A stretch of DNA of 57,203 bases, taken from the NCBI GenBank assembly GCA_018399745.1, contig JAGYNZ010000015.1:1-57203 (forward strand), given 5' to 3'. Within the stretch, counting starts at the first letter, position 1; each line of letters starts with the position of its first letter. Source of the DNA: Deltaproteobacteria bacterium. Lineage in GTDB: Bacteria; Desulfobacterota; Dissulfuribacteria; Dissulfuribacterales; UBA3076. The position numbers were made by a program, and so were the translations under genes. The notes beneath the pieces were generated by a model. It made no database searches and was not told the DNA's origin. It saw only the letters and a list, made by a program, of their open reading frames with translations. Positions 1-57,203 of the stretch are shown in pieces.

Positions 1-432
1 CTGTTTGAATACTGCTTTTGGTGGATATCCGTAGCAAATGGCGACATGAACGCCATTTTTGTCAACGTTCATTGAGAAACCCTTTGTTCCCCAGTGAATG
101 AGAAATGATTTCTCGGCAGCAAACGTGAGCAATTGGCCGAAAACTTCTTTGCCGTTCTTGTCCAAAGACTCCATAAATGAATCCTGCGAGACGATAGGCA
201 AAGACCCCGATGTTATTTGTTTTATTTTTGTTGGTTCTTTTCCAACCACGATATCGTAGGAAAGGAGATGTTTGCCACCATTCGCTTGAAAATAGGACAA
301 CTCAAGGCATGTGACTCTCATACCTTTTCTGCGCAAAAAAGATGCCGTTTGCCGAATTTCACCAGTGACACGCTGCCCGACAAGGACAATTCGTTGTTCC
401 TTAAAGTGATTATGACAGAATTCATGGATGAC
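1..432 (-). pseudogene. 3'-truncated (by window edge), 5'-degraded hypothetical gene
   Basis: Reading the minus strand from about 432 down to the window edge gives an uninterrupted frame with protein-like composition (for example FKEQRIVLVGQRVTGEI, then GMRVTCLELSYF and VFGQLLTFAAEKSFLIHWG). I do not recognise the family with certainty. The frame is closed upstream by TGA at 433-435, and there is no ATG, GTG or TTG with a ribosome-binding site before the conserved-looking part; the first in-frame ATG lies well inside it. The 5' end therefore looks lost, and the gene runs out of the window at its 3' end. It points away from the CRISPR locus. It could instead be an intact gene with a rare start. 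Confidence 0.5.
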
Positions 433-860
433 TCATATTTCTTTGTGCGATTCCATTTACAGAGAAAGTGATTTAAACTAATTTATAGGAGCTCGTTTAT
501 TTAGTATTTTTAATACTTTAGCTAGTCAAGTATACTAAAATGGAGCTGCCTTTTCAATTGTTTTTCTTATTTATTCAGTATGTTGAGCGTCTTGTCGATC
601 ATTTTTCCAGCTGCGGAACTTCAGTATATTATAAACCTGGAATCTCTGGAAATTCACCTATGCTTTTTGACAATGTAGAGAATAGGGTATATCTATTTAC
701 AAGTGTCCGTATACTTGGAGATAAAGGAGGGTTAGGTGTCAAAAAGGGAGAAAACCATCTGCTTCTGCCTTATCCAAACCAAAAGCCCTGTGCACTGGTC
801 TAATATACTTACGTCGTAACCCCTTAACCGTCTGTTTACTTAAAAGGGATTTGCAGGCCT
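433..860. other. Intergenic region upstream of cas6, no supported gene
   Basis: AT-rich stretch between the degraded minus-strand frame and cas6. A possible 87-residue frame at 540-803 has no ribosome-binding site and atypical composition, so I do not call it. A short perfect inverted repeat, AGTATT-TTT-AATACT, lies at 503-517 and could belong to a promoter or operator. The motif TGCGGAACT at 612-620 recurs in the palindrome upstream of cas10, which may be chance. Confidence 0.4.
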
Positions 861-1805
861 ATGAAAGTCGGTAATTATACTTTTTCATGCCTGGTGGTTT
901 CGCCCATGATGCTACCCCGCCTTAAGGGCTCTGTAATCCGAGGGGCACTCGGGGCTTCTCTGAAGCGCGTATCCTGTGCATTAAGACATCAACGTTGCGA
1001 TACGTGCATTCTCAGGGAACGCTGTATATACGTTGGTTTTTTTGAAAGACTTCCGCCGGTGCCAGGCAGTCCGAAGTGGCTAAATGTGCGCCCCAGTCCC
1101 TTTGTTCTTGAACCTCCTGATACGGAAACACAGGATTATAATCCTGCTACCAGGTTCAGTTTTAATATCCTCTTGTTTGGTAAGACAAATGAGTTTTTGC
1201 CTTATTTGATCTATGCCATAGAACAAATGGGACGTCATGGGCTTGGAAAGGCCGTACATGGCGATAATCGGGGCAGCTTTACTCTGGAAGCCGTGATTCA
1301 TGGAGGACAGGAAATATATACGGCTAAAGAAGGACGTCTGTATCAGCCAGAGAACTTGACGGATCTTGTGCCGCCGGATTTGTCCGGTGGTTATCCGCAT
1401 TTAGCACTTACAAAGCTTTCTGTTCGCTTGGTTACCCCGCTTCGCCTGAAATCAAGCAATAAGTTTCAGGATCAACTGCCCTTTTCCAGTTTGATAAGGG
1501 CTGCCTTGCGCCGAATCTCCTCCCTTGAGGCAACTTATGGAGAGGCTGAGCCGAACCTTCCCTACCGGGAGCTTGCGGCTATGGCAGAGTCAGTAAAGAT
1601 CATGGACATGGACCTCAGTTGGCATGATTGGCATAGATACTCCAGCCGGCAAAAGGCCTCCATGCGTCTGGGCGGCATGGTTGGAACAACAAGCTATAAG
1701 GATGAAAACTTGGGGGTCTTTATGCCTCTATTGCGTTATGTAGAGCAGGTGCATCTGGGTAAGCAGACTAGTTTTGGTTTAGGGCATTTAGAGATCATCG
1801 AGTGA
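861..1805 (+). CDS. cas6: CRISPR-associated endoribonuclease Cas6
   Basis: 314 residues, resembling Cas6 RAMP proteins that cut the repeat in the precursor CRISPR transcript to release crRNAs. The N-terminal part has a four-cysteine cluster (C39, C46, C49, C55) followed by the FFE motif common to the large Cas6 subgroup with a C-terminal PF10040-type domain. The C-terminal domain ends with the glycine-rich RAMP loop (KQTSFGLGHLEI), and the HDWHRYSSRQ segment before it carries histidines that could act in catalysis. It is the first gene of the locus, transcribed toward the csm genes. Its stop overlaps the GTG start of the next small frame (GTGA). Family is confident; the catalytic residue is inferred. 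Confidence 0.9.
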   Translation: MKVGNYTFSCLVVSPMMLPRLKGSVIRGALGASLKRVSCALRHQRCDTCILRERCIYVGFFERLPPVPGSPKWLNVRPSPFVLEPPDTETQDYNPATRFSFNILLFGKTNEFLPYLIYAIEQMGRHGLGKAVHGDNRGSFTLEAVIHGGQEIYTAKEGRLYQPENLTDLVPPDLSGGYPHLALTKLSVRLVTPLRLKSSNKFQDQLPFSSLIRAALRRISSLEATYGEAEPNLPYRELAAMAESVKIMDMDLSWHDWHRYSSRQKASMRLGGMVGTTSYKDENLGVFMPLLRYVEQVHLGKQTSFGLGHLEIIE

Positions 1806-2020
1806 AAATAATATCTTATAATCCTGATCTGCCGATAAGAAAGTATAAAAAATGGCTCAGATTTACAGAAAATTCATATTATATGGAACCAGTCTCCATG
1901 GCAGAATCCAGCTTGCACTTGGTGTCATATAGTTATGATCCTGGAGAGGACGATGCGCGATATATTGATATGCAAGGCTTGAGGATCGAAAAGAAAAGGA
2001 TCAAGATTGTCATACCATAA
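1802..2020 (+). CDS. Small hypothetical protein between cas6 and the CARF gene
   Basis: A 72-residue frame starting with GTG that overlaps the cas6 stop codon by four bases, a layout typical of translational coupling. It is rich in Lys, Tyr and Ile, has no membrane segment, and I do not recognise it. It ends 27 bases before the ATA codon that appears to replace the start of the next gene. It may be a genuine small protein, or the remnant of a decayed ORF between cas6 and the CARF ribonuclease. The only support is the overlap and the uninterrupted frame. Confidence 0.35.
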   Translation: MKIISYNPDLPIRKYKKWLRFTENSYYMEPVSMAESSLHLVSYSYDPGEDDARYIDMQGLRIEKKRIKIVIP

Positions 2021-2089
2021 ACAGCTATCGCCTCAGAAGGTGAAGACATAGCGAATCTCTTTTTATCATTTTTAGGTACCAATAATTAT

Positions 2090-3388
2090 GTGCCCTGCAC
2101 CTATTTCTTTGAGGACAGGGAGGTCGAAAATGTTCGCTTTGTCCAGGAGGCCCTTGTCCGGATTTTCTGCAAGCAGTGGAAAAAAGATGACCGGATCATT
2201 GTTTTTACTACGTATGAGGCGAATGACAAAAACTGGCGTGACGGGGGACTGAAAGACGAGGAAGGCAGGCCATGTGAGGGCCTCGAAACCAGACTTTCGA
2301 GCCTCGGCCTTCAGTGCGAGATACGGCAGGTGATGATTCCAGAGGGCCATACTGCCGAAGATATCTGGAAGATATTTGATCAGGCGTGCGACCAGATCAA
2401 CAACTCCGACACCGTCATATTCGACATTACCCATGCCTTCCGCTCCATCCCCATGCTGGCTATGGTAGTCCTCCAATACCTTAAGATCCTAAAAAAGATC
2501 CAGATCTCAGGCATCTATTACGGCGCATTTGAAGTCCTTGGCCCAGCCTGGAAAGTAAAGGAGATCCCTCTGATACACCGCCGGGCTCCTGTTGTCGAAC
2601 TGACTGACTTCGTTTACTTGGCCGACTGGGCAACAGCCGTAGACCGTTTCCTTGCCGCCGGCGACGGTAGGGCCATTGCCGATCTAGTCAAAAAGAAGGC
2701 TATCCCGGTTATCAAGACCTCGACCACTAATACTGCAGAACGTAAGGGGGCCATGGCTGTCCGGGATCTAGCCGATAGCCTGGCGAATTTTTCCGGGATA
2801 ATGGCTACCTGCCGCGGCCTGCAAATCAGTGAGGCAGCGTCCAAACTGATCAAGAACATCGATAACTGCGAAGTGTTTGATGTCATCCCTCCATTGTTAC
2901 CCTTATTGGAGAAGCTTAAAGAGTCAGTGAAGGGTTTCCAGGAAAACGACGATATAGCAAACGGCCTCCAGGCAGCCCGCTGGTGTCTGGAGCACAACCT
3001 CGTCCAGCAGGCCTACACGATCCTGCAGGAAACCTTGGTTTCCCTAGTCCTCTGCCAGGTGGAGGACCTGTCAGCGCCGATTCATCTCATAGAGAGCTCA
3101 AAAAGGCAACTTGTTACTGAAATCTCCGCGCGGACGGCTCAAAAAAAGCCCCTTACCGAAGCCAGGGAAGATGAGGGCACTCAAGAATTCCGGTCTCTGG
3201 TACGGGATTTTCTAAGGGAAAAGGACGTGGGCCGACAACTTTACCGGATACAAAATCGTCGTAATGACTTGAACCACGCCGGGATCAACAAGCATCCGGC
3301 AGGGGCAAGCAGTTTTAAAAAAGACCTGCAGGAGATTTTAGATTGGTTTGAATCGATTCAACAACATATTGGCAGGGGCTGGGAATAA
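2090..3388 (+). CDS. CARF-HEPN CRISPR ancillary ribonuclease, Csx1/TM1812 type
   Basis: 432 residues from the first canonical start (GTG). The N-terminal half is a CARF domain, which binds cyclic oligoadenylate made by Cas10, with the DxTH signature in VIFDITHAFRSIPML. The C-terminal half ends in a HEPN RNase motif, R-x4-H (RRNDLNH). It should be a ribonuclease switched on during type III interference. The start is odd: homologous sequence (NLFLSFLGTNNY, the first CARF strand and loop) continues in frame upstream to 2051, preceded by ATA at 2048-2050 rather than ATG, with GAAGGTGA just before it. Starting at 2090 would delete this conserved strand. Either ATA initiates, or the gene is damaged. 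Confidence 0.85.
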   Translation: MPCTYFFEDREVENVRFVQEALVRIFCKQWKKDDRIIVFTTYEANDKNWRDGGLKDEEGRPCEGLETRLSSLGLQCEIRQVMIPEGHTAEDIWKIFDQACDQINNSDTVIFDITHAFRSIPMLAMVVLQYLKILKKIQISGIYYGAFEVLGPAWKVKEIPLIHRRAPVVELTDFVYLADWATAVDRFLAAGDGRAIADLVKKKAIPVIKTSTTNTAERKGAMAVRDLADSLANFSGIMATCRGLQISEAASKLIKNIDNCEVFDVIPPLLPLLEKLKESVKGFQENDDIANGLQAARWCLEHNLVQQAYTILQETLVSLVLCQVEDLSAPIHLIESSKRQLVTEISARTAQKKPLTEAREDEGTQEFRSLVRDFLREKDVGRQLYRIQNRRNDLNHAGINKHPAGASSFKKDLQEILDWFESIQQHIGRGWE

Positions 3389-3511
3389 TACGATTACTTA
3401 AACACCCAGACGATGAGGCCGTCGAGCTAGATAATCAGATCCACCTTATTATAACCAAATGCTACACTGGGAATAAAAACATGTTAACGGCTGGCCAGAT
3501 GACTTTGTTGC

Positions 3512-3529
3512 TTCCGCAACGTTGCGGAA
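3512..3529. promoter_or_regulatory. Perfect 18-bp palindrome upstream of cas10
   Basis: TTCCGCAAC followed by GTTGCGGAA is a perfect palindrome in the 226-base gap between the CARF gene and cas10, about 85 bases before the cas10 start. No T-tract follows, so it does not look like a terminator. It is a plausible operator for a dimeric regulator of the csm operon, or an RNA hairpin in the leader. No other gene is seen in this gap. Confidence 0.4.
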
Positions 3530-3614
3530 CTGGGAAAAATTATAGATGGAGTGCAAGCATATAACGTAAAAGCAAAATCAGAAGAAAGCCCCGAATTAAC
3601 GTTTGGAGGAGGCC

Positions 3615-6155
3615 ATGAAGGATACAGTTCTGAAGATAAGCCTTGCAGGATTACTACACGATATTGGCAAGTTTGCCGAGCGTGCTTTTGCCGTGGATCT
3701 GGGAGACAAGGACAGTGTGCAACAAAATTATAATTATAGTCATGCTTTCAGTACCGAACAGGTTTTAAAAAGTATCTTCCCAGAGTGCCTTGAGAAAAGG
3801 ATTGATAACTCTCTTGATATCAAGGATTGCACGGTGCTGAATCTTGCTGCCCGGCATCACAAACCTAGGCACACTTATGAGGTTATGATCAGCGAAGCGG
3901 ATCGGATCGCCTCTGGACATGAAAGGGCTAAAGCCGACGAGGCTTCTGGCTTTGAGACAAAAGGATGGGAGAGGAAAAGCCAGGTACCTCTGCTTAGCAT
4001 ACTCGGCCGGGTACGTCTAAAAAATGCACCTATCAACGATACATCAAAAAATATGCGCTATCGCATCACAACGCCACCTTTGCGCCATGATGAAACGTTC
4101 GAAAAGGGGTTTCCAGTGACCACCGAAGAGTATAACGCCGCCCAAGTTCGCTCCGATTATAAGAACCATTGGCAGAAGTTCAGGGAAGCTATCACTGGCA
4201 TCGACCCGGAAAAACAGTTTGAGACTTTGTTTGAGGTCTGTCGAATATATCAGTGGTGTCTACCCGCCTCAACTAAAAAGGAGGAGCTTCCAGATGTCTC
4301 ACTTTTCGAACATCATAAGGTGACAGCGGCCCTTGCTTCCTGCCTTTTCCTATATCACCAGCATGAAGGACAATTTTTTGAAAAAAATGCGATCCGCGAC
4401 CGGACAGTGAAAAAATATCTTCTTTTTTGCGGTGATATCAGCGGTATCCAATCGTTCATATACCAGATTTCATCAAAAGGAGCCTACAAGACCTTAAAGG
4501 GGAGATCCTTTTTCATCCAATTGCTGGCAGAAGTTTTGGCCAGAAGATTCATAAAAAAATTCGGCCTGACCATAGCCAATATTCTCTATTCTAGCGGCGG
4601 CAAATTCTATCTGCTTTTGCCATGCACTAAAGAGGTGGAACATCAGCTTGTCTCGCTTGCTGATGAAATCAATTTCGAGCTGTTTAACCGCTTCAATGGA
4701 GACCTTTTTATTCGTACCGGATATGAACCATTATCCGGCGATGACCTTACCGGGGAAAGCGGCAAAAACCTGAGCCAGATTTGGAGCGACCTTGGACAAA
4801 AATTGCTTTTTGAAGACCGAACTCGTTATTCATCTCTTGCCCGCAGGGGCTATGACAATGTCTTTGGATTTAAAGGCAACGCTGAATATATCTCCTGCGA
4901 AGTTTGTCATCAGACTATACGGCCGCGAAAAGCCAATGGGGCTAACCAATGCAAATGCTGCCGTGAAATGATGGAGATTGGCCGTAAGCTGGGGACGAGT
5001 AAATTGCTAGTCATGGCCAATAATGAAACAGCTATTGATGGGCATTATGACTTTTCTATATTTGATAACTATTTCTGGTTCATCGAGGCGGGCCAGAAGT
5101 TTTTCTCCCATAAGGATTGCCTAGTATGGACACTGAATGATCTCGATTTTATCGAATCTGCCAAAGGCAGTTCCCTCTCAACTATAAATGCAGCACCCAT
5201 GATAGTCGGAAGCACCCACCGCTTTAACTTGGAATTTGAAGAAGTAGCCGGGACGGCAAACGGAAGGCACCGGCTTGGAATCCTGCGTATGGATGTGGAC
5301 AATCTAGGACAGATATTTGGTCATGGCCTAGGGGATTACATATATGAAGGTAGGGAAAAACCGGGCAGATTCCATTCACTTGGCCGGATAACTACCCTGA
5401 GCTGGCAGCTCTCTCTCTTTTTTGGAACCATGGTTCCTGCTCTTATAAGAAGCCAAAAAGAATGGAAAGACAGGGTTACTGTAGTCTATTCCGGCGGGGA
5501 TGATCTCTTCCTTCTAGGTGCCTGGGATGCCATGCCCAAAATTGCTCTGGCTGTGCGAAAGGCTTTCAGCCGCTTCTGTTGTCAAAATCCGAGCTGGGGT
5601 CTCTCCGGTGGCGTAGTTATGACCGGCGGCAAATTCCCTGTTTATAAGAGTGCCGAAATGGCGGGAGAAGCAGAGGAAAAAGCGAAAAAATTTTGTATCA
5701 AAATAAATGGCGGAAGAAAACGAAGAAAAAATGCCTTCACCTTTTTCGATACGGTAATGGGATGGGATGAGTTTGACGAAATCACTCGGGTGCGGGGAAA
5801 ATTATATGACAGTCTTGAGAAAACGGAAAACCGGCCCCTGCTTTCCCGCCTCAGGGATATAAATGCTTCATGGACGGCTAGTCGGGACAAAATGCGTCAG
5901 GCTAATGGTATGTTAACAATGACAGAAATCAACAAAAACCTAATGGCGGAAAAGTGGCGATGGCGCATGGTGTACTCGTTGAAACGGCTTGGCGAAAGTC
6001 GGAAAAATCTCAATGAAGCAGTAAAAGATATCCAACAGTTCATACTTAATCCAGTGGCGGGCGGCAAACGTCATGGCATAGAATTTCTTGGTGTCGTAAG
6101 TAGGTGGTGTGAACTTGAATTAAGCAAACCGCAAAATAGCAAAGGAGGGGAATGA
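3615..6155 (+). CDS. cas10: Type III-A signature protein Cas10/Csm1
   Basis: 846 residues from ATG 3615; an in-frame TTG at 3603 is unlikely because the GGAGG box lies at 3605-3609. Cas10 is the large subunit of the Csm complex. It cuts single-stranded DNA with its HD domain and makes cyclic oligoadenylate with its Palm domain once target RNA is bound. The HD motif is intact (LLHDIGKFAE, H15-D16). The zinc-binding segment has CEVC and CKCC around residues 428-450. The second Palm domain carries the intact cyclase motif GGDD at about 626-629 (YSGGDDLFLLGAW). Both activities should be present. It heads a tight cas10-csm2-csm3-csm4-csm5 operon and overlaps csm2 by four bases. Confidence 0.97.
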   Translation: MKDTVLKISLAGLLHDIGKFAERAFAVDLGDKDSVQQNYNYSHAFSTEQVLKSIFPECLEKRIDNSLDIKDCTVLNLAARHHKPRHTYEVMISEADRIASGHERAKADEASGFETKGWERKSQVPLLSILGRVRLKNAPINDTSKNMRYRITTPPLRHDETFEKGFPVTTEEYNAAQVRSDYKNHWQKFREAITGIDPEKQFETLFEVCRIYQWCLPASTKKEELPDVSLFEHHKVTAALASCLFLYHQHEGQFFEKNAIRDRTVKKYLLFCGDISGIQSFIYQISSKGAYKTLKGRSFFIQLLAEVLARRFIKKFGLTIANILYSSGGKFYLLLPCTKEVEHQLVSLADEINFELFNRFNGDLFIRTGYEPLSGDDLTGESGKNLSQIWSDLGQKLLFEDRTRYSSLARRGYDNVFGFKGNAEYISCEVCHQTIRPRKANGANQCKCCREMMEIGRKLGTSKLLVMANNETAIDGHYDFSIFDNYFWFIEAGQKFFSHKDCLVWTLNDLDFIESAKGSSLSTINAAPMIVGSTHRFNLEFEEVAGTANGRHRLGILRMDVDNLGQIFGHGLGDYIYEGREKPGRFHSLGRITTLSWQLSLFFGTMVPALIRSQKEWKDRVTVVYSGGDDLFLLGAWDAMPKIALAVRKAFSRFCCQNPSWGLSGGVVMTGGKFPVYKSAEMAGEAEEKAKKFCIKINGGRKRRKNAFTFFDTVMGWDEFDEITRVRGKLYDSLEKTENRPLLSRLRDINASWTASRDKMRQANGMLTMTEINKNLMAEKWRWRMVYSLKRLGESRKNLNEAVKDIQQFILNPVAGGKRHGIEFLGVVSRWCELELSKPQNSKGGE

Positions 6156-6544
6156 TGCAAAAAAACGAGGTGGAACAATGGATTAGTTCTGGTCCTGAGC
6201 CAAAACTGATGGATATTGCCAAAGAGTTTGGGGAAGAAATAAAAAGTAGCGGCCTTACCACATCACAAATCAGACAGGTCTTTTCAAAGCTTAAATCCAT
6301 TGAGGCAAAAAAATACCGCCAGCAACGGACTGAGTTTATGATGTTAAAGCCTTTTATCGCCTATGCGGCAGGACGACAGGCTAAAGTTAACGGCTTACAA
6401 AAGTTTAAGGAAAAAATTACGTGGGGCATAAATTGTGTTTTGGACGTTCATGGTGACGAAATAGAAGAAGAAAAAAGATTCAAGAATTTTTGTACATTTT
6501 TTGAAGCGATACTTGCTTATCACCGCGCGTGTGGCGGTAAATAA
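6152..6544 (+). CDS. csm2: Csm complex small subunit Csm2
   Basis: 130-residue mostly helical protein placed between cas10 and csm3, the position of the small subunit in type III-A. The segment KPFIAYAAGRQAKVNGLQKF and the helical C-terminal half match Csm2, which lines the complex along the crRNA-target duplex. The start ATG overlaps the cas10 stop (AATGATG), with AAAGGAGG just upstream. A second ATG immediately follows the first, so the protein may start one residue later. The length is normal for the family. Confidence 0.92.
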   Translation: MMQKNEVEQWISSGPEPKLMDIAKEFGEEIKSSGLTTSQIRQVFSKLKSIEAKKYRQQRTEFMMLKPFIAYAAGRQAKVNGLQKFKEKITWGINCVLDVHGDEIEEEKRFKNFCTFFEAILAYHRACGGK

Positions 6545-6561
6545 CGAGGGGGGAAATAACA

Positions 6562-7338
6562 ATGACTGAAACTCTAAAATTGAGCAAAAAGATATTCATC
6601 AAAGGTAAAATATTCGTCAAGACTGGTATACATATCGGTGGATCGTCACTCGGGCTGCAGATTGGCGGCGCAGACAAGGTGGTGGTTCGCAATCCGTTGA
6701 CCAGTCTTCCTTATATTCCCGGTTCGTCATTGAAGGGAAAACTACGTTCTCTGCTGGAAAAAAGTCTTGGCCTGATTACGATTACGCCGAAACAGGATCA
6801 GAAAGGAGAATGGGAAGGCAGACTCTGTGCTGACCCAGAACAAGATGTGGTTCAGCTTTTCGGCAGCCCTGCTGACATCAGCGCGGATTCTGGAATGGTA
6901 AATTCTGCCCCAACGCGCCTTACCGTGCGGGACGCCCCTCTTCTCAATGAAGAAAAATTGGCAGTGGCAGAGAACACCGACATGTACTGCACCGAGATCA
7001 AAACTGAGGTAAACATCGACCGCCTCACTTCTGCTGCCAATCCCCGCAACTTCGAGCGTGTTCCGGCGGGAGCGGAATTCGGACTAGATATGGTAGTGGA
7101 TATTTATAATATCGACGAAGAGGGTGAAAACAAGCGGGCGGAATCTTTTATCGATCTTATGCGGCAGGGGCTCACTCTACTGGAAGACGACTACCTTGGC
7201 GGTCAGGGAACCAGGGGATATGGCCAAGTGGAGTTTGCCATCGATTCAGTGACTGAACGCACCGCCGATGATTACCGCTCCGGCAATGAAGGCAGACCCT
7301 CCCTATTTCAAGAGAAATTCAGTGCTTTCATGAACTGA
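6562..7338 (+). CDS. csm3: Csm complex backbone subunit Csm3 (target RNA nuclease)
   Basis: 258-residue RAMP protein. Csm3 forms the multimeric backbone of the complex and cuts target RNA at six-base intervals. The catalytic aspartate is visible in GGADKVVVRNP (D38), so target RNA cleavage should be intact. The motif PYIPGSSLKGKLRSLLE and the C-terminal glycine-rich loop GGQGTRGYGQV are characteristic. GAGGGGGG lies upstream of the start. It follows csm2 with a 17-base gap and precedes csm4, in canonical III-A order. Confidence 0.96.
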   Translation: MTETLKLSKKIFIKGKIFVKTGIHIGGSSLGLQIGGADKVVVRNPLTSLPYIPGSSLKGKLRSLLEKSLGLITITPKQDQKGEWEGRLCADPEQDVVQLFGSPADISADSGMVNSAPTRLTVRDAPLLNEEKLAVAENTDMYCTEIKTEVNIDRLTSAANPRNFERVPAGAEFGLDMVVDIYNIDEEGENKRAESFIDLMRQGLTLLEDDYLGGQGTRGYGQVEFAIDSVTERTADDYRSGNEGRPSLFQEKFSAFMN

Positions 7339-7354
7339 TAAAGGATGAACAGCC

Positions 7355-8374
7355 ATGACATATTTATACACCTTGCGCTTTTCCGCACCGGCCCATTTCG
7401 GTCTTGAGGGCATTGGTCAGGAACGGATTGAGCAAAGAGTGCGCTCAGACACCCTTTGGGGCGCAATTATCCAGAAATGGCTTCTTCTTTACGAAGATGA
7501 TCCCGACGAATTGTGCTCGAATTCGCCATTTCAAGTATCAAGTTGTTTCCCGATAATTAACTCCACCTGCTTTTATCCTCTTCCCCTAGGTACCCTTGAT
7601 ACGCTTATTTGCGAAGCTGCATCCTGTGAAGAGCCTATCCTGGAGGTAAAGAAACTTAAAAAAATAAGGTTTGTCGCTGCACCCTTATTTGAAAAAATTA
7701 TAGCTGGAGAAAAGATTACCATTGAAGAACTCAAGGTACCAGCCATAGTGTTTCCTTTTTTGCAAGAGGATGAATGCCAGTTGCAAAATGTTTCTGGGTT
7801 TTCCGTTATCCAACGTCCCCGTCTGGCAATAGACCAGTTGAGTGGAGGTGGAATTGAGGGGGCCTTTTTCTATTGCTCTGACCAGTTTTTTGCCGACTAT
7901 GGCGGACTTTTCTTTGTAGCCTCTTTCCATGACGATGACGCGCGGAAAAAATTTGAGGCCTCACTCCAGCTTCTTGGCGATAGCGGACTTGGAGCGGACA
8001 GCTCCATTGGCAGAGGGCTGTTTTCATTTACAGTAGCGGAATATTCTCCGACAGAAATCAAAAAACCAGACGCTTGGCTTCTCCTGTCCTTATATCATCC
8101 CCGCCGGGACGAGGTGGAAAACGGCATGCTGGAAAATCAACAGACAGCCTACTCACTTACAAAACGTGCGGGCAGGGCTGCAAGTTATTTTACCTCCCGT
8201 TTCCGCCGTAAGGATCTGTGGATGCTGGAAGAAGGCTCAGTACTTGGCCAAAAACCCGAAGGTGATGTCTGTAGGGTTCTGGATCGTTCACCACAGATCA
8301 ATATCCCCCACAACGTGTATCGCAACGGTCGCGCCTTTTCCCTTCCCATGAGCCGGCCAAATGGTAAGGAGTAA
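7355..8374 (+). CDS. csm4: Csm complex subunit Csm4
   Basis: 339-residue RAMP protein in the Csm4 position. Csm4 binds the 5' repeat-derived handle of the crRNA and contacts Cas10. The N-terminus (RFSAPAHFGLEG, then RSDTLWGAI) matches the Csm4/Cmr3-like RAMP start. A glycine-rich loop lies at GLGADSSIGRGLF, and the C-terminal domain ends after HNVYRNGRAFSLP, also typical of Csm4. It is separated from csm3 by 16 bases and from csm5 by 5, so the csm genes are clearly one operon. Confidence 0.93.
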   Translation: MTYLYTLRFSAPAHFGLEGIGQERIEQRVRSDTLWGAIIQKWLLLYEDDPDELCSNSPFQVSSCFPIINSTCFYPLPLGTLDTLICEAASCEEPILEVKKLKKIRFVAAPLFEKIIAGEKITIEELKVPAIVFPFLQEDECQLQNVSGFSVIQRPRLAIDQLSGGGIEGAFFYCSDQFFADYGGLFFVASFHDDDARKKFEASLQLLGDSGLGADSSIGRGLFSFTVAEYSPTEIKKPDAWLLLSLYHPRRDEVENGMLENQQTAYSLTKRAGRAASYFTSRFRRKDLWMLEEGSVLGQKPEGDVCRVLDRSPQINIPHNVYRNGRAFSLPMSRPNGKE

Positions 8375-8379
8375 AATTT

Positions 8380-9831
8380 ATGCAATATAAACCAATACGA
8401 AATGTCTATAAATGCCACATGGAGGCTCTTACCCCTCTGCACGTGGGGTCAGGGGAGACCCTGAGGTCGGATTTCGATTTTTTTATTGATTCCGGGATGG
8501 TCCATCTCATCAATACTGCACATCTTTTCAGGAAAATAGAGAAAATGGGGTCGGATAAAATAGAGGAATTCACCATTGCGATTGAGGAGGAAAAGGCCCG
8601 AAACTGGCTCAAACAAAATGGCATAAACATGAAAGAGATTGCCGTCTCGTCATACCCCACCCCAAAGGGCAAAAAAAACCCCCGCGAAATACGCGCTCAT
8701 ATCAAGGATGGTTACGGTACGCCGTATCTGCCGGGCAGCTCTATCAAAGGAGCTCTTCGCACCGCTATCATCAGAAAACTGGCCAAAGAAAATAATAGCA
8801 AAATAAAAGGTGGCAGTAAAAATTTGAAATTTGCTGACCAGACACTGTGTGAATCACTACTTGGCAACGACGCGAAAAGCAACCTTATGCGGACATTAAC
8901 TGTGGGGGATTTTGCCATGGTTCAAGGCGGGATTGATTTGCATATGGTATGGGTAAATCGTTTAATATCACAAGAAAAGTTCGCGGTCAAATTTCCTCCT
9001 ATATATATTGAAGGTCCAACCAAAGCCGCCGTGGCAACAGGTACTATCTCTCTTGATGAATTCCTGCCGCGAAAAGACGCGGAAAAGAGATGTTTTAAAT
9101 TCAAGGCCCATCTGTCGCTCGACTGGCTGGTTGCCGCCTGCCGCGAGCTAACAAGTCATACAATAGAGACTGAGCTCGCTTTTTTAAAAGGCAAATCCGG
9201 AAAGCCGGTAGAGGACCTTGTCTCATTCTATCAATCTCTTGCCGAGGACCAGAAAAAACTTGGGAAAAATGAGGCAATCGTCCAAATGGCTTGGGGTGCA
9301 GGCTGGCGAGGCATGACGGGCCAATTACTGGCAGCTGAAGACATTACTGCCCAAATCCGCAAGGATTTTAACCTTGCGCCTAAATATATTAAATTTCCCT
9401 TTCCTAAAAGTCGTCGGGTTGTTGTCGCTAATGGCGCGGATATGCCCATGGGCTGGTCGAAAATTTCTTTTATCTCAAAGGAAGCACTGAGGCAGGAGGA
9501 GGAAGAGAGAAAACAACGGAAAATCATTCTAAAACAGGAGGAGGAAAAACGCCGTATCGAGTCGGAGAGATTAAATAAGGAAAGGGACATGCAAAATTTT
9601 AAAAATCGAGTCAACCAATGTCCGAACCTGGGTGGAGAAATTGACTTTTTTGTGCAACAGGTCCGGCAGCAGAAAAGTGGGGAAATACGGATGGAAATGT
9701 GCCATGCTCTGCTAGTAAAAGCAAATTCGCTCAAGAAAAAGCAGAAGTTCTCCAAAGCCATAGAAAGCAAAAAATCTTGGGCACTTCAACTCAGAGAATT
9801 GCTTGTTAATAACGGAATCTTAGTAGACTGA
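8380..9831 (+). CDS. csm5: Csm complex subunit Csm5 with charged coiled-coil C-terminal extension
   Basis: 483 residues. Csm5 caps the 3' end of the crRNA in the Csm complex and helps recruit maturation nucleases. The N-terminus (EALTPLHVGSGE) and the RAMP motif YLPGSSIKGALRTAI are characteristic. From about residue 368 the protein continues with a highly charged, predicted coiled-coil segment (EEEERKQRK and EEEKRRIESERLNKE) and a further helical stretch to the end. This makes it roughly 100 residues longer than a typical Csm5. The extension could tether another protein or RNA. The gene ends the csm cluster, before a 449-base gap. Confidence 0.93.
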   Translation: MQYKPIRNVYKCHMEALTPLHVGSGETLRSDFDFFIDSGMVHLINTAHLFRKIEKMGSDKIEEFTIAIEEEKARNWLKQNGINMKEIAVSSYPTPKGKKNPREIRAHIKDGYGTPYLPGSSIKGALRTAIIRKLAKENNSKIKGGSKNLKFADQTLCESLLGNDAKSNLMRTLTVGDFAMVQGGIDLHMVWVNRLISQEKFAVKFPPIYIEGPTKAAVATGTISLDEFLPRKDAEKRCFKFKAHLSLDWLVAACRELTSHTIETELAFLKGKSGKPVEDLVSFYQSLAEDQKKLGKNEAIVQMAWGAGWRGMTGQLLAAEDITAQIRKDFNLAPKYIKFPFPKSRRVVVANGADMPMGWSKISFISKEALRQEEEERKQRKIILKQEEEKRRIESERLNKERDMQNFKNRVNQCPNLGGEIDFFVQQVRQQKSGEIRMEMCHALLVKANSLKKKQKFSKAIESKKSWALQLRELLVNNGILVD

Positions 9832-10280
9832 TATGGAAATCATGCGCAATAAAATTGACAATGCACTAGTTTAAATTCCAATGTTTGCGAAGACCCATTT
9901 CATAGTCACCTTTTGCGGCTTGCTCAAGGAAGGGCGGTTGCGTGCTGCTTACAGCCTTGAGGTATTCAGAGCAAAGCCAAATCGGGGGCCAAACGACCAC
10001 ATTGGTTGATGAGTGACTCGATTCAAGCTTGTTACAGCTTCCCCGATGAATCGCTTCTGTCATCGATCCCTATTTGACGAAGGCGGTATGGAAGTTGAGC
10101 CATGTCGGGAAAGATGGTACCCATCAGGTGGAAGGCATTCAGGGCCAGAGGGAGGTCCAAAGGAATAATTTAGGAGGCCATCATTTGAGAACCTGAGTGA
10201 GTCAAGATATAATCAAAAGCATCTCATAAAGAGGCTAATGAGATTATGCTCGCCAAGCTGCAACCAGATAAAAAGAGACC
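9832..10280. other. Intergenic gap inside the CRISPR locus
   Basis: About 450 bases between csm5 and the MNT-HEPN pair. A minus-strand frame of 65 codons (9866-10063) contains a fairly protein-like stretch (VVWPPIWLCSEYLKAV), but I see no ribosome-binding site or recognisable domain; it may be the remnant of a decayed gene. An AGGAGG box at about 10171 is followed by no usable start. The gap interrupts the operon and may mark where the toxin-antitoxin pair was inserted. Confidence 0.35.
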
Positions 10281-10601
10281 ATGAAAGAACTCGAGGAAAA
10301 AGTTGCAAATCGTTTCAAATTTTTACTGTCACAGCACGTGCCGCTATATAGGGTAATAATATTCGGATCCCGCGCAAGAGGAGACGCTGATCCCGATTCC
10401 GACATGGATCTGCTTGTAATCCTGGACGGACCTGTTTCTGCAGATGCAAGAAAACATGTAAGTGATTGCGCCTGGGAAGCGGGTTTTAATCATGGTCTTG
10501 TCGTCTCTCCCATAGTTGTTTCCCGCCAGAGCTGGGAAAATGGTCCTGATCGATATTCCCTTCTCGCACAGGCAGTTGAGGAGGAGGGGATCGCTGTATG
10601 A
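10281..10601 (+). CDS. MNT-type nucleotidyltransferase (antitoxin of MNT-HEPN pair)
   Basis: 106-residue minimal nucleotidyltransferase. The signature IIFGSRARGDADPDSDMDL contains G-S and the D-x-D metal-binding pair. MntA-like proteins of this kind neutralise their HEPN partner, in the studied cases by adding nucleotides to it. Its stop overlaps the start of the HEPN gene (ATGA), so the two are translationally coupled. It sits between csm5 and the csm6-like gene, on the same strand as the cas genes. Family assignment is confident; an antitoxin role is inferred from the pairing. Confidence 0.88.
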   Translation: MKELEEKVANRFKFLLSQHVPLYRVIIFGSRARGDADPDSDMDLLVILDGPVSADARKHVSDCAWEAGFNHGLVVSPIVVSRQSWENGPDRYSLLAQAVEEEGIAV

Positions 10602-11002
10602 AAGATGACGAAATTCTTATTCTTATACAGTATAGGATAAAGCAGGCAGAAGAGTCGCTTGGGGACGCAAAGGCTCTTCTGAATGCGGGTCGCAGCCCAC
10701 GGAGCATCATTAATCGATCTTACTATGCCATGTTTTATGCCGTACTCGCTCTGTTGCAGAAAATCGGAAAGGTTCCGCATAAGCATAGTGGAGTGATCAG
10801 TCTTTTTGATACTGAATATGTCATGAAGGGTCTGTTTTCAAAGGAACTCTCCAGGGATCTCCATGATATTTTTAATCTAAGGCAGATGTCCGATTATCAG
10901 GTCATTGATCCTGTGACATTAGATGATGCCCAAAAAGCCTTGAAACGATCGGAAAGTTTCGTTAAAGCTGTCAGAAAACACCTGATGCCGAAGGACAAAT
11001 AA
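10598..11002 (+). CDS. HEPN domain protein (toxin of MNT-HEPN pair), UPF0332 type
   Basis: 134-residue helical protein matching the HEPN subgroup with NRSYYAMFYAVLALL, then KHSGVISLF and LRQMSDYQ. HEPN proteins paired with minimal nucleotidyltransferases act as toxins, often RNases. I do not see a clear R-x4-6-H RNase motif, so activity may rest on other residues or the protein may be a non-nuclease member. It overlaps the nucleotidyltransferase gene by four bases. Its placement within a type III CRISPR locus, next to two other HEPN-containing ribonucleases, is notable. Confidence 0.87.
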   Translation: MKDDEILILIQYRIKQAEESLGDAKALLNAGRSPRSIINRSYYAMFYAVLALLQKIGKVPHKHSGVISLFDTEYVMKGLFSKELSRDLHDIFNLRQMSDYQVIDPVTLDDAQKALKRSESFVKAVRKHLMPKDK

Positions 11003-11136
11003 TAAGAAAATCAGTAGAGGCTTCCAAGAAAGGATTGCTTATGCAACGGCATTAATGTCAGCAGAATGCGCATGTTAAGTTTTGAGGCTGATGGGTATTT
11101 TATGGGAGAGAAATGGTATAGAGGAATTTTGCAGCC

Positions 11137-12384
11137 ATGAAAAAAATCCTGATTGTGACAGTTGGAGGGTCTTGTGCGCCTGTTATTAACGCTGCCCGAA
11201 CGGGCGGTTATAACCATGTTTTTTTTGTATGTTCCACAGGTTCCAGAGGAAGCGAAAAAACAGTTGATGGAGAGGGGGAACCATGCGAGGGGATACGAAG
11301 CGATCGGTCGGATAAATCTATCGTTGCTCAAACCGGGCTTTCAGACGATCAATATACGAAATGGACCCTTGAGGACATAGATAACCTTGGGGTATGCTAT
11401 CAACGCCTCAAGGAACTGAGGGCTGCTATTTATCAAACCTTTGGGCATGAGACCGAGATAGTGGCAAACTACACTGGTGGCACCAAGACCATGTCAATAG
11501 CTTTAAGTATGGCAGCTTTGGCAAGTGGCTGGGGGCTACAGGTAAATCGCGGACCAAGAATTGATTTAGTCAAGGTCCGTCATGGTGACGCACCTGTATT
11601 CGCCGCCATGTCAGACATTTATGAAGATCAGTATGCTATTCTTGTAAAACAAGCCCTTAGTCGTTATGACTGCGGACTTACGTCAGTGCTTGCCCTTGAT
11701 CTTCTCAGAATGAACCTGTCTTCCGACAGTCAACGAAATTGGGCAGATATCTATGCCGTAGCTGCCGGTTTTAATTTTTGGGATTTATTTGATCATTCTA
11801 AAGCCATAGAACATCTTATGCCTTTCGGTCGCTATTATTCGAATTATCTGGTGGCCTTAAAAAAACTTACCGGCCAGGAGAAAGGCAATGGCTACGAGGC
11901 GGTCTCTGACCTCCTGAACAATGCGGAAAGACGTGCATCACAGGACAGGTTTGACGATGCGGTTGCTAGACTCTACCGTGCCACTGAGATGGTAGCCCAA
12001 ATTCGCCTGTTCAAAAAATACGAATTGGACAGCAAAAAGTTAACCCTCAATAATATACCGGAAAACCTTCGTTCAGAGTACGAGCCCTTTGTCCGTGACA
12101 ATGGAAAAGTCCTGTTGGGGCTCCGTGAGTCCTTCGGCTTGTTGAATCGTCTTAATGACCCGGTGGGTAGGCTGTTTGAGACGAAAAGCAATGCGGTGAT
12201 TGATGGACTGAAAACACGAAATAATTCAATATTAGCTCATGGGATTAAACCTGTGGATCGGGAAGGCTATGAAAAGGTATGGGAGACCCTTCATGGCTTT
12301 ATTTCTGAAGCCTTGGATTTGGCCGAGGGTCGCCTGGATGTGCCACAATTCCCCCGTGACTTACCCATGCTTGCAGAAGCTTAG
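11137..12384 (+). CDS. CARF-HEPN protein, Csm6-like (TIGR02710 type)
   Basis: 415 residues. The N-terminal CARF domain opens with KKILIVTVGGSCAPVI, a Rossmann strand-loop, and has the ligand-binding signature NYTGGTKTMS. The C-terminal part is helical and ends with RNNSILAH, an R-x6-H HEPN RNase motif. This is the architecture of Csm6, the ribonuclease activated by cyclic oligoadenylate from Cas10. It is a second effector of this type in the locus and is not closely similar in sequence to the CARF protein near cas6. It follows the MNT-HEPN pair and precedes the primase-like gene. Exact family naming is by recall of motif and layout. Confidence 0.87.
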   Translation: MKKILIVTVGGSCAPVINAARTGGYNHVFFVCSTGSRGSEKTVDGEGEPCEGIRSDRSDKSIVAQTGLSDDQYTKWTLEDIDNLGVCYQRLKELRAAIYQTFGHETEIVANYTGGTKTMSIALSMAALASGWGLQVNRGPRIDLVKVRHGDAPVFAAMSDIYEDQYAILVKQALSRYDCGLTSVLALDLLRMNLSSDSQRNWADIYAVAAGFNFWDLFDHSKAIEHLMPFGRYYSNYLVALKKLTGQEKGNGYEAVSDLLNNAERRASQDRFDDAVARLYRATEMVAQIRLFKKYELDSKKLTLNNIPENLRSEYEPFVRDNGKVLLGLRESFGLLNRLNDPVGRLFETKSNAVIDGLKTRNNSILAHGIKPVDREGYEKVWETLHGFISEALDLAEGRLDVPQFPRDLPMLAEA

Positions 12385-12410
12385 TTAGTGGACCTCCGAC
12401 TTGCCAAGTC

Positions 12411-14135
12411 ATGTATGTTCAAGCCAGAAAGTTATTGGAGCAAGGCTTTGAAGACCGGGTCAGGGATATCTATCTCCATGGCCGATCAAAGAAGGGACAA
12501 TCGGCACAGGACTATGCCGCCTGGGCCAGGATTGGTGAAGAACTGGATTTGCTTTCTCAGGCCAGAGAAGACTGGCAGCGGGCCTTATCTGTAACTCCTC
12601 ATTTCTGCGCTGATTACTGCATAGGTCTGGCCAGGGTGCTGACACAGTTGAATGAGCAACCTGAGCGCGTTGTTCGACTACTCCAAAATGTCATTTCAAA
12701 AGAACCGGATCGCCCTGAACCCAGAACGATGCTTGCTCAGGTCTATCGCTCTCTTGGCTGGGACCAAGCTGCGCGGTGTCTTGATCAGGAAAAAAATCGA
12801 TCGGATAAAAAGATCGGACCTCGGAGGTTTCCCCGTGATTTGGATCAGCAGATCCTGGACCTATTCCTCAAGTTATTTGGCGGCAAGGAGGTAGGTTATG
12901 CCGAAGAGGTTATGAATTCCGAAACCGGAGCAGTGAATCTCGTGCATAAAGAGACCCCTATGGGCAGAGGCGATGTCAAAGAGCATTTATTGGGACATAG
13001 AAGCCTGGCATGGTATCCGTTGAGGAGCGATTTAACGGTCAGCATCATAACTTTTATGTACCATCTCAAAACAGCCGGTCTAAAAGACGTTGGCCCCAGG
13101 ACACGGTCCGAACTCCTTTGGAATTCCGCATGGGAAGGATTCAGGTATCTGAAAGCAAGGGGCCTGCCGGTAGTGCTCGAAGACTGCCCGGGTCTATCAG
13201 CTCGTATTTGGGTCTTTCTGGAAAAGCCCTGCCACTTCTTAATGACCAGACGAATGGCAAAACTATTGGTGCAGAAGTTGCCTTTTCCCCGTTCCGGAGT
13301 CAGCCTATGTCCGCTTCTTCCAACTGTAGCCCGGGGAATGAAATGGGAAGAGCAAGCACATCCAATGCCGCTCGGTGTTGATAAACGATCAGGTATAAGG
13401 CGCTGGTTTTTAGATGAACAGACAAAGGAGCCCGCACCAGACCAGCTCCTGTTCTTACACCGGATTGTTTGCATTAATCCCAGCCGGTTGAGGCAGATAG
13501 TGCAAAAAATTGAGTTCGGCGGCGACTTCAGACCGTTCGCTGATTTGGATCAACAGTCGCTTGATCTCCTCCTGTCAAAGTGTCCGGTCATTAAAACCAT
13601 TGGGGATAAGGCAGCGGCCGGGCGTATTCTGAACCGTAAGGAAAAGGTGGCTGTCTTTTATACAATAGGATTTCTGGATCAAGACAATAGTCTTCTTCAT
13701 AGGTTTCTGAACCCTTGTCCAGACTATCGTTATAAAGCAGTTGCCAGACAGGCTAAAAATATCCATCCTCGGCCAATCAGTTGTCTCAAGCTACGCTCCT
13801 CACTACCAGAGATCACCGCCTCAGTTGATTGTAACTGCCTTTTCGGGCCTGACCAACTTTCAGACGGCCGATATCCGTCACCTTTGCTTCATGTCAATCC
13901 AATGCTGGTTCCCACTGAGGACGAGCGCTTGAGCATTCAGCGTTCCACAGTAAAGGAACTTGGCAGACACTACCTGAACATCAGCCAGGAGATATCCTCA
14001 CTTGAGAAACGACGCGATATATTGGCCAGGGAATTGGCTGAAGGCCTGAGCAGAAAAAGCAGGCCGTGGACAAAGGTGAATGGCAGTATTCTGAGCCTGG
14101 AAAATGATGGCAATATAAGGATTTCATCAATATGA
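12411..14135 (+). CDS. CRISPR-associated primase-polymerase-like protein (CAPP type), apparently inactivated
   Basis: 574 residues. Residues ~35-125 look like tetratricopeptide repeats. Residues ~150-400 align by eye with the archaeo-eukaryotic primase domain of TOTE/CAPP proteins (FGGKEVGYAEE, HLLGHRSLAWYPLRSDL, then GLPVVLEDCPGLSARIWVFLE). The C-terminal part resembles a primase C-terminal domain with cysteines (ISCLKL, DCNCLF). CAPPs next to cas1-cas2 have been linked to spacer acquisition. The catalytic positions are unusual here: where family members have hhhDhD, this one has SIITFMYHL (211-219); the motif II histidine is arginine (SARIW, 263-267); and no aspartate is seen in the motif III region (LPFPRSG). 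It overlaps cas1 by ATGA. Confidence 0.8.
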   Translation: MYVQARKLLEQGFEDRVRDIYLHGRSKKGQSAQDYAAWARIGEELDLLSQAREDWQRALSVTPHFCADYCIGLARVLTQLNEQPERVVRLLQNVISKEPDRPEPRTMLAQVYRSLGWDQAARCLDQEKNRSDKKIGPRRFPRDLDQQILDLFLKLFGGKEVGYAEEVMNSETGAVNLVHKETPMGRGDVKEHLLGHRSLAWYPLRSDLTVSIITFMYHLKTAGLKDVGPRTRSELLWNSAWEGFRYLKARGLPVVLEDCPGLSARIWVFLEKPCHFLMTRRMAKLLVQKLPFPRSGVSLCPLLPTVARGMKWEEQAHPMPLGVDKRSGIRRWFLDEQTKEPAPDQLLFLHRIVCINPSRLRQIVQKIEFGGDFRPFADLDQQSLDLLLSKCPVIKTIGDKAAAGRILNRKEKVAVFYTIGFLDQDNSLLHRFLNPCPDYRYKAVARQAKNIHPRPISCLKLRSSLPEITASVDCNCLFGPDQLSDGRYPSPLLHVNPMLVPTEDERLSIQRSTVKELGRHYLNISQEISSLEKRRDILARELAEGLSRKSRPWTKVNGSILSLENDGNIRISSI

Positions 14136-15178
14136 GCGTCTTGTATCTGCTTGAACCACAGAGCATAGTTCATAAAGAAGGAGGACGCCTGGTTGTAAAA
14201 AAGGGCAAGGACACGCTGCACAGCGTGCATATTTTCCGTCTGGATCAGGTAGTCATCATGGGACCTGTTATCGTCACTCCTGCTGTTATCAGAATCCTCC
14301 TTCAGGAAGGGATTGACACGGTCTTCATGAGTCGTCGCGGCTATTATTATGGACGGCTTCAAGGTCCAGAGAGCAAAAACATAGTCCTGAGAAGGGATCA
14401 ATTCGATCGACTCACTGATCCTGATTTTGTCCTCAGCACAGCAAAGGCATTAGTCAAAGGCAAACTCAGGAACCAAAGGGCTTTGCTCCAGCGCCTCATG
14501 AGAAATCAGAAAGGCCTTGATCTTAAAAAACCCGTTGATAGCATAGGACGCCTTGCAGATCTTGCGAACTCTGCAGTCGACTTGGACGAACTCAGAGGTT
14601 ATGAAGGTCAGGCGGCCGCTACCTATTTTCCTGCATGGGGCAAAGGGATCAAAGTTGAGGGTCTGAAATTCAGCCGGCGGGTCCGCCGCCCTCCAAAAGA
14701 TCCAGTGAATGCACTGCTCAGCCTCGGATACACGTTACTCCTTAATAATGTCCTGGCAGCAGCTCATTCCACAGGTCTTGACCCATATCTTGGAGCACTC
14801 CATGCCGTGGACTACGGCAGGCCCAGTCTAGCCCTGGATCTTATGGAGGAATGGAGGCCCCTTATTATCGATACCTTGGTACTGAGCGTCTTTAACCTGG
14901 GCGTATTGACAGGCAAAGATTTCACCGCCAATCCAGCGCAATACGAAAATGACTCAGGAGATGAGGAATTTGATGGCAAAGGTCTAGGAACCTACCTCAT
15001 AGATGCCGGCTGGCGGAAATATATCGGGCAGCTTGAAAGGCGTATGGCAACGGAGGTGACCTTTCATCTGAATGACCAGCATCTAAGTTACCGTGACGCT
15101 ATTCGGCAACAGGTCCGTCATTTTGCAAGCTATATTCGAGGTGATTCGGATATCTATCAACCGATGCCTCTGCGTTGA
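14132..15178 (+). CDS. cas1: CRISPR integrase Cas1
   Basis: 348 residues. Cas1 with Cas2 inserts new spacers at the leader end of the array. The metal-binding residues are in place: a glutamate in RGYEGQAAATYF, the histidine in LGALHAVDYGRPSLALDL and the acidic residue in the following MEEWRPL. The N-terminal beta domain begins LYLLEPQSIVHKEGG. There is no fused reverse transcriptase or Cas6 domain. The start codon overlaps the stop of the primase-like gene, so the adaptation genes are coupled to it. Cas4 is absent, as usual for type III. Confidence 0.97.
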   Translation: MSVLYLLEPQSIVHKEGGRLVVKKGKDTLHSVHIFRLDQVVIMGPVIVTPAVIRILLQEGIDTVFMSRRGYYYGRLQGPESKNIVLRRDQFDRLTDPDFVLSTAKALVKGKLRNQRALLQRLMRNQKGLDLKKPVDSIGRLADLANSAVDLDELRGYEGQAAATYFPAWGKGIKVEGLKFSRRVRRPPKDPVNALLSLGYTLLLNNVLAAAHSTGLDPYLGALHAVDYGRPSLALDLMEEWRPLIIDTLVLSVFNLGVLTGKDFTANPAQYENDSGDEEFDGKGLGTYLIDAGWRKYIGQLERRMATEVTFHLNDQHLSYRDAIRQQVRHFASYIRGDSDIYQPMPLR

Positions 15179-15189
15179 GGTAAAGAAAA

Positions 15190-15468
15190 ATGTATGTCCT
15201 GATTTCCTATGATATTGTTGATGACAGACGTCGCCTAAAGGTAATGAAATTTTTGAAAGACTTCGGAAAGAGAGTGCAATTAAGCATGTTTGAATGTCAT
15301 CTGACCGAGGAACAGCTTGTTTTTGTTCGATCAGGGGTACGTGACCTTATAAATCATCGTAAAGATCGCATACGGTATTGGCCTATCTGCAAAACCTGCG
15401 CCGCCCGTGTGGAGGTAGATGGCTGGGGCGAAGTGCAGGAAGAAGAAGAGAGTTTTGCGATAGTTTGA
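15190..15468 (+). CDS. cas2: Cas2, first copy
   Basis: 92 residues starting MYVLISYDIVDDRRR, the ferredoxin-like fold of Cas2 with its conserved aspartate after the first strand. Cas2 dimers bridge two Cas1 dimers in the integration complex. A C-x2-C pair (CKTC) is near the C-terminus. GAGG lies before the start, and the gene follows cas1 by 11 bases. It is one of two tandem cas2 genes that differ clearly in sequence. Confidence 0.95.
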   Translation: MYVLISYDIVDDRRRLKVMKFLKDFGKRVQLSMFECHLTEEQLVFVRSGVRDLINHRKDRIRYWPICKTCAARVEVDGWGEVQEEEESFAIV

Positions 15469-15480
15469 CAAGGTGACAGC

Positions 15481-15774
15481 ATGGGCAGCAGAACATCTTA
15501 CATGGTCATTAGTTATGATATCAGTGATCCAAAAAGGCTGAATAAGATCGCGAAGATCATGAAGAATTATGCAACCAGGGTCCTTTACAGCGTATTTGAG
15601 GGCGAACTAAACTGGAGCCAAGAGCAGAGAATGCGTCGAGAGGTTGTCCAGGTGCTGGATGTTGAAGAGGATAGTGTCAGGTATTATCACTTATGCAGAC
15701 GATGCAAGGACCGAATTCTGACAAATGGTATTAAAGTGCCCCTTCAGGAGGAAAAAGATTTTGAGATTATATAG
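15481..15774 (+). CDS. cas2: Cas2, second copy
   Basis: 97 residues (SYMVISYDISDPKRLNKIAK), again Cas2 with the strand-Asp motif and a C-x2-C pair (CRRC). It shares the fold-defining positions with the upstream Cas2 (RVLYSVFEGEL versus RVQLSMFECHL) but is otherwise diverged, so this is not a recent duplication. AAGGTGA precedes the start 12 bases after the first cas2. The two proteins could form a heterodimer within one Cas1-Cas2 complex; that is inference. It is the last cas gene before the leader. Confidence 0.95.
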   Translation: MGSRTSYMVISYDISDPKRLNKIAKIMKNYATRVLYSVFEGELNWSQEQRMRREVVQVLDVEEDSVRYYHLCRRCKDRILTNGIKVPLQEEKDFEII

Positions 15775-16056
15775 GATTCTTATGTTTCCTCCGACTATGA
15801 ATGTTTGGAACATTTGGCATAAATTTGAGATGCCTTATATGGCGCGAACCTGAGTCGCTGCTTGCATATTAGTAATATGCTGATTTTAGAGCTAATTTTG
15901 GACTATCATTTTCCTAATTAGCGATAGGAATTCTTATGAAAAAACAGTATTTTGGAGTTAGAACAGAATGCTTTTGTACAAGCTTTGGAGAGGCAGCTCC
16001 CGGTTCTCGCAGACTGTTAACCAACAAAGGGATTTGTCGCACAATTTTAAGGGACT
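15775..16056 (+). promoter_or_regulatory. CRISPR leader
   Basis: 282 bases between the second cas2 and the first repeat, AT-rich in its centre as expected for a leader that carries the array promoter and the integration site. It holds a perfect 17-base palindrome (GCATATTA-G-TAATATGC, 15864-15880) and a spaced inverted repeat, GCTAATT at 15891-15897 with AATTAGC at 15916-15922. Either could bind a protein that guides integration or transcription. A 44-codon frame at 15936-16070 running into the first repeat is not called. Confidence 0.7.
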
Positions 16057-19000
16057 GTGAGAACCGATGACCCGATTAGGAGGGGATTGAGACTGTTTTA
16101 CATCGTCATAATCTTTAATTTTTTTCATTCTCTAAGTGAGAACCGATGACCCGATTAGGAGGGGATTGAGACTGAATTGGAAACATTTGTAATTAGGTAC
16201 TTGCATTTTGTGAGAACCGATGACCCGATTAGGAGGGGATTGAGACCTTGAATTAGCAGAATCGGTTAAATTTATTCGATACCAGGTGAGAACCGATGAC
16301 CCGATTAGGAGGGGATTGAGACTTAAGGTAATTCAAAAAGGTATCAGGGTTATCTGCTATAGTGAGAACCGATGACCCGATTAGGAGGGGATTGAGACTT
16401 ACATCGAATTGTCCGACTGAATCCAGGCCGAATATAGTGAGAACCGATGACCCGATTAGGAGGGGATTGAGACGGGGATTCTGTCTAGCCTATATGACTT
16501 TTTAAATTGTGTGAGAACCGATGACCCGATTAGGAGGGGATTGAGACCCTTGATATTAGTTTATTTTACTGATTACATATGTCGTAGTGAGAACCGATGA
16601 CCCGATTAGGAGGGGATTGAGACGCTTTTAATTCGGTATATGTTTTCATAGTCTTTTTCTCCGTGAGAACCGATGACCCGATTAGGAGGGGATTGAGACC
16701 CCTTATAAATTTATTTGTATTAATTCCTGACTAAATCTGTGAGAACCGATGACCCGATTAGGAGGGGATTGAGACTCAACCCCTTTTTGTGTCCATTCAA
16801 CTTGTGTCTGTGAGTGAGAACCGATGACCCGATTAGGAGGGGATTGAGACTTGACTAAATCTAGAGCTTTTCTATGCGCTCTACCTGTGAGAACCGATGA
16901 CCCGATTAGGAGGGGATTGAGACCGGATGTATAGATGATTATGATATGACACCAGAAAGGGGTGAGAACCGATGACCCGATTAGGAGGGGATTGAGACTT
17001 TCATTGTCTTAATCCTCCCTTTAAATTTTGATGTTAGTGAGAACCGATGACCCGATTAGGAGGGGATTGAGACTAAGGAGAAACAATCTCCGGCTTTGGA
17101 TTGACTATTGTTGGTGAGAACCGATGACCCGATTAGGAGGGGATTGAGACACTTTAGTGAGCAACAAGACCTCTTTTTTGCCTCCTGTGTGAGAACCGAT
17201 GACCCGATTAGGAGGGGATTGAGACCCGATATACTTTAAAAGTATTAAACAAAGTGCGTTTTGTGAGAACCGATGACCCGATTAGGAGGGGATTGAGACT
17301 CCATTCGTGCAAAATGTATCAACGGAATCATCTTCGTGAGAACCGATGACCCGATTAGGAGGGGATTGAGACGATTCCAGTTGCTGGCAATCATGGGTTT
17401 GTCATCAGTGAGAACCGATGACCCGATTAGGAGGGGATTGAGACTCGTGGATCTCTTCTCATTGTCTTAATCCTCCCTTTAAATGTGAGAACCGATGACC
17501 CGATTAGGAGGGGATTGAGACCATTATTATACTTAATCCATAGCATACTCTGTTCATCGTGAGAACCGATGACCCGATTAGGAGGGGATTGAGACCCGGG
17601 GCTGTCAAAGGGTTTAAATCTTTGTAATAACAGTGAGAACCGATGACCCGATTAGGAGGGGATTGAGACTATACGCAAAAAACATAATAAGTTAATAGTT
17701 GACAGTGAGAACCGATGACCCGATTAGGAGGGGATTGAGACGTCAAGCACTCTTTCTATAGCTTGGATTCTTTCTGATGGTGAGAACCGATGACCCGATT
17801 AGGAGGGGATTGAGACCCACCAATCACACGGACCTTTGAAATAATGTAAATATAGTGAGAACCGATGACCCGATTAGGAGGGGATTGAGACTCAAATCCT
17901 TGTTTTTCCATCTGTGTTGCCTCCTGTGTGAGAACCGATGACCCGATTAGGAGGGGATTGAGACTTCCCCCTTTATTTTATTATGACACTCTTTACATAA
18001 GCGTGAGAACCGATGACCCGATTAGGAGGGGATTGAGACCAAAACCGAACGCTTGGTATTGTTCTGTTCCCATGGTGAGAACCGATGACCCGATTAGGAG
18101 GGGATTGAGACATCTCCTTTTTCTTTTCGTTTTCATTAGTCATGTTTGGACGTGAGAACCGATGACCCGATTAGGAGGGGATTGAGACAAGTGTCGTTAG
18201 TATTACGAGCACTTTCATGATTATTCCAGTGAGAACCGATGACCCGATTAGGAGGGGATTGAGACCATTAATCTCCTGACATATTACTATGTCAGGAATC
18301 TCTGTGAGAACCGATGACCCGATTAGGAGGGGATTGAGACCTGACAAACTGTTCATGGATGTAAGCCAGATTATCTTCGTGAGAACCGATGACCCGATTA
18401 GGAGGGGATTGAGACTCAAGGTAGAGCTTTAATGCCTTGGCTTCGGTCTTTGAGTGAGAACCGATGACCCGATTAGGAGGGGATTGAGACGCGGAGAAGT
18501 TCTTCTCCGTTCTCTTCTATGAAATCCTGGTGAGAACCGATGACCCGATTAGGAGGGGATTGAGACTCTGCGCAAAAAGCTTCGCAAGGTCAGCCGGGTC
18601 TTCAGTGAGAACCGATGACCCGATTAGGAGGGGATTGAGACTAAAGCAAAACCTGTATGAACTCCAGTTCTAGTCCTGGTGAGAACCGATGACCCGATTA
18701 GGAGGGGATTGAGACTGTAATTGCTCGAACCCTTGTTTTTCCATTTGTGCTGCCGTGAGAACCGATGACCCGATTAGGAGGGGATTGAGACTCTTGTAGT
18801 TTAAATTCTTTTGTAATTGCTCGAACCCGTGAGAACCGATGACCCGATTAGGAGGGGATTGAGACGATTGCGTACTTGCCGGACGCCTTCAATGCAGCTC
18901 CGTGAGAACCGATGACCCGATTAGGAGGGGATTGAGACCATAACTAAAAACCCCCCTGGAAACACGATTCCAGTTGGCGTGAGAACCGATGACCCGATTA

Positions 19001-21490
19001 GGAGGGGATTGAGACCCTCAGGGGAGAACCCTTTGTATCTCCCCCCGTTTCCGTGTGTGAGAACCGATGACCCGATTAGGAGGGGATTGAGACGCCATCT
19101 TGATAATAGAATATTTTTCTCCATTATCGTGAGAACCGATGACCCGATTAGGAGGGGATTGAGACCCACTGATATTTACTGCAATCAAATTTTCTTTTAT
19201 TGTGAGAACCGATGACCCGATTAGGAGGGGATTGAGACGCAAATCCTTATGCCTGAAATTTTCTGCAAGCTCAAGTGAGAACCGATGACCCGATTAGGAG
19301 GGGATTGAGACGGTTACATCAGTCCATGTTTTCATGTCAGTCTCCTATGTGAGAACCGATGACCCGATTAGGGGGGGATTGAGACAGCCCTCACTGGTGG
19401 AGGGCTTGAGAGGTTGAGATGGTGAGAACCGATGACCCGATTAGGAGGGGATTGAGACGTCTCTGTATGCCTCTTGTGTCTGCGGATTGCCTGAGTGAGA
19501 ACCGATGACCCGATTAGGAGGGGATTGAGACTATCTGTGCCGCGATCATCTGAGGTGTATGAGTAGCGTGAGAACCGATGACCCGATTAGGAGGGGATTG
19601 AGACCTTTGCTTGTCTTAAAAAGACCTTAACGCCTTTATAGGTCAGTGAGAACCGATGACCCGATTAGGAGGGGATTGAGACTCCGCCCAACAAATACAG
19701 TCTTCAACCTTGCTAGGTCTTGTGAGAACCGATGACCCGATTAGGAGGGGATTGAGACCGTTTTGCATTCATCATGGTATTTCCTCCCTTTTTTATTGTG
19801 AGAACCGATGACCCGATTAGGAGGGGATTGAGACTTGAATTAGCAGAATCGGTTATCGATTTATTATTCGTTCGTGAGAACCGATGACCCGATTAGGAGG
19901 GGATTGAGACGCTTAGGTTCCAGCCTGTACAAAGGTTCAATATTTCTGTGAGAACCGATGACCCGATTAGGAGGGGATTGAGACAGTAGTTGATTAAGCT
20001 GGATATTTACGTTTGTAATGTCTGTGAGAACCGATGACCCGATTAGGAGGGGATTGAGACTTTATGCCGTTGATTATGGCTTTTCTGAGCAGTTTCAAGG
20101 TGAGAACCGATGACCCGATTAGGAGGGGATTGAGACCTTCTTACTCCTCGCTCTTTGGTATAAACTGTTATCGTGAGAACCGATGACCCGATTAGGAGGG
20201 GATTGAGACAGAGCCTTTTAATGTCGTACTCAGGACGTTAATTGTTAGGTGAGAACCGATGACCCGATTAGGAGGGGATTGAGACAATATCCTGTATCTG
20301 CGTATAAAGGGCTTTCAGTGTGTGAGAACCGATGACCCGATTAGGAGGGGATTGAGACTTAGACATTTTCAGCTCTTTGATATATTCATAGACCGCATGT
20401 GAGAACCGATGACCCGATTAGGAGGGGATTGAGACTAACTTTGCCAAGTCTCTTTCGTGTGCATCTTCAATGTGAGAACCGATGACCCGATTAGGAGGGG
20501 ATTGAGACACCAAACAAGTTTGTCCCTTTTGCAACCCCGCTGCCAGTGAGAACCGATGACCCGATTAGGAGGGGATTGAGACGTTTTGTATCTCTTGAAG
20601 GGCGGTATTTGTTTACCTCGTGAGAACCGATGACCCGATTAGGAGGGGATTGAGACACACTGTCTGGTATAATTCCATTCACTTTTCCCCCTTTAGTGAG
20701 AACCGATGACCCGATTAGGAGGGGATTGAGACGTTTCCACCTGATGGCACCTTTTAAGGTCTCAAAGACAGTGAGAACCGATGACCCGATTAGGAGGGGA
20801 TTGAGACCCAGAAGGTCAATATCTGCTCTGTTATCTGCACTTAATAGTGAGAACCGATGACCCGATTAGGAGGGGATTGAGACTAATATTCACTACTTAA
20901 CGTTTTACAATTTCGGCTGTCCGGTGAGAACCGATGACCCGATTAGGAGGGGATTGAGACTTTTTAATATCGTCCCTTGTTGTTAAGTCCATCTCTGTGT
21001 GAGAACCGATGACCCGATTAGGAGGGGATTGAGACATCAAGGGTCCTTGCATTATGCACAAGGTAATAGGCACCCTGTGAGAACCGATGACCCGATTAGG
21101 AGGGGATTGAGACCCTCTGCTGGATTATCTCTATGCGAGATACATTTAATCGTGAGAACCGATGACCCGATTAGGAGGGGATTGAGACACGACTGTTCCA
21201 TAATAGAGATTTGAATCAGTTATGCCGAGTGAGAACCGATGACCCGATTAGGAGGGGATTGAGACGGCCTTGGACTTTGAGGCAATCTTATTACCTTTGG
21301 GGTGAGAACCGATGACCCGATTAGGAGGGGATTGAGACGCTGTCTCTTTTGCTCCGCTTTTCGTGCCGATAGCACGGGTGAGAACCGATGACCCGATTAG
21401 GAGGGGATTGAGACTATAGCTGTGCTAGCTCGTTTCTTTGCTCGTCTGTCAATGTGAGAACCGATGACCCGATTAGGAGGGGATTGAGAC
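16057..21490 (+). CRISPR. CRISPR array, 73 repeats of 37 nt, 72 spacers
   Basis: The repeat begins GTGAGAACC and ends GGGATTGAGAC; the last eight bases, ATTGAGAC, resemble the crRNA 5' handle common in type III systems. That orients transcription left to right, away from the leader and cas genes. Counting by eye gives 73 full repeats with unit length 72-79, so spacers are 35-42 nt. All repeats appear identical except the one at 19349-19385, where base 25 is G instead of A. Several spacers overlap or are variants of each other, and at least eleven are antisense to apparent gene starts. Frames seen here that repeat the peptide RTDDPIRRGLR or LNPLLIGSSVLT are translations of the repeat, not genes. 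Confidence 0.98.
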
Positions 21491-21530
21491 CGGTGGATAT
21501 TTGATATTGGAAATTGGAAATTCGGAAAAA

Positions 21531-21612
21531 CCAGTTCTAAGGGGATTGAGACCATAATTATCTCTAATTTCCAGTTTCCGTAAGAATCGATGCCCCAGAT
21601 CATTGCGACTCA
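21531..21612 (+). repeat. Degenerate terminal CRISPR repeats with an inverted repeat
   Basis: After the last intact repeat, a half-repeat retaining AGGGGATTGAGAC ends at 21552. A second decayed copy starts at 21580 (GTAAGAATCGATG against GTGAGAACCGATG). This is normal decay at the leader-distal end. Around them, GGAAATTGGAAATT at 21509-21522 is nearly complementary to AATTTCCAGTTTCC at 21566-21579, so the region could form a hairpin or be an inserted small repeat. The rest of 21553-21820 holds no gene I can support. Confidence 0.7.
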
Positions 21613-21826
21613 TTGTTGAACGCGCACGGAAAATTGACATTTCCTAGATCTACAAATAAGTATAATTTTAATGGTGTTATAAACGTTAGGTGTTTTATCT
21701 GTAGTGAGCAATTGCTGGTGTCAGAAGTTATCCCGGAACGGGTTAAAAGCTCCATCTTGATCGAACTTTTTAATAGTGGGTTTATTTTAGATCTTATGCC
21801 GATGATAGAATAGGAGGTTTATGAAT

Positions 21827-22633
21827 ATGTTTAAAGGTACAGCTATATTCAGAAATTTCGTTACGGGCTTTGTTACAATAATGGCAGTGACTGTTATATG
21901 TTTAAGTGAAGCATCAGCTCACTTTAACCCCGGAGACAGGGTGGAGGCCGCTATTACTATTTCCTGTCCTGATTATGGCGTATGTTCCTGTAGTATTCCA
22001 CAAGGCACCCTGGGGACTGTACTCTGTTACGATGCGGAAGAGGCCCAATACGAAGACGGGTACCCCTATTTTGTCCAATGGGATAATGGCTGCAACACCT
22101 ATCACGATGTGGATGAAGGTGATTTTGTCGATTGGTGTCCTGAAAGTGACGATTGGGGAGTATGGGTGGCCGATGATGAAATCGTTGGGGTTGTGCCGAC
22201 TCCTGCTACGATACCTGTTCCTGCCGGCCCAGACTTTCCTTATTCTGCGGTGACCTCACCCGTGCTGAGCACAGATCCTTCTCAGGCAAAGCCTATGGGT
22301 ATTGGTCCTGTGGCTGAAGGTGGAGGAACACTTAATATAATAATAGATATCGATCAGTTTTCCGGACCTGTTGATATTTATTTTGGCCTGTATTTACCAG
22401 AGTTAGATCCTTATAATATCTATCTCTTTACATCAGGTGGTACCTTTCAGTGTTTATCCGACAGTCCGGCGCCCTGGAAGGCAAATATAACCGGACCAAT
22501 ACATGAACCTCTATTTGGTTCTATAGAGACTTCAATACTTCTCAGAGGAAACTACTATCTTTATCTTTTGGTAACACCTGCAGACAGTTTAAGTAATTAC
22601 TACCTTTGGACAACTGGTTTTTCTCTGGAGTAG
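21827..22633 (+). CDS. Secreted protein with SH3-like N-terminal part and a C-terminal domain shared with the protein at 24857-25807
   Basis: About 268 residues. A typical signal peptide (FVTIMAVTVICLSEASA) is followed by a cysteine-rich region (CPDYGVCSCSIPQGTLGTVLC) with the pattern of an SH3-like barrel, a proline-rich linker, and a C-terminal domain of about 115 residues. That domain (SQAKPMGIGPVAEGGGTLNI, PVDIYFGLYLPELDPYNIYL) clearly matches the end of the minus-strand protein at 24857-25807. AGGAGG at 21812-21817 fits ATG 21827 better than the ATG at 21821. Function unknown; likely periplasmic or extracellular. Confidence 0.75.
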   Translation: MFKGTAIFRNFVTGFVTIMAVTVICLSEASAHFNPGDRVEAAITISCPDYGVCSCSIPQGTLGTVLCYDAEEAQYEDGYPYFVQWDNGCNTYHDVDEGDFVDWCPESDDWGVWVADDEIVGVVPTPATIPVPAGPDFPYSAVTSPVLSTDPSQAKPMGIGPVAEGGGTLNIIIDIDQFSGPVDIYFGLYLPELDPYNIYLFTSGGTFQCLSDSPAPWKANITGPIHEPLFGSIETSILLRGNYYLYLLVTPADSLSNYYLWTTGFSLE

Positions 22634-22826
22634 CTTTTTGGAAATATTTGAAACAGGATATCTTAGACCCATAGGGATAAAGGTCACCTCCGGAAAAGGT
22701 TCGAAACATTTTGACAGGGATGCCCTGTTTACCTATATTTTCTGAAGGATCTTTGCTGAAGAGGCTTGTCTTAATAGTAACAAATAATGCCGTGCTGCTT
22801 AATGACACTGCAGGGAGGAAAACGTT

Positions 22827-23711
22827 TTGAAACGGATCGTACTTTTTCTCGCAACCAACCTGGCGATCATCGTAGTGCTCAGCATTGTGCTGAGCCTGCT
22901 CGGGGTCGAAAGCATTCTTGACGAGCAGGGAATCGGGATCGACATCTCCAGCCTCATCATCTTTGCCGCAGTTCTGGGGTTCGGCGGATCATTTATCTCG
23001 CTTGCCATATCCAAATGGACTGCAAAGCGATTGACCGGGGCACGTGTCATAACGTCTCCTGGCAGCGATACAGAGGGATGGCTCCTTCAGACCGTTCGCA
23101 GGCAGGCGGAAAAGGCGGGTATCGGAATGCCGGAGGTAGCGATTTACGAATCTCCCGATGTCAACGCCTTCGCAACCGGGATGCGTCGCAACAATGCCCT
23201 GGTTGCGGTGAGTTCCGGACTCCTGCGTTCTATGAACAGTGATGAAGCAGAGGCCGTCCTGGCTCACGAGATAAGTCATGTGGCGAACGGTGATATGGTC
23301 ACTCTGGCCCTGATCCAGGGTGTAGTGAACACTTTTGTGATCGTTCTCTCACGCCTGGTGGGGCACCTGGTCGATCGAGTAGTTTTCAAGACCGAGCGCG
23401 GCCACGGCCCGGCCTTCTTCATCACCTCGATCCTTGCACAGGTGGTTTTCGGCATCCTTGCAAGTATCATCGTCTTCTGGTTCAGCCGTCAGCGTGAATT
23501 CAGGGCCGATGCAGGAGGGGCGAGACTGGCCGGACGGGAGAAGATGGTCTCCGCCCTGGAGAAGCTGCAACGCTCGGTGAACCGGCCCCATCTACCCGAT
23601 CAGATGGCGGCCTTCGGCATCTCGGGCAGGATGAAGCAAGGCATTTCCAGGCTGTTTATGACGCACCCACCCCTTGAAGAGCGCATTGAAGCACTAAAAA
23701 GCGGCAGGTGA
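22827..23711 (+). CDS. htpX: HtpX-like membrane zinc metalloprotease (M48)
   Basis: 294 residues. HtpX proteases degrade misfolded membrane proteins. Two N-terminal membrane segments (residues ~4-27 and ~40-62) precede the zinc motif HEISH (H147, E148, H151). Two further hydrophobic helices follow, and the third zinc ligand lies in [16 protein letters not shown]. The C-terminal HPPLEERI motif is also typical of HtpX. Length is normal. The start is TTG, chosen because GGGAGG lies nine bases upstream and the membrane helix begins at once. It stands between two unrelated genes, so it is probably transcribed alone. Confidence 0.92.
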
Positions 23712-23827
23712 TCCCGCAGTATATTTGAATATGCTGTGTCGGGATTGCCTCTTCCGGCCAAAGGATTCTTTCATCTAATGTCGGACATATCCAATCCATG
23801 CTGTTTTTTTAAAAACAGAATGTCCAT

Positions 23828-24277
23828 ATGAGTTCTGAGAAGACAACTGTAACAAAAGGGCCGAAATTTATAGAATCTCTGTCCCGCGCCAGCAGGAGCA
23901 TGGCCCTGTCTTTGCCGATTATTCTCAGCCTGTTGTTTCTTTTTGGCTGGATGCAGGTATTTCTGCCTCGAAAAGTCTTGCTCTATCTGTTCAGAGGTCA
24001 AGCCTTCAGCGATACCCTTATAGGTGCCCTGCTGGGGAGTATTTTTACAGGTAATGCCGCCAATAGCTACATTATCGGCGGCGAACTTTTGCAGCGCGGG
24101 GTAAGCCTTTTTGCGGTCGCTGCCTTTATGACTGCATGGGTAACCGTAGGCATTAGCCAGCTCCCGGCTGAAGTCGCCTTTCTGGGCAGACGTTTCGCTG
24201 TTGCGAGAAACTCTATTTCGCTCCTGTTGGCCGTTATGGTTGCTGTTGCTGCTGTGTGGACATGGAGGATGTTTTAA
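23828..24277 (+). CDS. Permease half-protein, ArsP/DUF318-like, first half
   Basis: 149 residues with about four membrane segments and the family-type core GSIFTGNAANSYIIGGELL followed by AFMTAWVTVG. It resembles one half of the PF03773-like permeases, whose full-length members have two such repeats in one chain. The next gene encodes the complementary half and starts two bases after this stop, so the pair is presumably co-translated and works as a heterodimer. The substrate cannot be read from the sequence; relatives export organic arsenicals. Confidence 0.75.
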   Translation: MSSEKTTVTKGPKFIESLSRASRSMALSLPIILSLLFLFGWMQVFLPRKVLLYLFRGQAFSDTLIGALLGSIFTGNAANSYIIGGELLQRGVSLFAVAAFMTAWVTVGISQLPAEVAFLGRRFAVARNSISLLLAVMVAVAAVWTWRMF

Positions 24278-24279
24278 TC

Positions 24280-24798
24280 GTGGCCGATAAACAGAAAAAA
24301 TTCCCAGTCAGTGGCCTGTGGTTTACTGCCGCAGTTTCCATATTGTATATAGTTACTTTGGTCATCGACAGCCCCCGTACCGGGCAGGCGTTGATTAAGA
24401 GCGGTCTGTTAATCTTTAAAATTTTGCCTGTCTTGCTGATGGTGCTCATATTCATGGCAGTCATTAATTATTTTTTCAGGCCGCAGAAAGTGAAGAGGCT
24501 GCTGGGTAGGGAATCCGGAATCACGGGTTGGATCATATCGTTGGCCGGTGGCGTCATCAGCCATGGTTCAATTATAATTTGGTATCCCTTGTTGAAGGAA
24601 CTGCAGGAACAGGGTGTGCGGCCCGGACTGATAGCGGCGTTTCTTTACAGCCGTGCCATCAAATTACCGCTCCTGCCCCTGTTGATCTATTATTTTGGCT
24701 GGTCTTTTTCTGTTGTTCTTTTTTCCTATATTTTGATCGGTGCCCTGATTCAGGGATGGCTGATCGATCGTCTGGTCCCGGAACCAAAATCCACGTAA
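24280..24798 (+). CDS. Permease half-protein, ArsP/DUF318-like, second half
   Basis: 172 residues from GTG 24280 (GGAGG nine bases upstream; an in-frame GTG at 24256 would overlap the preceding gene). It has four to five membrane segments. The core GGVISHGSIIIWYPLLKELQ and the motif FLYSRAIKLPLLPLLIYYFG correspond to the second repeat of the permease family. It follows the first half with a two-base gap. Both halves lack frame disruptions, so this is a true two-gene arrangement rather than a frameshifted pseudogene. Transport substrate unknown. Confidence 0.75.
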   Translation: MADKQKKFPVSGLWFTAAVSILYIVTLVIDSPRTGQALIKSGLLIFKILPVLLMVLIFMAVINYFFRPQKVKRLLGRESGITGWIISLAGGVISHGSIIIWYPLLKELQEQGVRPGLIAAFLYSRAIKLPLLPLLIYYFGWSFSVVLFSYILIGALIQGWLIDRLVPEPKST

Positions 24799-24802
24799 AA
24801 TA

Positions 24803-24846
24803 CAGAGTGGTATTCGCTTATTGCTCAGTAAAAGCAGGCCACTCTG
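24803..24846. terminator. Possible bidirectional terminator between convergent genes
   Basis: CAGAGTGG at 24803-24810 and CCACTCTG at 24839-24846 form an eight-pair stem with a long loop between the convergent permease and secreted-protein genes. The T-tract is weak, so this is tentative. Confidence 0.3.
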
Positions 24847-24856
24847 AAAACTCAGG

Positions 24857-25807
24857 TTAGATATCAAACTGTGTTATCCAGAAATAGTAATTCTCCATTG
24901 CGCTTCCTGCAGGAGTTGCCATGAGGCCTAAATAATATGTACCTGCCGGTAAGAAGGATATTGGAATACTCCCGAATAGGTTTTCATTTATATTTCCGTC
25001 TGTGTTTTGTTTCCAGGGGACAGTCGCAGTCTGAAAAATATTATCAGAGTCCAGGATATAGATATTATTCAAATCTAGATCAGGGGCATACAGGGCAAAG
25101 TAAATATCAACCATTCCTTCAAATTGCCCCAGATCTACCTGTAAATCCAGTGTATTCCCTCCGGTAGCAACGGAACCGATACCGATAGGTCGAGCTTGTG
25201 AAGCATCCAGATCCCTGAGGGGTTCATTTGTCTGACTGTAGGTAAAAATCTGCTGTCCACCGGGCACGCTGTACAGGGGATGTATTTGAGCAGGGCTGAT
25301 ATTAAAGGTAAAAGTATAATCATCTTCCGCCAGGAAAAACGCGTAGCCAGAATGCAGATAAGACCCGCAACGCAGACGGTACCGGTAACCAGTCCATCTT
25401 CCAGACCCAGTCGAGTCTGTAAACAGGCCTCGGAATGTACCCATTATCCCCTCGGAGTGTATACCCGGTAAATTAAAAGTGATCGTGTCTTCTTCTGCGT
25501 TGAAAACGCCGTCAGTGTTCATGGTGCTGAAATTACCGTCGTGATTGATCCCGATATCAAGTCCAGAGTCACTAAAACTATATGTGGAGGTACAGGTATC
25601 ATTTAAAGTAACTTTATGTTCAAATTCTATCTGAGTGATTACATCTTCACTGCTGACGGTTAATGCGATCGGCAGTCCCTGAGAAGTAGTCCCTTCCCAC
25701 TGCCCCGTATATCGACCCGCCTCGGCCTTGATCAATACCAAGACTGACAAAGATATTGTGGTTACAAAGGACAACAGTTGCTTTTTTGAAATTTGTATTT
25801 TCTTCAT
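24857..25807 (-). CDS. Secreted protein sharing a C-terminal domain with the protein at 21827-22633
   Basis: 316 residues. An N-terminal signal peptide (LLSFVTTISLSVLVLIKAEA) is followed by a beta-rich region of about 170 residues (YTGQWEGTTSQGLPIALTV) that I do not recognise. The last ~115 residues (SQARPIGIGSVATGGNTLDL, MVDIYFALYAPDLDLNNIYI, then NYYFWITQFDI) are homologous to the end of the protein at 21827-22633. AGGGAT lies before the start. Both proteins are probably exported. The shared domain has a jelly-roll-like alternation of strands and could bind a ligand or a surface; that is inference. Confidence 0.75.
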   Translation of the reverse strand: MKKIQISKKQLLSFVTTISLSVLVLIKAEAGRYTGQWEGTTSQGLPIALTVSSEDVITQIEFEHKVTLNDTCTSTYSFSDSGLDIGINHDGNFSTMNTDGVFNAEEDTITFNLPGIHSEGIMGTFRGLFTDSTGSGRWTGYRYRLRCGSYLHSGYAFFLAEDDYTFTFNISPAQIHPLYSVPGGQQIFTYSQTNEPLRDLDASQARPIGIGSVATGGNTLDLQVDLGQFEGMVDIYFALYAPDLDLNNIYILDSDNIFQTATVPWKQNTDGNINENLFGSIPISFLPAGTYYLGLMATPAGSAMENYYFWITQFDI

Positions 25808-26425
25808 TTTTTATCCCTAAAGCAAAATCATGTCTCTATTTCCCCAAAACACGATTTCTTTTTTTTAATTGTAATATCAATAATCAATATAATCCAGCAA
25901 AGCGTACTTTTTTGCTCAATAGGGGCAAATAAACCACAAAAGAGTGAAATCACACACCAGGAAGCAGTTTAAACTCTATTCTGTCACGCTCGAATATTTT
26001 TTAGCCCGTAATAAGTGATTGAAATGAAGTAAGGCTTAACTGGTCAATCCTACGAAGTATATAATGGCGCACTACTATGTCGAATGACCTGGCATATTTA
26101 TTGCGTTGCTAAACAGCTGAAATTTATCTTACATTTTTTTGTCTAATAGAATCAAAACGCTTTCATGATAAACCAAACTAAAAGGAGCTCACGGAAGATA
26201 CGTATGCGTAAACGTTAGGTAAAATAAATAACTGATTTTATTCAATAAGTAATGAAAAGAGAAAACAGGAGGAGAAAGTAGAATCAAGTTCGTCACAAAA
26301 AGTTGTTAGCGGGCAATAGTCAATTCTTATTTTTTTTAAATATTCAACTAGGCTGCATGTCTAGAAATATTTCAGGGGGCACCGGTTTTTTACTATCAAA
26401 GATGAACAAGGAGGATAACGGCAAA
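25808..26425. other. Long intergenic region, no gene seen
   Basis: About 620 AT-rich bases between two divergently transcribed exported proteins. No frame with a ribosome-binding site and protein-like content was found on either strand; the frame extending upstream of the rhodanese start (from 26303) has no signal-peptide logic. An AGGAGG at about 26269 is followed by no good start. It probably holds two promoters, but none is clear enough to mark. Confidence 0.4.
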
Positions 26426-26968
26426 ATGAAGAAATTTCTCAGCGTGGCGGTAACATTGGTGTTTTTACTGTGCGGGGCGGCAACGGTTTCAGCGTGGGAG
26501 GATATTAGTCCCGAGGATGCACAGCTTCTGGTTGTATCTGATCCTAACGCCTATATTCTGGATGTAAGGTCGGAGTGCGAGTACAGATGGAATGGCCATT
26601 GTTCAGTGCCTGAAGGAAAGATTAAGAATATTCCCTGGTGGTTCTGGGAGTATGATCGGCAGACAGATGACTACGGCTTCACTGATGTTAACAAATTTTT
26701 CGATGCAGCGGTTTACAGGCATTTCGATCCCGCGACTGATACCCTGATTGTCGTCTGCAGGTCAGGCGGAAGAGCTGGCCAAGCCAGTACAGAATTGGAT
26801 GATCCAAGTCAGCCTGCAAGCAATCGGCTGGAAGCGCTTGGATTTTTCGATATCCGCCGTATGGTGGGTGGATTTACTTTCGGCTGGGAACCGGCAGGTC
26901 TCCCTTCCGAGTCTAATACTGTAGGGATCTGGAAACCATCTGACCACAGAGGAAGAAGTTTAAAGTAA
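26426..26968 (+). CDS. Periplasmic rhodanese-like protein
   Basis: 180 residues from ATG 26426, chosen because AAGGAGG lies 11 bases upstream (26408-26414) and a clean signal peptide follows (MKKFLSVAVTLVFLLCGAAT, cleavage after VSA). The mature protein is a single rhodanese domain: the strand AYILDVRSECEYRWNGHC and the active-site loop VVCRSGGRAGQAS, with catalytic cysteine C111 present. Rhodaneses transfer or bind sulfane sulfur, and an exported one suggests handling of sulfur compounds in the periplasm. The loop around WWFWEYDRQTDDYG is rich in aromatic residues. A strong terminator follows. Confidence 0.88.
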   Translation: MKKFLSVAVTLVFLLCGAATVSAWEDISPEDAQLLVVSDPNAYILDVRSECEYRWNGHCSVPEGKIKNIPWWFWEYDRQTDDYGFTDVNKFFDAAVYRHFDPATDTLIVVCRSGGRAGQASTELDDPSQPASNRLEALGFFDIRRMVGGFTFGWEPAGLPSESNTVGIWKPSDHRGRSLK

Positions 26969-27008
26969 TAAACAGTAAAATCTATTACCTATGAGGCATG
27001 CAGCCGAA

Positions 27009-27036
27009 GGCAGGGTCATATGACCCTGCCTTTTTT
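27009..27036 (+). terminator. Rho-independent terminator after the rhodanese gene
   Basis: GGCAGGGTCATATGACCCTGCC is a perfect 22-base self-complementary stem followed by six T. It lies 40 bases after the rhodanese stop. The rest of 27037-27312, up to the end of lipA, holds no gene. Confidence 0.9.
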
Positions 27037-27312
27037 GTTATGTCATTTGATGGGCAGAGACCTGATGAGGTCTGCAGAAGTGGCTTGTGGTTTTAGAAGA
27101 TAAAAAAATACGTAATACCCTATAGATACAAACTACTATTAAGGCTCATTCTTATTATTATATTTAGGGTATCTAGCCCTTTTGGACAACCCCAAAAATC
27201 TCTTATACGTATTTCAATCTAAATTCGCTGCTGCCTGATTTCCAGATACGTTATAAAGAGATGAACCCGGTAATAATCACTCAGGGTATTGCAGAATTTT
27301 CAGGATCAGGTA

Positions 27313-28176
27313 CTAGATCCCTGTAACCTTTTCGTAAAGCCCTTTTGCGCGATATGAACTGCGCACGAAAGGTCCGCTGGCAACGGCGGAAAAGCCCATT
27401 TCAAGGGCAGTCTCCCTCCAGGAATCAAATTCTTCAGGGGGAATAAAGCGTTCAACCGGCAGATGGTCTTTGGAAGGCTGGAGATACTGCCCCAGCGTCA
27501 GCAGGCTGCACCCCGCATCCACGAGGTCTTGCAGCGTCTTCCGGATTTCTTCGGGAGTTTCTCCCAGCCCCAGCATGAGGCCTGATTTGGTTGGCACGGT
27601 GGGATCAATTCGTCTGGCAGTCTTCAGCAGACCGAGTGAGCGATGATAGCCGGCCCCGGGTCGGACCGAGGGATAGAGACGCGGAATGGTTTCAATGTTA
27701 TGATTCAGGACATTCGGATGTGCCTTCATTATTGTATTGACAGCACTGAGGTCGCCCTGAAAATCAGGTATCAATACCTCCACGCACGTATGGGGCATTC
27801 TTGAACGGATTTCTCTGATGGTTTTTCCAAAATGAGCGGCTCCGCCGTCCATTAAATCATCCCGTGTGACTGAGGTGATAACAGCGTAGCTCAACTCCAT
27901 ACTCTCTATGGCCTCGGCTACCCTGAACGGTTCCTCTGAATCGATTTCACCTGGTGATCCATGTGTTATTGCGCAGAAACGGCAGTTGCGGGTACAACAG
28001 GAGCCCATGATAAGAAAGGTCGAGGTCCCTTGAGAAAAGCATTCCCAGATATTGGGGCATTTGGCCTCCTGGCAGACCGTATTAAGCCTGTTTTTCCTGA
28101 GCATATCCCTGACACGTTCATATTCAGGCCCGGTCGGAAGCCTGCGTCTCAGCCATTGGGGCTTAGGATTACGCAT
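27313..28176 (-). CDS. lipA: Lipoyl synthase
   Basis: 287 residues. LipA is a radical SAM enzyme that inserts two sulfurs into octanoyl groups bound to proteins such as GcvH. Both cluster motifs are complete: C35, C40 and C46 (CQEAKCPNIWEC) for the auxiliary cluster, and C61, C65 and C68 (CTRNCRFC) for the radical SAM cluster. The C-terminal serine motif is present (RSSYRAKG). It is the last gene of the run gcvH-gcvPA-gcvPB-lipB-lipA, so lipoate synthesis is co-located with its main client. Length is normal. Confidence 0.97.
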   Translation of the reverse strand: MRNPKPQWLRRRLPTGPEYERVRDMLRKNRLNTVCQEAKCPNIWECFSQGTSTFLIMGSCCTRNCRFCAITHGSPGEIDSEEPFRVAEAIESMELSYAVITSVTRDDLMDGGAAHFGKTIREIRSRMPHTCVEVLIPDFQGDLSAVNTIMKAHPNVLNHNIETIPRLYPSVRPGAGYHRSLGLLKTARRIDPTVPTKSGLMLGLGETPEEIRKTLQDLVDAGCSLLTLGQYLQPSKDHLPVERFIPPEEFDSWRETALEMGFSAVASGPFVRSSYRAKGLYEKVTGI

Positions 28177-28265
28177 TTTTATATTTTCTTCTCCCCTGCC
28201 CTTTCAAAATACAGGAAGCGATTCCTTTTGAGGACCGTCTTTTAGGATAAATTATAGATCTCCGG

Positions 28266-28997
28266 TTATTGGAGACAATCCAGCTCTGAGAGGCTTGTCA
28301 TAACAAGCTCAACGTCAAAGACCATTTCAAAATGGCGTTTGACAGCATGGCGTACTCGATTTATGGACACTGCACTGGAAAGCTCCTGCTCCATGGATGT
28401 CATTGTAATTTTCTGCATACCGCAGGGGTTAATCCAACCAAAAGGTTCCAGGGACAGGTTGACATTGAGCGCCATGCCGTGAAAGCATATTCCCCGGCGA
28501 ATGGCTATCCCCACACTTCCAAGCTTGTTATTGCCCACCCATACTCCCCTGTTACGCATGCCTCTTTGAGCCCTGATTCCCCAGTCCTGAACGGTTCGGA
28601 TCATGACTTCTTCCAGGTTTTCAGTGTAATTGAGTACTGACAGCCCGGCAGCATGGAGATCGATAATGGGATATACGACAAGCTGACCGGGCCCGTGAAA
28701 GGTTATGTCCCCTCCCCTTTCTATACGTATCAGGGGAATATTTCTCTTTTCCAGGAATTTTTCAGATACGGTCAGATTTTTCAGGTCGCTGTGTTTGCCA
28801 ATGGTAAAAACCGACGGATGTTCCAACAGCATGACAACATCCGTATCAAGGCATATTCCCTTTTTTCTTGCCGCCACGAGATCGTTCTGCAGTCTCCATG
28901 CCTCTTCATACTCAGTTGCAGGGAGGTCAATCCAGAGGAATTTTTTGGCCGGGCATATGTCTTCATAGTCAGTTCTCAGGCCATTCCAGCTTTCCAT
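28266..28997 (-). CDS. lipB: Octanoyltransferase LipB
   Basis: About 243 residues. LipB moves an octanoyl group from acyl carrier protein to the lipoyl domain of GcvH and similar proteins. The family motif RGGDITFHGPGQLVVYP is present. The catalytic lysine is in NNKLGSVGIA and the catalytic cysteine in INPCGMQ (K163 and C197, numbered from an in-frame TTG at 29012 that is the alternative start). No strong ribosome-binding site precedes either start. Two direct copies of TTGATTAATAG lie between this gene and gcvPB. It lies between gcvPB and lipA in the same run of minus-strand genes. Confidence 0.95.
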   Translation of the reverse strand: MESWNGLRTDYEDICPAKKFLWIDLPATEYEEAWRLQNDLVAARKKGICLDTDVVMLLEHPSVFTIGKHSDLKNLTVSEKFLEKRNIPLIRIERGGDITFHGPGQLVVYPIIDLHAAGLSVLNYTENLEEVMIRTVQDWGIRAQRGMRNRGVWVGNNKLGSVGIAIRRGICFHGMALNVNLSLEPFGWINPCGMQKITMTSMEQELSSAVSINRVRHAVKRHFEMVFDVELVMTSLSELDCLQ

Positions 28998-29036
28998 ATT
29001 TCTATTAATCAAAACTATTAATCAAAAGCGGAATTC

Positions 29037-30494
29037 CTATCCAGTGAGACAGGGCCTGCGCGCCGCGGCCACCTCATCCAGTCTCTTTACCTTACACTTG
29101 TTCGGTGCGTTATAGAGTGAATCCGGATTCTGCCTTGCCTCATTAACAACAGCCCTGAATGCCCTGACAAACTGGTCTATTTCATCCTTTGATTCGGTCT
29201 CGGTGGGTTCGATCATGATGGCACCGTGTACGACGAGGGGAAAATAGACTGTAGGCGGATGAAAGCCATAGTCCATCAGTCGCTTGGCCATATCCAGAGT
29301 GGTCACTTTTGCAGGCTTTTGATCTTTATCTGAAAAGATACATTCGTGCATGCAGGGTCTGTCATAGGGAAGATGCAGATATCCTTTCAGGCTTTCCTTA
29401 ATATAGTTCGCATTTAACACCGCGAACTGGCTGGCCCTTTTCAGGTTTTCCGGTCCCATACTGCGAATATAGCTGTATGCCTTTATCATAACACCGAAAT
29501 TTCCATGAAAGGCCGCCACCCTGCCGATGGATTCAGGACAGTCTTCGATCAGAGAGTATTTATCCCTTTCTTTGACCACGCGCGGAACAGGAAGAAATGG
29601 CTCAAGTTCTTTTGTGACAGCCACCGGTCCTGAGCCCGGCCCTCCCCCGCCATGAGGCGTAGAGAAGGTCTTGTGAAGATTGAGGTGCATTAAGTCAATC
29701 CCGATTCTGCCCATATCCACTATGCCCATGACGGCGTTCATGTTTGCCCCGTCACAGTATACAAGCCCACCATCTGCATGCACAATTTCGGCAATTTCGC
29801 CGGTATTTTCTTCAAAAAAGCCGAGGGTATTCGGGTTGGTGATCATAATGCCGGCCGTGTCTTCGTCCATGATCTCTGCGATGGACTCTGCCGACAGGAT
29901 TCCCTGCTCATTAGATTTTACCGGTACTGAACGATAACCGCAGAGAGACGCAGAGGCGGGGTTTGTGCCGTGAGCCGTATCGGGGACAATGATCTTTGAG
30001 CGTTGCGATCCCTTCATTTTGTGAAAGGCGTGTATGATAAGCATGCCGGTCAGTTCTCCCTGTGCCCCTGCTGCAGGCTGAAGGGTGACCGCATCCATCC
30101 CGGTGATTTCCGCCAGATACTGCTGAAGTTCAAACATGATTCTAAGCGCCCCCTGAGACAGACCGGATGGAAGAAGGGGGTGGGCGATGACAAACCCCTC
30201 ACGCCCAGCCTGTCTTTCATTGGTCTTGGGACTGTACTTCATGGTACACGAACCCAGAGGGTACATGCCGGTATCTACACTGAAATTCCACTGGGACAGC
30301 CTTGTAAAATGGCGTACAATATCGATCTCGCTCAAATCAGGAAACTCCAGCTTTTCACGTATCAACTCCCGATCCAGGGGGACGGATTCAACATCACGCC
30401 GGGGAAGTGAGAATCCGCATCTCCCTTCTCTGCCCTTCTCCCACAGCAGAGGCTCGTTCATTATCAGACCGGTAGTCCCTATCGATCCTTTCAT
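29037..30494 (-). CDS. gcvPB: Glycine dehydrogenase (decarboxylating) subunit 2
   Basis: 485 residues. This is the pyridoxal-phosphate-bearing half of the P-protein, which decarboxylates glycine and passes the aminomethyl group to lipoylated GcvH. The cofactor lysine is K275 in LNLHKTFSTPHGGGG. The segment TLQPAAGAQGELTG and the histidine-rich cofactor loop DTAHGTNPASA are typical. It overlaps gcvPA by four bases (ATGA), which suggests the two subunits are made in equal amounts. The split P-protein is common in anaerobes, Gram-positive bacteria and Desulfobacterota. Confidence 0.97.
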   Translation of the reverse strand: MKGSIGTTGLIMNEPLLWEKGREGRCGFSLPRRDVESVPLDRELIREKLEFPDLSEIDIVRHFTRLSQWNFSVDTGMYPLGSCTMKYSPKTNERQAGREGFVIAHPLLPSGLSQGALRIMFELQQYLAEITGMDAVTLQPAAGAQGELTGMLIIHAFHKMKGSQRSKIIVPDTAHGTNPASASLCGYRSVPVKSNEQGILSAESIAEIMDEDTAGIMITNPNTLGFFEENTGEIAEIVHADGGLVYCDGANMNAVMGIVDMGRIGIDLMHLNLHKTFSTPHGGGGPGSGPVAVTKELEPFLPVPRVVKERDKYSLIEDCPESIGRVAAFHGNFGVMIKAYSYIRSMGPENLKRASQFAVLNANYIKESLKGYLHLPYDRPCMHECIFSDKDQKPAKVTTLDMAKRLMDYGFHPPTVYFPLVVHGAIMIEPTETESKDEIDQFVRAFRAVVNEARQNPDSLYNAPNKCKVKRLDEVAAARRPCLTG

Positions 30495-31822
30495 GACTTA
30501 AACTCCCTTATCAGGGCGTCCATATCGTCCACTGACTTTGTTTCCGTTACGCATAAAAGATAGTGGCCGGCGAGTTCAGGATAGTATGTGTCCAGAGACA
30601 GGCCCGGTACTATTTTTTTCTCCAGAAGGCGGCTGTATGCGTCCTCGCCTCCTGCTGGAAACCTGAAAACAAACTCATTAAATGTGGGGGTATCAAAGGG
30701 AATTATGCATCCGGCCTCTTTCAACCCCTTTTTAAGATACTCGGCCTTATCACGGTTGAGGCACGCAAGCTCCCGGATTCCCGTACCGCCGAGAGTGCTC
30801 ATATACATGACGGCCGCCAGGGCACAGAGACTGTTATTGGTACAGATATTGGAAGTCGCCTTTTCCCGGCGGATATGCTGCTCCCTGGTGGCTAGGGTCA
30901 GCACGAAACCCCTGTTTCCCTCAAGGTCTTGTGTCTTGCCTACCAGGCGGCCCGGTAGACTGCGCATGAATTTCTTTTTGCTCGCCAGCATGCCGAGGGC
31001 CGGACCTCCGAAGGAACAGGAAATCCCAAGGCTCTGACCTTCCCCGCCTGCGATATCGGCCCCTTGTGCCCCGGGGCTTTTGAGAAGTCCGTAAGCAAGG
31101 GCCTCTGTAAAGGTCGCAATAAAGAGCGCTTTTTTATCATGGACCTTTTCCCCGATGTCCTGCAGGTTCTCAATGCATCCGAAAAAATTGGGTGACTGAA
31201 CCGCCACGGCTGCAAGCTCGTCAATATCATCAAGCGCGGTGATATCGGTCGTACCGTTTTCAAGATATCCAAGTTCAAGCACCTCAAAACCAGTGGGCTC
31301 AAAATATGTCTTTACTACCTGCCTGTACAGGGGATGAATCAGCCTTGAAACGGCCACTCTTTTTTGTTTGGTAATACGTATGGCCATTAAGAGTGACTCG
31401 GCCAGTGCCGTGGCGCCGTCATAATGCGATGCGGTGGCTATGTCCATGCCCATGAGCCGGGCCGCAAGGGTCTGATATTCATAGATGGCCTGCAGGGTAC
31501 CCTGGCTCATCTCGGGCTGGTAGGGAGTATAAGACGTCACAAACTCGGAACGGGCCAACAGGTGGCTGACGGATGCAGGAATAAAATGTTCGTAACTCCC
31601 CGCCCCCAGGAATATTCTGTAATCAGGAGCGACTGCCACATCCCTGGAAAGGGCATCCATGTGGTCGTTCAGTTCCCACTCGGTCAATGCCTCAGGCAGA
31701 TTAAGATCGGCATTTAAACGGCAATCTTCAGGGATGGTTGAAAAGAGATCACCAAGATCATCAACACCTACTACCTGGAGCATTCTGGATATCTCTTCGC
31801 TTGTGTGTGGCAGGTATCGCAT
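30491..31822 (-). CDS. gcvPA: Glycine dehydrogenase (decarboxylating) subunit 1
   Basis: 443 residues, the second half of the two-subunit P-protein. It keeps the fold but lacks the cofactor lysine, as usual for GcvPA. The N-terminus (RYLPHTSEEISRMLQVVG) and FLGAGSYEHFIPASV, followed by YTPYQPEMSQGTLQAIYEYQ, are family hallmarks. It starts directly after the gcvH stop and overlaps gcvPB at its end, so gcvH-gcvPA-gcvPB are one transcription unit. Length is normal. Confidence 0.97.
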   Translation of the reverse strand: MRYLPHTSEEISRMLQVVGVDDLGDLFSTIPEDCRLNADLNLPEALTEWELNDHMDALSRDVAVAPDYRIFLGAGSYEHFIPASVSHLLARSEFVTSYTPYQPEMSQGTLQAIYEYQTLAARLMGMDIATASHYDGATALAESLLMAIRITKQKRVAVSRLIHPLYRQVVKTYFEPTGFEVLELGYLENGTTDITALDDIDELAAVAVQSPNFFGCIENLQDIGEKVHDKKALFIATFTEALAYGLLKSPGAQGADIAGGEGQSLGISCSFGGPALGMLASKKKFMRSLPGRLVGKTQDLEGNRGFVLTLATREQHIRREKATSNICTNNSLCALAAVMYMSTLGGTGIRELACLNRDKAEYLKKGLKEAGCIIPFDTPTFNEFVFRFPAGGEDAYSRLLEKKIVPGLSLDTYYPELAGHYLLCVTETKSVDDMDALIREFKS

Positions 31823-32227
31823 CTATTTTGCTCCCTTAAGCCTTTCCATGCAGTCTTCATTGGTCATGAGTCTGTCCATTTCAGATGAGTCGCTGGGCCT
31901 TATATCGACAAACCAGCCGTCTTCGTACGGGCTTTTGTTAACCAGTTCAGGAGATTCTTCAAGTGCCTGATTTACAGCAATTATTTCTCCGCCAATCGGC
32001 AGATAGCATTCACAGACGGCCTTTACCGATTCAACGGTTGCAAACATTTCGCCCTTTTTGAATGTGTCACCGATCCGGGGCAATTCTACGAAGACAATAT
32101 CCCCCAGTTGATCCTGGGCGTAGTCGTCAAGGCCTGCCCTGACCTTATCGCCCTCAATTCTGGCCCATTCATGATCTTCGGTGTAGCGAACATTATCAGG
32201 CAGGTTTAATTCACTGATTTCCTTCAT
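31823..32227 (-). CDS. gcvH: Glycine cleavage system H protein
   Basis: 134 residues. GcvH carries the aminomethyl group on a lipoyl arm between the P and T proteins. The lipoyl lysine is K69 in TVESVKAVCE. The N-terminal segment YTEDHEWARIEGDKVRAGL is typical. GAGAGGAAAA precedes the start. It is the first gene of the minus-strand cluster and lies back to back with the gcvT-glyA fusion. No glycine riboswitch could be recognised upstream. Confidence 0.96.
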   Translation of the reverse strand: MKEISELNLPDNVRYTEDHEWARIEGDKVRAGLDDYAQDQLGDIVFVELPRIGDTFKKGEMFATVESVKAVCECYLPIGGEIIAVNQALEESPELVNKSPYEDGWFVDIRPSDSSEMDRLMTNEDCMERLKGAK

Positions 32228-32557
32228 GTATATTTTCCTCTCTATTTTATATTTCTATTAAATTACTCTACCTATTTATGTGATGGCTTTTGTCATACCA
32301 TACGTGAAAATAATTATGCCGATTATTCACTCACTTGATCTGCTTAATTCGCAAAGAGATATGCAGACCAAAAAACCTGAAATTAACAGGAAAAGTGCAA
32401 GAAAATGGACGCATGAACGATTATCATATACTACCTTTAAATGCAAACCCCGCTTATGATTTGCTGGATACTGAATATCATTTGACATAAGATTTGACGA
32501 AATCAATGAAGCTTGATAGCTTTCTACGGTTTTATAAAAGACAGGAGATTAATATAT
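32228..32557. other. Divergent intergenic region between gcvH and the gcvT-glyA fusion
   Basis: 330 AT-rich bases that should carry promoters for both directions. Two TTGAC elements (near 32481-32498) lie ahead of the fusion gene, but a matching -10 box is not clear. I looked for a glycine riboswitch core and did not find one. No gene here; a frame extension of the fusion gene starting at 32513 is not preferred. Confidence 0.4.
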
Positions 32558-35209
32558 ATGAGCAGGCCTAAACGGACCGTTTTATATGACAGGCACGTGG
32601 CGCTTGATGCCAAGATGGTGAAATTCTGCGGTTGGGAGATGCCTATCTTTTACCCTGCCGGTATTGTGCAGGAGCATCTGGCAACCCGCAAGGGCGCAGG
32701 GCTTTTTGACGTCTCCCACATGGGGAGATTCGTCTTCCGGGGTGACGGGGCCATAAAGCTCCTTCAGCACGTATTGAGCAACAACGCCGAAGCCATCGAT
32801 ATCACGACGACAGGCGCTCAATACACGATCATACCGACTGAAACAGGCTGCGCAGTGGACGACGCCTATCTTTATCATTTTGTCCCGGAAGAATATCTGC
32901 TGGTTGTCAACGCAGTCAACCGCGAAAAGGACTGGAACCACCTTCAATCCTTCCTGAAGGATTTCCAGAACGTAGAGTTGATCGATCAGACCGATGAGAT
33001 CGTAATGATTTCGCTCCAGGGACCGAAATCACGTGAAATTCTGGAAACGATTATCGAATCCGGTTCACTCCCGGAACCTAGTCGAAATACTGTGAGTATT
33101 GTAAAAATCGCAGGTGTCGAGGTGAAGTTGTCTCGTACCGGATACACGGGAGAGCCTTTGTGTTTTGAGCTCTTTACCCGCCGGGACGACGGACCGGTAC
33201 TTTGGGACCGTATTCTGAGGCAGGGGGCGACACCTGTCGGACTCGGCGCACGGGACACACTCCGTCTGGAAGCCTCCCTGCCGCTCTATGGACATGAGTT
33301 TGGAGAAGATCCTGAAGGCAAACAGATACCGGTAATGGCCTGTCCCCTGGCCAAGTTTGCCGTGAGCTTATCACCCCTGAAAGGGAGTTTCGTCGGCCGA
33401 GCCGCGCTGACAAGGCAACATGAGGCATTAAAGAAAATTATTTTCCAGGATTATTCGTTCATTAAGGACCTCCCTCGCATGATCAGATCCATTGCCGTAG
33501 CGGGAAGAGGCATCGCCCGTGAAGGCTCCAGGGTGTTTAAGGACGACAGGCACGTCGGCTATGTGACCAGCGGCACTATGGTCCCCATGTGGTCTGTGGA
33601 TGGAACGGGGCTTAAATCAGCTCAGACCTGCGAACGGCAGTTGCGCTCTATCTGTCTTGGTTATGTCGATAGTGAAATCATGGAGGGTGACAGGCTCTCC
33701 ATCGAGATTCGCGGCAAAAAGGTTGATGCAGTTGTAGTACCTTTTCACATGCGCTCCGATGCCCCGCCATACGTTCGTCCGATCATCTTTGATCATAAAA
33801 TCCCTTATAAGAAAACGCCAAAGAGCGACAGGCCGACCAAGGTCCTCAAGCTGCTGGAAAAGACCGTAGAAAACAGCCGATGGCGGCAGCAGGAATGCAT
33901 CAACCTTATTCCGTCAGAGATGACTATTTCTTCCATGGCCAGGCTGTTATCCATAATGGACCCGGCCTTTCGCTATGCAGAACACAAGAAGGCGGCAGCA
34001 TTTTATGAGGCAGAGATCTTCTATTATCAGGGGACCGATTTCATCGGTGAGGTCGAGAGACTTCTTGAAGAGGAGCTGAAGGAATTTCTCGGTTGCAGGA
34101 ATGTGGAGACACGCCTAATTAGCGGACAGATGGCCAACTCAGCTGTTTTCAGCGCCGTAATAGACTATATCAATCGCGCAGACCGTAAGTCTGAACCCAG
34201 GCGTATTCGTCAGGTGATGAATAACTATATCGGTAAGGGTGGCCATCTCAGCGCTCAGCCAATGGGTGCGCTGCGTGATTTTGTGGCCCGTGATCCACGC
34301 ACCGAGCGCCCGGCAGTTGTGAACTTCCCCGTGCTTGCCGAAAATCCTCACAAGATAGATGTGCCGTCCACACTGGAATTGATTGATCACTATCGGCCGG
34401 AGCTGATCATCTTGGGAAAGAGTATGGTCCTGCACAAGGAGCCTGTCAGTGAAATCCGCAGGTTTCTCGACGCTCAGGATATCAATTCCATAGTTATGTA
34501 CGATATGGCCCATGTGCTTGGTCTCATCGGCCCATACTTCCAAAGGCCATTTATTGAAGGCGCTGATCTTGTTACCGGATCGACGCACAAGACCTTTTTT
34601 GGAACTCAGCGCGGTGTTGTGAGCAGCCGTTTTGATGAGCACGAAGAGCGTTTCGAGCTCTGGGAAGCCATAGTCCGGCGTACTTTTCCAGGATCGGTCT
34701 CCAATCACCACCTTGGCACGCTGCTTGGGCTGCTTATGGCCACATATGAAATGAACCACTTCAAAGATAAATATCAGCCTAAAGTCATAGCTAATGCCAA
34801 GGCTTTCGCCAGGGCACTGAAGGATTGCGGGCTGAACGTTGCCGGAGATCCTGCCATCGACTTCACTGAGACTCATCAGGTAGTCATAGACGTGGGTTAC
34901 AGCTATGGTACGGCAATTGCGAGCCGGCTCGAAGCCAATAATATCATTTGTAACTATCAGGCCAACACGGACGAAGAGGGATTTACCGCGTCCGGGGCAC
35001 TGCGAATGGGAGTGTCTGAGATGACTAGATTCGGCATGGAAGCAGACGACTTCCGCGCACTGGCCGGGCTGATACATGACGTGGTAATCAAGGATTCCGT
35101 TGTCACCGACAAGGTCAGGGCGTTTCGGGACAGATTCCGTGAACTGCGGTTCTGCTTCCGTGGCGATGAATATAGTGAAATAATGAAGAAGCTCCACGGG
35201 CTTCTTTAA
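32558..35209 (+). CDS. Bifunctional aminomethyltransferase (GcvT) - serine hydroxymethyltransferase (SHMT) fusion
   Basis: 883 residues from ATG 32558 (AGGAG ten bases upstream). Residues ~1-400 are the T-protein of glycine cleavage (VKFCGWEMPIFYPAGIVQEH, FDVSHMGR, RTGYTGEPLCFELF), which makes 5,10-methylene-tetrahydrofolate. Residues ~425-883 are SHMT-like, with the cofactor lysine K678 in GSTHKTFFGTQRGVV, and SHMT uses the same folate to convert glycine to serine. The linker is about residues 400-425. The two steps are consecutive, so the fusion could pass methylene-tetrahydrofolate between sites. It is divergent from gcvH and the P-protein genes. The SHMT half is diverged from ordinary GlyA (RLISGQMANSAVFSA), so its exact substrate is inferred. 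Confidence 0.93.
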   Translation: MSRPKRTVLYDRHVALDAKMVKFCGWEMPIFYPAGIVQEHLATRKGAGLFDVSHMGRFVFRGDGAIKLLQHVLSNNAEAIDITTTGAQYTIIPTETGCAVDDAYLYHFVPEEYLLVVNAVNREKDWNHLQSFLKDFQNVELIDQTDEIVMISLQGPKSREILETIIESGSLPEPSRNTVSIVKIAGVEVKLSRTGYTGEPLCFELFTRRDDGPVLWDRILRQGATPVGLGARDTLRLEASLPLYGHEFGEDPEGKQIPVMACPLAKFAVSLSPLKGSFVGRAALTRQHEALKKIIFQDYSFIKDLPRMIRSIAVAGRGIAREGSRVFKDDRHVGYVTSGTMVPMWSVDGTGLKSAQTCERQLRSICLGYVDSEIMEGDRLSIEIRGKKVDAVVVPFHMRSDAPPYVRPIIFDHKIPYKKTPKSDRPTKVLKLLEKTVENSRWRQQECINLIPSEMTISSMARLLSIMDPAFRYAEHKKAAAFYEAEIFYYQGTDFIGEVERLLEEELKEFLGCRNVETRLISGQMANSAVFSAVIDYINRADRKSEPRRIRQVMNNYIGKGGHLSAQPMGALRDFVARDPRTERPAVVNFPVLAENPHKIDVPSTLELIDHYRPELIILGKSMVLHKEPVSEIRRFLDAQDINSIVMYDMAHVLGLIGPYFQRPFIEGADLVTGSTHKTFFGTQRGVVSSRFDEHEERFELWEAIVRRTFPGSVSNHHLGTLLGLLMATYEMNHFKDKYQPKVIANAKAFARALKDCGLNVAGDPAIDFTETHQVVIDVGYSYGTAIASRLEANNIICNYQANTDEEGFTASGALRMGVSEMTRFGMEADDFRALAGLIHDVVIKDSVVTDKVRAFRDRFRELRFCFRGDEYSEIMKKLHGLL

Positions 35210-35366
35210 GGATTACGTTACTTCTCAAATTTTACAACACATTCACAGTCAGGATGATCCGGGCCAGGATATGGAAGCTGCCATGGAGAGCTGAAACTTT
35301 CCCTGTTCCTGGAAATCATAGAGCAGGCCATGGTGCCTGCCTTGTGCTTCGGCACGGTGGTCTACC

Positions 35367-35777
35367 CTACGGATGCCAGACTTCAAAACCCTGTTCAGCA
35401 AAATGCTTGTCAAATCCAAAGACCTTTTCAACCTTGTAATGCCTCATGGTTACAAAACTGACGCAATCAACAAAGCTCAGTTTCCTCCGCCCAAAACCGA
35501 GCCAGAGTTCATAGGCCAGATTATGCATTGAGGCATCAATCCACAGTATTTCCGAAAGGCCTAACACATCCCTGTACCAAAGGTCGGCAGCCTCAAAGCC
35601 TAATCGGCTCTGCAACAGGGCCAATGTTTCTACAATGATATAGTTGCTGGTCCTGAGATAGAAGTCTTTTTCCAAAAAGGATATCCATGAGTCAGCGGCC
35701 TTCTCAAAATTATTATCAGAATGGTCCATCAGGGCATAGAAAGCCGAGGTATCCACAAATACCATTTCACTTTCCAT
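35367..35777 (-). CDS. vapC: PIN-domain toxin, VapC family
   Basis: 136 residues from the ATG at 35777, which overlaps the antitoxin gene; a longer frame reaching 35936 only reads through the antitoxin in another frame. PIN domains are RNases, and VapC toxins usually cut tRNA or rRNA. The four acidic positions are visible: D in VFVDTSAFYAL, E in IIVETLALL, D in KLSFVDCVSF and D in VFGFDKHF. The 11-base overlap with the upstream ribbon-helix-helix gene is typical of a toxin-antitoxin pair. Confidence 0.9.
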   Translation of the reverse strand: MESEMVFVDTSAFYALMDHSDNNFEKAADSWISFLEKDFYLRTSNYIIVETLALLQSRLGFEAADLWYRDVLGLSEILWIDASMHNLAYELWLGFGRRKLSFVDCVSFVTMRHYKVEKVFGFDKHFAEQGFEVWHP

Positions 35778-36030
35778 GGCGGCCCTCTTTTCTGAATGCC
35801 TCTGCCAGATAATCATCATGCCGCTCAGAAACGTCAGAAGCACCTGACGAAAACCGGCCAACAGCAGCAAGTGCCCTTTTCTTTTTCTCTTCAGGAAAAC
35901 GTTCTTCACGGGCACGGAAAAGGGTGATCCCTTCACGAATCAGTTGAGAAACAGACACGCCTCTGGCCCCAGCCTCGGCCCTCAGCCACTCAATCTGGTC
36001 CTCTTCCATTTGAATTTGTGTGCGTATCAT
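35767..36030 (-). CDS. vapB: Ribbon-helix-helix antitoxin, VapB-like
   Basis: 87 residues. The N-terminal ~45 residues (MIRTQIQMEEDQIEWLRAEA, then GVSVSQLIREGI) form a ribbon-helix-helix DNA-binding domain. The C-terminal tail is charged and should wrap the PIN toxin encoded next. GAGGTATTATTATC lies before the start. Repeated ATCATG and a palindrome upstream suggest autoregulation. Confidence 0.88.
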   Translation of the reverse strand: MIRTQIQMEEDQIEWLRAEAGARGVSVSQLIREGITLFRAREERFPEEKKKRALAAVGRFSSGASDVSERHDDYLAEAFRKEGRHGK

Positions 36031-36384
36031 GATAATAATACCTCCATGATGGCATAGTGTAGTATAATATACATCATGATATCTTCATCGCCTGAATATT
36101 GTCAAGTAATAATGGAGCTTGTCCGTGCAGTTTTTGCTCGATGAAGGAGAGGCCTTCAACACCGATTTTCACGGAAGTTGTTAGCGTTATTTTTTGTACG
36201 GTCTTAGCTGTCTTTGAAGATCCGTTGTTAGATAAGGAGGCCTTGTTTTGCTCTATTTGCCAGATACCTTACTTACCAAATTTATAACTATATTCCCGCC
36301 CAATTTAAGGACAAGAAATCAATCAGGTCGGCCTTTTCTTCAGCTGAGGCAAAGCAAAACCCGGAGGCAAGCGCTTTAAGCTGA
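36031..36384. promoter_or_regulatory. Promoter/operator region of the vapBC-like pair, then featureless sequence
   Basis: On the minus strand, TTGACA (36099-36104) lies upstream of the antitoxin. The palindrome GTATA-A-TATAC at 36062-36072 and two ATCATG half-sites around it (near 36052 and 36076) are candidates for binding by the ribbon-helix-helix antitoxin. The spacing to a clear -10 box is uncertain. From 36110 to 36384 I see no gene. Confidence 0.45.
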
Positions 36385-36843
36385 TTATCTTCGCCTCCAT
36401 CCGGCCCAGGCCGGGAAACCGTTCTCATCCCGAAGTGTCAGTATTGCATCACCCTTTTTTATTTCTGCCGCAACAATGGCCGGTTTTTCAGCATAGGTAA
36501 TCCTTGAACCCTTGACCTCAATACTGTCTCCAGCCTCGATTTTTATATCCTGGTTATCGATATACCACGACGGTCCCAAATGAATGGAGATAGTTTCCTT
36601 GTCTGTTTTTAAGGTAAGGTGTATTCCGTGAGACATCCCTTTGCGCGGAATAATCTTTTCGATACTCGTTACTTCTCCGGCGAGATCTTCCACTGTGGCT
36701 GGATTATACATTCTGGCATAGCGGCCATCAGGACCCCAGCCCCCGCTCCCGCTCCACTTCATCCGGTGCTGAGCAAAAGACTGGCTCGAAAGGAGAAAAA
36801 CCGAAATGGTAATCAATGCGGACAAAACACCTAATTTTTTCAT
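36385..36843 (-). CDS. Small exported protein, OB-fold-like
   Basis: 152 residues. A signal peptide (VLSALITISVFLLSSQSFA, cleaved before QHRMKW) is followed by a glycine-rich stretch and a beta-rich domain (VEDLAGEVTSIEKIIPRKG, IHLGPSWYIDNQDIKIEAGD, IEVKGSRITYAEKPAIVAAE). The pattern resembles OB-fold small periplasmic proteins common in Desulfobacterota, where the strand SIEVKGSRI pairs with IVAAEI. AAGGGGG precedes the start. No partner gene is adjacent, and function is unknown. Confidence 0.75.
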   Translation of the reverse strand: MKKLGVLSALITISVFLLSSQSFAQHRMKWSGSGGWGPDGRYARMYNPATVEDLAGEVTSIEKIIPRKGMSHGIHLTLKTDKETISIHLGPSWYIDNQDIKIEAGDSIEVKGSRITYAEKPAIVAAEIKKGDAILTLRDENGFPAWAGWRRR

Positions 36844-37097
36844 TTTAGTACCCCCTTTTTCTGTTTTAATACAATTACCAAGGACAGCCCCCTTTTTTAA
36901 ACTGTGATCGAAACATCCTTCACCTCCTTCGCCAGAATATTATGATATCATGAATACAGTATGCATTATATTATGCATTGACTAGTGGGCCGGATCTGTT
37001 ATGTCTTCCCACATTTTTAAAAATTATGGATAGACATTCAACGCGGAAAATCGGGAATGGTTGCGAAAAGACAAATTTACTAAGAATCAGTCGTCTT

Positions 37098-37430
37098 TTA
37101 TTCTTTCAAAATGATGTAGAGAGGAATTTCATAATTGCCCGAGATGAGAGTGTACTGGCTTCTGGTATAGCGGATCAATTGTCCATTGTCTTTAAACATG
37201 AGTTGATGGCCGCGCGTGAATGAGCTGGGTGAAACAACCTCGAAACCCTCATCCTTCAAGACATGCTCAGGGACAAACGCAATATTGCGCTTGAAGAATT
37301 TCCCTGCAAAGTGCAGATCTTTCTGCGGGTCCTTTCTCGGTCCCATTATCATCCAGCCCGAGTCAACGATTTTATTCAGATATCCTTCATCTGATATCGT
37401 TATTATATCTTCCGGTCTCATCGTTGTCAT
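37098..37430 (-). CDS. Hypothetical protein downstream of carB
   Basis: 110 residues, no signal peptide or membrane segment. It starts 26 bases after the carB stop on the same strand, so it probably belongs to the same transcript. The sequence is mixed alpha-beta (HLQ-free core GWMIMGPRKDPQKDLHFAG, then FKDNGQLIRYTRSQYTLISG). I do not recognise the family. AGAGAGA lies ahead of the start. The frame and codon use look protein-like. Confidence 0.6.
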   Translation of the reverse strand: MTTMRPEDIITISDEGYLNKIVDSGWMIMGPRKDPQKDLHFAGKFFKRNIAFVPEHVLKDEGFEVVSPSSFTRGHQLMFKDNGQLIRYTRSQYTLISGNYEIPLYIILKE

Positions 37431-37456
37431 ACCATTCTCTCTGCAGAGCCCGGAAT

Positions 37457-40400
37457 CTAACCGATATCTCTGTGGTATCTCTGAAGGGACTTCACCCTGC
37501 CGTGCCCCTTCCTGTATGCGGCAATACCCTTGGCAGCGGCAACGGCCGCTGCCGTGGTAGTGATATATGGAACTCTAAACTTTATGGCCGCCTTTCGAAT
37601 GTAGGAGTCGTCATGCTTGCTCAGTCTGCCGCTGGGTGTGTTGATGATCAGTTGAATCTCATGGTTTTTTATCCCGTCCACAATATTGGGACGGCCCTCA
37701 TGCATCTTGCGGATCGACCTTGATTGAATGCCTTGATTCGCAAGAAATCGCTGGGTCCCTTCAGTTGCCTTGATGTCAAAACCAAGCCTGTCGAACTGCA
37801 TTGCCACCTCCAGGGCGGCCTGCTTGTCTTTCTCTGATACCGTTATAAGTACGGTCCCTTCAGAAGGAAGACATTGCTGGGCGGCCTCCTGTGCCTTATA
37901 AAAGGCCAGACCAAAAGAGTCTGCAAGCCCGAGGACCTCCCCGGTGGATCGCATCTCAGGACCCAGGAGCGGGTCAACCTCAGGGAACATATTAAAGGGG
38001 AAAACAGCCTCTTTGACGCCGAAGTGAGGGATCAATCCGGTCCTGATATTGAGGTCTGCGAGCTTTGTGCCAAGCATGAGCTGGGTTGCCATGCGGACCA
38101 TGGAAATGTTGCAGACCTTTGAAACCAGCGGCACTGTTCTGGAGGCGCGGGGATTGGCCTCAAGGATGTACACCATGTCATTTACTATGGCATACTGGAT
38201 ATTCATCAGACCTACCACACCAAGTTCTACTGCGATCTTCTTTGTGTACTCATGGATTGTATCAATGTGTCTGGCGGGAATACTTATGGGGGGTATCACA
38301 CATGCCGAGTCACCCGAATGGACACCGGCAAGCTCAATATGTTCCATCACGGCCGGCACAAAGGCATCGACCCCGTCACAGACTGCATCTGCTTCGGCCT
38401 CGATTGCGTTTTCAAGGAACTTGTCGATCAGTATAGGGCGTTCAGGCGACACATCCACCGCCACTGCCATATAGTGCTTTAACATCTCTTCGTCATGGAT
38501 AACCTCCATAGCCCGACCTCCAAGCACGTATGAGGGCCGTACCATGAGCGGATAACCGATACTGTCAGCCACCTTAAGGGCCTCTTCCAATGTGCTGGCC
38601 ATGCCCGATTCAGGCTCCGGTATACCGAGCCTTTTCATTATATTGCGGAAACGGTCACGGTCCTCAGCCAGGTCTATGGTCTCAGGAGAAGTCCCGATAA
38701 TGTTTACGCCTGCCTCTGCCAGTTCATTAGCAATATTCAACGGGGTTTGTCCACCGAACTGGACAATCACGCCTTCAGGCCTCTCTTTTTCATAGATACT
38801 CAATACGTCTTCCACGGTAAGCGGCTCAAAGTAGAGCTTGTCCGAGGTATCGTAATCGGTTGAGACGGTCTCGGGATTGCAGTTTACCATGATGGACTCA
38901 AGCCCCATGTCACGCAGTGCAAAGGCCGCATGAACACAGCAGTAGTCGAACTCTATCCCCTGCCCGATACGGTTGGGTCCCCCGCCCAGAACCATTATCT
39001 TGCGCCTATTGCTTGTTTTCACCTTGTCAGTGGCATTGTAGGTGGAAAAAAAGTAGGCCGCATCCTCCACACCGCTGACTGGCACAGCCTCCCACGCCTC
39101 TATCACGCCCAAAGACGTGCGCTGCTGCCGAATATCCTTTTCAGCGAGTTTGAGGAGCTGAGACAAATACCGGTCTGAAAATCCATCTTTTTTGGCCTGC
39201 TTTAGGAGATCATCAGGGACAACAGAACCCCTGTACTGCAGAATGTTTTCCTCCAGTTCCACAAGTTCCTTCATCTGCTCAATAAACCAGGGCTTAATAT
39301 AGGTCTTATTAAAGAGCGCTTCTACGGACGCACCCTTACGCAAGGCCTCATACATGATAAACTGCCGTTCGCTCGACGGCTCTACCAGCAGTTCCATCAA
39401 TTCGTCCAGTGATTTACGATTGAAGTCCCTGGCAAAGCCGAGTCCATAGCGGCCGTTTTCCAGAGAACGAATAGACTTCTGAAAGGCCTCCTTATAATTC
39501 TTGCCAATGCTCATTACCTCGCCAACGGCACGCATCTGTGTGCCCAGTCTGTCTTCAGAGCCTTCAAATTTTTCAAAGGCCCATCGGGCAAATTTCACTA
39601 CTACATAGTCACCCCAGGGCGTATATTTGTCCAGTGTACCCTTTCGCCAGTAAGGAATTTCGTCCAGCGTCATACCCCCTGCCAGCATGGCTGAAATAAG
39701 AGCAATGGGAAAACCTGTGGCCTTGGAGGCCAGGGCCGATGAGCGAGAGGTCCTGGGGTTTATCTCTATCACCACCACGCGCCCGGTTTTGGGATCATGG
39801 GCGAACTGAATGTTGGTGCCGCCTATGACCTTTATGGCCTCGACAATGTCGTACGACCATTTTTGAAGCCGTGCCTGCAGTACGGAATCAACAGTCAGCA
39901 TGGGAGCGGTGCAATAGGAGTCGCCAGTATGCACGCCCATGGCATCCACATTCTCTATGAAACAGACGGTGATCATCTGATTTTTGGCATCTCGCACGAC
40001 CTCGAGTTCCAGTTCCTCCCAGCCCAGGACCGATTCCTCCACCAGCACCTGGCCCACCAGGCTCGCGGAAATACCTCGACTGGTAATGGTTCGCAGTTCT
40101 TCCACGTTATATACCAGGCCGCCTCCCATTCCCCCCATGGTATAGGCGGGCCGAACGACCACCGGGTAATCGAGTTCAGCGGCAATCTTCTCCGCCTCCT
40201 CTACACTGAAGGCCGGTTTACTCCTGGGCATATCTATGCCAAGCCTTTCCATTGTCTCTTTGAATGCGATCCGGTCCTCGCCGCGCTTGATGGCATCAAT
40301 CTCAACACCTATTATCTTGACACCGTATTTATCCAGCACGCCCGTTCGGGCCAGTTCTGAGGACAGGTTCAGGCCTGTCTGCCCGCCCAGGTTGGGAAGA

Positions 40401-40657
40401 AGTGCATCCGGCCTTTCTTCTTTTATAATTTCCGTCATAACCTGGATGTTCAAAGGCTCAATATAGGTGGCATCAGCCATGCCGGGATCAGTCATGATGG
40501 TTGCAGGATTTGAATTAACCAGAACTATCTCGTAACCGAGTTTGCGAAGGGCCTTGCAGGCTTGGGTGCCGGAATAATCAAACTCGCAGGCCTGGCCTAT
40601 AACAATTGGCCCCGAGCTTATAATCATGACTTTCTTGATATCATCACGTTTGGGCAT
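37457..40657 (-). CDS. carB: Carbamoyl-phosphate synthase large subunit
   Basis: 1066 residues, the normal length. CarB makes carbamoyl phosphate from bicarbonate, ammonia and ATP for arginine and pyrimidine synthesis. Both ATP-grasp halves are complete: the N-terminal one begins VMIISSGPIVIGQACEFDYS and the second begins MVLGGGPNRIGQGIEFDYC. Each half has the TSRSSALASKATG or ASRTVPLVSKVC metal/nucleotide segment. The C-terminal allosteric MGS-like domain (residues ~940-1066) contains GRPNIVDGIKN. AAGGA precedes the start. carA is not in the window. Confidence 0.98.
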   Translation of the reverse strand: MPKRDDIKKVMIISSGPIVIGQACEFDYSGTQACKALRKLGYEIVLVNSNPATIMTDPGMADATYIEPLNIQVMTEIIKEERPDALLPNLGGQTGLNLSSELARTGVLDKYGVKIIGVEIDAIKRGEDRIAFKETMERLGIDMPRSKPAFSVEEAEKIAAELDYPVVVRPAYTMGGMGGGLVYNVEELRTITSRGISASLVGQVLVEESVLGWEELELEVVRDAKNQMITVCFIENVDAMGVHTGDSYCTAPMLTVDSVLQARLQKWSYDIVEAIKVIGGTNIQFAHDPKTGRVVVIEINPRTSRSSALASKATGFPIALISAMLAGGMTLDEIPYWRKGTLDKYTPWGDYVVVKFARWAFEKFEGSEDRLGTQMRAVGEVMSIGKNYKEAFQKSIRSLENGRYGLGFARDFNRKSLDELMELLVEPSSERQFIMYEALRKGASVEALFNKTYIKPWFIEQMKELVELEENILQYRGSVVPDDLLKQAKKDGFSDRYLSQLLKLAEKDIRQQRTSLGVIEAWEAVPVSGVEDAAYFFSTYNATDKVKTSNRRKIMVLGGGPNRIGQGIEFDYCCVHAAFALRDMGLESIMVNCNPETVSTDYDTSDKLYFEPLTVEDVLSIYEKERPEGVIVQFGGQTPLNIANELAEAGVNIIGTSPETIDLAEDRDRFRNIMKRLGIPEPESGMASTLEEALKVADSIGYPLMVRPSYVLGGRAMEVIHDEEMLKHYMAVAVDVSPERPILIDKFLENAIEAEADAVCDGVDAFVPAVMEHIELAGVHSGDSACVIPPISIPARHIDTIHEYTKKIAVELGVVGLMNIQYAIVNDMVYILEANPRASRTVPLVSKVCNISMVRMATQLMLGTKLADLNIRTGLIPHFGVKEAVFPFNMFPEVDPLLGPEMRSTGEVLGLADSFGLAFYKAQEAAQQCLPSEGTVLITVSEKDKQAALEVAMQFDRLGFDIKATEGTQRFLANQGIQSRSIRKMHEGRPNIVDGIKNHEIQLIINTPSGRLSKHDDSYIRKAAIKFRVPYITTTAAAVAAAKGIAAYRKGHGRVKSLQRYHRDIG

Positions 40658-40830
40658 TGAAATTATCCTTTCAACAGATCAGATCTTGTTTTATTAATTT
40701 TTTTATTCGGCACTCTATTATCATTTACAGTAGATCAGACATTATATAGCTTTGGCAGGTTAATTATCAATAACATTAAATGTATGATGGTCAAACCTTT
40801 ACTGTAAATTTAAAGGGATTTTTGTTCCAA

Positions 40831-41283
40831 TTAGAATATTGAAATATTGGATGGGATTTGTCTCAAAAGGGAGGGAAATGAACCAGTGAAACATTGCAGG
40901 ACCCTTTCTGCCACAATGGATATGGACAGACCTCTCTTCCCTTCCCTCTTGAGCCTTCCCTCTATGGTAAGCACCTCATTTGTCAATATCTCTTTGGCCC
41001 ACTGTTTTTGGGCACAGGGAAACATCACAAGATCCATGAGACCTGATTCATCCTCCAGTGTCACGAACATTACACGCTTGCCTGAGCGTGTAGGTGGAGT
41101 ATGGACCATAATCATGAGACCTGCCACCTTTATTCGCTGGCCGGAAGGAATACTGCGCAAGTCTCCCGCCCGGATAATACCGGCGGCCCTCAGCCAGGGA
41201 CGAAGTATGAATATAGGATGCTCAGTGCAGTAAACCTTCATAGTTCGATACTCAATCCATACCTGCTCAACCAATGGACACAT
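40831..41283 (-). CDS. C-terminal OB-fold part of error-prone DNA polymerase DnaE2, separate frame
   Basis: 150 residues that match the last part of DnaE2/ImuC polymerases: the linker EYRTMKVYCTEHPIFILRPW, then the OB-fold IPSGQRIKVAGLMIMVHTPP and VMFVTLEDESGLMDLVMFP. In known homologues these residues continue the polymerase chain. Here they are encoded in a different frame that begins with ATG inside the last codons of the large dnaE2 frame, overlapping by 17 bases. It may be a separately translated subunit, the product of a programmed frameshift, or a broken gene. Confidence 0.7.
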   Translation of the reverse strand: MCPLVEQVWIEYRTMKVYCTEHPIFILRPWLRAAGIIRAGDLRSIPSGQRIKVAGLMIMVHTPPTRSGKRVMFVTLEDESGLMDLVMFPCAQKQWAKEILTNEVLTIEGRLKREGKRGLSISIVAERVLQCFTGSFPSLLRQIPSNISIF

Positions 41284-43864
41284 ATCGTACAGGCCTCAAA
41301 GTGTCAGGCAGACCCTTAAGCGCACCGGAAAGCAGCAACCTGGACCGTGCATTGGCAGGAAGGGATACCCTCAAGAAAAAATTCTCCCAGCTCAAAAAGG
41401 CCCCGTTTTTTTCCCGTTCGAATACAATCCTTTGGGCAAGCCCCGGCCCTATGCCTCTGATAACCACAAGCGGCGCACAGATTCCGTTTTCTTTCACCCT
41501 GTATTCAAGATGGCTTGAGTTGACGTGTGGTGGATGGACAGGAATACCGCGACGCCGTGCTTCATTCAAGATCACCCAGGATGGATAGGAACCTGCGTGT
41601 CCGGCATTCAGCAGGCCCAGATAAAAGGCCCTTGGATGATGGGCCTTGAGCCAGGCACTCTGATAGGTTATATGCGCAAAGGCAACTGCATGGGCCTTGC
41701 AGAATCCAAAGGCCGCAAAGGTCGCTACCTGCCGGAACACCTCCTCCGCAAGCTCTTTACGGTGGCCTTTCCTTGTAGCACTATCCATAAACTGCGCCTT
41801 AAGCCCGTCCATTTCTTCAAAAGAGCGGTCTTTGGTCATGGCCCTGCGAAATGCATCGGCCTCAGCGTAGGGAAAACCCGCAAAGACATGGACCACGCGA
41901 AGCACCTGTTCCTGAAAGACTATAACGCCATGAGTCTCCTCAAGGATGGGCCTCAGGTCCGGATGGAGAAATTCTGTGGTCTGACGCCCGTTTCGTCGGT
42001 CAAGATAAGCTCCCACCATGTCGCCCTTTACCGGGCCTGGCCGAAAAAGGGATATCTCGGTCACGATATCAGAAAATTTTCTAGGCTGAAGCCTTCCCAG
42101 GAGATGGCGCTGGCCGGGGGATTCCAGTTGAAAGATTCCAAGACTGTCAGTGCTTTGAAAAAGTTCATAGGTGAGGCAATCATCAAGTGGAAGCCTGTTA
42201 AGATCCACATTTATTCCCTCTTGCTTCAGGATTTCCTCCGCCTTACGAAGGGCTGTATGCATCCTCAGACCCAGGATGTCCAGCTTCAGAAGCCCGAGGC
42301 AATCCACATCATCCTTGTCTATCTGTCCTACGGAAAACCTTTTTGATGACATGCTGACCGGAGTCCAGTCGGTTATATCATGAGGAGCAAGTATTACACC
42401 TCCGAGATGGACGGAACTCTGAAACGGCAGTCCCTCAATCTGCGCAGCAAGTGATAGCAGCAACTGTTCATGGCGAAGGGGAGAGTCCTTCATCTCAGGA
42501 AGCCGGGTAACCGCCTTTTCAAGCCCTATACCTCTGAGCGACCAGGGAAGGCACTTTGTAAGGCGTTCTATCTCATGAAGTGGATAGCCTAAAGCCCTTG
42601 CCGCAAGACGTACGGCACTTCTTGCCCTGAAGGTCTGTACTGTTGCCACCATGGCCGTCTGTATCGGGAAACGGTCCATAAGGCTGCCTATGACCTCGTC
42701 CCTCTTCTCAGAATCGAAATCTATGTCGATATCCGGCATGTCTCCCCGTCCCTGATTGATGAACCGCTCAAACAGAAGGCCGTGTTCTATGGGGTCAGGA
42801 CATTTGTAAAGCAGATGTGCCACCAGGGAGCCTGCTGCAGAACCCCGCAGACTGTGTCGGATGCCGCGACTCTTTGCAAATTCTACTATTTCCCTTACCA
42901 GGAGAAAAAAGTCTGAAAGACGCTTGCCCTTGATGACTCCTAGTTCCTGATCAAGTTGTCTGATATACTCCGCCCCCACTGGAGACCGGCTGCGTGCAAG
43001 TTCCTGGAGGGCCGTCCTTGCCAGGGTGAAATCCGCCTTTTCCTTTTTGAATCGGAGCTTTGGTGGATGAAGTCTTCCCACCGGGAAGGAGAACCCCCTG
43101 CACAATTCTGCCACCCTGTTTGTATTCTCCAGGGCCACGGCCCATGGAATCCTTGAGGCCATGTCCTGTCCGGAAGTCAGCCAGAAGCTGTTATTAGGAA
43201 GGCCGTTTATCTCCCTGTGATAATGCCGTCTCTGGATATTGATCAGGGTCTTATGCAGTCTGTAGTCATCAGGATTGAGAAAGGCCACCTGATTTGTAGC
43301 TATAATCGGGACCTTGATCCTTTCGGCTGCCTGAACGAGTATCTGGTTGGTCTCCATGTCTTCGGGAAGACCGTGATTCTGAAGGACGACAAAGAGATCC
43401 CTGGCAAATATCCGCTTGAAAGGTAAAAACGATATGCCCGCCCCCTCCATGTTGCCGTTTTTGGCAAAAACACGAGGCCTTGAGCCGTATCCTCCTGTAA
43501 GACAGATTAAGTCTCCGGACCATTTTTTTATATGCTGGTACAGGGCCGCAGGTCTGCCGATTCTTTTATTGTCCATCCCGGCCGTTATGATCTTGCAAAG
43601 ATTTCCATAGCCCCTGAAGGTCTTTGCGATCAAGGTTATCCATGAGCCTTCCCATAGGCATATTCTGGATCCGATCACAGGCTGTATTCCAGCATCTTTT
43701 GCGGTCTGATAGAAGCGTACAGCCCCGTAAAGTCCCCAGATATCCGTAAGGGCCACTGCCTTTTGTCCCCTTATTCTAACCTCGTTCACCAAGGCCTTTG
43801 GCGTAAACGTCCCCCAAAGGAAAGAATACGCACTATGGACCTCAAGGTGACAAAAATTGTCCAT
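41267..43864 (-). CDS. dnaE2: Error-prone DNA polymerase III alpha subunit DnaE2, without its C-terminal domain
   Basis: About 865 residues from ATG 43864 (GGAGG 11 bases upstream); a GTG at 43945 would add 27 residues. The PHP domain begins at once (MDNFCHLEVHSAYSFLWGTF). The polymerase core has the catalytic PDIDIDF (about residue 375), GIFQLESPGQRHLLGRL and the helix-hairpin-helix near the end (VIRGIGPGLAQRI). DnaE2 is a mutagenic translesion polymerase. It follows lexA on the same strand, so it is likely induced by DNA damage. The frame stops at SIG, just where the linker to the OB-fold should begin; that domain is in the overlapping next frame. imuA and imuB are not in the window. Confidence 0.9.
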   Translation of the reverse strand: MDNFCHLEVHSAYSFLWGTFTPKALVNEVRIRGQKAVALTDIWGLYGAVRFYQTAKDAGIQPVIGSRICLWEGSWITLIAKTFRGYGNLCKIITAGMDNKRIGRPAALYQHIKKWSGDLICLTGGYGSRPRVFAKNGNMEGAGISFLPFKRIFARDLFVVLQNHGLPEDMETNQILVQAAERIKVPIIATNQVAFLNPDDYRLHKTLINIQRRHYHREINGLPNNSFWLTSGQDMASRIPWAVALENTNRVAELCRGFSFPVGRLHPPKLRFKKEKADFTLARTALQELARSRSPVGAEYIRQLDQELGVIKGKRLSDFFLLVREIVEFAKSRGIRHSLRGSAAGSLVAHLLYKCPDPIEHGLLFERFINQGRGDMPDIDIDFDSEKRDEVIGSLMDRFPIQTAMVATVQTFRARSAVRLAARALGYPLHEIERLTKCLPWSLRGIGLEKAVTRLPEMKDSPLRHEQLLLSLAAQIEGLPFQSSVHLGGVILAPHDITDWTPVSMSSKRFSVGQIDKDDVDCLGLLKLDILGLRMHTALRKAEEILKQEGINVDLNRLPLDDCLTYELFQSTDSLGIFQLESPGQRHLLGRLQPRKFSDIVTEISLFRPGPVKGDMVGAYLDRRNGRQTTEFLHPDLRPILEETHGVIVFQEQVLRVVHVFAGFPYAEADAFRRAMTKDRSFEEMDGLKAQFMDSATRKGHRKELAEEVFRQVATFAAFGFCKAHAVAFAHITYQSAWLKAHHPRAFYLGLLNAGHAGSYPSWVILNEARRRGIPVHPPHVNSSHLEYRVKENGICAPLVVIRGIGPGLAQRIVFEREKNGAFLSWENFFLRVSLPANARSRLLLSGALKGLPDTLRPVRYVSIG

Positions 43865-44055
43865 ATCCTGCCGCACCTCCAGTGATGAGATTATTCCTTT
43901 TGACATCAAGATAAGGTTATTATGAAACGACTCCGCATCTGCCACATACGTGAGTGAGCCTCATTCCCGGAAATCTTTGCGCCTTGCGTCTTCAACTCTC
44001 TGGCGGAATTATAATATTTCAAGGTCTCTGCAATGTGCTCTTAAGTCACAAACTC

Positions 44056-44673
44056 TCAGCTACGGCCCCTTCGTATAACTCCTGCCAATCTTCCGAGAAT
44101 CTTTACTCTGCCCTGCTCTTTACCGCGAAAGATCAATGGTGGATAACGGCTGTTGGCAGCGTGCAGCTCGACCGCGGTGCTCTTTCTGTGAAACACCTTG
44201 AGTGTAGCCTCAGGCAGGATATCGTCCACCATGACCGCTACGATCTGGCCGTTGTCCGCATTATCTTGCGGCCGAATGACAGCAAGGTCTCCATCCGCTA
44301 TATATGCCTCGACCATGGAATCTCCCCGGATGAGAAGTGCAAAACAATCATCAGATCCAAAGAGAATAGAGTCCACAGGAAGTTCCTCGTCCCGATTTTC
44401 CTGGGCATGTATGGGGATTCCGGCTGCAATTTCTCCGAGCACTGGAATTGACTTTCTGGGTGGGCCTCCCGGTAATCGCCAGGATCGTTTTTTGCCCGGG
44501 GTGGAGACAAGATGCCCCTTTTTTTCAAGGAGTCGTAGAATCCGGTGGATACCTGCCGGACCACTGAGGCCCAAATGATCACATATCTCCCGTACAGACG
44601 GTATGATACCTGTCTGTTTCTGACACATTCGGATGAATTCAAGGACTGATTTCTGCCGTGGGGTAAGATCCAT
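44056..44673 (-). CDS. lexA: SOS repressor LexA
   Basis: 205 residues. The N-terminal winged helix (PRQKSVLEFIRMCQKQTG) binds DNA. The C-terminal protease domain has the cleavage site A84-G85 (GEIAAGIPI), the nucleophile S119 in RGDSMVEAYI and the general base K159 in EATLKVFH. All residues needed for RecA-stimulated self-cleavage are present. A LexA box overlaps its own promoter. It is followed on the same strand by dnaE2. Confidence 0.96.
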   Translation of the reverse strand: MDLTPRQKSVLEFIRMCQKQTGIIPSVREICDHLGLSGPAGIHRILRLLEKKGHLVSTPGKKRSWRLPGGPPRKSIPVLGEIAAGIPIHAQENRDEELPVDSILFGSDDCFALLIRGDSMVEAYIADGDLAVIRPQDNADNGQIVAVMVDDILPEATLKVFHRKSTAVELHAANSRYPPLIFRGKEQGRVKILGRLAGVIRRGRS

Positions 44674-44680
44674 AAAATGG

Positions 44681-44708
44681 ATTATATGAACATTTGTTCA
44701 TATGTCAA
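44681..44708 (-). promoter_or_regulatory. lexA promoter with LexA operator in the spacer
   Basis: Read on the minus strand: TTGACA (44703-44708), a 16-base spacer, then TATAAT (44681-44686). The spacer contains GAAC-AAAT-GTTC (44688-44699), a perfect palindrome of the Gram-positive-type SOS box GAAC-N4-GTTC. LexA bound there would cover both promoter boxes. The start codon lies only 8 bases after the -10 box on the minus strand, so the message may have a very short leader or be leaderless. Confidence 0.85.
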
Positions 44709-44730
44709 GCAATTTCTGCTTAAGTGGATA

Positions 44731-46476
44731 TTATTCTCTGCAGGCCCCGCATCTGTCACATGTTCCGGGGACACAAAAAGCAGTCTGCTGTGCCCTTGAT
44801 GCCCTGCTCCATTCATTCCACAGATATTCTCTGTGCACCCTGTGGTGAACGATCTCCCATGGAAAAGGCATATCCGAATCCCGGGCCCTGCGATATATAT
44901 CGAGTGAAAGACCGGCCTCTTTCATGGCCCGGCTCAATGCTGCTCCCTTGAGCGCCACTGCCTGCAAAACAGGTGCAAGTCTCCTGTCACCTCTGCTCAG
45001 TAATGTCTGAAAGGCGGCCTCACGCACAGAGTCCAGTTGCAGCTTCACATTGGGCAGGCGACGCATACCCCTTTCCAGTATCTGTCTTCTATGTTCAAGT
45101 ACCGATTTCTTTACAGCCCCGGCCCACTGCATCGGAGTCCATGCCTTTGGCACAAAAGTACTGACGGACACGGTTATAGAGCCCAGATGACCCCGTGATT
45201 GACCAATTGGCCTGATGATGCTGCGGATTTTATCGACCAGATCAACAATACCGTAAACGTCTTCGTCGGTCTCAAAAGGCAGACCCAGCATGAAGTAGAG
45301 CTTTAAGTTCGGAATTCCACCTGATACCAGTGTATCCGCCGCCCCCAGTATTACATCTTCATCAAGATTCTTGTTGATAATACGCCTCAGCCTTTGAGAA
45401 CCTGCCTCAGGTGCAATGGTTGCCAGCTTGACATCAGAGGCCTTGAGGAGACGGGCAATGTCCTGAGTGATATCATCCGCCCTGAGAGATGAAAAGGCGA
45501 GCTTCAGTCCTTTGTCCAGGAGTCCCAGGCAAAACTGTTCAATATCCTTGATCCCGAGAAATTCCAGGCCCACCAGCCCTACACGGTCAGTATCCTTACA
45601 TTCTTGAAATGCCTCATTAATACTGTCAACAGACCATAGCCTCGGGGGCCGGCACACAAATCCAGCAGCACAAAATCTGCAACCCCTTCCGCACCCCCTG
45701 GCAAGTTCTATTAAAAACATATTGGAAAAGACAGAATCAGGGCTGATTATAACGGTATGAGGGACCTGAGGGATTACAGATTGGGAGTTCGGAATAAAGA
45801 CGGCTGGAACAACCGGGAAGGGAAAGCCCTGTTTATACTCGCAATACAACAGATCTCCCGAGGCGCTATAGAAAGGCCTGTAAGCCCCTGGTACATAAAC
45901 CCCCGGAATATTGTCCGCCAGCAGTTTTAATCGTTCAATTCTTGAAATGCCATGATCAGTGACTTCCGGTAGACATGAGATAAAGGTCCCTGAAATGGCC
46001 TCAAAATCGCCGAGAAGAAATGCGTCCACAAAGGGGGCTACCGGCTCGGGATTGATCTGGGTTGCAATCCCCCCTGCCAGCACAAGAGGTTCCAGATTAT
46101 GACGATCTTTCGACCTGAGAGACAGACCTGCCGCCTCTATGGCCTTTATCATGTTTTGATAATTGGACTCAAAGCTTACTGAGAAAAGTAGAAGATCAAA
46201 GTCCTTAAGAGGTCTGGAAGACTCCTCGGAGAGCCAGGGTAATTTTGCTGACCCGGTGAACGAGTGAGTTTGTTGATGAGGCAAAAAAAATCTCTCGACC
46301 ACCAGCCGGTCTTCGGCATTAAGCCCGGCATAGACCGACTGCAGGCCGAGATTGGACATGCCTACAGAGTAAGCATCAGGGAAAATCAGGGCAATAGAGG
46401 TATGACCGGCCCACTTCTTCCGAACAGCACCCTTCTCATTCCTCGGAGTCCCTCTCCATCTTTGCGAGGTCTTCAA
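44731..46476 (-). CDS. Uncharacterised radical SAM protein with N-terminal B12-binding-like domain
   Basis: 581 residues. The radical SAM motif CGRGCRFC lies at about residue 265 (ELARGCGRGCRFCAAGFVCR), and the N-terminal 200 residues resemble the B12-binding-like domain of TIGR03960-type proteins (FPDAYSVGMSNLGLQ). A second cysteine cluster ends the protein (CDRCGACRE). The substrate is unknown; members of this group often sit beside TIGR03936 proteins, but none is here. The start is a TTG that overlaps the end of the preceding enzyme gene by 41 bases, so both genes are probably co-transcribed. An ATG further in would remove conserved sequence. Confidence 0.85.
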   Translation of the reverse strand: MKTSQRWRGTPRNEKGAVRKKWAGHTSIALIFPDAYSVGMSNLGLQSVYAGLNAEDRLVVERFFLPHQQTHSFTGSAKLPWLSEESSRPLKDFDLLLFSVSFESNYQNMIKAIEAAGLSLRSKDRHNLEPLVLAGGIATQINPEPVAPFVDAFLLGDFEAISGTFISCLPEVTDHGISRIERLKLLADNIPGVYVPGAYRPFYSASGDLLYCEYKQGFPFPVVPAVFIPNSQSVIPQVPHTVIISPDSVFSNMFLIELARGCGRGCRFCAAGFVCRPPRLWSVDSINEAFQECKDTDRVGLVGLEFLGIKDIEQFCLGLLDKGLKLAFSSLRADDITQDIARLLKASDVKLATIAPEAGSQRLRRIINKNLDEDVILGAADTLVSGGIPNLKLYFMLGLPFETDEDVYGIVDLVDKIRSIIRPIGQSRGHLGSITVSVSTFVPKAWTPMQWAGAVKKSVLEHRRQILERGMRRLPNVKLQLDSVREAAFQTLLSRGDRRLAPVLQAVALKGAALSRAMKEAGLSLDIYRRARDSDMPFPWEIVHHRVHREYLWNEWSRASRAQQTAFCVPGTCDRCGACRE

Positions 46477-48265
46477 ATCGCAGATCTATCCCCAGGATAC
46501 CGATAATCTCATAGTCGTCATTGCGGATTGGGCCGGACACTGTAATACAGAGAGCACCGGTGATCCTGGACGTATAAAAATCACTGACATGGATCTTGCC
46601 ATCCTTTATAGGTTCAATAAACCAGGGACGCGAGGAAAAATCGCTATCCAGCTGGAAGTTTGCATATTTAGCCCTGTCTTCTAAATGGGTAAAGTTCTGG
46701 GTAATCTTGTGTCCGTCTGCATTCACCACGTAAAGGAACTGAATAAAAGGATTGTCATTAAGGATTCGGATAAAAACGGGCTTTGCAATTTCTGAATCCA
46801 TTGATTGTATCTCTTTACGATCTATCAAGTCCTCCACCAGGTGGAAGGCGAGTTCGTGCGCCCTTTTCTTAAGCTTGTCGAACTCGGAGATGAAGAGTTC
46901 AGGCAGGTGCCTTCTGGCAAGGACATGCATCTCTTCATTTGACATGGAGGTAACCCTGCCATCCTCATACTCTTTCATAATATGCTTATATATCCGTACA
47001 ATCCCTGGATGACGTTTATCAATCATTTGTGAACTATCCAGTTCCCTGTGTGCATTTATCCAGTGTGCGATACCTGCCGTACCTGATTTGTCGGAGATAA
47101 TGACGGTTACCGGCCTGCCCAGTATCTTGCCGGTATCGAATATATTATAAATTTCCTCATTCTTGAGCAGACCATCTGCATGTATGCCGGCGCTGGTGGC
47201 ATTGAAATTCTCACCGACCAGAGGATAGTTCTTGGGAATGTGTACCCCGAGCTCTCTCTCAAAGTACCTGCCCATCTCTGTAATGGCCTTTGTATCTATA
47301 CCGTCATCCGTCCCTCTGAGGGCAATGCGCTCTATTAATATCGCCTCTATGGGAGTATTGCCCGTACGCTCGCCGAAACCAAGCAGAGTGCCATTTATGG
47401 CATCACACCCATAAAGCCATGCCGTGGTGGCGTTGATCACCGTCTTATGAAAGTCGTTATGGCCGTGCCACTCAAGGAGTTCTCCCGGCACCCCGGCGTC
47501 ATCTATCATGGCCCTAACCAGTTTCGGAACACCCCTTGGAAGTGCCGCACCTGGATACGTGACTCCGTAGCCGAGGGTATCGCACAACCTGATCTTAATA
47601 TCTATTTCACTATCTGCTCTCAACTTCATAAGTTCTATTGCAAATGGCACACAAAAGCCGTATATGTCTGCCCGGGTGATATCCTCAAAATGGCAACGGG
47701 GAACTATTCCCAAGTCCAGGGCCTCCTTGACTATGGCCAGATAAGCCTCCATGGCCTGGGCCCTGGTCTTTTTAAGCTTAAGATATATATGATAATCAGA
47801 GGCAGAGGTCAGGATGCCCGTCTCCCCCAGGCCCATTTCCTTTACGAGCTTCAGGTCTTCGACCTTTGCCCTTATCCAGCCTGTAATCTGTGGAAACTCA
47901 TATCCTTTTTCCCTGCATTTTTCTATTGCTTCCTTGTCCTTGGAAGTATAAAGAAAAAACTCAGACTGACGGATTATCCCCTTTGGGCCTGACATACGGT
48001 TCAATAAATCGAAAATTTCGCTGATCTGTTTCACGCTGTACGGGGGCCTTGCCTGCTGGCCATCCCTGAAGGTGGTATCAGTTATGAGCATATGCGGACA
48101 TGGAGAAGGCATCATATGTTTGTGATCAAAATCAATGAGGCATACCCTATCATAAGGATATATATCTCTCATAAGATCGGCATGAGGGTTGTCCTGGAGA
48201 CTGTAATTCCAGTATTTACCGCCTTGACGATCCATTAATCCTCGCCCTGGATTCCACTTTGCCAT
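46436..48265 (-). CDS. Isopropylmalate/Re-citrate synthase-like HMGL enzyme fused to a C-terminal Cache-like domain
   Basis: 609 residues. Residues ~50-460 form an aldolase-type HMGL barrel (ITDTTFRDGQQARPPYSVKQ, CHFEDITRADIYGF, RLCDTLGYG, EWHGHNDFHKTVINATTAW) like the enzymes annotated as 2-isopropylmalate synthase that include Re-citrate synthase. Residues ~490-605 are unlike any leucine-regulatory domain of IPMS: FLYVVNADGHKITQN, DFSSRPWFIEP, ITVSGPI and IIGILGIDLRFEDL match the PDC/Cache sensor fold usually found outside the membrane in receptors. No membrane segment is present, so here it must be cytosolic. AAGGAG precedes the start. Reaction inferred from the family. Confidence 0.85.
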   Translation of the reverse strand: MAKWNPGRGLMDRQGGKYWNYSLQDNPHADLMRDIYPYDRVCLIDFDHKHMMPSPCPHMLITDTTFRDGQQARPPYSVKQISEIFDLLNRMSGPKGIIRQSEFFLYTSKDKEAIEKCREKGYEFPQITGWIRAKVEDLKLVKEMGLGETGILTSASDYHIYLKLKKTRAQAMEAYLAIVKEALDLGIVPRCHFEDITRADIYGFCVPFAIELMKLRADSEIDIKIRLCDTLGYGVTYPGAALPRGVPKLVRAMIDDAGVPGELLEWHGHNDFHKTVINATTAWLYGCDAINGTLLGFGERTGNTPIEAILIERIALRGTDDGIDTKAITEMGRYFERELGVHIPKNYPLVGENFNATSAGIHADGLLKNEEIYNIFDTGKILGRPVTVIISDKSGTAGIAHWINAHRELDSSQMIDKRHPGIVRIYKHIMKEYEDGRVTSMSNEEMHVLARRHLPELFISEFDKLKKRAHELAFHLVEDLIDRKEIQSMDSEIAKPVFIRILNDNPFIQFLYVVNADGHKITQNFTHLEDRAKYANFQLDSDFSSRPWFIEPIKDGKIHVSDFYTSRITGALCITVSGPIRNDDYEIIGILGIDLRFEDLAKMERDSEE

Positions 48266-48448
48266 AAGAACTCCTTATTTAATAACAATTATGAATTATA
48301 TATTTTAACTATTGAATTAAAGGTATTATTCTATTTTTTTAAATATCAATTCCGAGTCTGAGTAAACAAAAAACGGCGTTTCCGCAGCCCATCTTATTGA
48401 TATGTTGGCTGTGCAGAAGGCGCACCCCAAGCTAACGGGCACCATAAC

Positions 48449-50242
48449 CTATTTGGGCACTTTTTTCCAGTCGGGTTTTAGATAAAGCTCAGCCAGCTGG
48501 GCCATACTCACATTTGCAGGTGCATGGGTCAATAGACACTGGGCCTTATGGGTCTTTGGAAAGGCCATGACATCCCTTATGGTATCTTTTCCTGCCATAA
48601 GCATTACCAGGCGGTCCAGGCCGAAAGCAATGCCTCCGTGAGGCGGTGCTCCATATTCCAGGGCCTCTAAAAGAAAGCCGAATTTGTCCCTGGCCTCGTC
48701 TTCAGAGATGGACAAGGCCGTGAAGACGGCCTCCTGAACAGGGGCCTGATGGATACGAATACTGCCTCCTCCTATCTCAACTCCATTAAGGACCAAGTCA
48801 TAGGCCCTGGATCTGACATTCGCAGGCTCACTGGATAACATTTCCAAATCTTCGTTCATGGGTGCGGTAAATGGATGGTGCAGAGATACAAACCTTTCTT
48901 CATTTTCGTCGTATTCCATGAGAGGAAACTCGGTAATCCATATAAAACCAAACTCTCCCTTAGAAACGAGATTACGGCGTCTGGCAAGCTCCATCCTGAG
49001 TTCTCCCAACACCCTGCATACCGCGCTCTTCCGGTCCGCCCCGAAGAACAGTATATCTCCCGGAGCCGCATCCAGCCGCTGTCTTATTGCTGTTTTTTCT
49101 TCCTCAGAGAAAAATTTCGCCACAGGTGACTGCCATGATCCGTCTTCCTTTATTTTTATCCAGGCAAGTCCCTTGGCCCCGAGGCCTATTGCAAATCCAG
49201 TAAGATCATCAAGGTCCTTTCTGGAAAGATCACCCATGCCTTTTGCGTTTATGGCCTTTACCTTACCACCGGCGGAAACTACTTTCTGAAATACCTTAAG
49301 TCCGCATACAGCAGCGATGTCCGATATATCACGAAGCTCAAGGCCAAAGCGCGTATCCGGACGATCAGTACCGAAACGATCCATTGCCTCCTGAAAGGTC
49401 AGTTTTTTGAACGGTGTCCTGATCTCCTTGCCCAGCGTCTCTTTAAACAATAAACGCATCAGCCCCTCTATCAAATCGATAATGTCATCTTCATCAATAA
49501 ATGACATCTCCATATCGAGCTGCGTAAACTCAGGCTGACGATCCGCCCTGAGATCCTCATCCCTGAAGCACTTGACTATCTGGTAATATCGCTCAAGACC
49601 CGAGACCATAAGGATCTGCTTGTAGAGCTGGGGGGACTGTGGCAGGGCATAGAAGCACCCCGGACTGACCCTGCTGGGTACAAGATAATCCCTGGCGCCT
49701 TCAGGGGTGCTCCTGGTAAGAACAGGGGTCTCTATCTCAAGAAAGTCCCTGCTGTTCAAATAGGACCTCATGGTCTGACAAACCCTGTGCCGCATAATTA
49801 TGCCCTCAACCATGTGCGGTCTTCTAAGATCCAGATAGCGATATTTCATTCTCAGGTTTTCAGATATTTCTCCTTCCTCATCAAGGGAAAAGGCAGGGGT
49901 CTTTGAGGTGTTTAAAATGCGGAGATCACGGCATGCGACTTCAACCATTCCAGTCTTAATCTTTGGATTCTCCATGCCCTCTGGTCTCCTGCGAACTATG
50001 CCTTTTACTGCAATAACATACTCACTTCTGAGACTGTGGGCCTTTTGATGTGATTCATCGTGTACTTCAGGCGCAAATACCACCTGGGTGATCCCTTTGC
50101 GATCACGGAGGTCTATAAAAATAAGCCCCCCATGATCCCTCCGTCTGAGAACCCATCCCATCAAAACCACTTCCTGGTTGAGCGACGTCTCCGTAAGACT
50201 GTAACAATCATGGGTGCGCTTCAGCCCATCCATCAGATCCAT
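48449..50242 (-). CDS. aspS: Aspartate-tRNA ligase
   Basis: 597 residues, the bacterial-type length. The N-terminal anticodon-binding OB-fold (GWVLRRRDHGGLIFIDLRDR) is followed by the class II core (FLEIETPVLTRSTPEGARDY, SPQLYKQILMVSGLERYYQI, CFRDEDLRADRQPEFTQLDM), the GAD insertion domain, and motif 3 (GIAFGLDRLVMLMA). It charges tRNA-Asp, and in some bacteria that lack asparaginyl-tRNA synthetase also tRNA-Asn. GAGGTGA lies ahead of the ATG. It lies 45 bases after hisS on the same strand. Confidence 0.98.
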   Translation of the reverse strand: MDLMDGLKRTHDCYSLTETSLNQEVVLMGWVLRRRDHGGLIFIDLRDRKGITQVVFAPEVHDESHQKAHSLRSEYVIAVKGIVRRRPEGMENPKIKTGMVEVACRDLRILNTSKTPAFSLDEEGEISENLRMKYRYLDLRRPHMVEGIIMRHRVCQTMRSYLNSRDFLEIETPVLTRSTPEGARDYLVPSRVSPGCFYALPQSPQLYKQILMVSGLERYYQIVKCFRDEDLRADRQPEFTQLDMEMSFIDEDDIIDLIEGLMRLLFKETLGKEIRTPFKKLTFQEAMDRFGTDRPDTRFGLELRDISDIAAVCGLKVFQKVVSAGGKVKAINAKGMGDLSRKDLDDLTGFAIGLGAKGLAWIKIKEDGSWQSPVAKFFSEEEKTAIRQRLDAAPGDILFFGADRKSAVCRVLGELRMELARRRNLVSKGEFGFIWITEFPLMEYDENEERFVSLHHPFTAPMNEDLEMLSSEPANVRSRAYDLVLNGVEIGGGSIRIHQAPVQEAVFTALSISEDEARDKFGFLLEALEYGAPPHGGIAFGLDRLVMLMAGKDTIRDVMAFPKTHKAQCLLTHAPANVSMAQLAELYLKPDWKKVPK

Positions 50243-50287
50243 TCAATTCACCTCATCTTCAAATATAAATGTTAAACAATCCATAAT

Positions 50288-51544
50288 CTATCTGACCAGG
50301 CTATTCACTGCTGAAATTACATCATCAGCACTTATCTCGTGCTGATCACGATTAATCATATTTCTGAGCACCACTTGTTTTTTATGCAGCTCTTCGTCTC
50401 CCAGTATGAGAACAAAAGAGGCCCCTGCCCTTCCTGCCTGCTTCATCTGGGCCTTAAGTCCCCTGTCCTCATATGACATCTGAACAGTCAGTCCCTGACG
50501 GCGCCAATGTCTTATCCAGGGCAGGACCTTCTCTCTGGCCTTGTTACCCAGAGCCGCTATAAACAGATCAATAGATGATTCTTTCTTGTCCTTTTCAAGG
50601 AGCAGCAACAAACGGTCAATTCCAATGGCCATGCCGACTCCGGGAAGATCAGGTCCCCCCAGGGCCTTTAAAAGCCCGTCATATCTGCCTCCAGCAGCCA
50701 CTGTACTCTGGGCACCCAGATCAGAGGAGACTATTTCAAAGGTGGTCATCGCATAGTAATCAAGTCCCCTTACCAGATACGGATTAATGACAAACGGTAT
50801 CTCTAAGACCTTGAGAAAAGACAAGACCTTTTCCAGGTGGTCCACGCAATCAGTACAGAGATATTCCCTGTTAAGGGGTGCATTGCGCATTATTTTTCTG
50901 CAGGCCTCGTTCTTACAGTCAAAGACCCTCAGGGGATTGATCTTACTCCTCCTTTGGCAGTCAGAACACAGGTCCTGGAATATTCCTTCAAGATATTGCT
51001 TCAGATCATTCCTGTATATGGACCGACATGCAGGGCAACCAAGGGAATTGATCTCCAGACTCAGTCCCCTGAGCCCGAGATGCTCCAGGATATCCCATGC
51101 CATCCAGATGACTTCCACATCTGAAAGAGGGGCCTTTGTCCCCATTACTTCAACGTTTATCTGATGAAACTGACGAAGCCTGCCCTTCTGGGGACGTTCA
51201 TGCCTGAACATGGGCCCCATTGTGAACAGTTTCAGCACAGGAGACTGAGTAAGAAGCCTGTGCTCGCTGACAGCTCTGACAAGGCCGGCAGTTGCCTCAG
51301 GTCTGAGAGTCAGGGAATCACCGCTCCTGTCTGTGAATGTGTACATCTCTTTTTCGACAATATCAGTAAATTCACCGATACTGCGAGTAAAAATCTCTGT
51401 CTTCTCCAGCACGGGAATCCGGATCTCATTCAGGCCGAAGCTCTTAAAAACACTACGGGCAATGGACTCAACTCGATGCCAGAGCTCGATCTCATCAGGC
51501 AATACGTCCTTAAATCCACGGACAGCTCTTATAGGCACTTTCAT
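50288..51544 (-). CDS. hisS: Histidine-tRNA ligase
   Basis: 418 residues. The class II core is complete: RGFKDVLPDEI at the start, LRPEATAGLVRAV, GPMFRHERPQKGRLRQFHQI, and the histidine-specific loop LVRGLDYYAMTTFEI. The C-terminal anticodon-binding domain follows GVGMAIGIDRLLLLL. A CxxC-x-n-CxxxC zinc-like cluster (CPACRS, CSDCQRR, CKNEACRK, CTDC) is in the insertion domain. AAGGAG precedes the start. hisS and aspS form a pair, as in many bacteria. Confidence 0.98.
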   Translation of the reverse strand: MKVPIRAVRGFKDVLPDEIELWHRVESIARSVFKSFGLNEIRIPVLEKTEIFTRSIGEFTDIVEKEMYTFTDRSGDSLTLRPEATAGLVRAVSEHRLLTQSPVLKLFTMGPMFRHERPQKGRLRQFHQINVEVMGTKAPLSDVEVIWMAWDILEHLGLRGLSLEINSLGCPACRSIYRNDLKQYLEGIFQDLCSDCQRRSKINPLRVFDCKNEACRKIMRNAPLNREYLCTDCVDHLEKVLSFLKVLEIPFVINPYLVRGLDYYAMTTFEIVSSDLGAQSTVAAGGRYDGLLKALGGPDLPGVGMAIGIDRLLLLLEKDKKESSIDLFIAALGNKAREKVLPWIRHWRRQGLTVQMSYEDRGLKAQMKQAGRAGASFVLILGDEELHKKQVVLRNMINRDQHEISADDVISAVNSLVR

Positions 51545-52034
51545 CAGCTCCTTTTCCGGGGTTTCATATGTTCAAATGTTCAAAATTCAGAGTTCAGTAA
51601 ATTTTGACACCAGTCTCTTAATCGACAATGTGAAGCAGTTCAAGGTACTCAACCGCAATAATTTGCCGTCATGCCTATAAAAAGTCCCGTTATAACTCAG
51701 ATTGTGCGCCACACCAAAAGGAAAACATATAATGAAGGCACAAAAGAAAAATAAGCAGGGGATATTTTATCCACTCCCGCAACCCATGGTCCCTATAATT
51801 CGTTGTTTCCGTGATTTCGTCACTGGCGGGTTGAAATCCGTGCCCAAAAATGATATATTAATTTGGTTTTATAACCAATCCCATTTAGCAGACTGGAAGC
51901 CCTGATAATTTTTAAGGGCATACGATCACCTATCATCTGTCAATAGCCATCCTGTTTTAGCTTTTTAAATTGACGGGTAGCAAAATCTGTTCTGAAGTCG
52001 TCACGGCTGAAGACATTCCAGGGGGGTATGCACT
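51545..52034. other. Intergenic region between hisS and the kamA-family gene
   Basis: 490 bases between divergently transcribed genes. A 57-codon frame at 51732-51905 begins with ATG after a weak AAGG but has no recognisable domain; it could be a small gene but I would not call it. GGGGGG lies just before the kamA-family start. No other feature is clear. Confidence 0.35.
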
Positions 52035-53399
52035 ATGTATTCCGTTCCGCTTTTCAAACAAATTGCCCGGCCCTATTCTGCCTCGAACAGACAGCCTTTG
52101 TATGTTCGTTTTTTCACTGCGCGTCAACTCGATCAGATACCTCAAATTATTAAATTGCCTCAGGACATTCGTTTTGCAATGCAGGTGGTGGCCAGAGTAC
52201 TTCCGTTCCGAGTCAATCAGTATGTGATTGAAAACCTGATAGACTGGGATAATGTCCCGAATGATCCGATTTTCAAGCTCACTTTTCCACAGCCCGACAT
52301 GCTCACACAGGAACACTTTGATCGCATAGCAAGCCTAATCTGCAAAGGTTCGGACGACAAGCAAATACGGACAGCGGCCAATGAAATACGCGCAGAACTC
52401 AATCCCCATCCAGCAGGTCAGCAGATCCTGAATGTCCCTGTCATGGATGACCGACCTCTCAAGGGTATGCAACACAAGTACCGGGAAACCGTATTGTTTT
52501 TTCCCCGCCGGGGACAGACCTGCCATACCTATTGTACCTTCTGTTTTCGCTGGGCCCAGTTCATCGGGATTGACGAGCTGCGTTTTTCCGCCAGCAAGAC
52601 CGACGACCTGCACAGATACCTGGCCGGGCACAAGGATGTTACCGACCTTCTGCTCACCGGTGGCGACCCCATGGTTATGAAAACCAGCCTGCTCAAGAAG
52701 TATATAAAACCATTATTGCTGCCTGAGTTCGAGCACATACAAAATATCCGTATAGGGACCAAGTCCCTGACCTACTGGCCGTATCGCTATGTGAGTGACA
52801 GCGATGCCGACGAACTTTTAAGACTGATGGAGTGCATGGTAAAAGGCGGCAAACACGTGGCCGTCATGGCCCATTACAACCATTGGCAGGAGATGGAAAC
52901 GCCTGTCGCCCGAAAGGCCATTCGGCGGATACGCGATACCGGAGCCGTAATACGCAGTCAGAGTCCGATAGTAAAACACATAAACGATGACCCTGAAATC
53001 TGGGCACGCATGTGGCGTACGCAGGTAAGACTAGGAATTATACCTTACTATATGTTCATAGCACGCAATACCGGTGCCTGTCACTACTTTGAGTTGCCAA
53101 TAGCGCAGGCCTATGAGATATATCATAATGCCATTCTGAATGTATCCGGATTGGCACGTACGGTGCGCGGACCATCAATGAGCGCCTTTCCGGGCAAGAT
53201 AGAGGTCCAGGGTATTGCGGAAACAGATAACGAGAAGGTGTTTGTCCTCCGTTTCATCCAGGGCCGCAATCTGGACTGGGTACAGCGTCCTTTCTTTGCG
53301 CGTTTTGATCCTGAAGCCACCTGGCTGACTCAACTCCGTCCGGCGTTCGGCGCTGAGAAATTCTTTTACGAAGATGAATTTGAAGGCTTAGACTATTAG
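52035..53399 (+). CDS. KamA-family radical SAM protein (lysine 2,3-aminomutase-like)
   Basis: 454 residues. The radical SAM cysteines C163, C167 and C170 (TCHTYCTFCFRW) and the following LLTGGDPMVMKTSLLKKYIK match the KamA family. The C-terminal part keeps the pattern of cofactor-binding barrel residues (MAHYNHWQEMETPVARKAIR). KamA enzymes move an amino group between carbon 2 and 3 of lysine or glutamate using pyridoxal phosphate. The substrate here is unknown. GGGGGG lies eight bases before ATG. The stop codon is inside the apparent start region of the LarA-like gene, so the two are probably coupled. Confidence 0.85.
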   Translation: MYSVPLFKQIARPYSASNRQPLYVRFFTARQLDQIPQIIKLPQDIRFAMQVVARVLPFRVNQYVIENLIDWDNVPNDPIFKLTFPQPDMLTQEHFDRIASLICKGSDDKQIRTAANEIRAELNPHPAGQQILNVPVMDDRPLKGMQHKYRETVLFFPRRGQTCHTYCTFCFRWAQFIGIDELRFSASKTDDLHRYLAGHKDVTDLLLTGGDPMVMKTSLLKKYIKPLLLPEFEHIQNIRIGTKSLTYWPYRYVSDSDADELLRLMECMVKGGKHVAVMAHYNHWQEMETPVARKAIRRIRDTGAVIRSQSPIVKHINDDPEIWARMWRTQVRLGIIPYYMFIARNTGACHYFELPIAQAYEIYHNAILNVSGLARTVRGPSMSAFPGKIEVQGIAETDNEKVFVLRFIQGRNLDWVQRPFFARFDPEATWLTQLRPAFGAEKFFYEDEFEGLDY

Positions 53400-53478
53400 C
53401 CAAAAAGATCATATCATAACCCTGCGGCCCCAGCTGGACCTTTTTGGTCCTGTTGACGAGTCACTGCTTGAAAGGGCA

Positions 53479-54582
53479 GTGGGCAATGCACTGGAGTGCA
53501 TTGAAAATCCCCAGGCCCTTACCGCAGTAGTCAACGATCCCCAGCGTCATACCGACAGTACCAGGGTACTTAAGGTTCTCAGCCATTCAGTTGATTCGAA
53601 ACATATCAGGGTCCTGATAGCAACAGGTACCCACTGCTTTACCGAAGAAAAAATGAGCGATTTTGAGCTTCAACTGATTCATGATTTACCCATTGAGGAA
53701 ATCCAGTGGCACCACAGCCAGGACAATGAAATGGCACCCGTTGGGCACAATGGCTGGAAGGCTCACCCGTGGCTTGTCGGAGACAGACCCGTATTGGGAA
53801 TCGGGAGCGTGGAGCCGCATTACTTTGCCGGATTCACGGGCGTACACAAGACTCTCACCATCGGTTGCGCCTCCTATACAGATGTTGAATCGAATCATGC
53901 CCTTGCCCTGCTCCCCGGCTCCAGACCCCGCTGTCTGGCCGGTAACCCGGTATTTGAAGGAATTTCGCAAATGCTGTCGGACCTGGCTGCTATGCAGTGC
54001 ATTTCAGGCGTAAATCTCGTCCAGGTAGGCAATACGATCATCGCGGCCGCTGGAGGTACGCCGTTATCCGTACTTAACGCCGTTGTGCCCACTGCCCAAA
54101 GCGTTTTTGTGCAGGAAGTTGCCGTGCCTGCCGATGCGATTATACTGGAGACCTTCGGCCCGCTCGGACAGAGCTTTTACCAGGCCGACAAGGCCATAAT
54201 GAACAACCAGTGGGCTGTCCGGAACCGTGGGGTAATTGTACTGTCGGCCCCCTGTGAGAACGGTATTGGACAGGATCACTTTGTAAGGCTGCTCGAACAG
54301 GCACCCACCGCCGCGGCCGCCAGGGATATAGTCAGCCGTCGAGGTTACAGACTGGGAGATCACAAGGCCCTGGGGATACGGGAGCTTACCGATCCTGACT
54401 GCCGGGCGGTAAAGGTGTTTGCAGTAAGCCAGGGCCTCACAGAGGCCGATACGGTGGCACTGGGTATAACCAGGGCCATAAGTGTGGATCAGGCCCTTGC
54501 GGTTGCGAAAATCGATCCCGCACATCATCTGGTATATCGAATCCTGGACGCAGCTAATCTTTGCGTGCTTCCAAAAGACTGA
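53479..54582 (+). CDS. LarA-like protein (nickel-pincer lactate racemase family)
   Basis: 367 residues from the first canonical start, GTG. LarA racemases use a nickel-pincer cofactor. Family positions are seen: VLIATGTHCFTEEKM (first loop), SVEPHYFAGFTGVHKTLTIG (histidine and lysine of the active site) and the histidine in VESNHALALL. The frame continues upstream without a stop to 53392 and the extra residues look homologous (ITLRPQLDLFGPVDESLLER), but no ATG, GTG or TTG is there. ATT at 53395 overlaps the kamA-family stop (ATTAG) with GAAGG eight bases ahead, so it may be the true start. The actual substrate may not be lactate. Confidence 0.8.
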   Translation: MGNALECIENPQALTAVVNDPQRHTDSTRVLKVLSHSVDSKHIRVLIATGTHCFTEEKMSDFELQLIHDLPIEEIQWHHSQDNEMAPVGHNGWKAHPWLVGDRPVLGIGSVEPHYFAGFTGVHKTLTIGCASYTDVESNHALALLPGSRPRCLAGNPVFEGISQMLSDLAAMQCISGVNLVQVGNTIIAAAGGTPLSVLNAVVPTAQSVFVQEVAVPADAIILETFGPLGQSFYQADKAIMNNQWAVRNRGVIVLSAPCENGIGQDHFVRLLEQAPTAAAARDIVSRRGYRLGDHKALGIRELTDPDCRAVKVFAVSQGLTEADTVALGITRAISVDQALAVAKIDPAHHLVYRILDAANLCVLPKD

Positions 54583-54600
54583 TTCAAGTCGCTTACAAGA

Positions 54601-56307
54601 TTACTCAGCCGGGTGCAATTCCCTGAAGACACGGCGCATGATCTTTCCGGCAGAGTTTCTGGGGAGTTCTTTATTCATCAAAGTAAAAGACCCTATTCTT
54701 TTAAAAGGAGGCAGTGTCTTATTTGCCTTTTTGACCATTCTGAATATGAGCCGGTGTACATCTTCATCCCTCAGTTGTCTTCCCAGAGAATGTTCGCCAA
54801 TGGCCTCATAATCAGGGACTATGGCTGCACGAACCTCTTCACCGTCCCCTTTTTGATAGCCATAGACTAAAGATTCTCGGACAAAGGGCCTCAGGTTGAT
54901 CTCTGTCTCTATCTCCTCCGGGTGAATGTTATCCCCCCGGGGAGTACGAATAATGTTCCCAGCCCTTCCCAAGAGATACAGATAGCCTTTCTCATCCTGA
55001 TAACCCAGATCACCGGTCTTCAGCCAGCCCTCTGAATCCAATATCTCACGAGTGGCCTCGGGGACCATGTGGTATCCCTTCATAATCATCGGGCCTTTAA
55101 ATGCAAGTTCTCCAACTCCGGTACTGTCGGGCCCTATTATCCTGACCTCTACACCGGACAGGGGTTTGCCTATACTTTCATCTACTGGTCTATCCACCGG
55201 GTTGAAGGTAAGTGCCGGGCCTGCCTCGGTAAGTCCATAGCCTTGGAGCATCTTGATTCCCAGCCACCTGAATTCTCTGGAAATTTTGGGATTGACCGGA
55301 GAGCCGCATGCCAGAAGAAAGCGAAGAGAATCAATCCCCACTGCCTTTCTCACATCTTTGAAAAAGAGTTCAGCCAGCCCGCTGATACCAAATTTTTCGC
55401 CCACCTTGACTGCCTTGAGCAGTATATGAGTTGCCTTTTGCACAGCAGGCACTCCCTGAATGGCCTCATGGACTTCTTTCAGCATTCTCTGAAATATAAG
55501 GGGACATCCCAGTATCACTGAAGCACGGCTGGACCTAAGTTCCTCCAAAATACTGCCGCACATCTGATCCTGGACAAAGGTGATGCTGGAACCGCTGTAT
55601 ACAGGCAAAAGAAGGCCGACAGTAAGCTCAAATGAATGGTGCAGTGGCAGGATGGAAAGGAAGTGCTCCTGATTAAATCTTATTGCATTATAGCAGGCAA
55701 TTATATCTGCAACTATATTGGCATGGGTCAACATTACCCCCTTGGGGCTGCAGGTAGTGCCTGATGTGTAAATTATGGCGGCCAAATCCTCAGGGACCCT
55801 TTGCGGTAAAGCACCTGGCGCCTCTTGTCCCTTGCTTATCAGTTCTTCAAAGGGGATGCCATTCCCTGGAATCTCTTTATTATCCAGGGTGAGCGCTATC
55901 ACCAGTCCGGGTTTTGGGAAATTCCCGGTGATGTCGAGCAGGCAGTCCAGAAATTCAGGGTCCGCAAAGACCGTATCTGCGTCTGCATCGCATATGAGGT
56001 GCAGTATTTCTTTTTTACTTAACTGGGTATCTATAGGCACACAGACCCCGCCTGCCGAGATGATTGCCATGCAGGCGATGGCCCATTCAGGGGAGTTTGG
56101 TCCCAGTATTGCGCATTTAGAGTTTTCCTTAAAACCGCGGGCTATTAGACCCCTGGCCAAGGACTCCACCTTAATACCGAGTTCAGCAAAGGTGATAACC
56201 CTGTCTCCCTGAGGCCCCTTTGCAATCAGTGCGGGACGGTCTTGAAAATCATGGGCAGAACGCCGGACAATACCGGGCAGGGTCATTTCATCTGTGCTGT
56301 TTTCCAA
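54601..56307 (-). CDS. AMP-dependent acyl-CoA synthetase family protein
   Basis: 568 residues. Adenylation motifs are complete: the phosphate loop IIYTSGTTCSPKGVMLTH, the YGLTEAGPALTF segment, GWLKTGDLGYQDEKGYLYLL, and the C-terminal catalytic lysine in ELPRNSAGKIMRRVF. The enzyme should activate a carboxylic acid, probably a fatty or aromatic acid, through an adenylate to a CoA thioester. TTG 56307 is preferred (AGGG nine bases upstream); ATG at 56286 is possible. It converges with the LarA-like gene. Confidence 0.9.
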   Translation of the reverse strand: MENSTDEMTLPGIVRRSAHDFQDRPALIAKGPQGDRVITFAELGIKVESLARGLIARGFKENSKCAILGPNSPEWAIACMAIISAGGVCVPIDTQLSKKEILHLICDADADTVFADPEFLDCLLDITGNFPKPGLVIALTLDNKEIPGNGIPFEELISKGQEAPGALPQRVPEDLAAIIYTSGTTCSPKGVMLTHANIVADIIACYNAIRFNQEHFLSILPLHHSFELTVGLLLPVYSGSSITFVQDQMCGSILEELRSSRASVILGCPLIFQRMLKEVHEAIQGVPAVQKATHILLKAVKVGEKFGISGLAELFFKDVRKAVGIDSLRFLLACGSPVNPKISREFRWLGIKMLQGYGLTEAGPALTFNPVDRPVDESIGKPLSGVEVRIIGPDSTGVGELAFKGPMIMKGYHMVPEATREILDSEGWLKTGDLGYQDEKGYLYLLGRAGNIIRTPRGDNIHPEEIETEINLRPFVRESLVYGYQKGDGEEVRAAIVPDYEAIGEHSLGRQLRDEDVHRLIFRMVKKANKTLPPFKRIGSFTLMNKELPRNSAGKIMRRVFRELHPAE

Positions 56308-56519
56308 GGTTGATATCCCTGTTAGTTCCCTTTATCATGTAAAACCCTTATTCCTGGCATATTCGCTCTACTTTGCACAGCCGTGAAGGACCTGAGTTGC
56401 CAGAAAAAACAGTCAGGCCGCGGCGGAGTGTGACTGGTAGAGTAGTATACTCAATGTTTTCTTCATGCAAAATATATAAATAAACCTTTGCCTGTTAATA
56501 TTCTATTTTTTTATTGGTG

Positions 56520-56548
56520 TTGACACCTCAGGTGCTAATCCTTATTAT
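56520..56548 (+). promoter_or_regulatory. Promoter of the tmRNA gene
   Basis: TTGACA at 56520-56525, a 17-base spacer and TATTAT at 56543-56548 lie about 40 bases before the tmRNA 5' end. Confidence 0.75.
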
Positions 56549-56589
56549 TACCACAGTTACTGTAGCTTGCATTGTATCCCATCAGATTT

Positions 56590-56944
56590 GGGGGCGAACC
56601 GGATTCGACGGGGGTATGGAAGCTTAAGTGGCGTGCCGGGGACCTGTAACCTCGCAAAAAAGCAGGAAAAAACACAAACGCCGACTCTGAATACGAGTAC
56701 GCACTGGCCGCTTAAACCGGCCACATTCAACCTGATAGGCCTGTCTATCAGGATTGGGTGACAATCTAGCAGGCTAGCTTCTTCTGGGTGCTTGTCCCTT
56801 TAGGAGCAAAAATTTTACAAGCTAGTCTGATCTGACCCTGCCTGGGTGAGACAGATCAGGCAAAAATAAAAAACTCAGGCTACGCACGTAGATGCTTGAG
56901 TGGAATGCTTTCGGACGCGGGTTCGATTCCCGCCGCCTCCACCA
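56590..56944 (+). ncRNA. ssrA: Transfer-messenger RNA (tmRNA)
   Basis: The 5' end GGGGGCGAACCGGATTCGACG and the 3' end GGTTCGATTCCCGCCGCCTC followed by CACCA are the two halves of the tRNA-like domain. Bases 56590-56596 (GGGGGCG) pair with CGCCTCC (56934-56940), and the CCA end is encoded (56942-56944). The internal reading frame ends GAATACGAGTACGCACTGGC, coding for a tag ending ADSEYEYALAA with the stop at 56713-56715; the resume codon is not certain (GCC at 56680 is one candidate). tmRNA frees ribosomes stalled on broken messages. Confidence 0.97.
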
Positions 56945-56956
56945 TTTAGAAAAGGC

Positions 56957-57004
56957 AAACCCGTCTCTCTTGGGTTATTATTCGGGGTGACGGGTTTTCT
57001 TTTT
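56957..57004 (+). terminator. Probable terminator of the tmRNA gene
   Basis: AAACCCGTC at 56957-56965 pairs with GACGGGTTT at 56989-56997, followed by a run of T broken by one C. The loop is long (23 bases). It lies 12 bases after the encoded CCA. The remaining bases to the window end hold no gene I can support. Confidence 0.65.
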
Positions 57005-57203
57005 CCCCTTGTTTCTAAAGGGTTTGCGCCCGTTTCACATCTTTCCAAAGCACCTCTCCGCACCATTGATTCTCCCTATTCTCCAGTTATTCTTTCTCTG
57101 TTTGGCCCCTGATTCTCTGTTTTCTCCGGATCAAGTCCGAAGCTCGTCCGGAAAGGTACATCCTTGATTGATATGGGTTTTCGGCTAGTTGCCTTTTTTG
57201 GCG

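Follow-up and report, generated by a model that had tools for sequence, protein, structure and literature searches.

A CRISPR-associated primase-polymerase homologue without catalytic residues and its association with a second Cas2 paralogue in Desulfobacterota

The type III-A locus and the domains of its CAPP homologue

The window, i.e. the whole stretch of 57,203 nt that was analysed (contig JAGYNZ010000015.1 of a Deltaproteobacteria bacterium), contains a complete type III-A CRISPR locus. It comprises csm1-5, an MNT/HEPN pair, a CARF-HEPN Csm6-like gene, a homologue of the CRISPR-associated primase-polymerases (CAPPs), cas1, two cas2 genes and an array (Table 1). The CAPP gene is an intact open reading frame, whose stop codon overlaps the cas1 start (14132) as ATGA. 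A first-pass annotation had described it correctly as coupled to cas1 by this overlap and as otherwise intact, with a TPR-like N-terminal part and a C-terminal domain.

Table 1. Features of the CRISPR locus and of the CAPP homologue in the window.
Feature	Position	Strand	Basis or remark
csm1(cas10)-csm2-csm3-csm4-csm5, type III-A effector genes	3603..9831	+	TIGR02578, TIGR01870, TIGR02582, TIGR01903, TIGR01899, all above cut-off
MNT nucleotidyltransferase + HEPN pair (toxin-antitoxin-like)	10281-11002		Four-base overlap; between csm5 and csm6-like gene
CARF-HEPN Csm6/Csx1-like gene	11137..12384	+	TIGR02710, E 3e-57; upstream of CAPP
Dead CAPP type A1 homologue (574 aa; TPR - AEP - Cys-rich C-terminal domain)	12411..14135	+	NF040561, PADLOC PrimPol, AF2 model
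TPR-like helical N-terminal part (residues 1-130)	12411..12800	+	Weak TPR_19/TPR_14 matches below cut-off; helix pairs; TPR structural matches
AEP (PrimPol) domain, fold kept in model (residues 144-365)	12840..13505	+	AEP-TOTE; superposition on 7nqe
Former DxD metal site, now M216-Y-H218	13056..13064	+	Multiple alignment
Former motif II His, now R265	13203..13205	+	H in 19/19 active, R in 29/30 dead clade
H275 (HFL motif), newly fixed in dead clade	13233..13235	+	28/30 dead; P in 15/19 active rows
Former motif III Glu, now C300	13308..13310	+	E in 19/19 active; multiple alignment
Clade-specific T305...G309..W312.E314, replacing FPKQ...GxGN stretch	13323..13352	+	Multiple alignment
C-terminal domain, four invariant Cys; predicted PriL/PRIM2-like Fe-S domain	13542..13949	+	AF2, structural match, Cys conservation
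cas1, integrase residues E, H, D present	14132..15178	+	PF01867, E 7e-89; residue check
cas2a, lineage including the single Cas2 of active-CAPP loci	15190..15468	+	Pfam/NCBIfam; trees
cas2b, second Cas2 paralogue typical of dead-CAPP loci (RVLYSVFE)	15481..15774	+	Trees; profile scan of 395 genomes
CRISPR array, 73 copies of 37-nt repeat, spacers 35-42 nt	16057..21490	+

The protein matches NF040561 (CAPP type A1; PrimPol_Msp) with 236.9 bits (curated cut-off 200, E 3.8e-70) and the Pfam model AEP-TOTE with 35.3 (cut-off 27), and is labelled 'PrimPol, adaptation polymerase' by PADLOC (E 1.8e-75). In a phmmer alignment to the Marinitoga CAPP (7nqd/7nqf), AYDIDIK stands opposite TFMYHLK and GYHIWIFF opposite ARIWVFL. 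The likeness to the TOTE/CAPP primase (AEP) domain, first drawn by eye, is thus borne out. The architecture is that of CAPP type A1, namely TPR - AEP - C-terminal domain beside type III cas1/cas2. At the type A1 motifs (I DxD, II H, III D/E) the protein carries M216/H218, R265 and C300 instead. Its AEP domain matches the TOTE model, but the gene lies in a cas operon without TOTE helicase/nuclease modules, and its N-terminus is TPR-like, where a CART-CAPP would have an RT domain. Because the motif residues are missing, the protein should, judged by its sequence, be filed as a CAPP-derived pseudoenzyme and not as a functional CAPP.

An AlphaFold2 model of the whole protein was built from 20 sequences (pLDDT 85.5), and its residues 144-367 were superposed on MsCAPP (7nqe) with a Z-score of 26.4 and an rmsd of 2.6 Å over 214 residues; Foldseek matched the AEP domain to 7nqf with E 1.7e-12. 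In the predicted structure, the AEP fold is kept while the active site is gone. The TPR part is apparently not essential to the role of the protein, since it is missing from two dead CAPPs of the same order as the window (L005 and L008; 456-467 aa), which start near the AEP domain.

The C-terminal domain contains four invariant cysteines, C391 (13581), C458 (13782), C474 (13830) and C476 (13836), with a spacing of 67-16-2, all of which are found in 28 of 28 dead-clade sequences. Ahead of any structure search, this pattern had been likened to that of the PriL Fe-S domain. Folded alone by AlphaFold2, the domain reached a pLDDT of 91.4, and its only compact structural matches were chains of the human PRIM2 4Fe-4S domain, the best being 3q36 (Z 5.9 over 115 residues, TM 0.45, rmsd 3.7-4.2). 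A sequence-profile search of the domain against PDB and Pfam returned nothing. As the Foldseek E-value of 4.3 is not significant by itself, there is moderate evidence that the model represents a PriL/PRIM2-like 4Fe-4S domain.

The system around the protein appears to acquire spacers. All 70 spacers extracted from the window are unique and none is common to G002, another genome of the same genus; arrays in dead-CAPP loci reach up to 99 repeats, and the Cas1 residues E, H and D are kept in all dead loci in which these parts are assembled. With long arrays, unique spacers and an intact Cas1, adaptation in dead-CAPP systems thus appears to be live. The window spacers gave no match to phage records. 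Spacer length was rejected as a separator of dead and active loci, as the means are mostly 36-40 in both. One apparent dead CAPP-Cas1 fusion (L087, 8606-10720) was also rejected: an in-frame deletion joins CAPP (to ~487) with Cas1 (from ~150), and the join is therefore no evidence of a CAPP-Cas1 partnership. The deletion takes away the N-terminus of Cas1 together with the Cys-rich end of the CAPP and points to a decayed locus or an assembly collapse.

Loss of the catalytic site within a Desulfobacterota clade

The first-pass annotation had seen no aspartate at the hhhDhD motif and an arginine in place of the motif II histidine, and both readings agree with the multiple alignment. The two DxD positions are D/D in 19 of 19 active relatives, and Asp occurs in none of the 30 dead-clade sequences at either of them. 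No single acidic residue of the motif I strand stands in for the Asp pair in the alignment. The missing motif III residue, likewise noted, is not an aspartate as had been stated: CAPPs carry Glu at this position, which is E260 in MsCAPP (PMC10345425). This Glu is still present in 19 of the 30 dead-clade sequences and gone in the window protein. Its nucleotide site is affected as well: in the conserved KxPLGxH stretch, Lys and His have given way to P318 and D324. An AxA mutant of MpCAPP (D177A/D179A) has no detectable activity (PMC8211822), and DNA polymerisation by the window protein is therefore very unlikely. Besides H275, residues newly fixed in the dead clade are T305 and W312 (28/30 each) as well as G309 and E314 (29/30 each).

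Relatives were collected in two scans, the first covering 84,980 species genomes with one 9-residue pattern, which members in other phyla may have escaped, and the second covering 395 genomes of the phylum, 21 of which carry a dead relative. Together they yielded ~30 distinct relatives. All 30 sequences of the dead clade come from Desulfobacterota (former Deltaproteobacteria), the named records being former Deltaproteobacterium or Thermodesulfobacteriota, and the hosts include Desulfofervidaceae, Desulfobacca, Syntrophobacteraceae, Desulfarculaceae and Thermosulfurimonas. NCBIfam and PADLOC currently label the proteins of this clade as active polymerases. No relatives were detected in IMG/VR, and no dead CAPP was found on plasmids. 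In a maximum-likelihood tree, a quick one rooted on chosen active rows, all 30 dead sequences lie beyond a single branch with a support of 100. Their sister group consists of active Desulfobacterota CAPPs, and the Marinitoga CAPP falls outside both, so that the catalytic loss appears to be derived and single. The tree contains no CART-CAPP, because active CAPP queries matched only AEP-helicase proteins on plasmids and primases in phages.

A sequencing error is excluded by the gene of G002, which is 78% identical and shows the same losses. Between these two genes, dN/dS, taken as the ratio of computed dN and dS, is 0.16 (NG86) to 0.22 (YN00) over the whole gene and 0.16-0.19 in the AEP domain. 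Mean pairwise identity in the sister active clade is highest in the AEP domain (0.605, against 0.575 in the C-terminal domain). In the dead clade, the AEP domain has dropped to 0.374, and the C-terminal domain, at 0.542, is now conserved best. By these comparisons, the loss of the active site is neither error nor decay. The first reading of the gene as catalytically dead is thus upheld by the alignment, the superposition of the predicted structure on that of CAPP and a homologue search that placed the same Asp loss in one monophyletic clade.

No locus-linked RT or second AEP replaces the dead CAPP. Of the 21 dead genomes with an AEP-TOTE match, 20 have no second one, and G164 has one extra fragment. 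For RT (RVT_1), 15 of 22 dead genomes, including that of the window, gave no match, and the RTs of the other seven are either on a different contig or over 100 kb away from the locus.

Two Cas2 paralogues beside the dead CAPP

Two cas2 genes were found in 26 of 26 dead loci assembled past cas1 (window included; the pair of G071 was recovered on a second contig), compared to one in each of the 18 active-CAPP loci. One family (f72; L083-L085) has the second cas2 ahead of the CAPP gene. The sole exception to the two cas2 genes is Thermosulfurimonas dismutans, whose CAPP and cas1 are broken; its locus (L040/L105) shows both genes split and one Cas2 of the b type. A relative, G343 (L116), holds only a lone cas2b-like gene. 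In G002, the cas2a reading frame (L071, 7148-7450) is shifted by 1 nt at a run of A close to its start, which may be an assembly error. Neither the tandem second cas2 that marks the lineage nor the conserved four-Cys domain had been mentioned in the first-pass annotation.

In the trees, Cas2b forms a clade of its own, and Cas2a groups in the part that holds the single Cas2 of active loci. When a Cas2b profile was run against the 395 genomes, the 19 top matches (124-146 bits) were all in dead-CAPP genomes. They were followed by two matches near 116 bits, in G413, which has the broken locus, and in G343 without CAPP, and ordinary Cas2 proteins scored 113 bits at most. A tandem of cas2 genes as such was rejected as a unique mark of dead CAPPs, as cas1-cas2-cas2 also occurs in type III loci that lack a CAPP; according to the trees, the tandem Cas2 proteins of these loci belong to lineages other than Cas2a and Cas2b. 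In those of L111-L115, with the order csm6-cas1-cas2-cas2, the two Cas2 represent two further separate lineages. The co-occurrence of dead CAPP and Cas2b is best read from the trees as one coincident event with strict retention, i.e. an association and not a cause. As each of the two has a single origin, their co-occurrence counts as one event and not as many independent ones.

A proposed non-catalytic role in spacer acquisition

Several known systems resemble the one described here. The Vibrio vulnificus type III-D module, which Gonzalez-Delgado is said to have described in 2019, reportedly combines RT-Cas1 with two Cas2, A and B. It shares two different Cas2 in a type III acquisition module with the window, but has an RT-Cas1 fusion and no dead CAPP. 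CAPP_A type 1 (MpCAPP/MsCAPP) has in common with it the TPR-AEP-CTD architecture, the type III cas1/cas2 neighbours and the AEP fold (Z 26), whereas the window protein lacks all catalytic and nucleotide-site residues, has new fixed residues and stands in an operon with a second cas2. The window protein may work like the large primase subunit PriL/PRIM2, a primase protein that is not catalytic itself, and its C-terminal domain is probably also an Fe-S domain. The two do not match in sequence, PriL has nothing equivalent to the dead AEP, and a PriS partner is missing. The RT-PrimPol fusions termed CART-CAPPs (Caloramator, Geobacillus) are CAPPs with a PrimPol domain that is inactive in vitro, the RT having taken over, and why the domain is retained was unclear to the authors (PMC10415136). 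In these, however, the RT domain is part of the same protein, while the window protein has the TPR part in its place and no RT exists at the locus or in the window's genome. Neither a stand-alone RT-less dead CAPP lineage nor a link to a second Cas2 was reported in the limited library of literature searched.

The protein is probably a CAPP-derived pseudoenzyme that is selectively kept as a non-catalytic subunit of a Cas1-Cas2a/Cas2b acquisition complex. MpCAPP binds Cas1 via residues 1-360 (TPR+AEP) and reaches Cas2 through partners (PMC8211822), and a physical complex is proposed for this reason; genetic linkage is what the present loci show. Judged by its residues and fold, the dead AEP would keep its shape without binding catalytic metal or polymerising DNA. 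The TPR+AEP part would most likely dock on Cas1 as in Marinitoga, and the four-Cys domain, probably PriL/PRIM2-like with Fe-S, may grip single/double-strand junctions or ends of a DNA that would be the prespacer or an integration intermediate. Gap-filling, if any, would be left to host polymerases, and Cas2a and Cas2b may form an asymmetric pair or heterodimer. A conserved, non-synthetic role, as suggested in the first-pass annotation, is supported by dN/dS, by the residues that became fixed, by the lack of a substitute polymerase at the locus and by arrays that are long and hold unique spacers; we infer the exact role to be that of a scaffold or nucleic-acid binder in spacer acquisition.

That the gene is instead a functionless, decaying remnant, i.e. 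a pseudogene in the making, is hardly credible. The catalytic site is gone, the AEP diverges faster than in active relatives and a few loci are broken, e.g. that of Thermosulfurimonas dismutans (L040/L105) and the frameshifted L036 and L037, but the clade is old, monophyletic and spread over many families. Moreover, dN/dS is 0.16-0.22, new residues are fixed in 28-29 of 30 sequences, the four Cys are invariant and the operon overlap with cas1 is kept. Some of these fixed or kept residues are acidic or His and could be taken for a rebuilt metal site (e.g. E257, E300 in relatives, E314, H275) with which the protein still polymerises or cuts nucleic acid. This is very improbable, given that both motif I Asp are lost in 30 of 30 sequences without a single acidic replacement of the pair on the strand, and that the window protein has also lost the Glu and the nucleotide-site Lys and His.

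A regulatory or recruiting partner of a polymerase that is active in trans, be it a host DNA polymerase, an RT or another CAPP, is rather unlikely, but has a better claim. Host DNA polymerases are present in every cell, and CART-CAPP fusions pair an inactive PrimPol with an active RT (PMC10415136). Against such a partner, 20 of 21 dead genomes with a match have no second AEP (G164 has a fragment), 15 of 22 have no RT and the rest have none near the locus. Recruitment of a host polymerase by the dead CAPP would be compatible with the preferred reading, the non-catalytic subunit of the acquisition complex. More tentatively, and somewhat short of an even chance, a single ancestral change in Desulfobacterota may have turned the CAPP into a dead Fe-S adaptor and simultaneously the Cas2 core into a heterodimer, giving an asymmetric Cas1-Cas2a/Cas2b-deadCAPP integrase that does not need a dedicated polymerase.

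CAPPs are thought to serve spacer acquisition by making DNA, either for prespacers or for gap filling. A selected and widespread CAPP lineage that would not synthesise DNA and has no RT to replace it allows scaffolding and synthesis to be told apart in a directly testable way. It may also answer the puzzle of the CART-CAPPs (PMC10415136), as their inactive PrimPol domain may have a non-catalytic job. Finally, an asymmetric Cas2 core is suggested by the strict pairing of dead CAPP and Cas2b, and it would bear on how type III systems set spacer orientation.

Follow-up and report, generated by a model that had tools for sequence, protein, structure and literature searches.

Near-complete antisense orientation of the spacers in a type III-A CRISPR array with a CAPP-Cas1-Cas2 adaptation module

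The window, by which we mean the whole analysed stretch of 57,203 nucleotides, contains a type III-A (Csm) CRISPR array of working type, together with an adaptation module of a CRISPR-associated primase-polymerase (CAPP), Cas1 and Cas2. The memory stored in this array is essentially wholly antisense to the coding sequence of messages, and this orientation was strongly confirmed. Several spacers match ribosome-binding sites and start codons, and the sampling of gene-dense regions suffices for these matches. We consider it likely that type III selection from gene-dense phage regions explains the array without any mechanism directed at translation starts.

Organization of the locus

The features of the locus are listed in Table 1. 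The type III-A assignment comes from profile matches to Cas10/Csm1 and to csm2, csm3, csm4 and csm5, and the cyclase motif GGDD of Cas10 and CARF effectors (TIGR02710 and TIGR02221) are both present. CAPP, cas1 and two cas2 genes are contiguous (12411-15774) and form the adaptation module. The CAPP is an AEP primase-polymerase above the NF040561 family cut-off, which places it in class A1; Pfam TPR matches were found in aligned relatives and none in the window protein. Judging from named relatives of the CAPP, the host genome and its kin appear to belong to Desulfobacterota. Cas1 has 348 aa and is unfused, and neither Pfam nor NCBIfam profiles detected a reverse transcriptase fused to it or beside it in the operon. 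The repeat end ATTGAGAC is the usual type III crRNA handle. Because the repeats terminate in this handle, the crRNA corresponds to the forward strand, and the targeted sequence is each spacer's reverse complement.

Table 1. Features of the cas operon, the CRISPR array and individual spacers, in window coordinates
Feature	Position	Strand	Evidence or content
cas6-like RNA endonuclease (crRNA processing)	861-1805	+	TIGR01877 cas6, E 3e-6, under its cut-off
CARF-family ancillary effector (TM1812/DxTHG)	2090-3388	+	TIGR02221, 104 bits, above cut-off
cas10/csm1, HD domain and GGDD motif	3603-6155	+	TIGR02578, 615 bits; PF01966; YSGGDDLF in translation
csm2	6152-6544	+	PF03750
csm3-like RAMP	6562-7338	+	PF03787; operon position
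csm4	7355-8374	+	TIGR01903, 201 bits
csm5	8380-9831	+	TIGR01899, 88 bits
Nucleotidyltransferase/HEPN pair	10281-11002		
Csm6-like CARF-HEPN ancillary RNase	11137-12384	+	TIGR02710, 194 bits; PF09670
CAPP type A1	12411-14135	+	NF040561, 236.9 bits (cut-off 200); AEP-TOTE domain (PF22548)
cas1, no reverse transcriptase fusion	14132-15178	+	PF01867, E 7e-89
cas2, copy 1	15190-15468	+	TIGR01573
cas2, copy 2	15481-15774	+	TIGR01573
CRISPR array	16057-21490	+	73 repeats of 37 nt, 3' end ATTGAGAC (crRNA 5' handle); 72 spacers
Spacer 8	16624-16662	-	GGAG, then MKTYTELK; weak Shine-Dalgarno core (4 nt)
Spacer 13	16999-17036	-	Target strand AAAGGGAGGATTAAGACAATGAAA, ribosome-binding site and start; 26 nt overlap with spacer 19
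Spacer 19	17445-17484	-	Ribosome-binding site and start as in spacer 13; related phage
Spacer 25	17892-17927	-	AGGAGG, then MEKQGF
Spacer 36	18716-18754	-	MEKQGFEQL; gene start of the spacer 25 kind; 17 nt overlap with spacer 37
Spacer 37	18792-18828		Overlaps spacer 36 by 17 nt
Spacer 44	19312-19348	-	TAGGAGA, then MKTWTDVT; start posterior 0.88
Spacer 50	19759-19797	-	AAGGGAGG, then MMNAK; start posterior 0.89
Spacer 62	20657-20695	-	AAAGGGGG, then GTG/ATG start; posterior 0.80

In CAPP_A (TPR-AEP) type III-A systems such as that of Marinitoga piezophila (Zabrady 2021, PMC8211822), CAPP lies directly 5' of cas1 and cas2, as it does here, whereas the window locus has two tandem cas2 genes. 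The RT-Cas1 type III system of Marinomonas (Silas and co-workers) resembles the window locus in its type III effector and in the RNA-targeting orientation of its spacers, but the window cas operon contains no reverse transcriptase domain and has CAPP in its place.

Strand of the spacers

Blastn searches with the whole array found no protospacers in phages and plasmids, and none in 8 genomes of the genus and 46 of the order; the sole matches there were CRISPR repeats. Pattern scans of IMG/VR with the spacer patterns, a comparison of all spacers with the first 900 kb of related phage contigs and with other comparison loci, and a comparison of two cohort arrays with phages gave no protospacer either. 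One spacer pattern scanned across 395 phylum genomes was present only in the window array itself. The strand was measured in two ways that use no protospacers, namely a codon model and the orientation of overlapping spacers.

The codon model was of the codon-position Markov type, and its training set comprised about 0.9 Mb of IMG/VR contigs retrieved via the portal gene of a phage fragment from the same genome bin. In the mixture based on this model, which may drift where codon usage departs from that of the training phages, the fraction of the 72 window spacers antisense to coding sequence was 0.97 (0.89-1.00). It was 0.98 (0.95-1.00) for 957 spacers of 36 CAPP-linked arrays and 1.00 (0.94-1.00) for 285 spacers of CAPP-less type III-A arrays, whose loci were screened for reverse transcriptases by motif alone within the retrieved stretch. 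Type I-C controls, taken from cas1-centred loci, gave 0.66 (0.53-0.79; 178 spacers). Among overlapping distinct spacers of one array sharing at least 15 nt, all 40 pairs in the window array and the CAPP cohort lay on the same strand and 0 on opposite strands, and therefore at least 96% of spacers are on one strand. Both measurements bear out the earlier proposal that the crRNAs are antisense to messages, and this orientation indirectly predicts that the crRNAs would bind complementary transcripts. Across mapped type III spacers, the coding-strand share averages 65% (Vink 2021, PMC8482600); compared with that average, the window array (89-100% by the protospacer-free method) is at the strong end.

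The antisense bias is constant between leader-proximal and distal spacers. Leader-proximal spacers are no less antisense than old ones, which is a counterpoint to slow purging alone, and the missing age gradient mildly favours a bias that arises at acquisition. CAPP is not the sole cause of the strand bias because CAPP-less arrays look alike.

Start sites within the spacers

The preliminary description had seen an open ATG in the reverse complements of at least eleven spacers, most with a Shine-Dalgarno-like run, and only one forward case. All twelve spacers quoted there were found at their coordinates, and their reverse complements read as claimed. We applied a mechanical rule, an ATG with a frame open for at least 5 codons, and used 1000 dinucleotide shuffles as the null. 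The rule selected 22 of the 72 reverse complements and 15 forward spacers, against 17.4 ± 3.2 in the shuffles, 94 of which reached 22. The open-ATG count is level with the shuffles and is therefore no evidence by itself, and the single forward case did not hold. When a Shine-Dalgarno core (≥5 nt) at a normal distance was also required, 6 reverse complements (spacers 13, 19, 25, 30, 44, and 50) and 1 forward spacer remained, against 1.44 in the shuffles, of which 2 in 1000 reached 6. A core of at least 4 nt gave 8 reverse complements against 4 forward and 4.7 shuffled. The strong-core sites are enriched over the shuffles. The eleven cases shrink to about nine distinct sites, as the spacers at 16999 and 17445 share one site and those at 17892 and 18716 another. 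Four cases (16094, 18112, 18716, and 20961) have no Shine-Dalgarno core within the spacer.

Shuffles are the wrong null because phage sense-strand sequence holds genuine starts. We therefore compared the strong signature (core of at least 5 nt plus open ATG) with random phage sense windows. It occurred in 2.8% of IMG/VR windows and 3.6% of those from heavier Shine-Dalgarno users, and in 3.0% (Geobacillus E2), 2.5% (lambda), and 3.2% (P23-45) of windows of single phages. Overall, these baselines, drawn from a limited phage set, span 2.5-3.8%, against 8.3% in the window array. The 6 of 72 spacers differ from 2.8-3.6% at p = 0.016-0.045; p was 0.05-0.10 with overlaps collapsed (5/69) and 0.10-0.19 against a 4.4% baseline. 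In the CAPP cohort, 46 of 921 spacers (5.0%) carry the strong signature (p = 2e-4 to 0.02 at baselines of 2.8-3.6%; p = 0.21 at 4.4%). The rate was 9/280 (3.2%) in CAPP-less type III-A arrays and 7/178, with both strands counted, in type I-C spacers.

These counts bear on the idea that there is zero excess and that the start pattern arose from picking cases by eye in purine-rich sense sequence. The open-ATG counts that match shuffles agree with it, and so does the window excess over phage sense windows, which is borderline once overlaps are collapsed (p = 0.05-0.19). However, the strong signature exceeds the shuffles about as 6 to 1.4, several sites are unmistakable, and the pooled cohort is above the phage average, although not significantly so at the 4.4% baseline. 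We regard a zero excess as very unlikely.

The fraction of start-containing spacers was estimated with a generative mixture of four classes (interior, start, stop, and non-coding). On test phages, the fractions found and expected were 3.6/3.6% for E2, 5.2/5.2% for the early half of E2, and 3.6/4.1% for P23-45. Stop-codon fractions are unreliable under codon mismatch and were hence left out. The calibrated mixture, which underestimates starts in host genes and some regions, gave 7.8% (0-16%) for the window array and 7.8% (5.4-11.2%) for the CAPP cohort. Phage averages are 3-4%, and the small-gene region of E2 reaches 9.7%. The cohort fraction is above every whole-phage average measured, and this 1.5-2.3-fold excess can be explained by sampling of small-gene regions. 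The start matches of the window array are consistent with draws from gene-dense regions. That translation starts are specially enriched, through acquisition from message 5' ends or selection for silencing, was not established; the array excess is borderline and is gone against gene-dense regions. A modest start-site effect is compatible with the data but not required by them. A genuine preference for start sites would suggest either acquisition at the ends of messages or guide-site selection.

Selection might favour guides against ribosome-binding sites either as open sites in the message or by silencing translation through blocking. About 6 strong start sites per 72 spacers and the repeated targeting of two start sites (spacers 13/19 and 25/36/37) speak for such a preference. 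On the other hand, in type III interference Cas10 is activated by the binding of RNA and no block of translation is required, and starts are not significantly enriched among overlapping hot-spot spacers (p = 0.35). The protospacer-equivalent targets show more structure than either shuffled or phage sense sequence, and an explanation by accessibility (low structure) was rejected on this ground. Taken together, a preference for ribosome-binding sites appears highly improbable.

Terminator signatures were also counted, with 7 per orientation in 921 spacers against 0.3% in phage windows. This excess is not strand-specific and so lends no support to a rule for 3' ends.

Selection and acquisition

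The window array and its relatives bear on how type III systems that lack a reverse transcriptase come to hold useful-strand guides. In these arrays, the strand bias is almost complete, can be measured without protospacers, and is no weaker in the newest spacers. In the reading that we favour, guides antisense to the phage coding strand would let the Csm complex bind phage transcripts, this binding would switch on Cas10 and the CARF effectors, and cells carrying useful guides would survive. The near-total antisense use would follow because only such guides permit binding of phage transcripts and effector activation. Guides spanning a ribosome-binding site and start would be the expected share of 38-nt sense-strand draws from gene-dense phage regions, probably small-gene, early ones. 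By inference, the cause is selection, the targets are phages, and the spacers derive from early or small-gene regions. A precedent is Thermus thermophilus, where selection produced the type III strand bias and early genes supplied the majority of spacers against one phage (Artamonova 2020, PMC7515739). This account would also fit the window array, which resembles the Thermus case in its transcript-complementary spacers and in adaptation without a reverse transcriptase. The two cases differ in that the selection origin and the many early-gene spacers were seen there, whereas standing arrays were analysed here.

Alternatively, CAPP-Cas1-Cas2 may capture spacers from RNA or transcription-linked intermediates, preferentially near message 5' ends, so that both biases would arise at acquisition. 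CAPP adjoins cas1-cas2, the near-complete antisense bias does not grow with spacer age, the start fraction of the cohort exceeds phage averages, and inverted repeats are commoner in CAPP spacers than in other spacers. However, equal strand bias is found in CAPP-less type III-A arrays with no visible reverse transcriptase, and CAPP and CAPP-less arrays carry the start signature at rates that are not significantly different (Fisher p = 0.25). Moreover, the start codon lies anywhere inside the spacer with a uniform position and no fixed register, and there is therefore no sign of a fixed end. Two tested CAPPs strongly preferred DNA templates, and one primed inefficiently on RNA (PMC8211822). We judge this capture distinctly unlikely as the source of both biases. 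It also seems unlikely that CAPP-type III modules acquire spacers strand-specifically from single-stranded phage material, either RNA or fold-back ssDNA copied by the primase-polymerase. Such acquisition, which would need no reverse transcriptase, would give spacers that are almost wholly antisense from the outset, contain more inverted repeats, and favour the 5' regions of genes.

Inverted repeats and strand bias of the spacers

Perfect inverted repeats are overrepresented in the spacers of the window array and of the CAPP (CRISPR-associated primase-polymerase) cohort arrays. With a perfect stem of at least 7 bp as the criterion, we found them in 4 of 72 window spacers and 54 of 937 spacers from CAPP arrays, in 10/261 of CAPP-less type III spacers and in a single type I-C spacer out of 174. 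The corresponding baseline was 0.9% for IMG/VR phage windows and 1.3-2.2% in three phage genomes. The excess affects both strands about equally, and spacers that look coding show it as well. Measured as folding energy, it is stronger for CAPP arrays than for CAPP-less ones (p = 0.02 at the level of arrays).

The five newest spacers match the old ones in the strength of their antisense bias. Across all type III arrays examined, the coding-like share on the target strand was 0.77 for the newest five and 0.76 for old spacers; held-out phage sense windows gave 0.72-0.83 for comparison.

Related spacers, array end and phage sequences

Spacers 3 and 51 of the window array have 21 nt in common at one end, beyond which their sequences part, with indels; this pattern is consistent with variants of a single gene in related phages. 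In the array of another stretch, L062, several spacers hold terminator-like hairpins with a T run. These hairpins, together with closely related sequences among the spacers (GGCGCACTCACAACGTGAGTGCGCCTTTTTTT), suggest that related intergenic elements were sampled repeatedly.

A degenerate repeat remnant, 50 nt past the last repeat of the window array, marks the old end of the array. The genome bin of the window also holds a 3088-nt phage fragment (contig C74, L134/L135) encoding a portal, a head maturation protease and a capsid protein. Its nearest IMG/VR contig, L155, has a portal 77% identical, and no window-array spacer matched the 3088-nt fragment.

Genes of the cas operon and a CAPP-Cas1 frame

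The contig common to stretches L104 and L127 carries a 696-aa reading frame that combines a CAPP portion (TPR and primase-polymerase) with the C-terminal portion of Cas1, with Pfam matches to PF22548 and PF01867 (positions 117-264). The arrangement parallels RT-Cas1 fusions. Since the CAPP and Cas1 parts are both shortened, an in-frame deletion or an assembly error is possible. The tandem cas2 arrangement of the window is seen in L104 too.

Coordinates of the features
Stretch	Position	Feature
Window	10281-11002	Nucleotidyltransferase/HEPN (MNT-HEPN type) pair within the cas operon, toxin-antitoxin-like
Window	15190-15774	Tandem pair of cas2 genes, differing from each other
Window	16247-16285	Spacer 3
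Window	18266-18303	Inverted-repeat spacer (example)
Window	18491-18529	Inverted-repeat spacer (example)
Window	19349-19385	Repeat with one A-to-G change
Window	19386-19421	Inverted-repeat spacer (example)
Window	19835-19873	Spacer 51
Window	21540-21561	Degenerate repeat remnant (AGGGGATTGAGAC)
L062	13292-20000	Array with hairpin spacers
L104	9134-11221 (+)	CAPP-Cas1 reading frame
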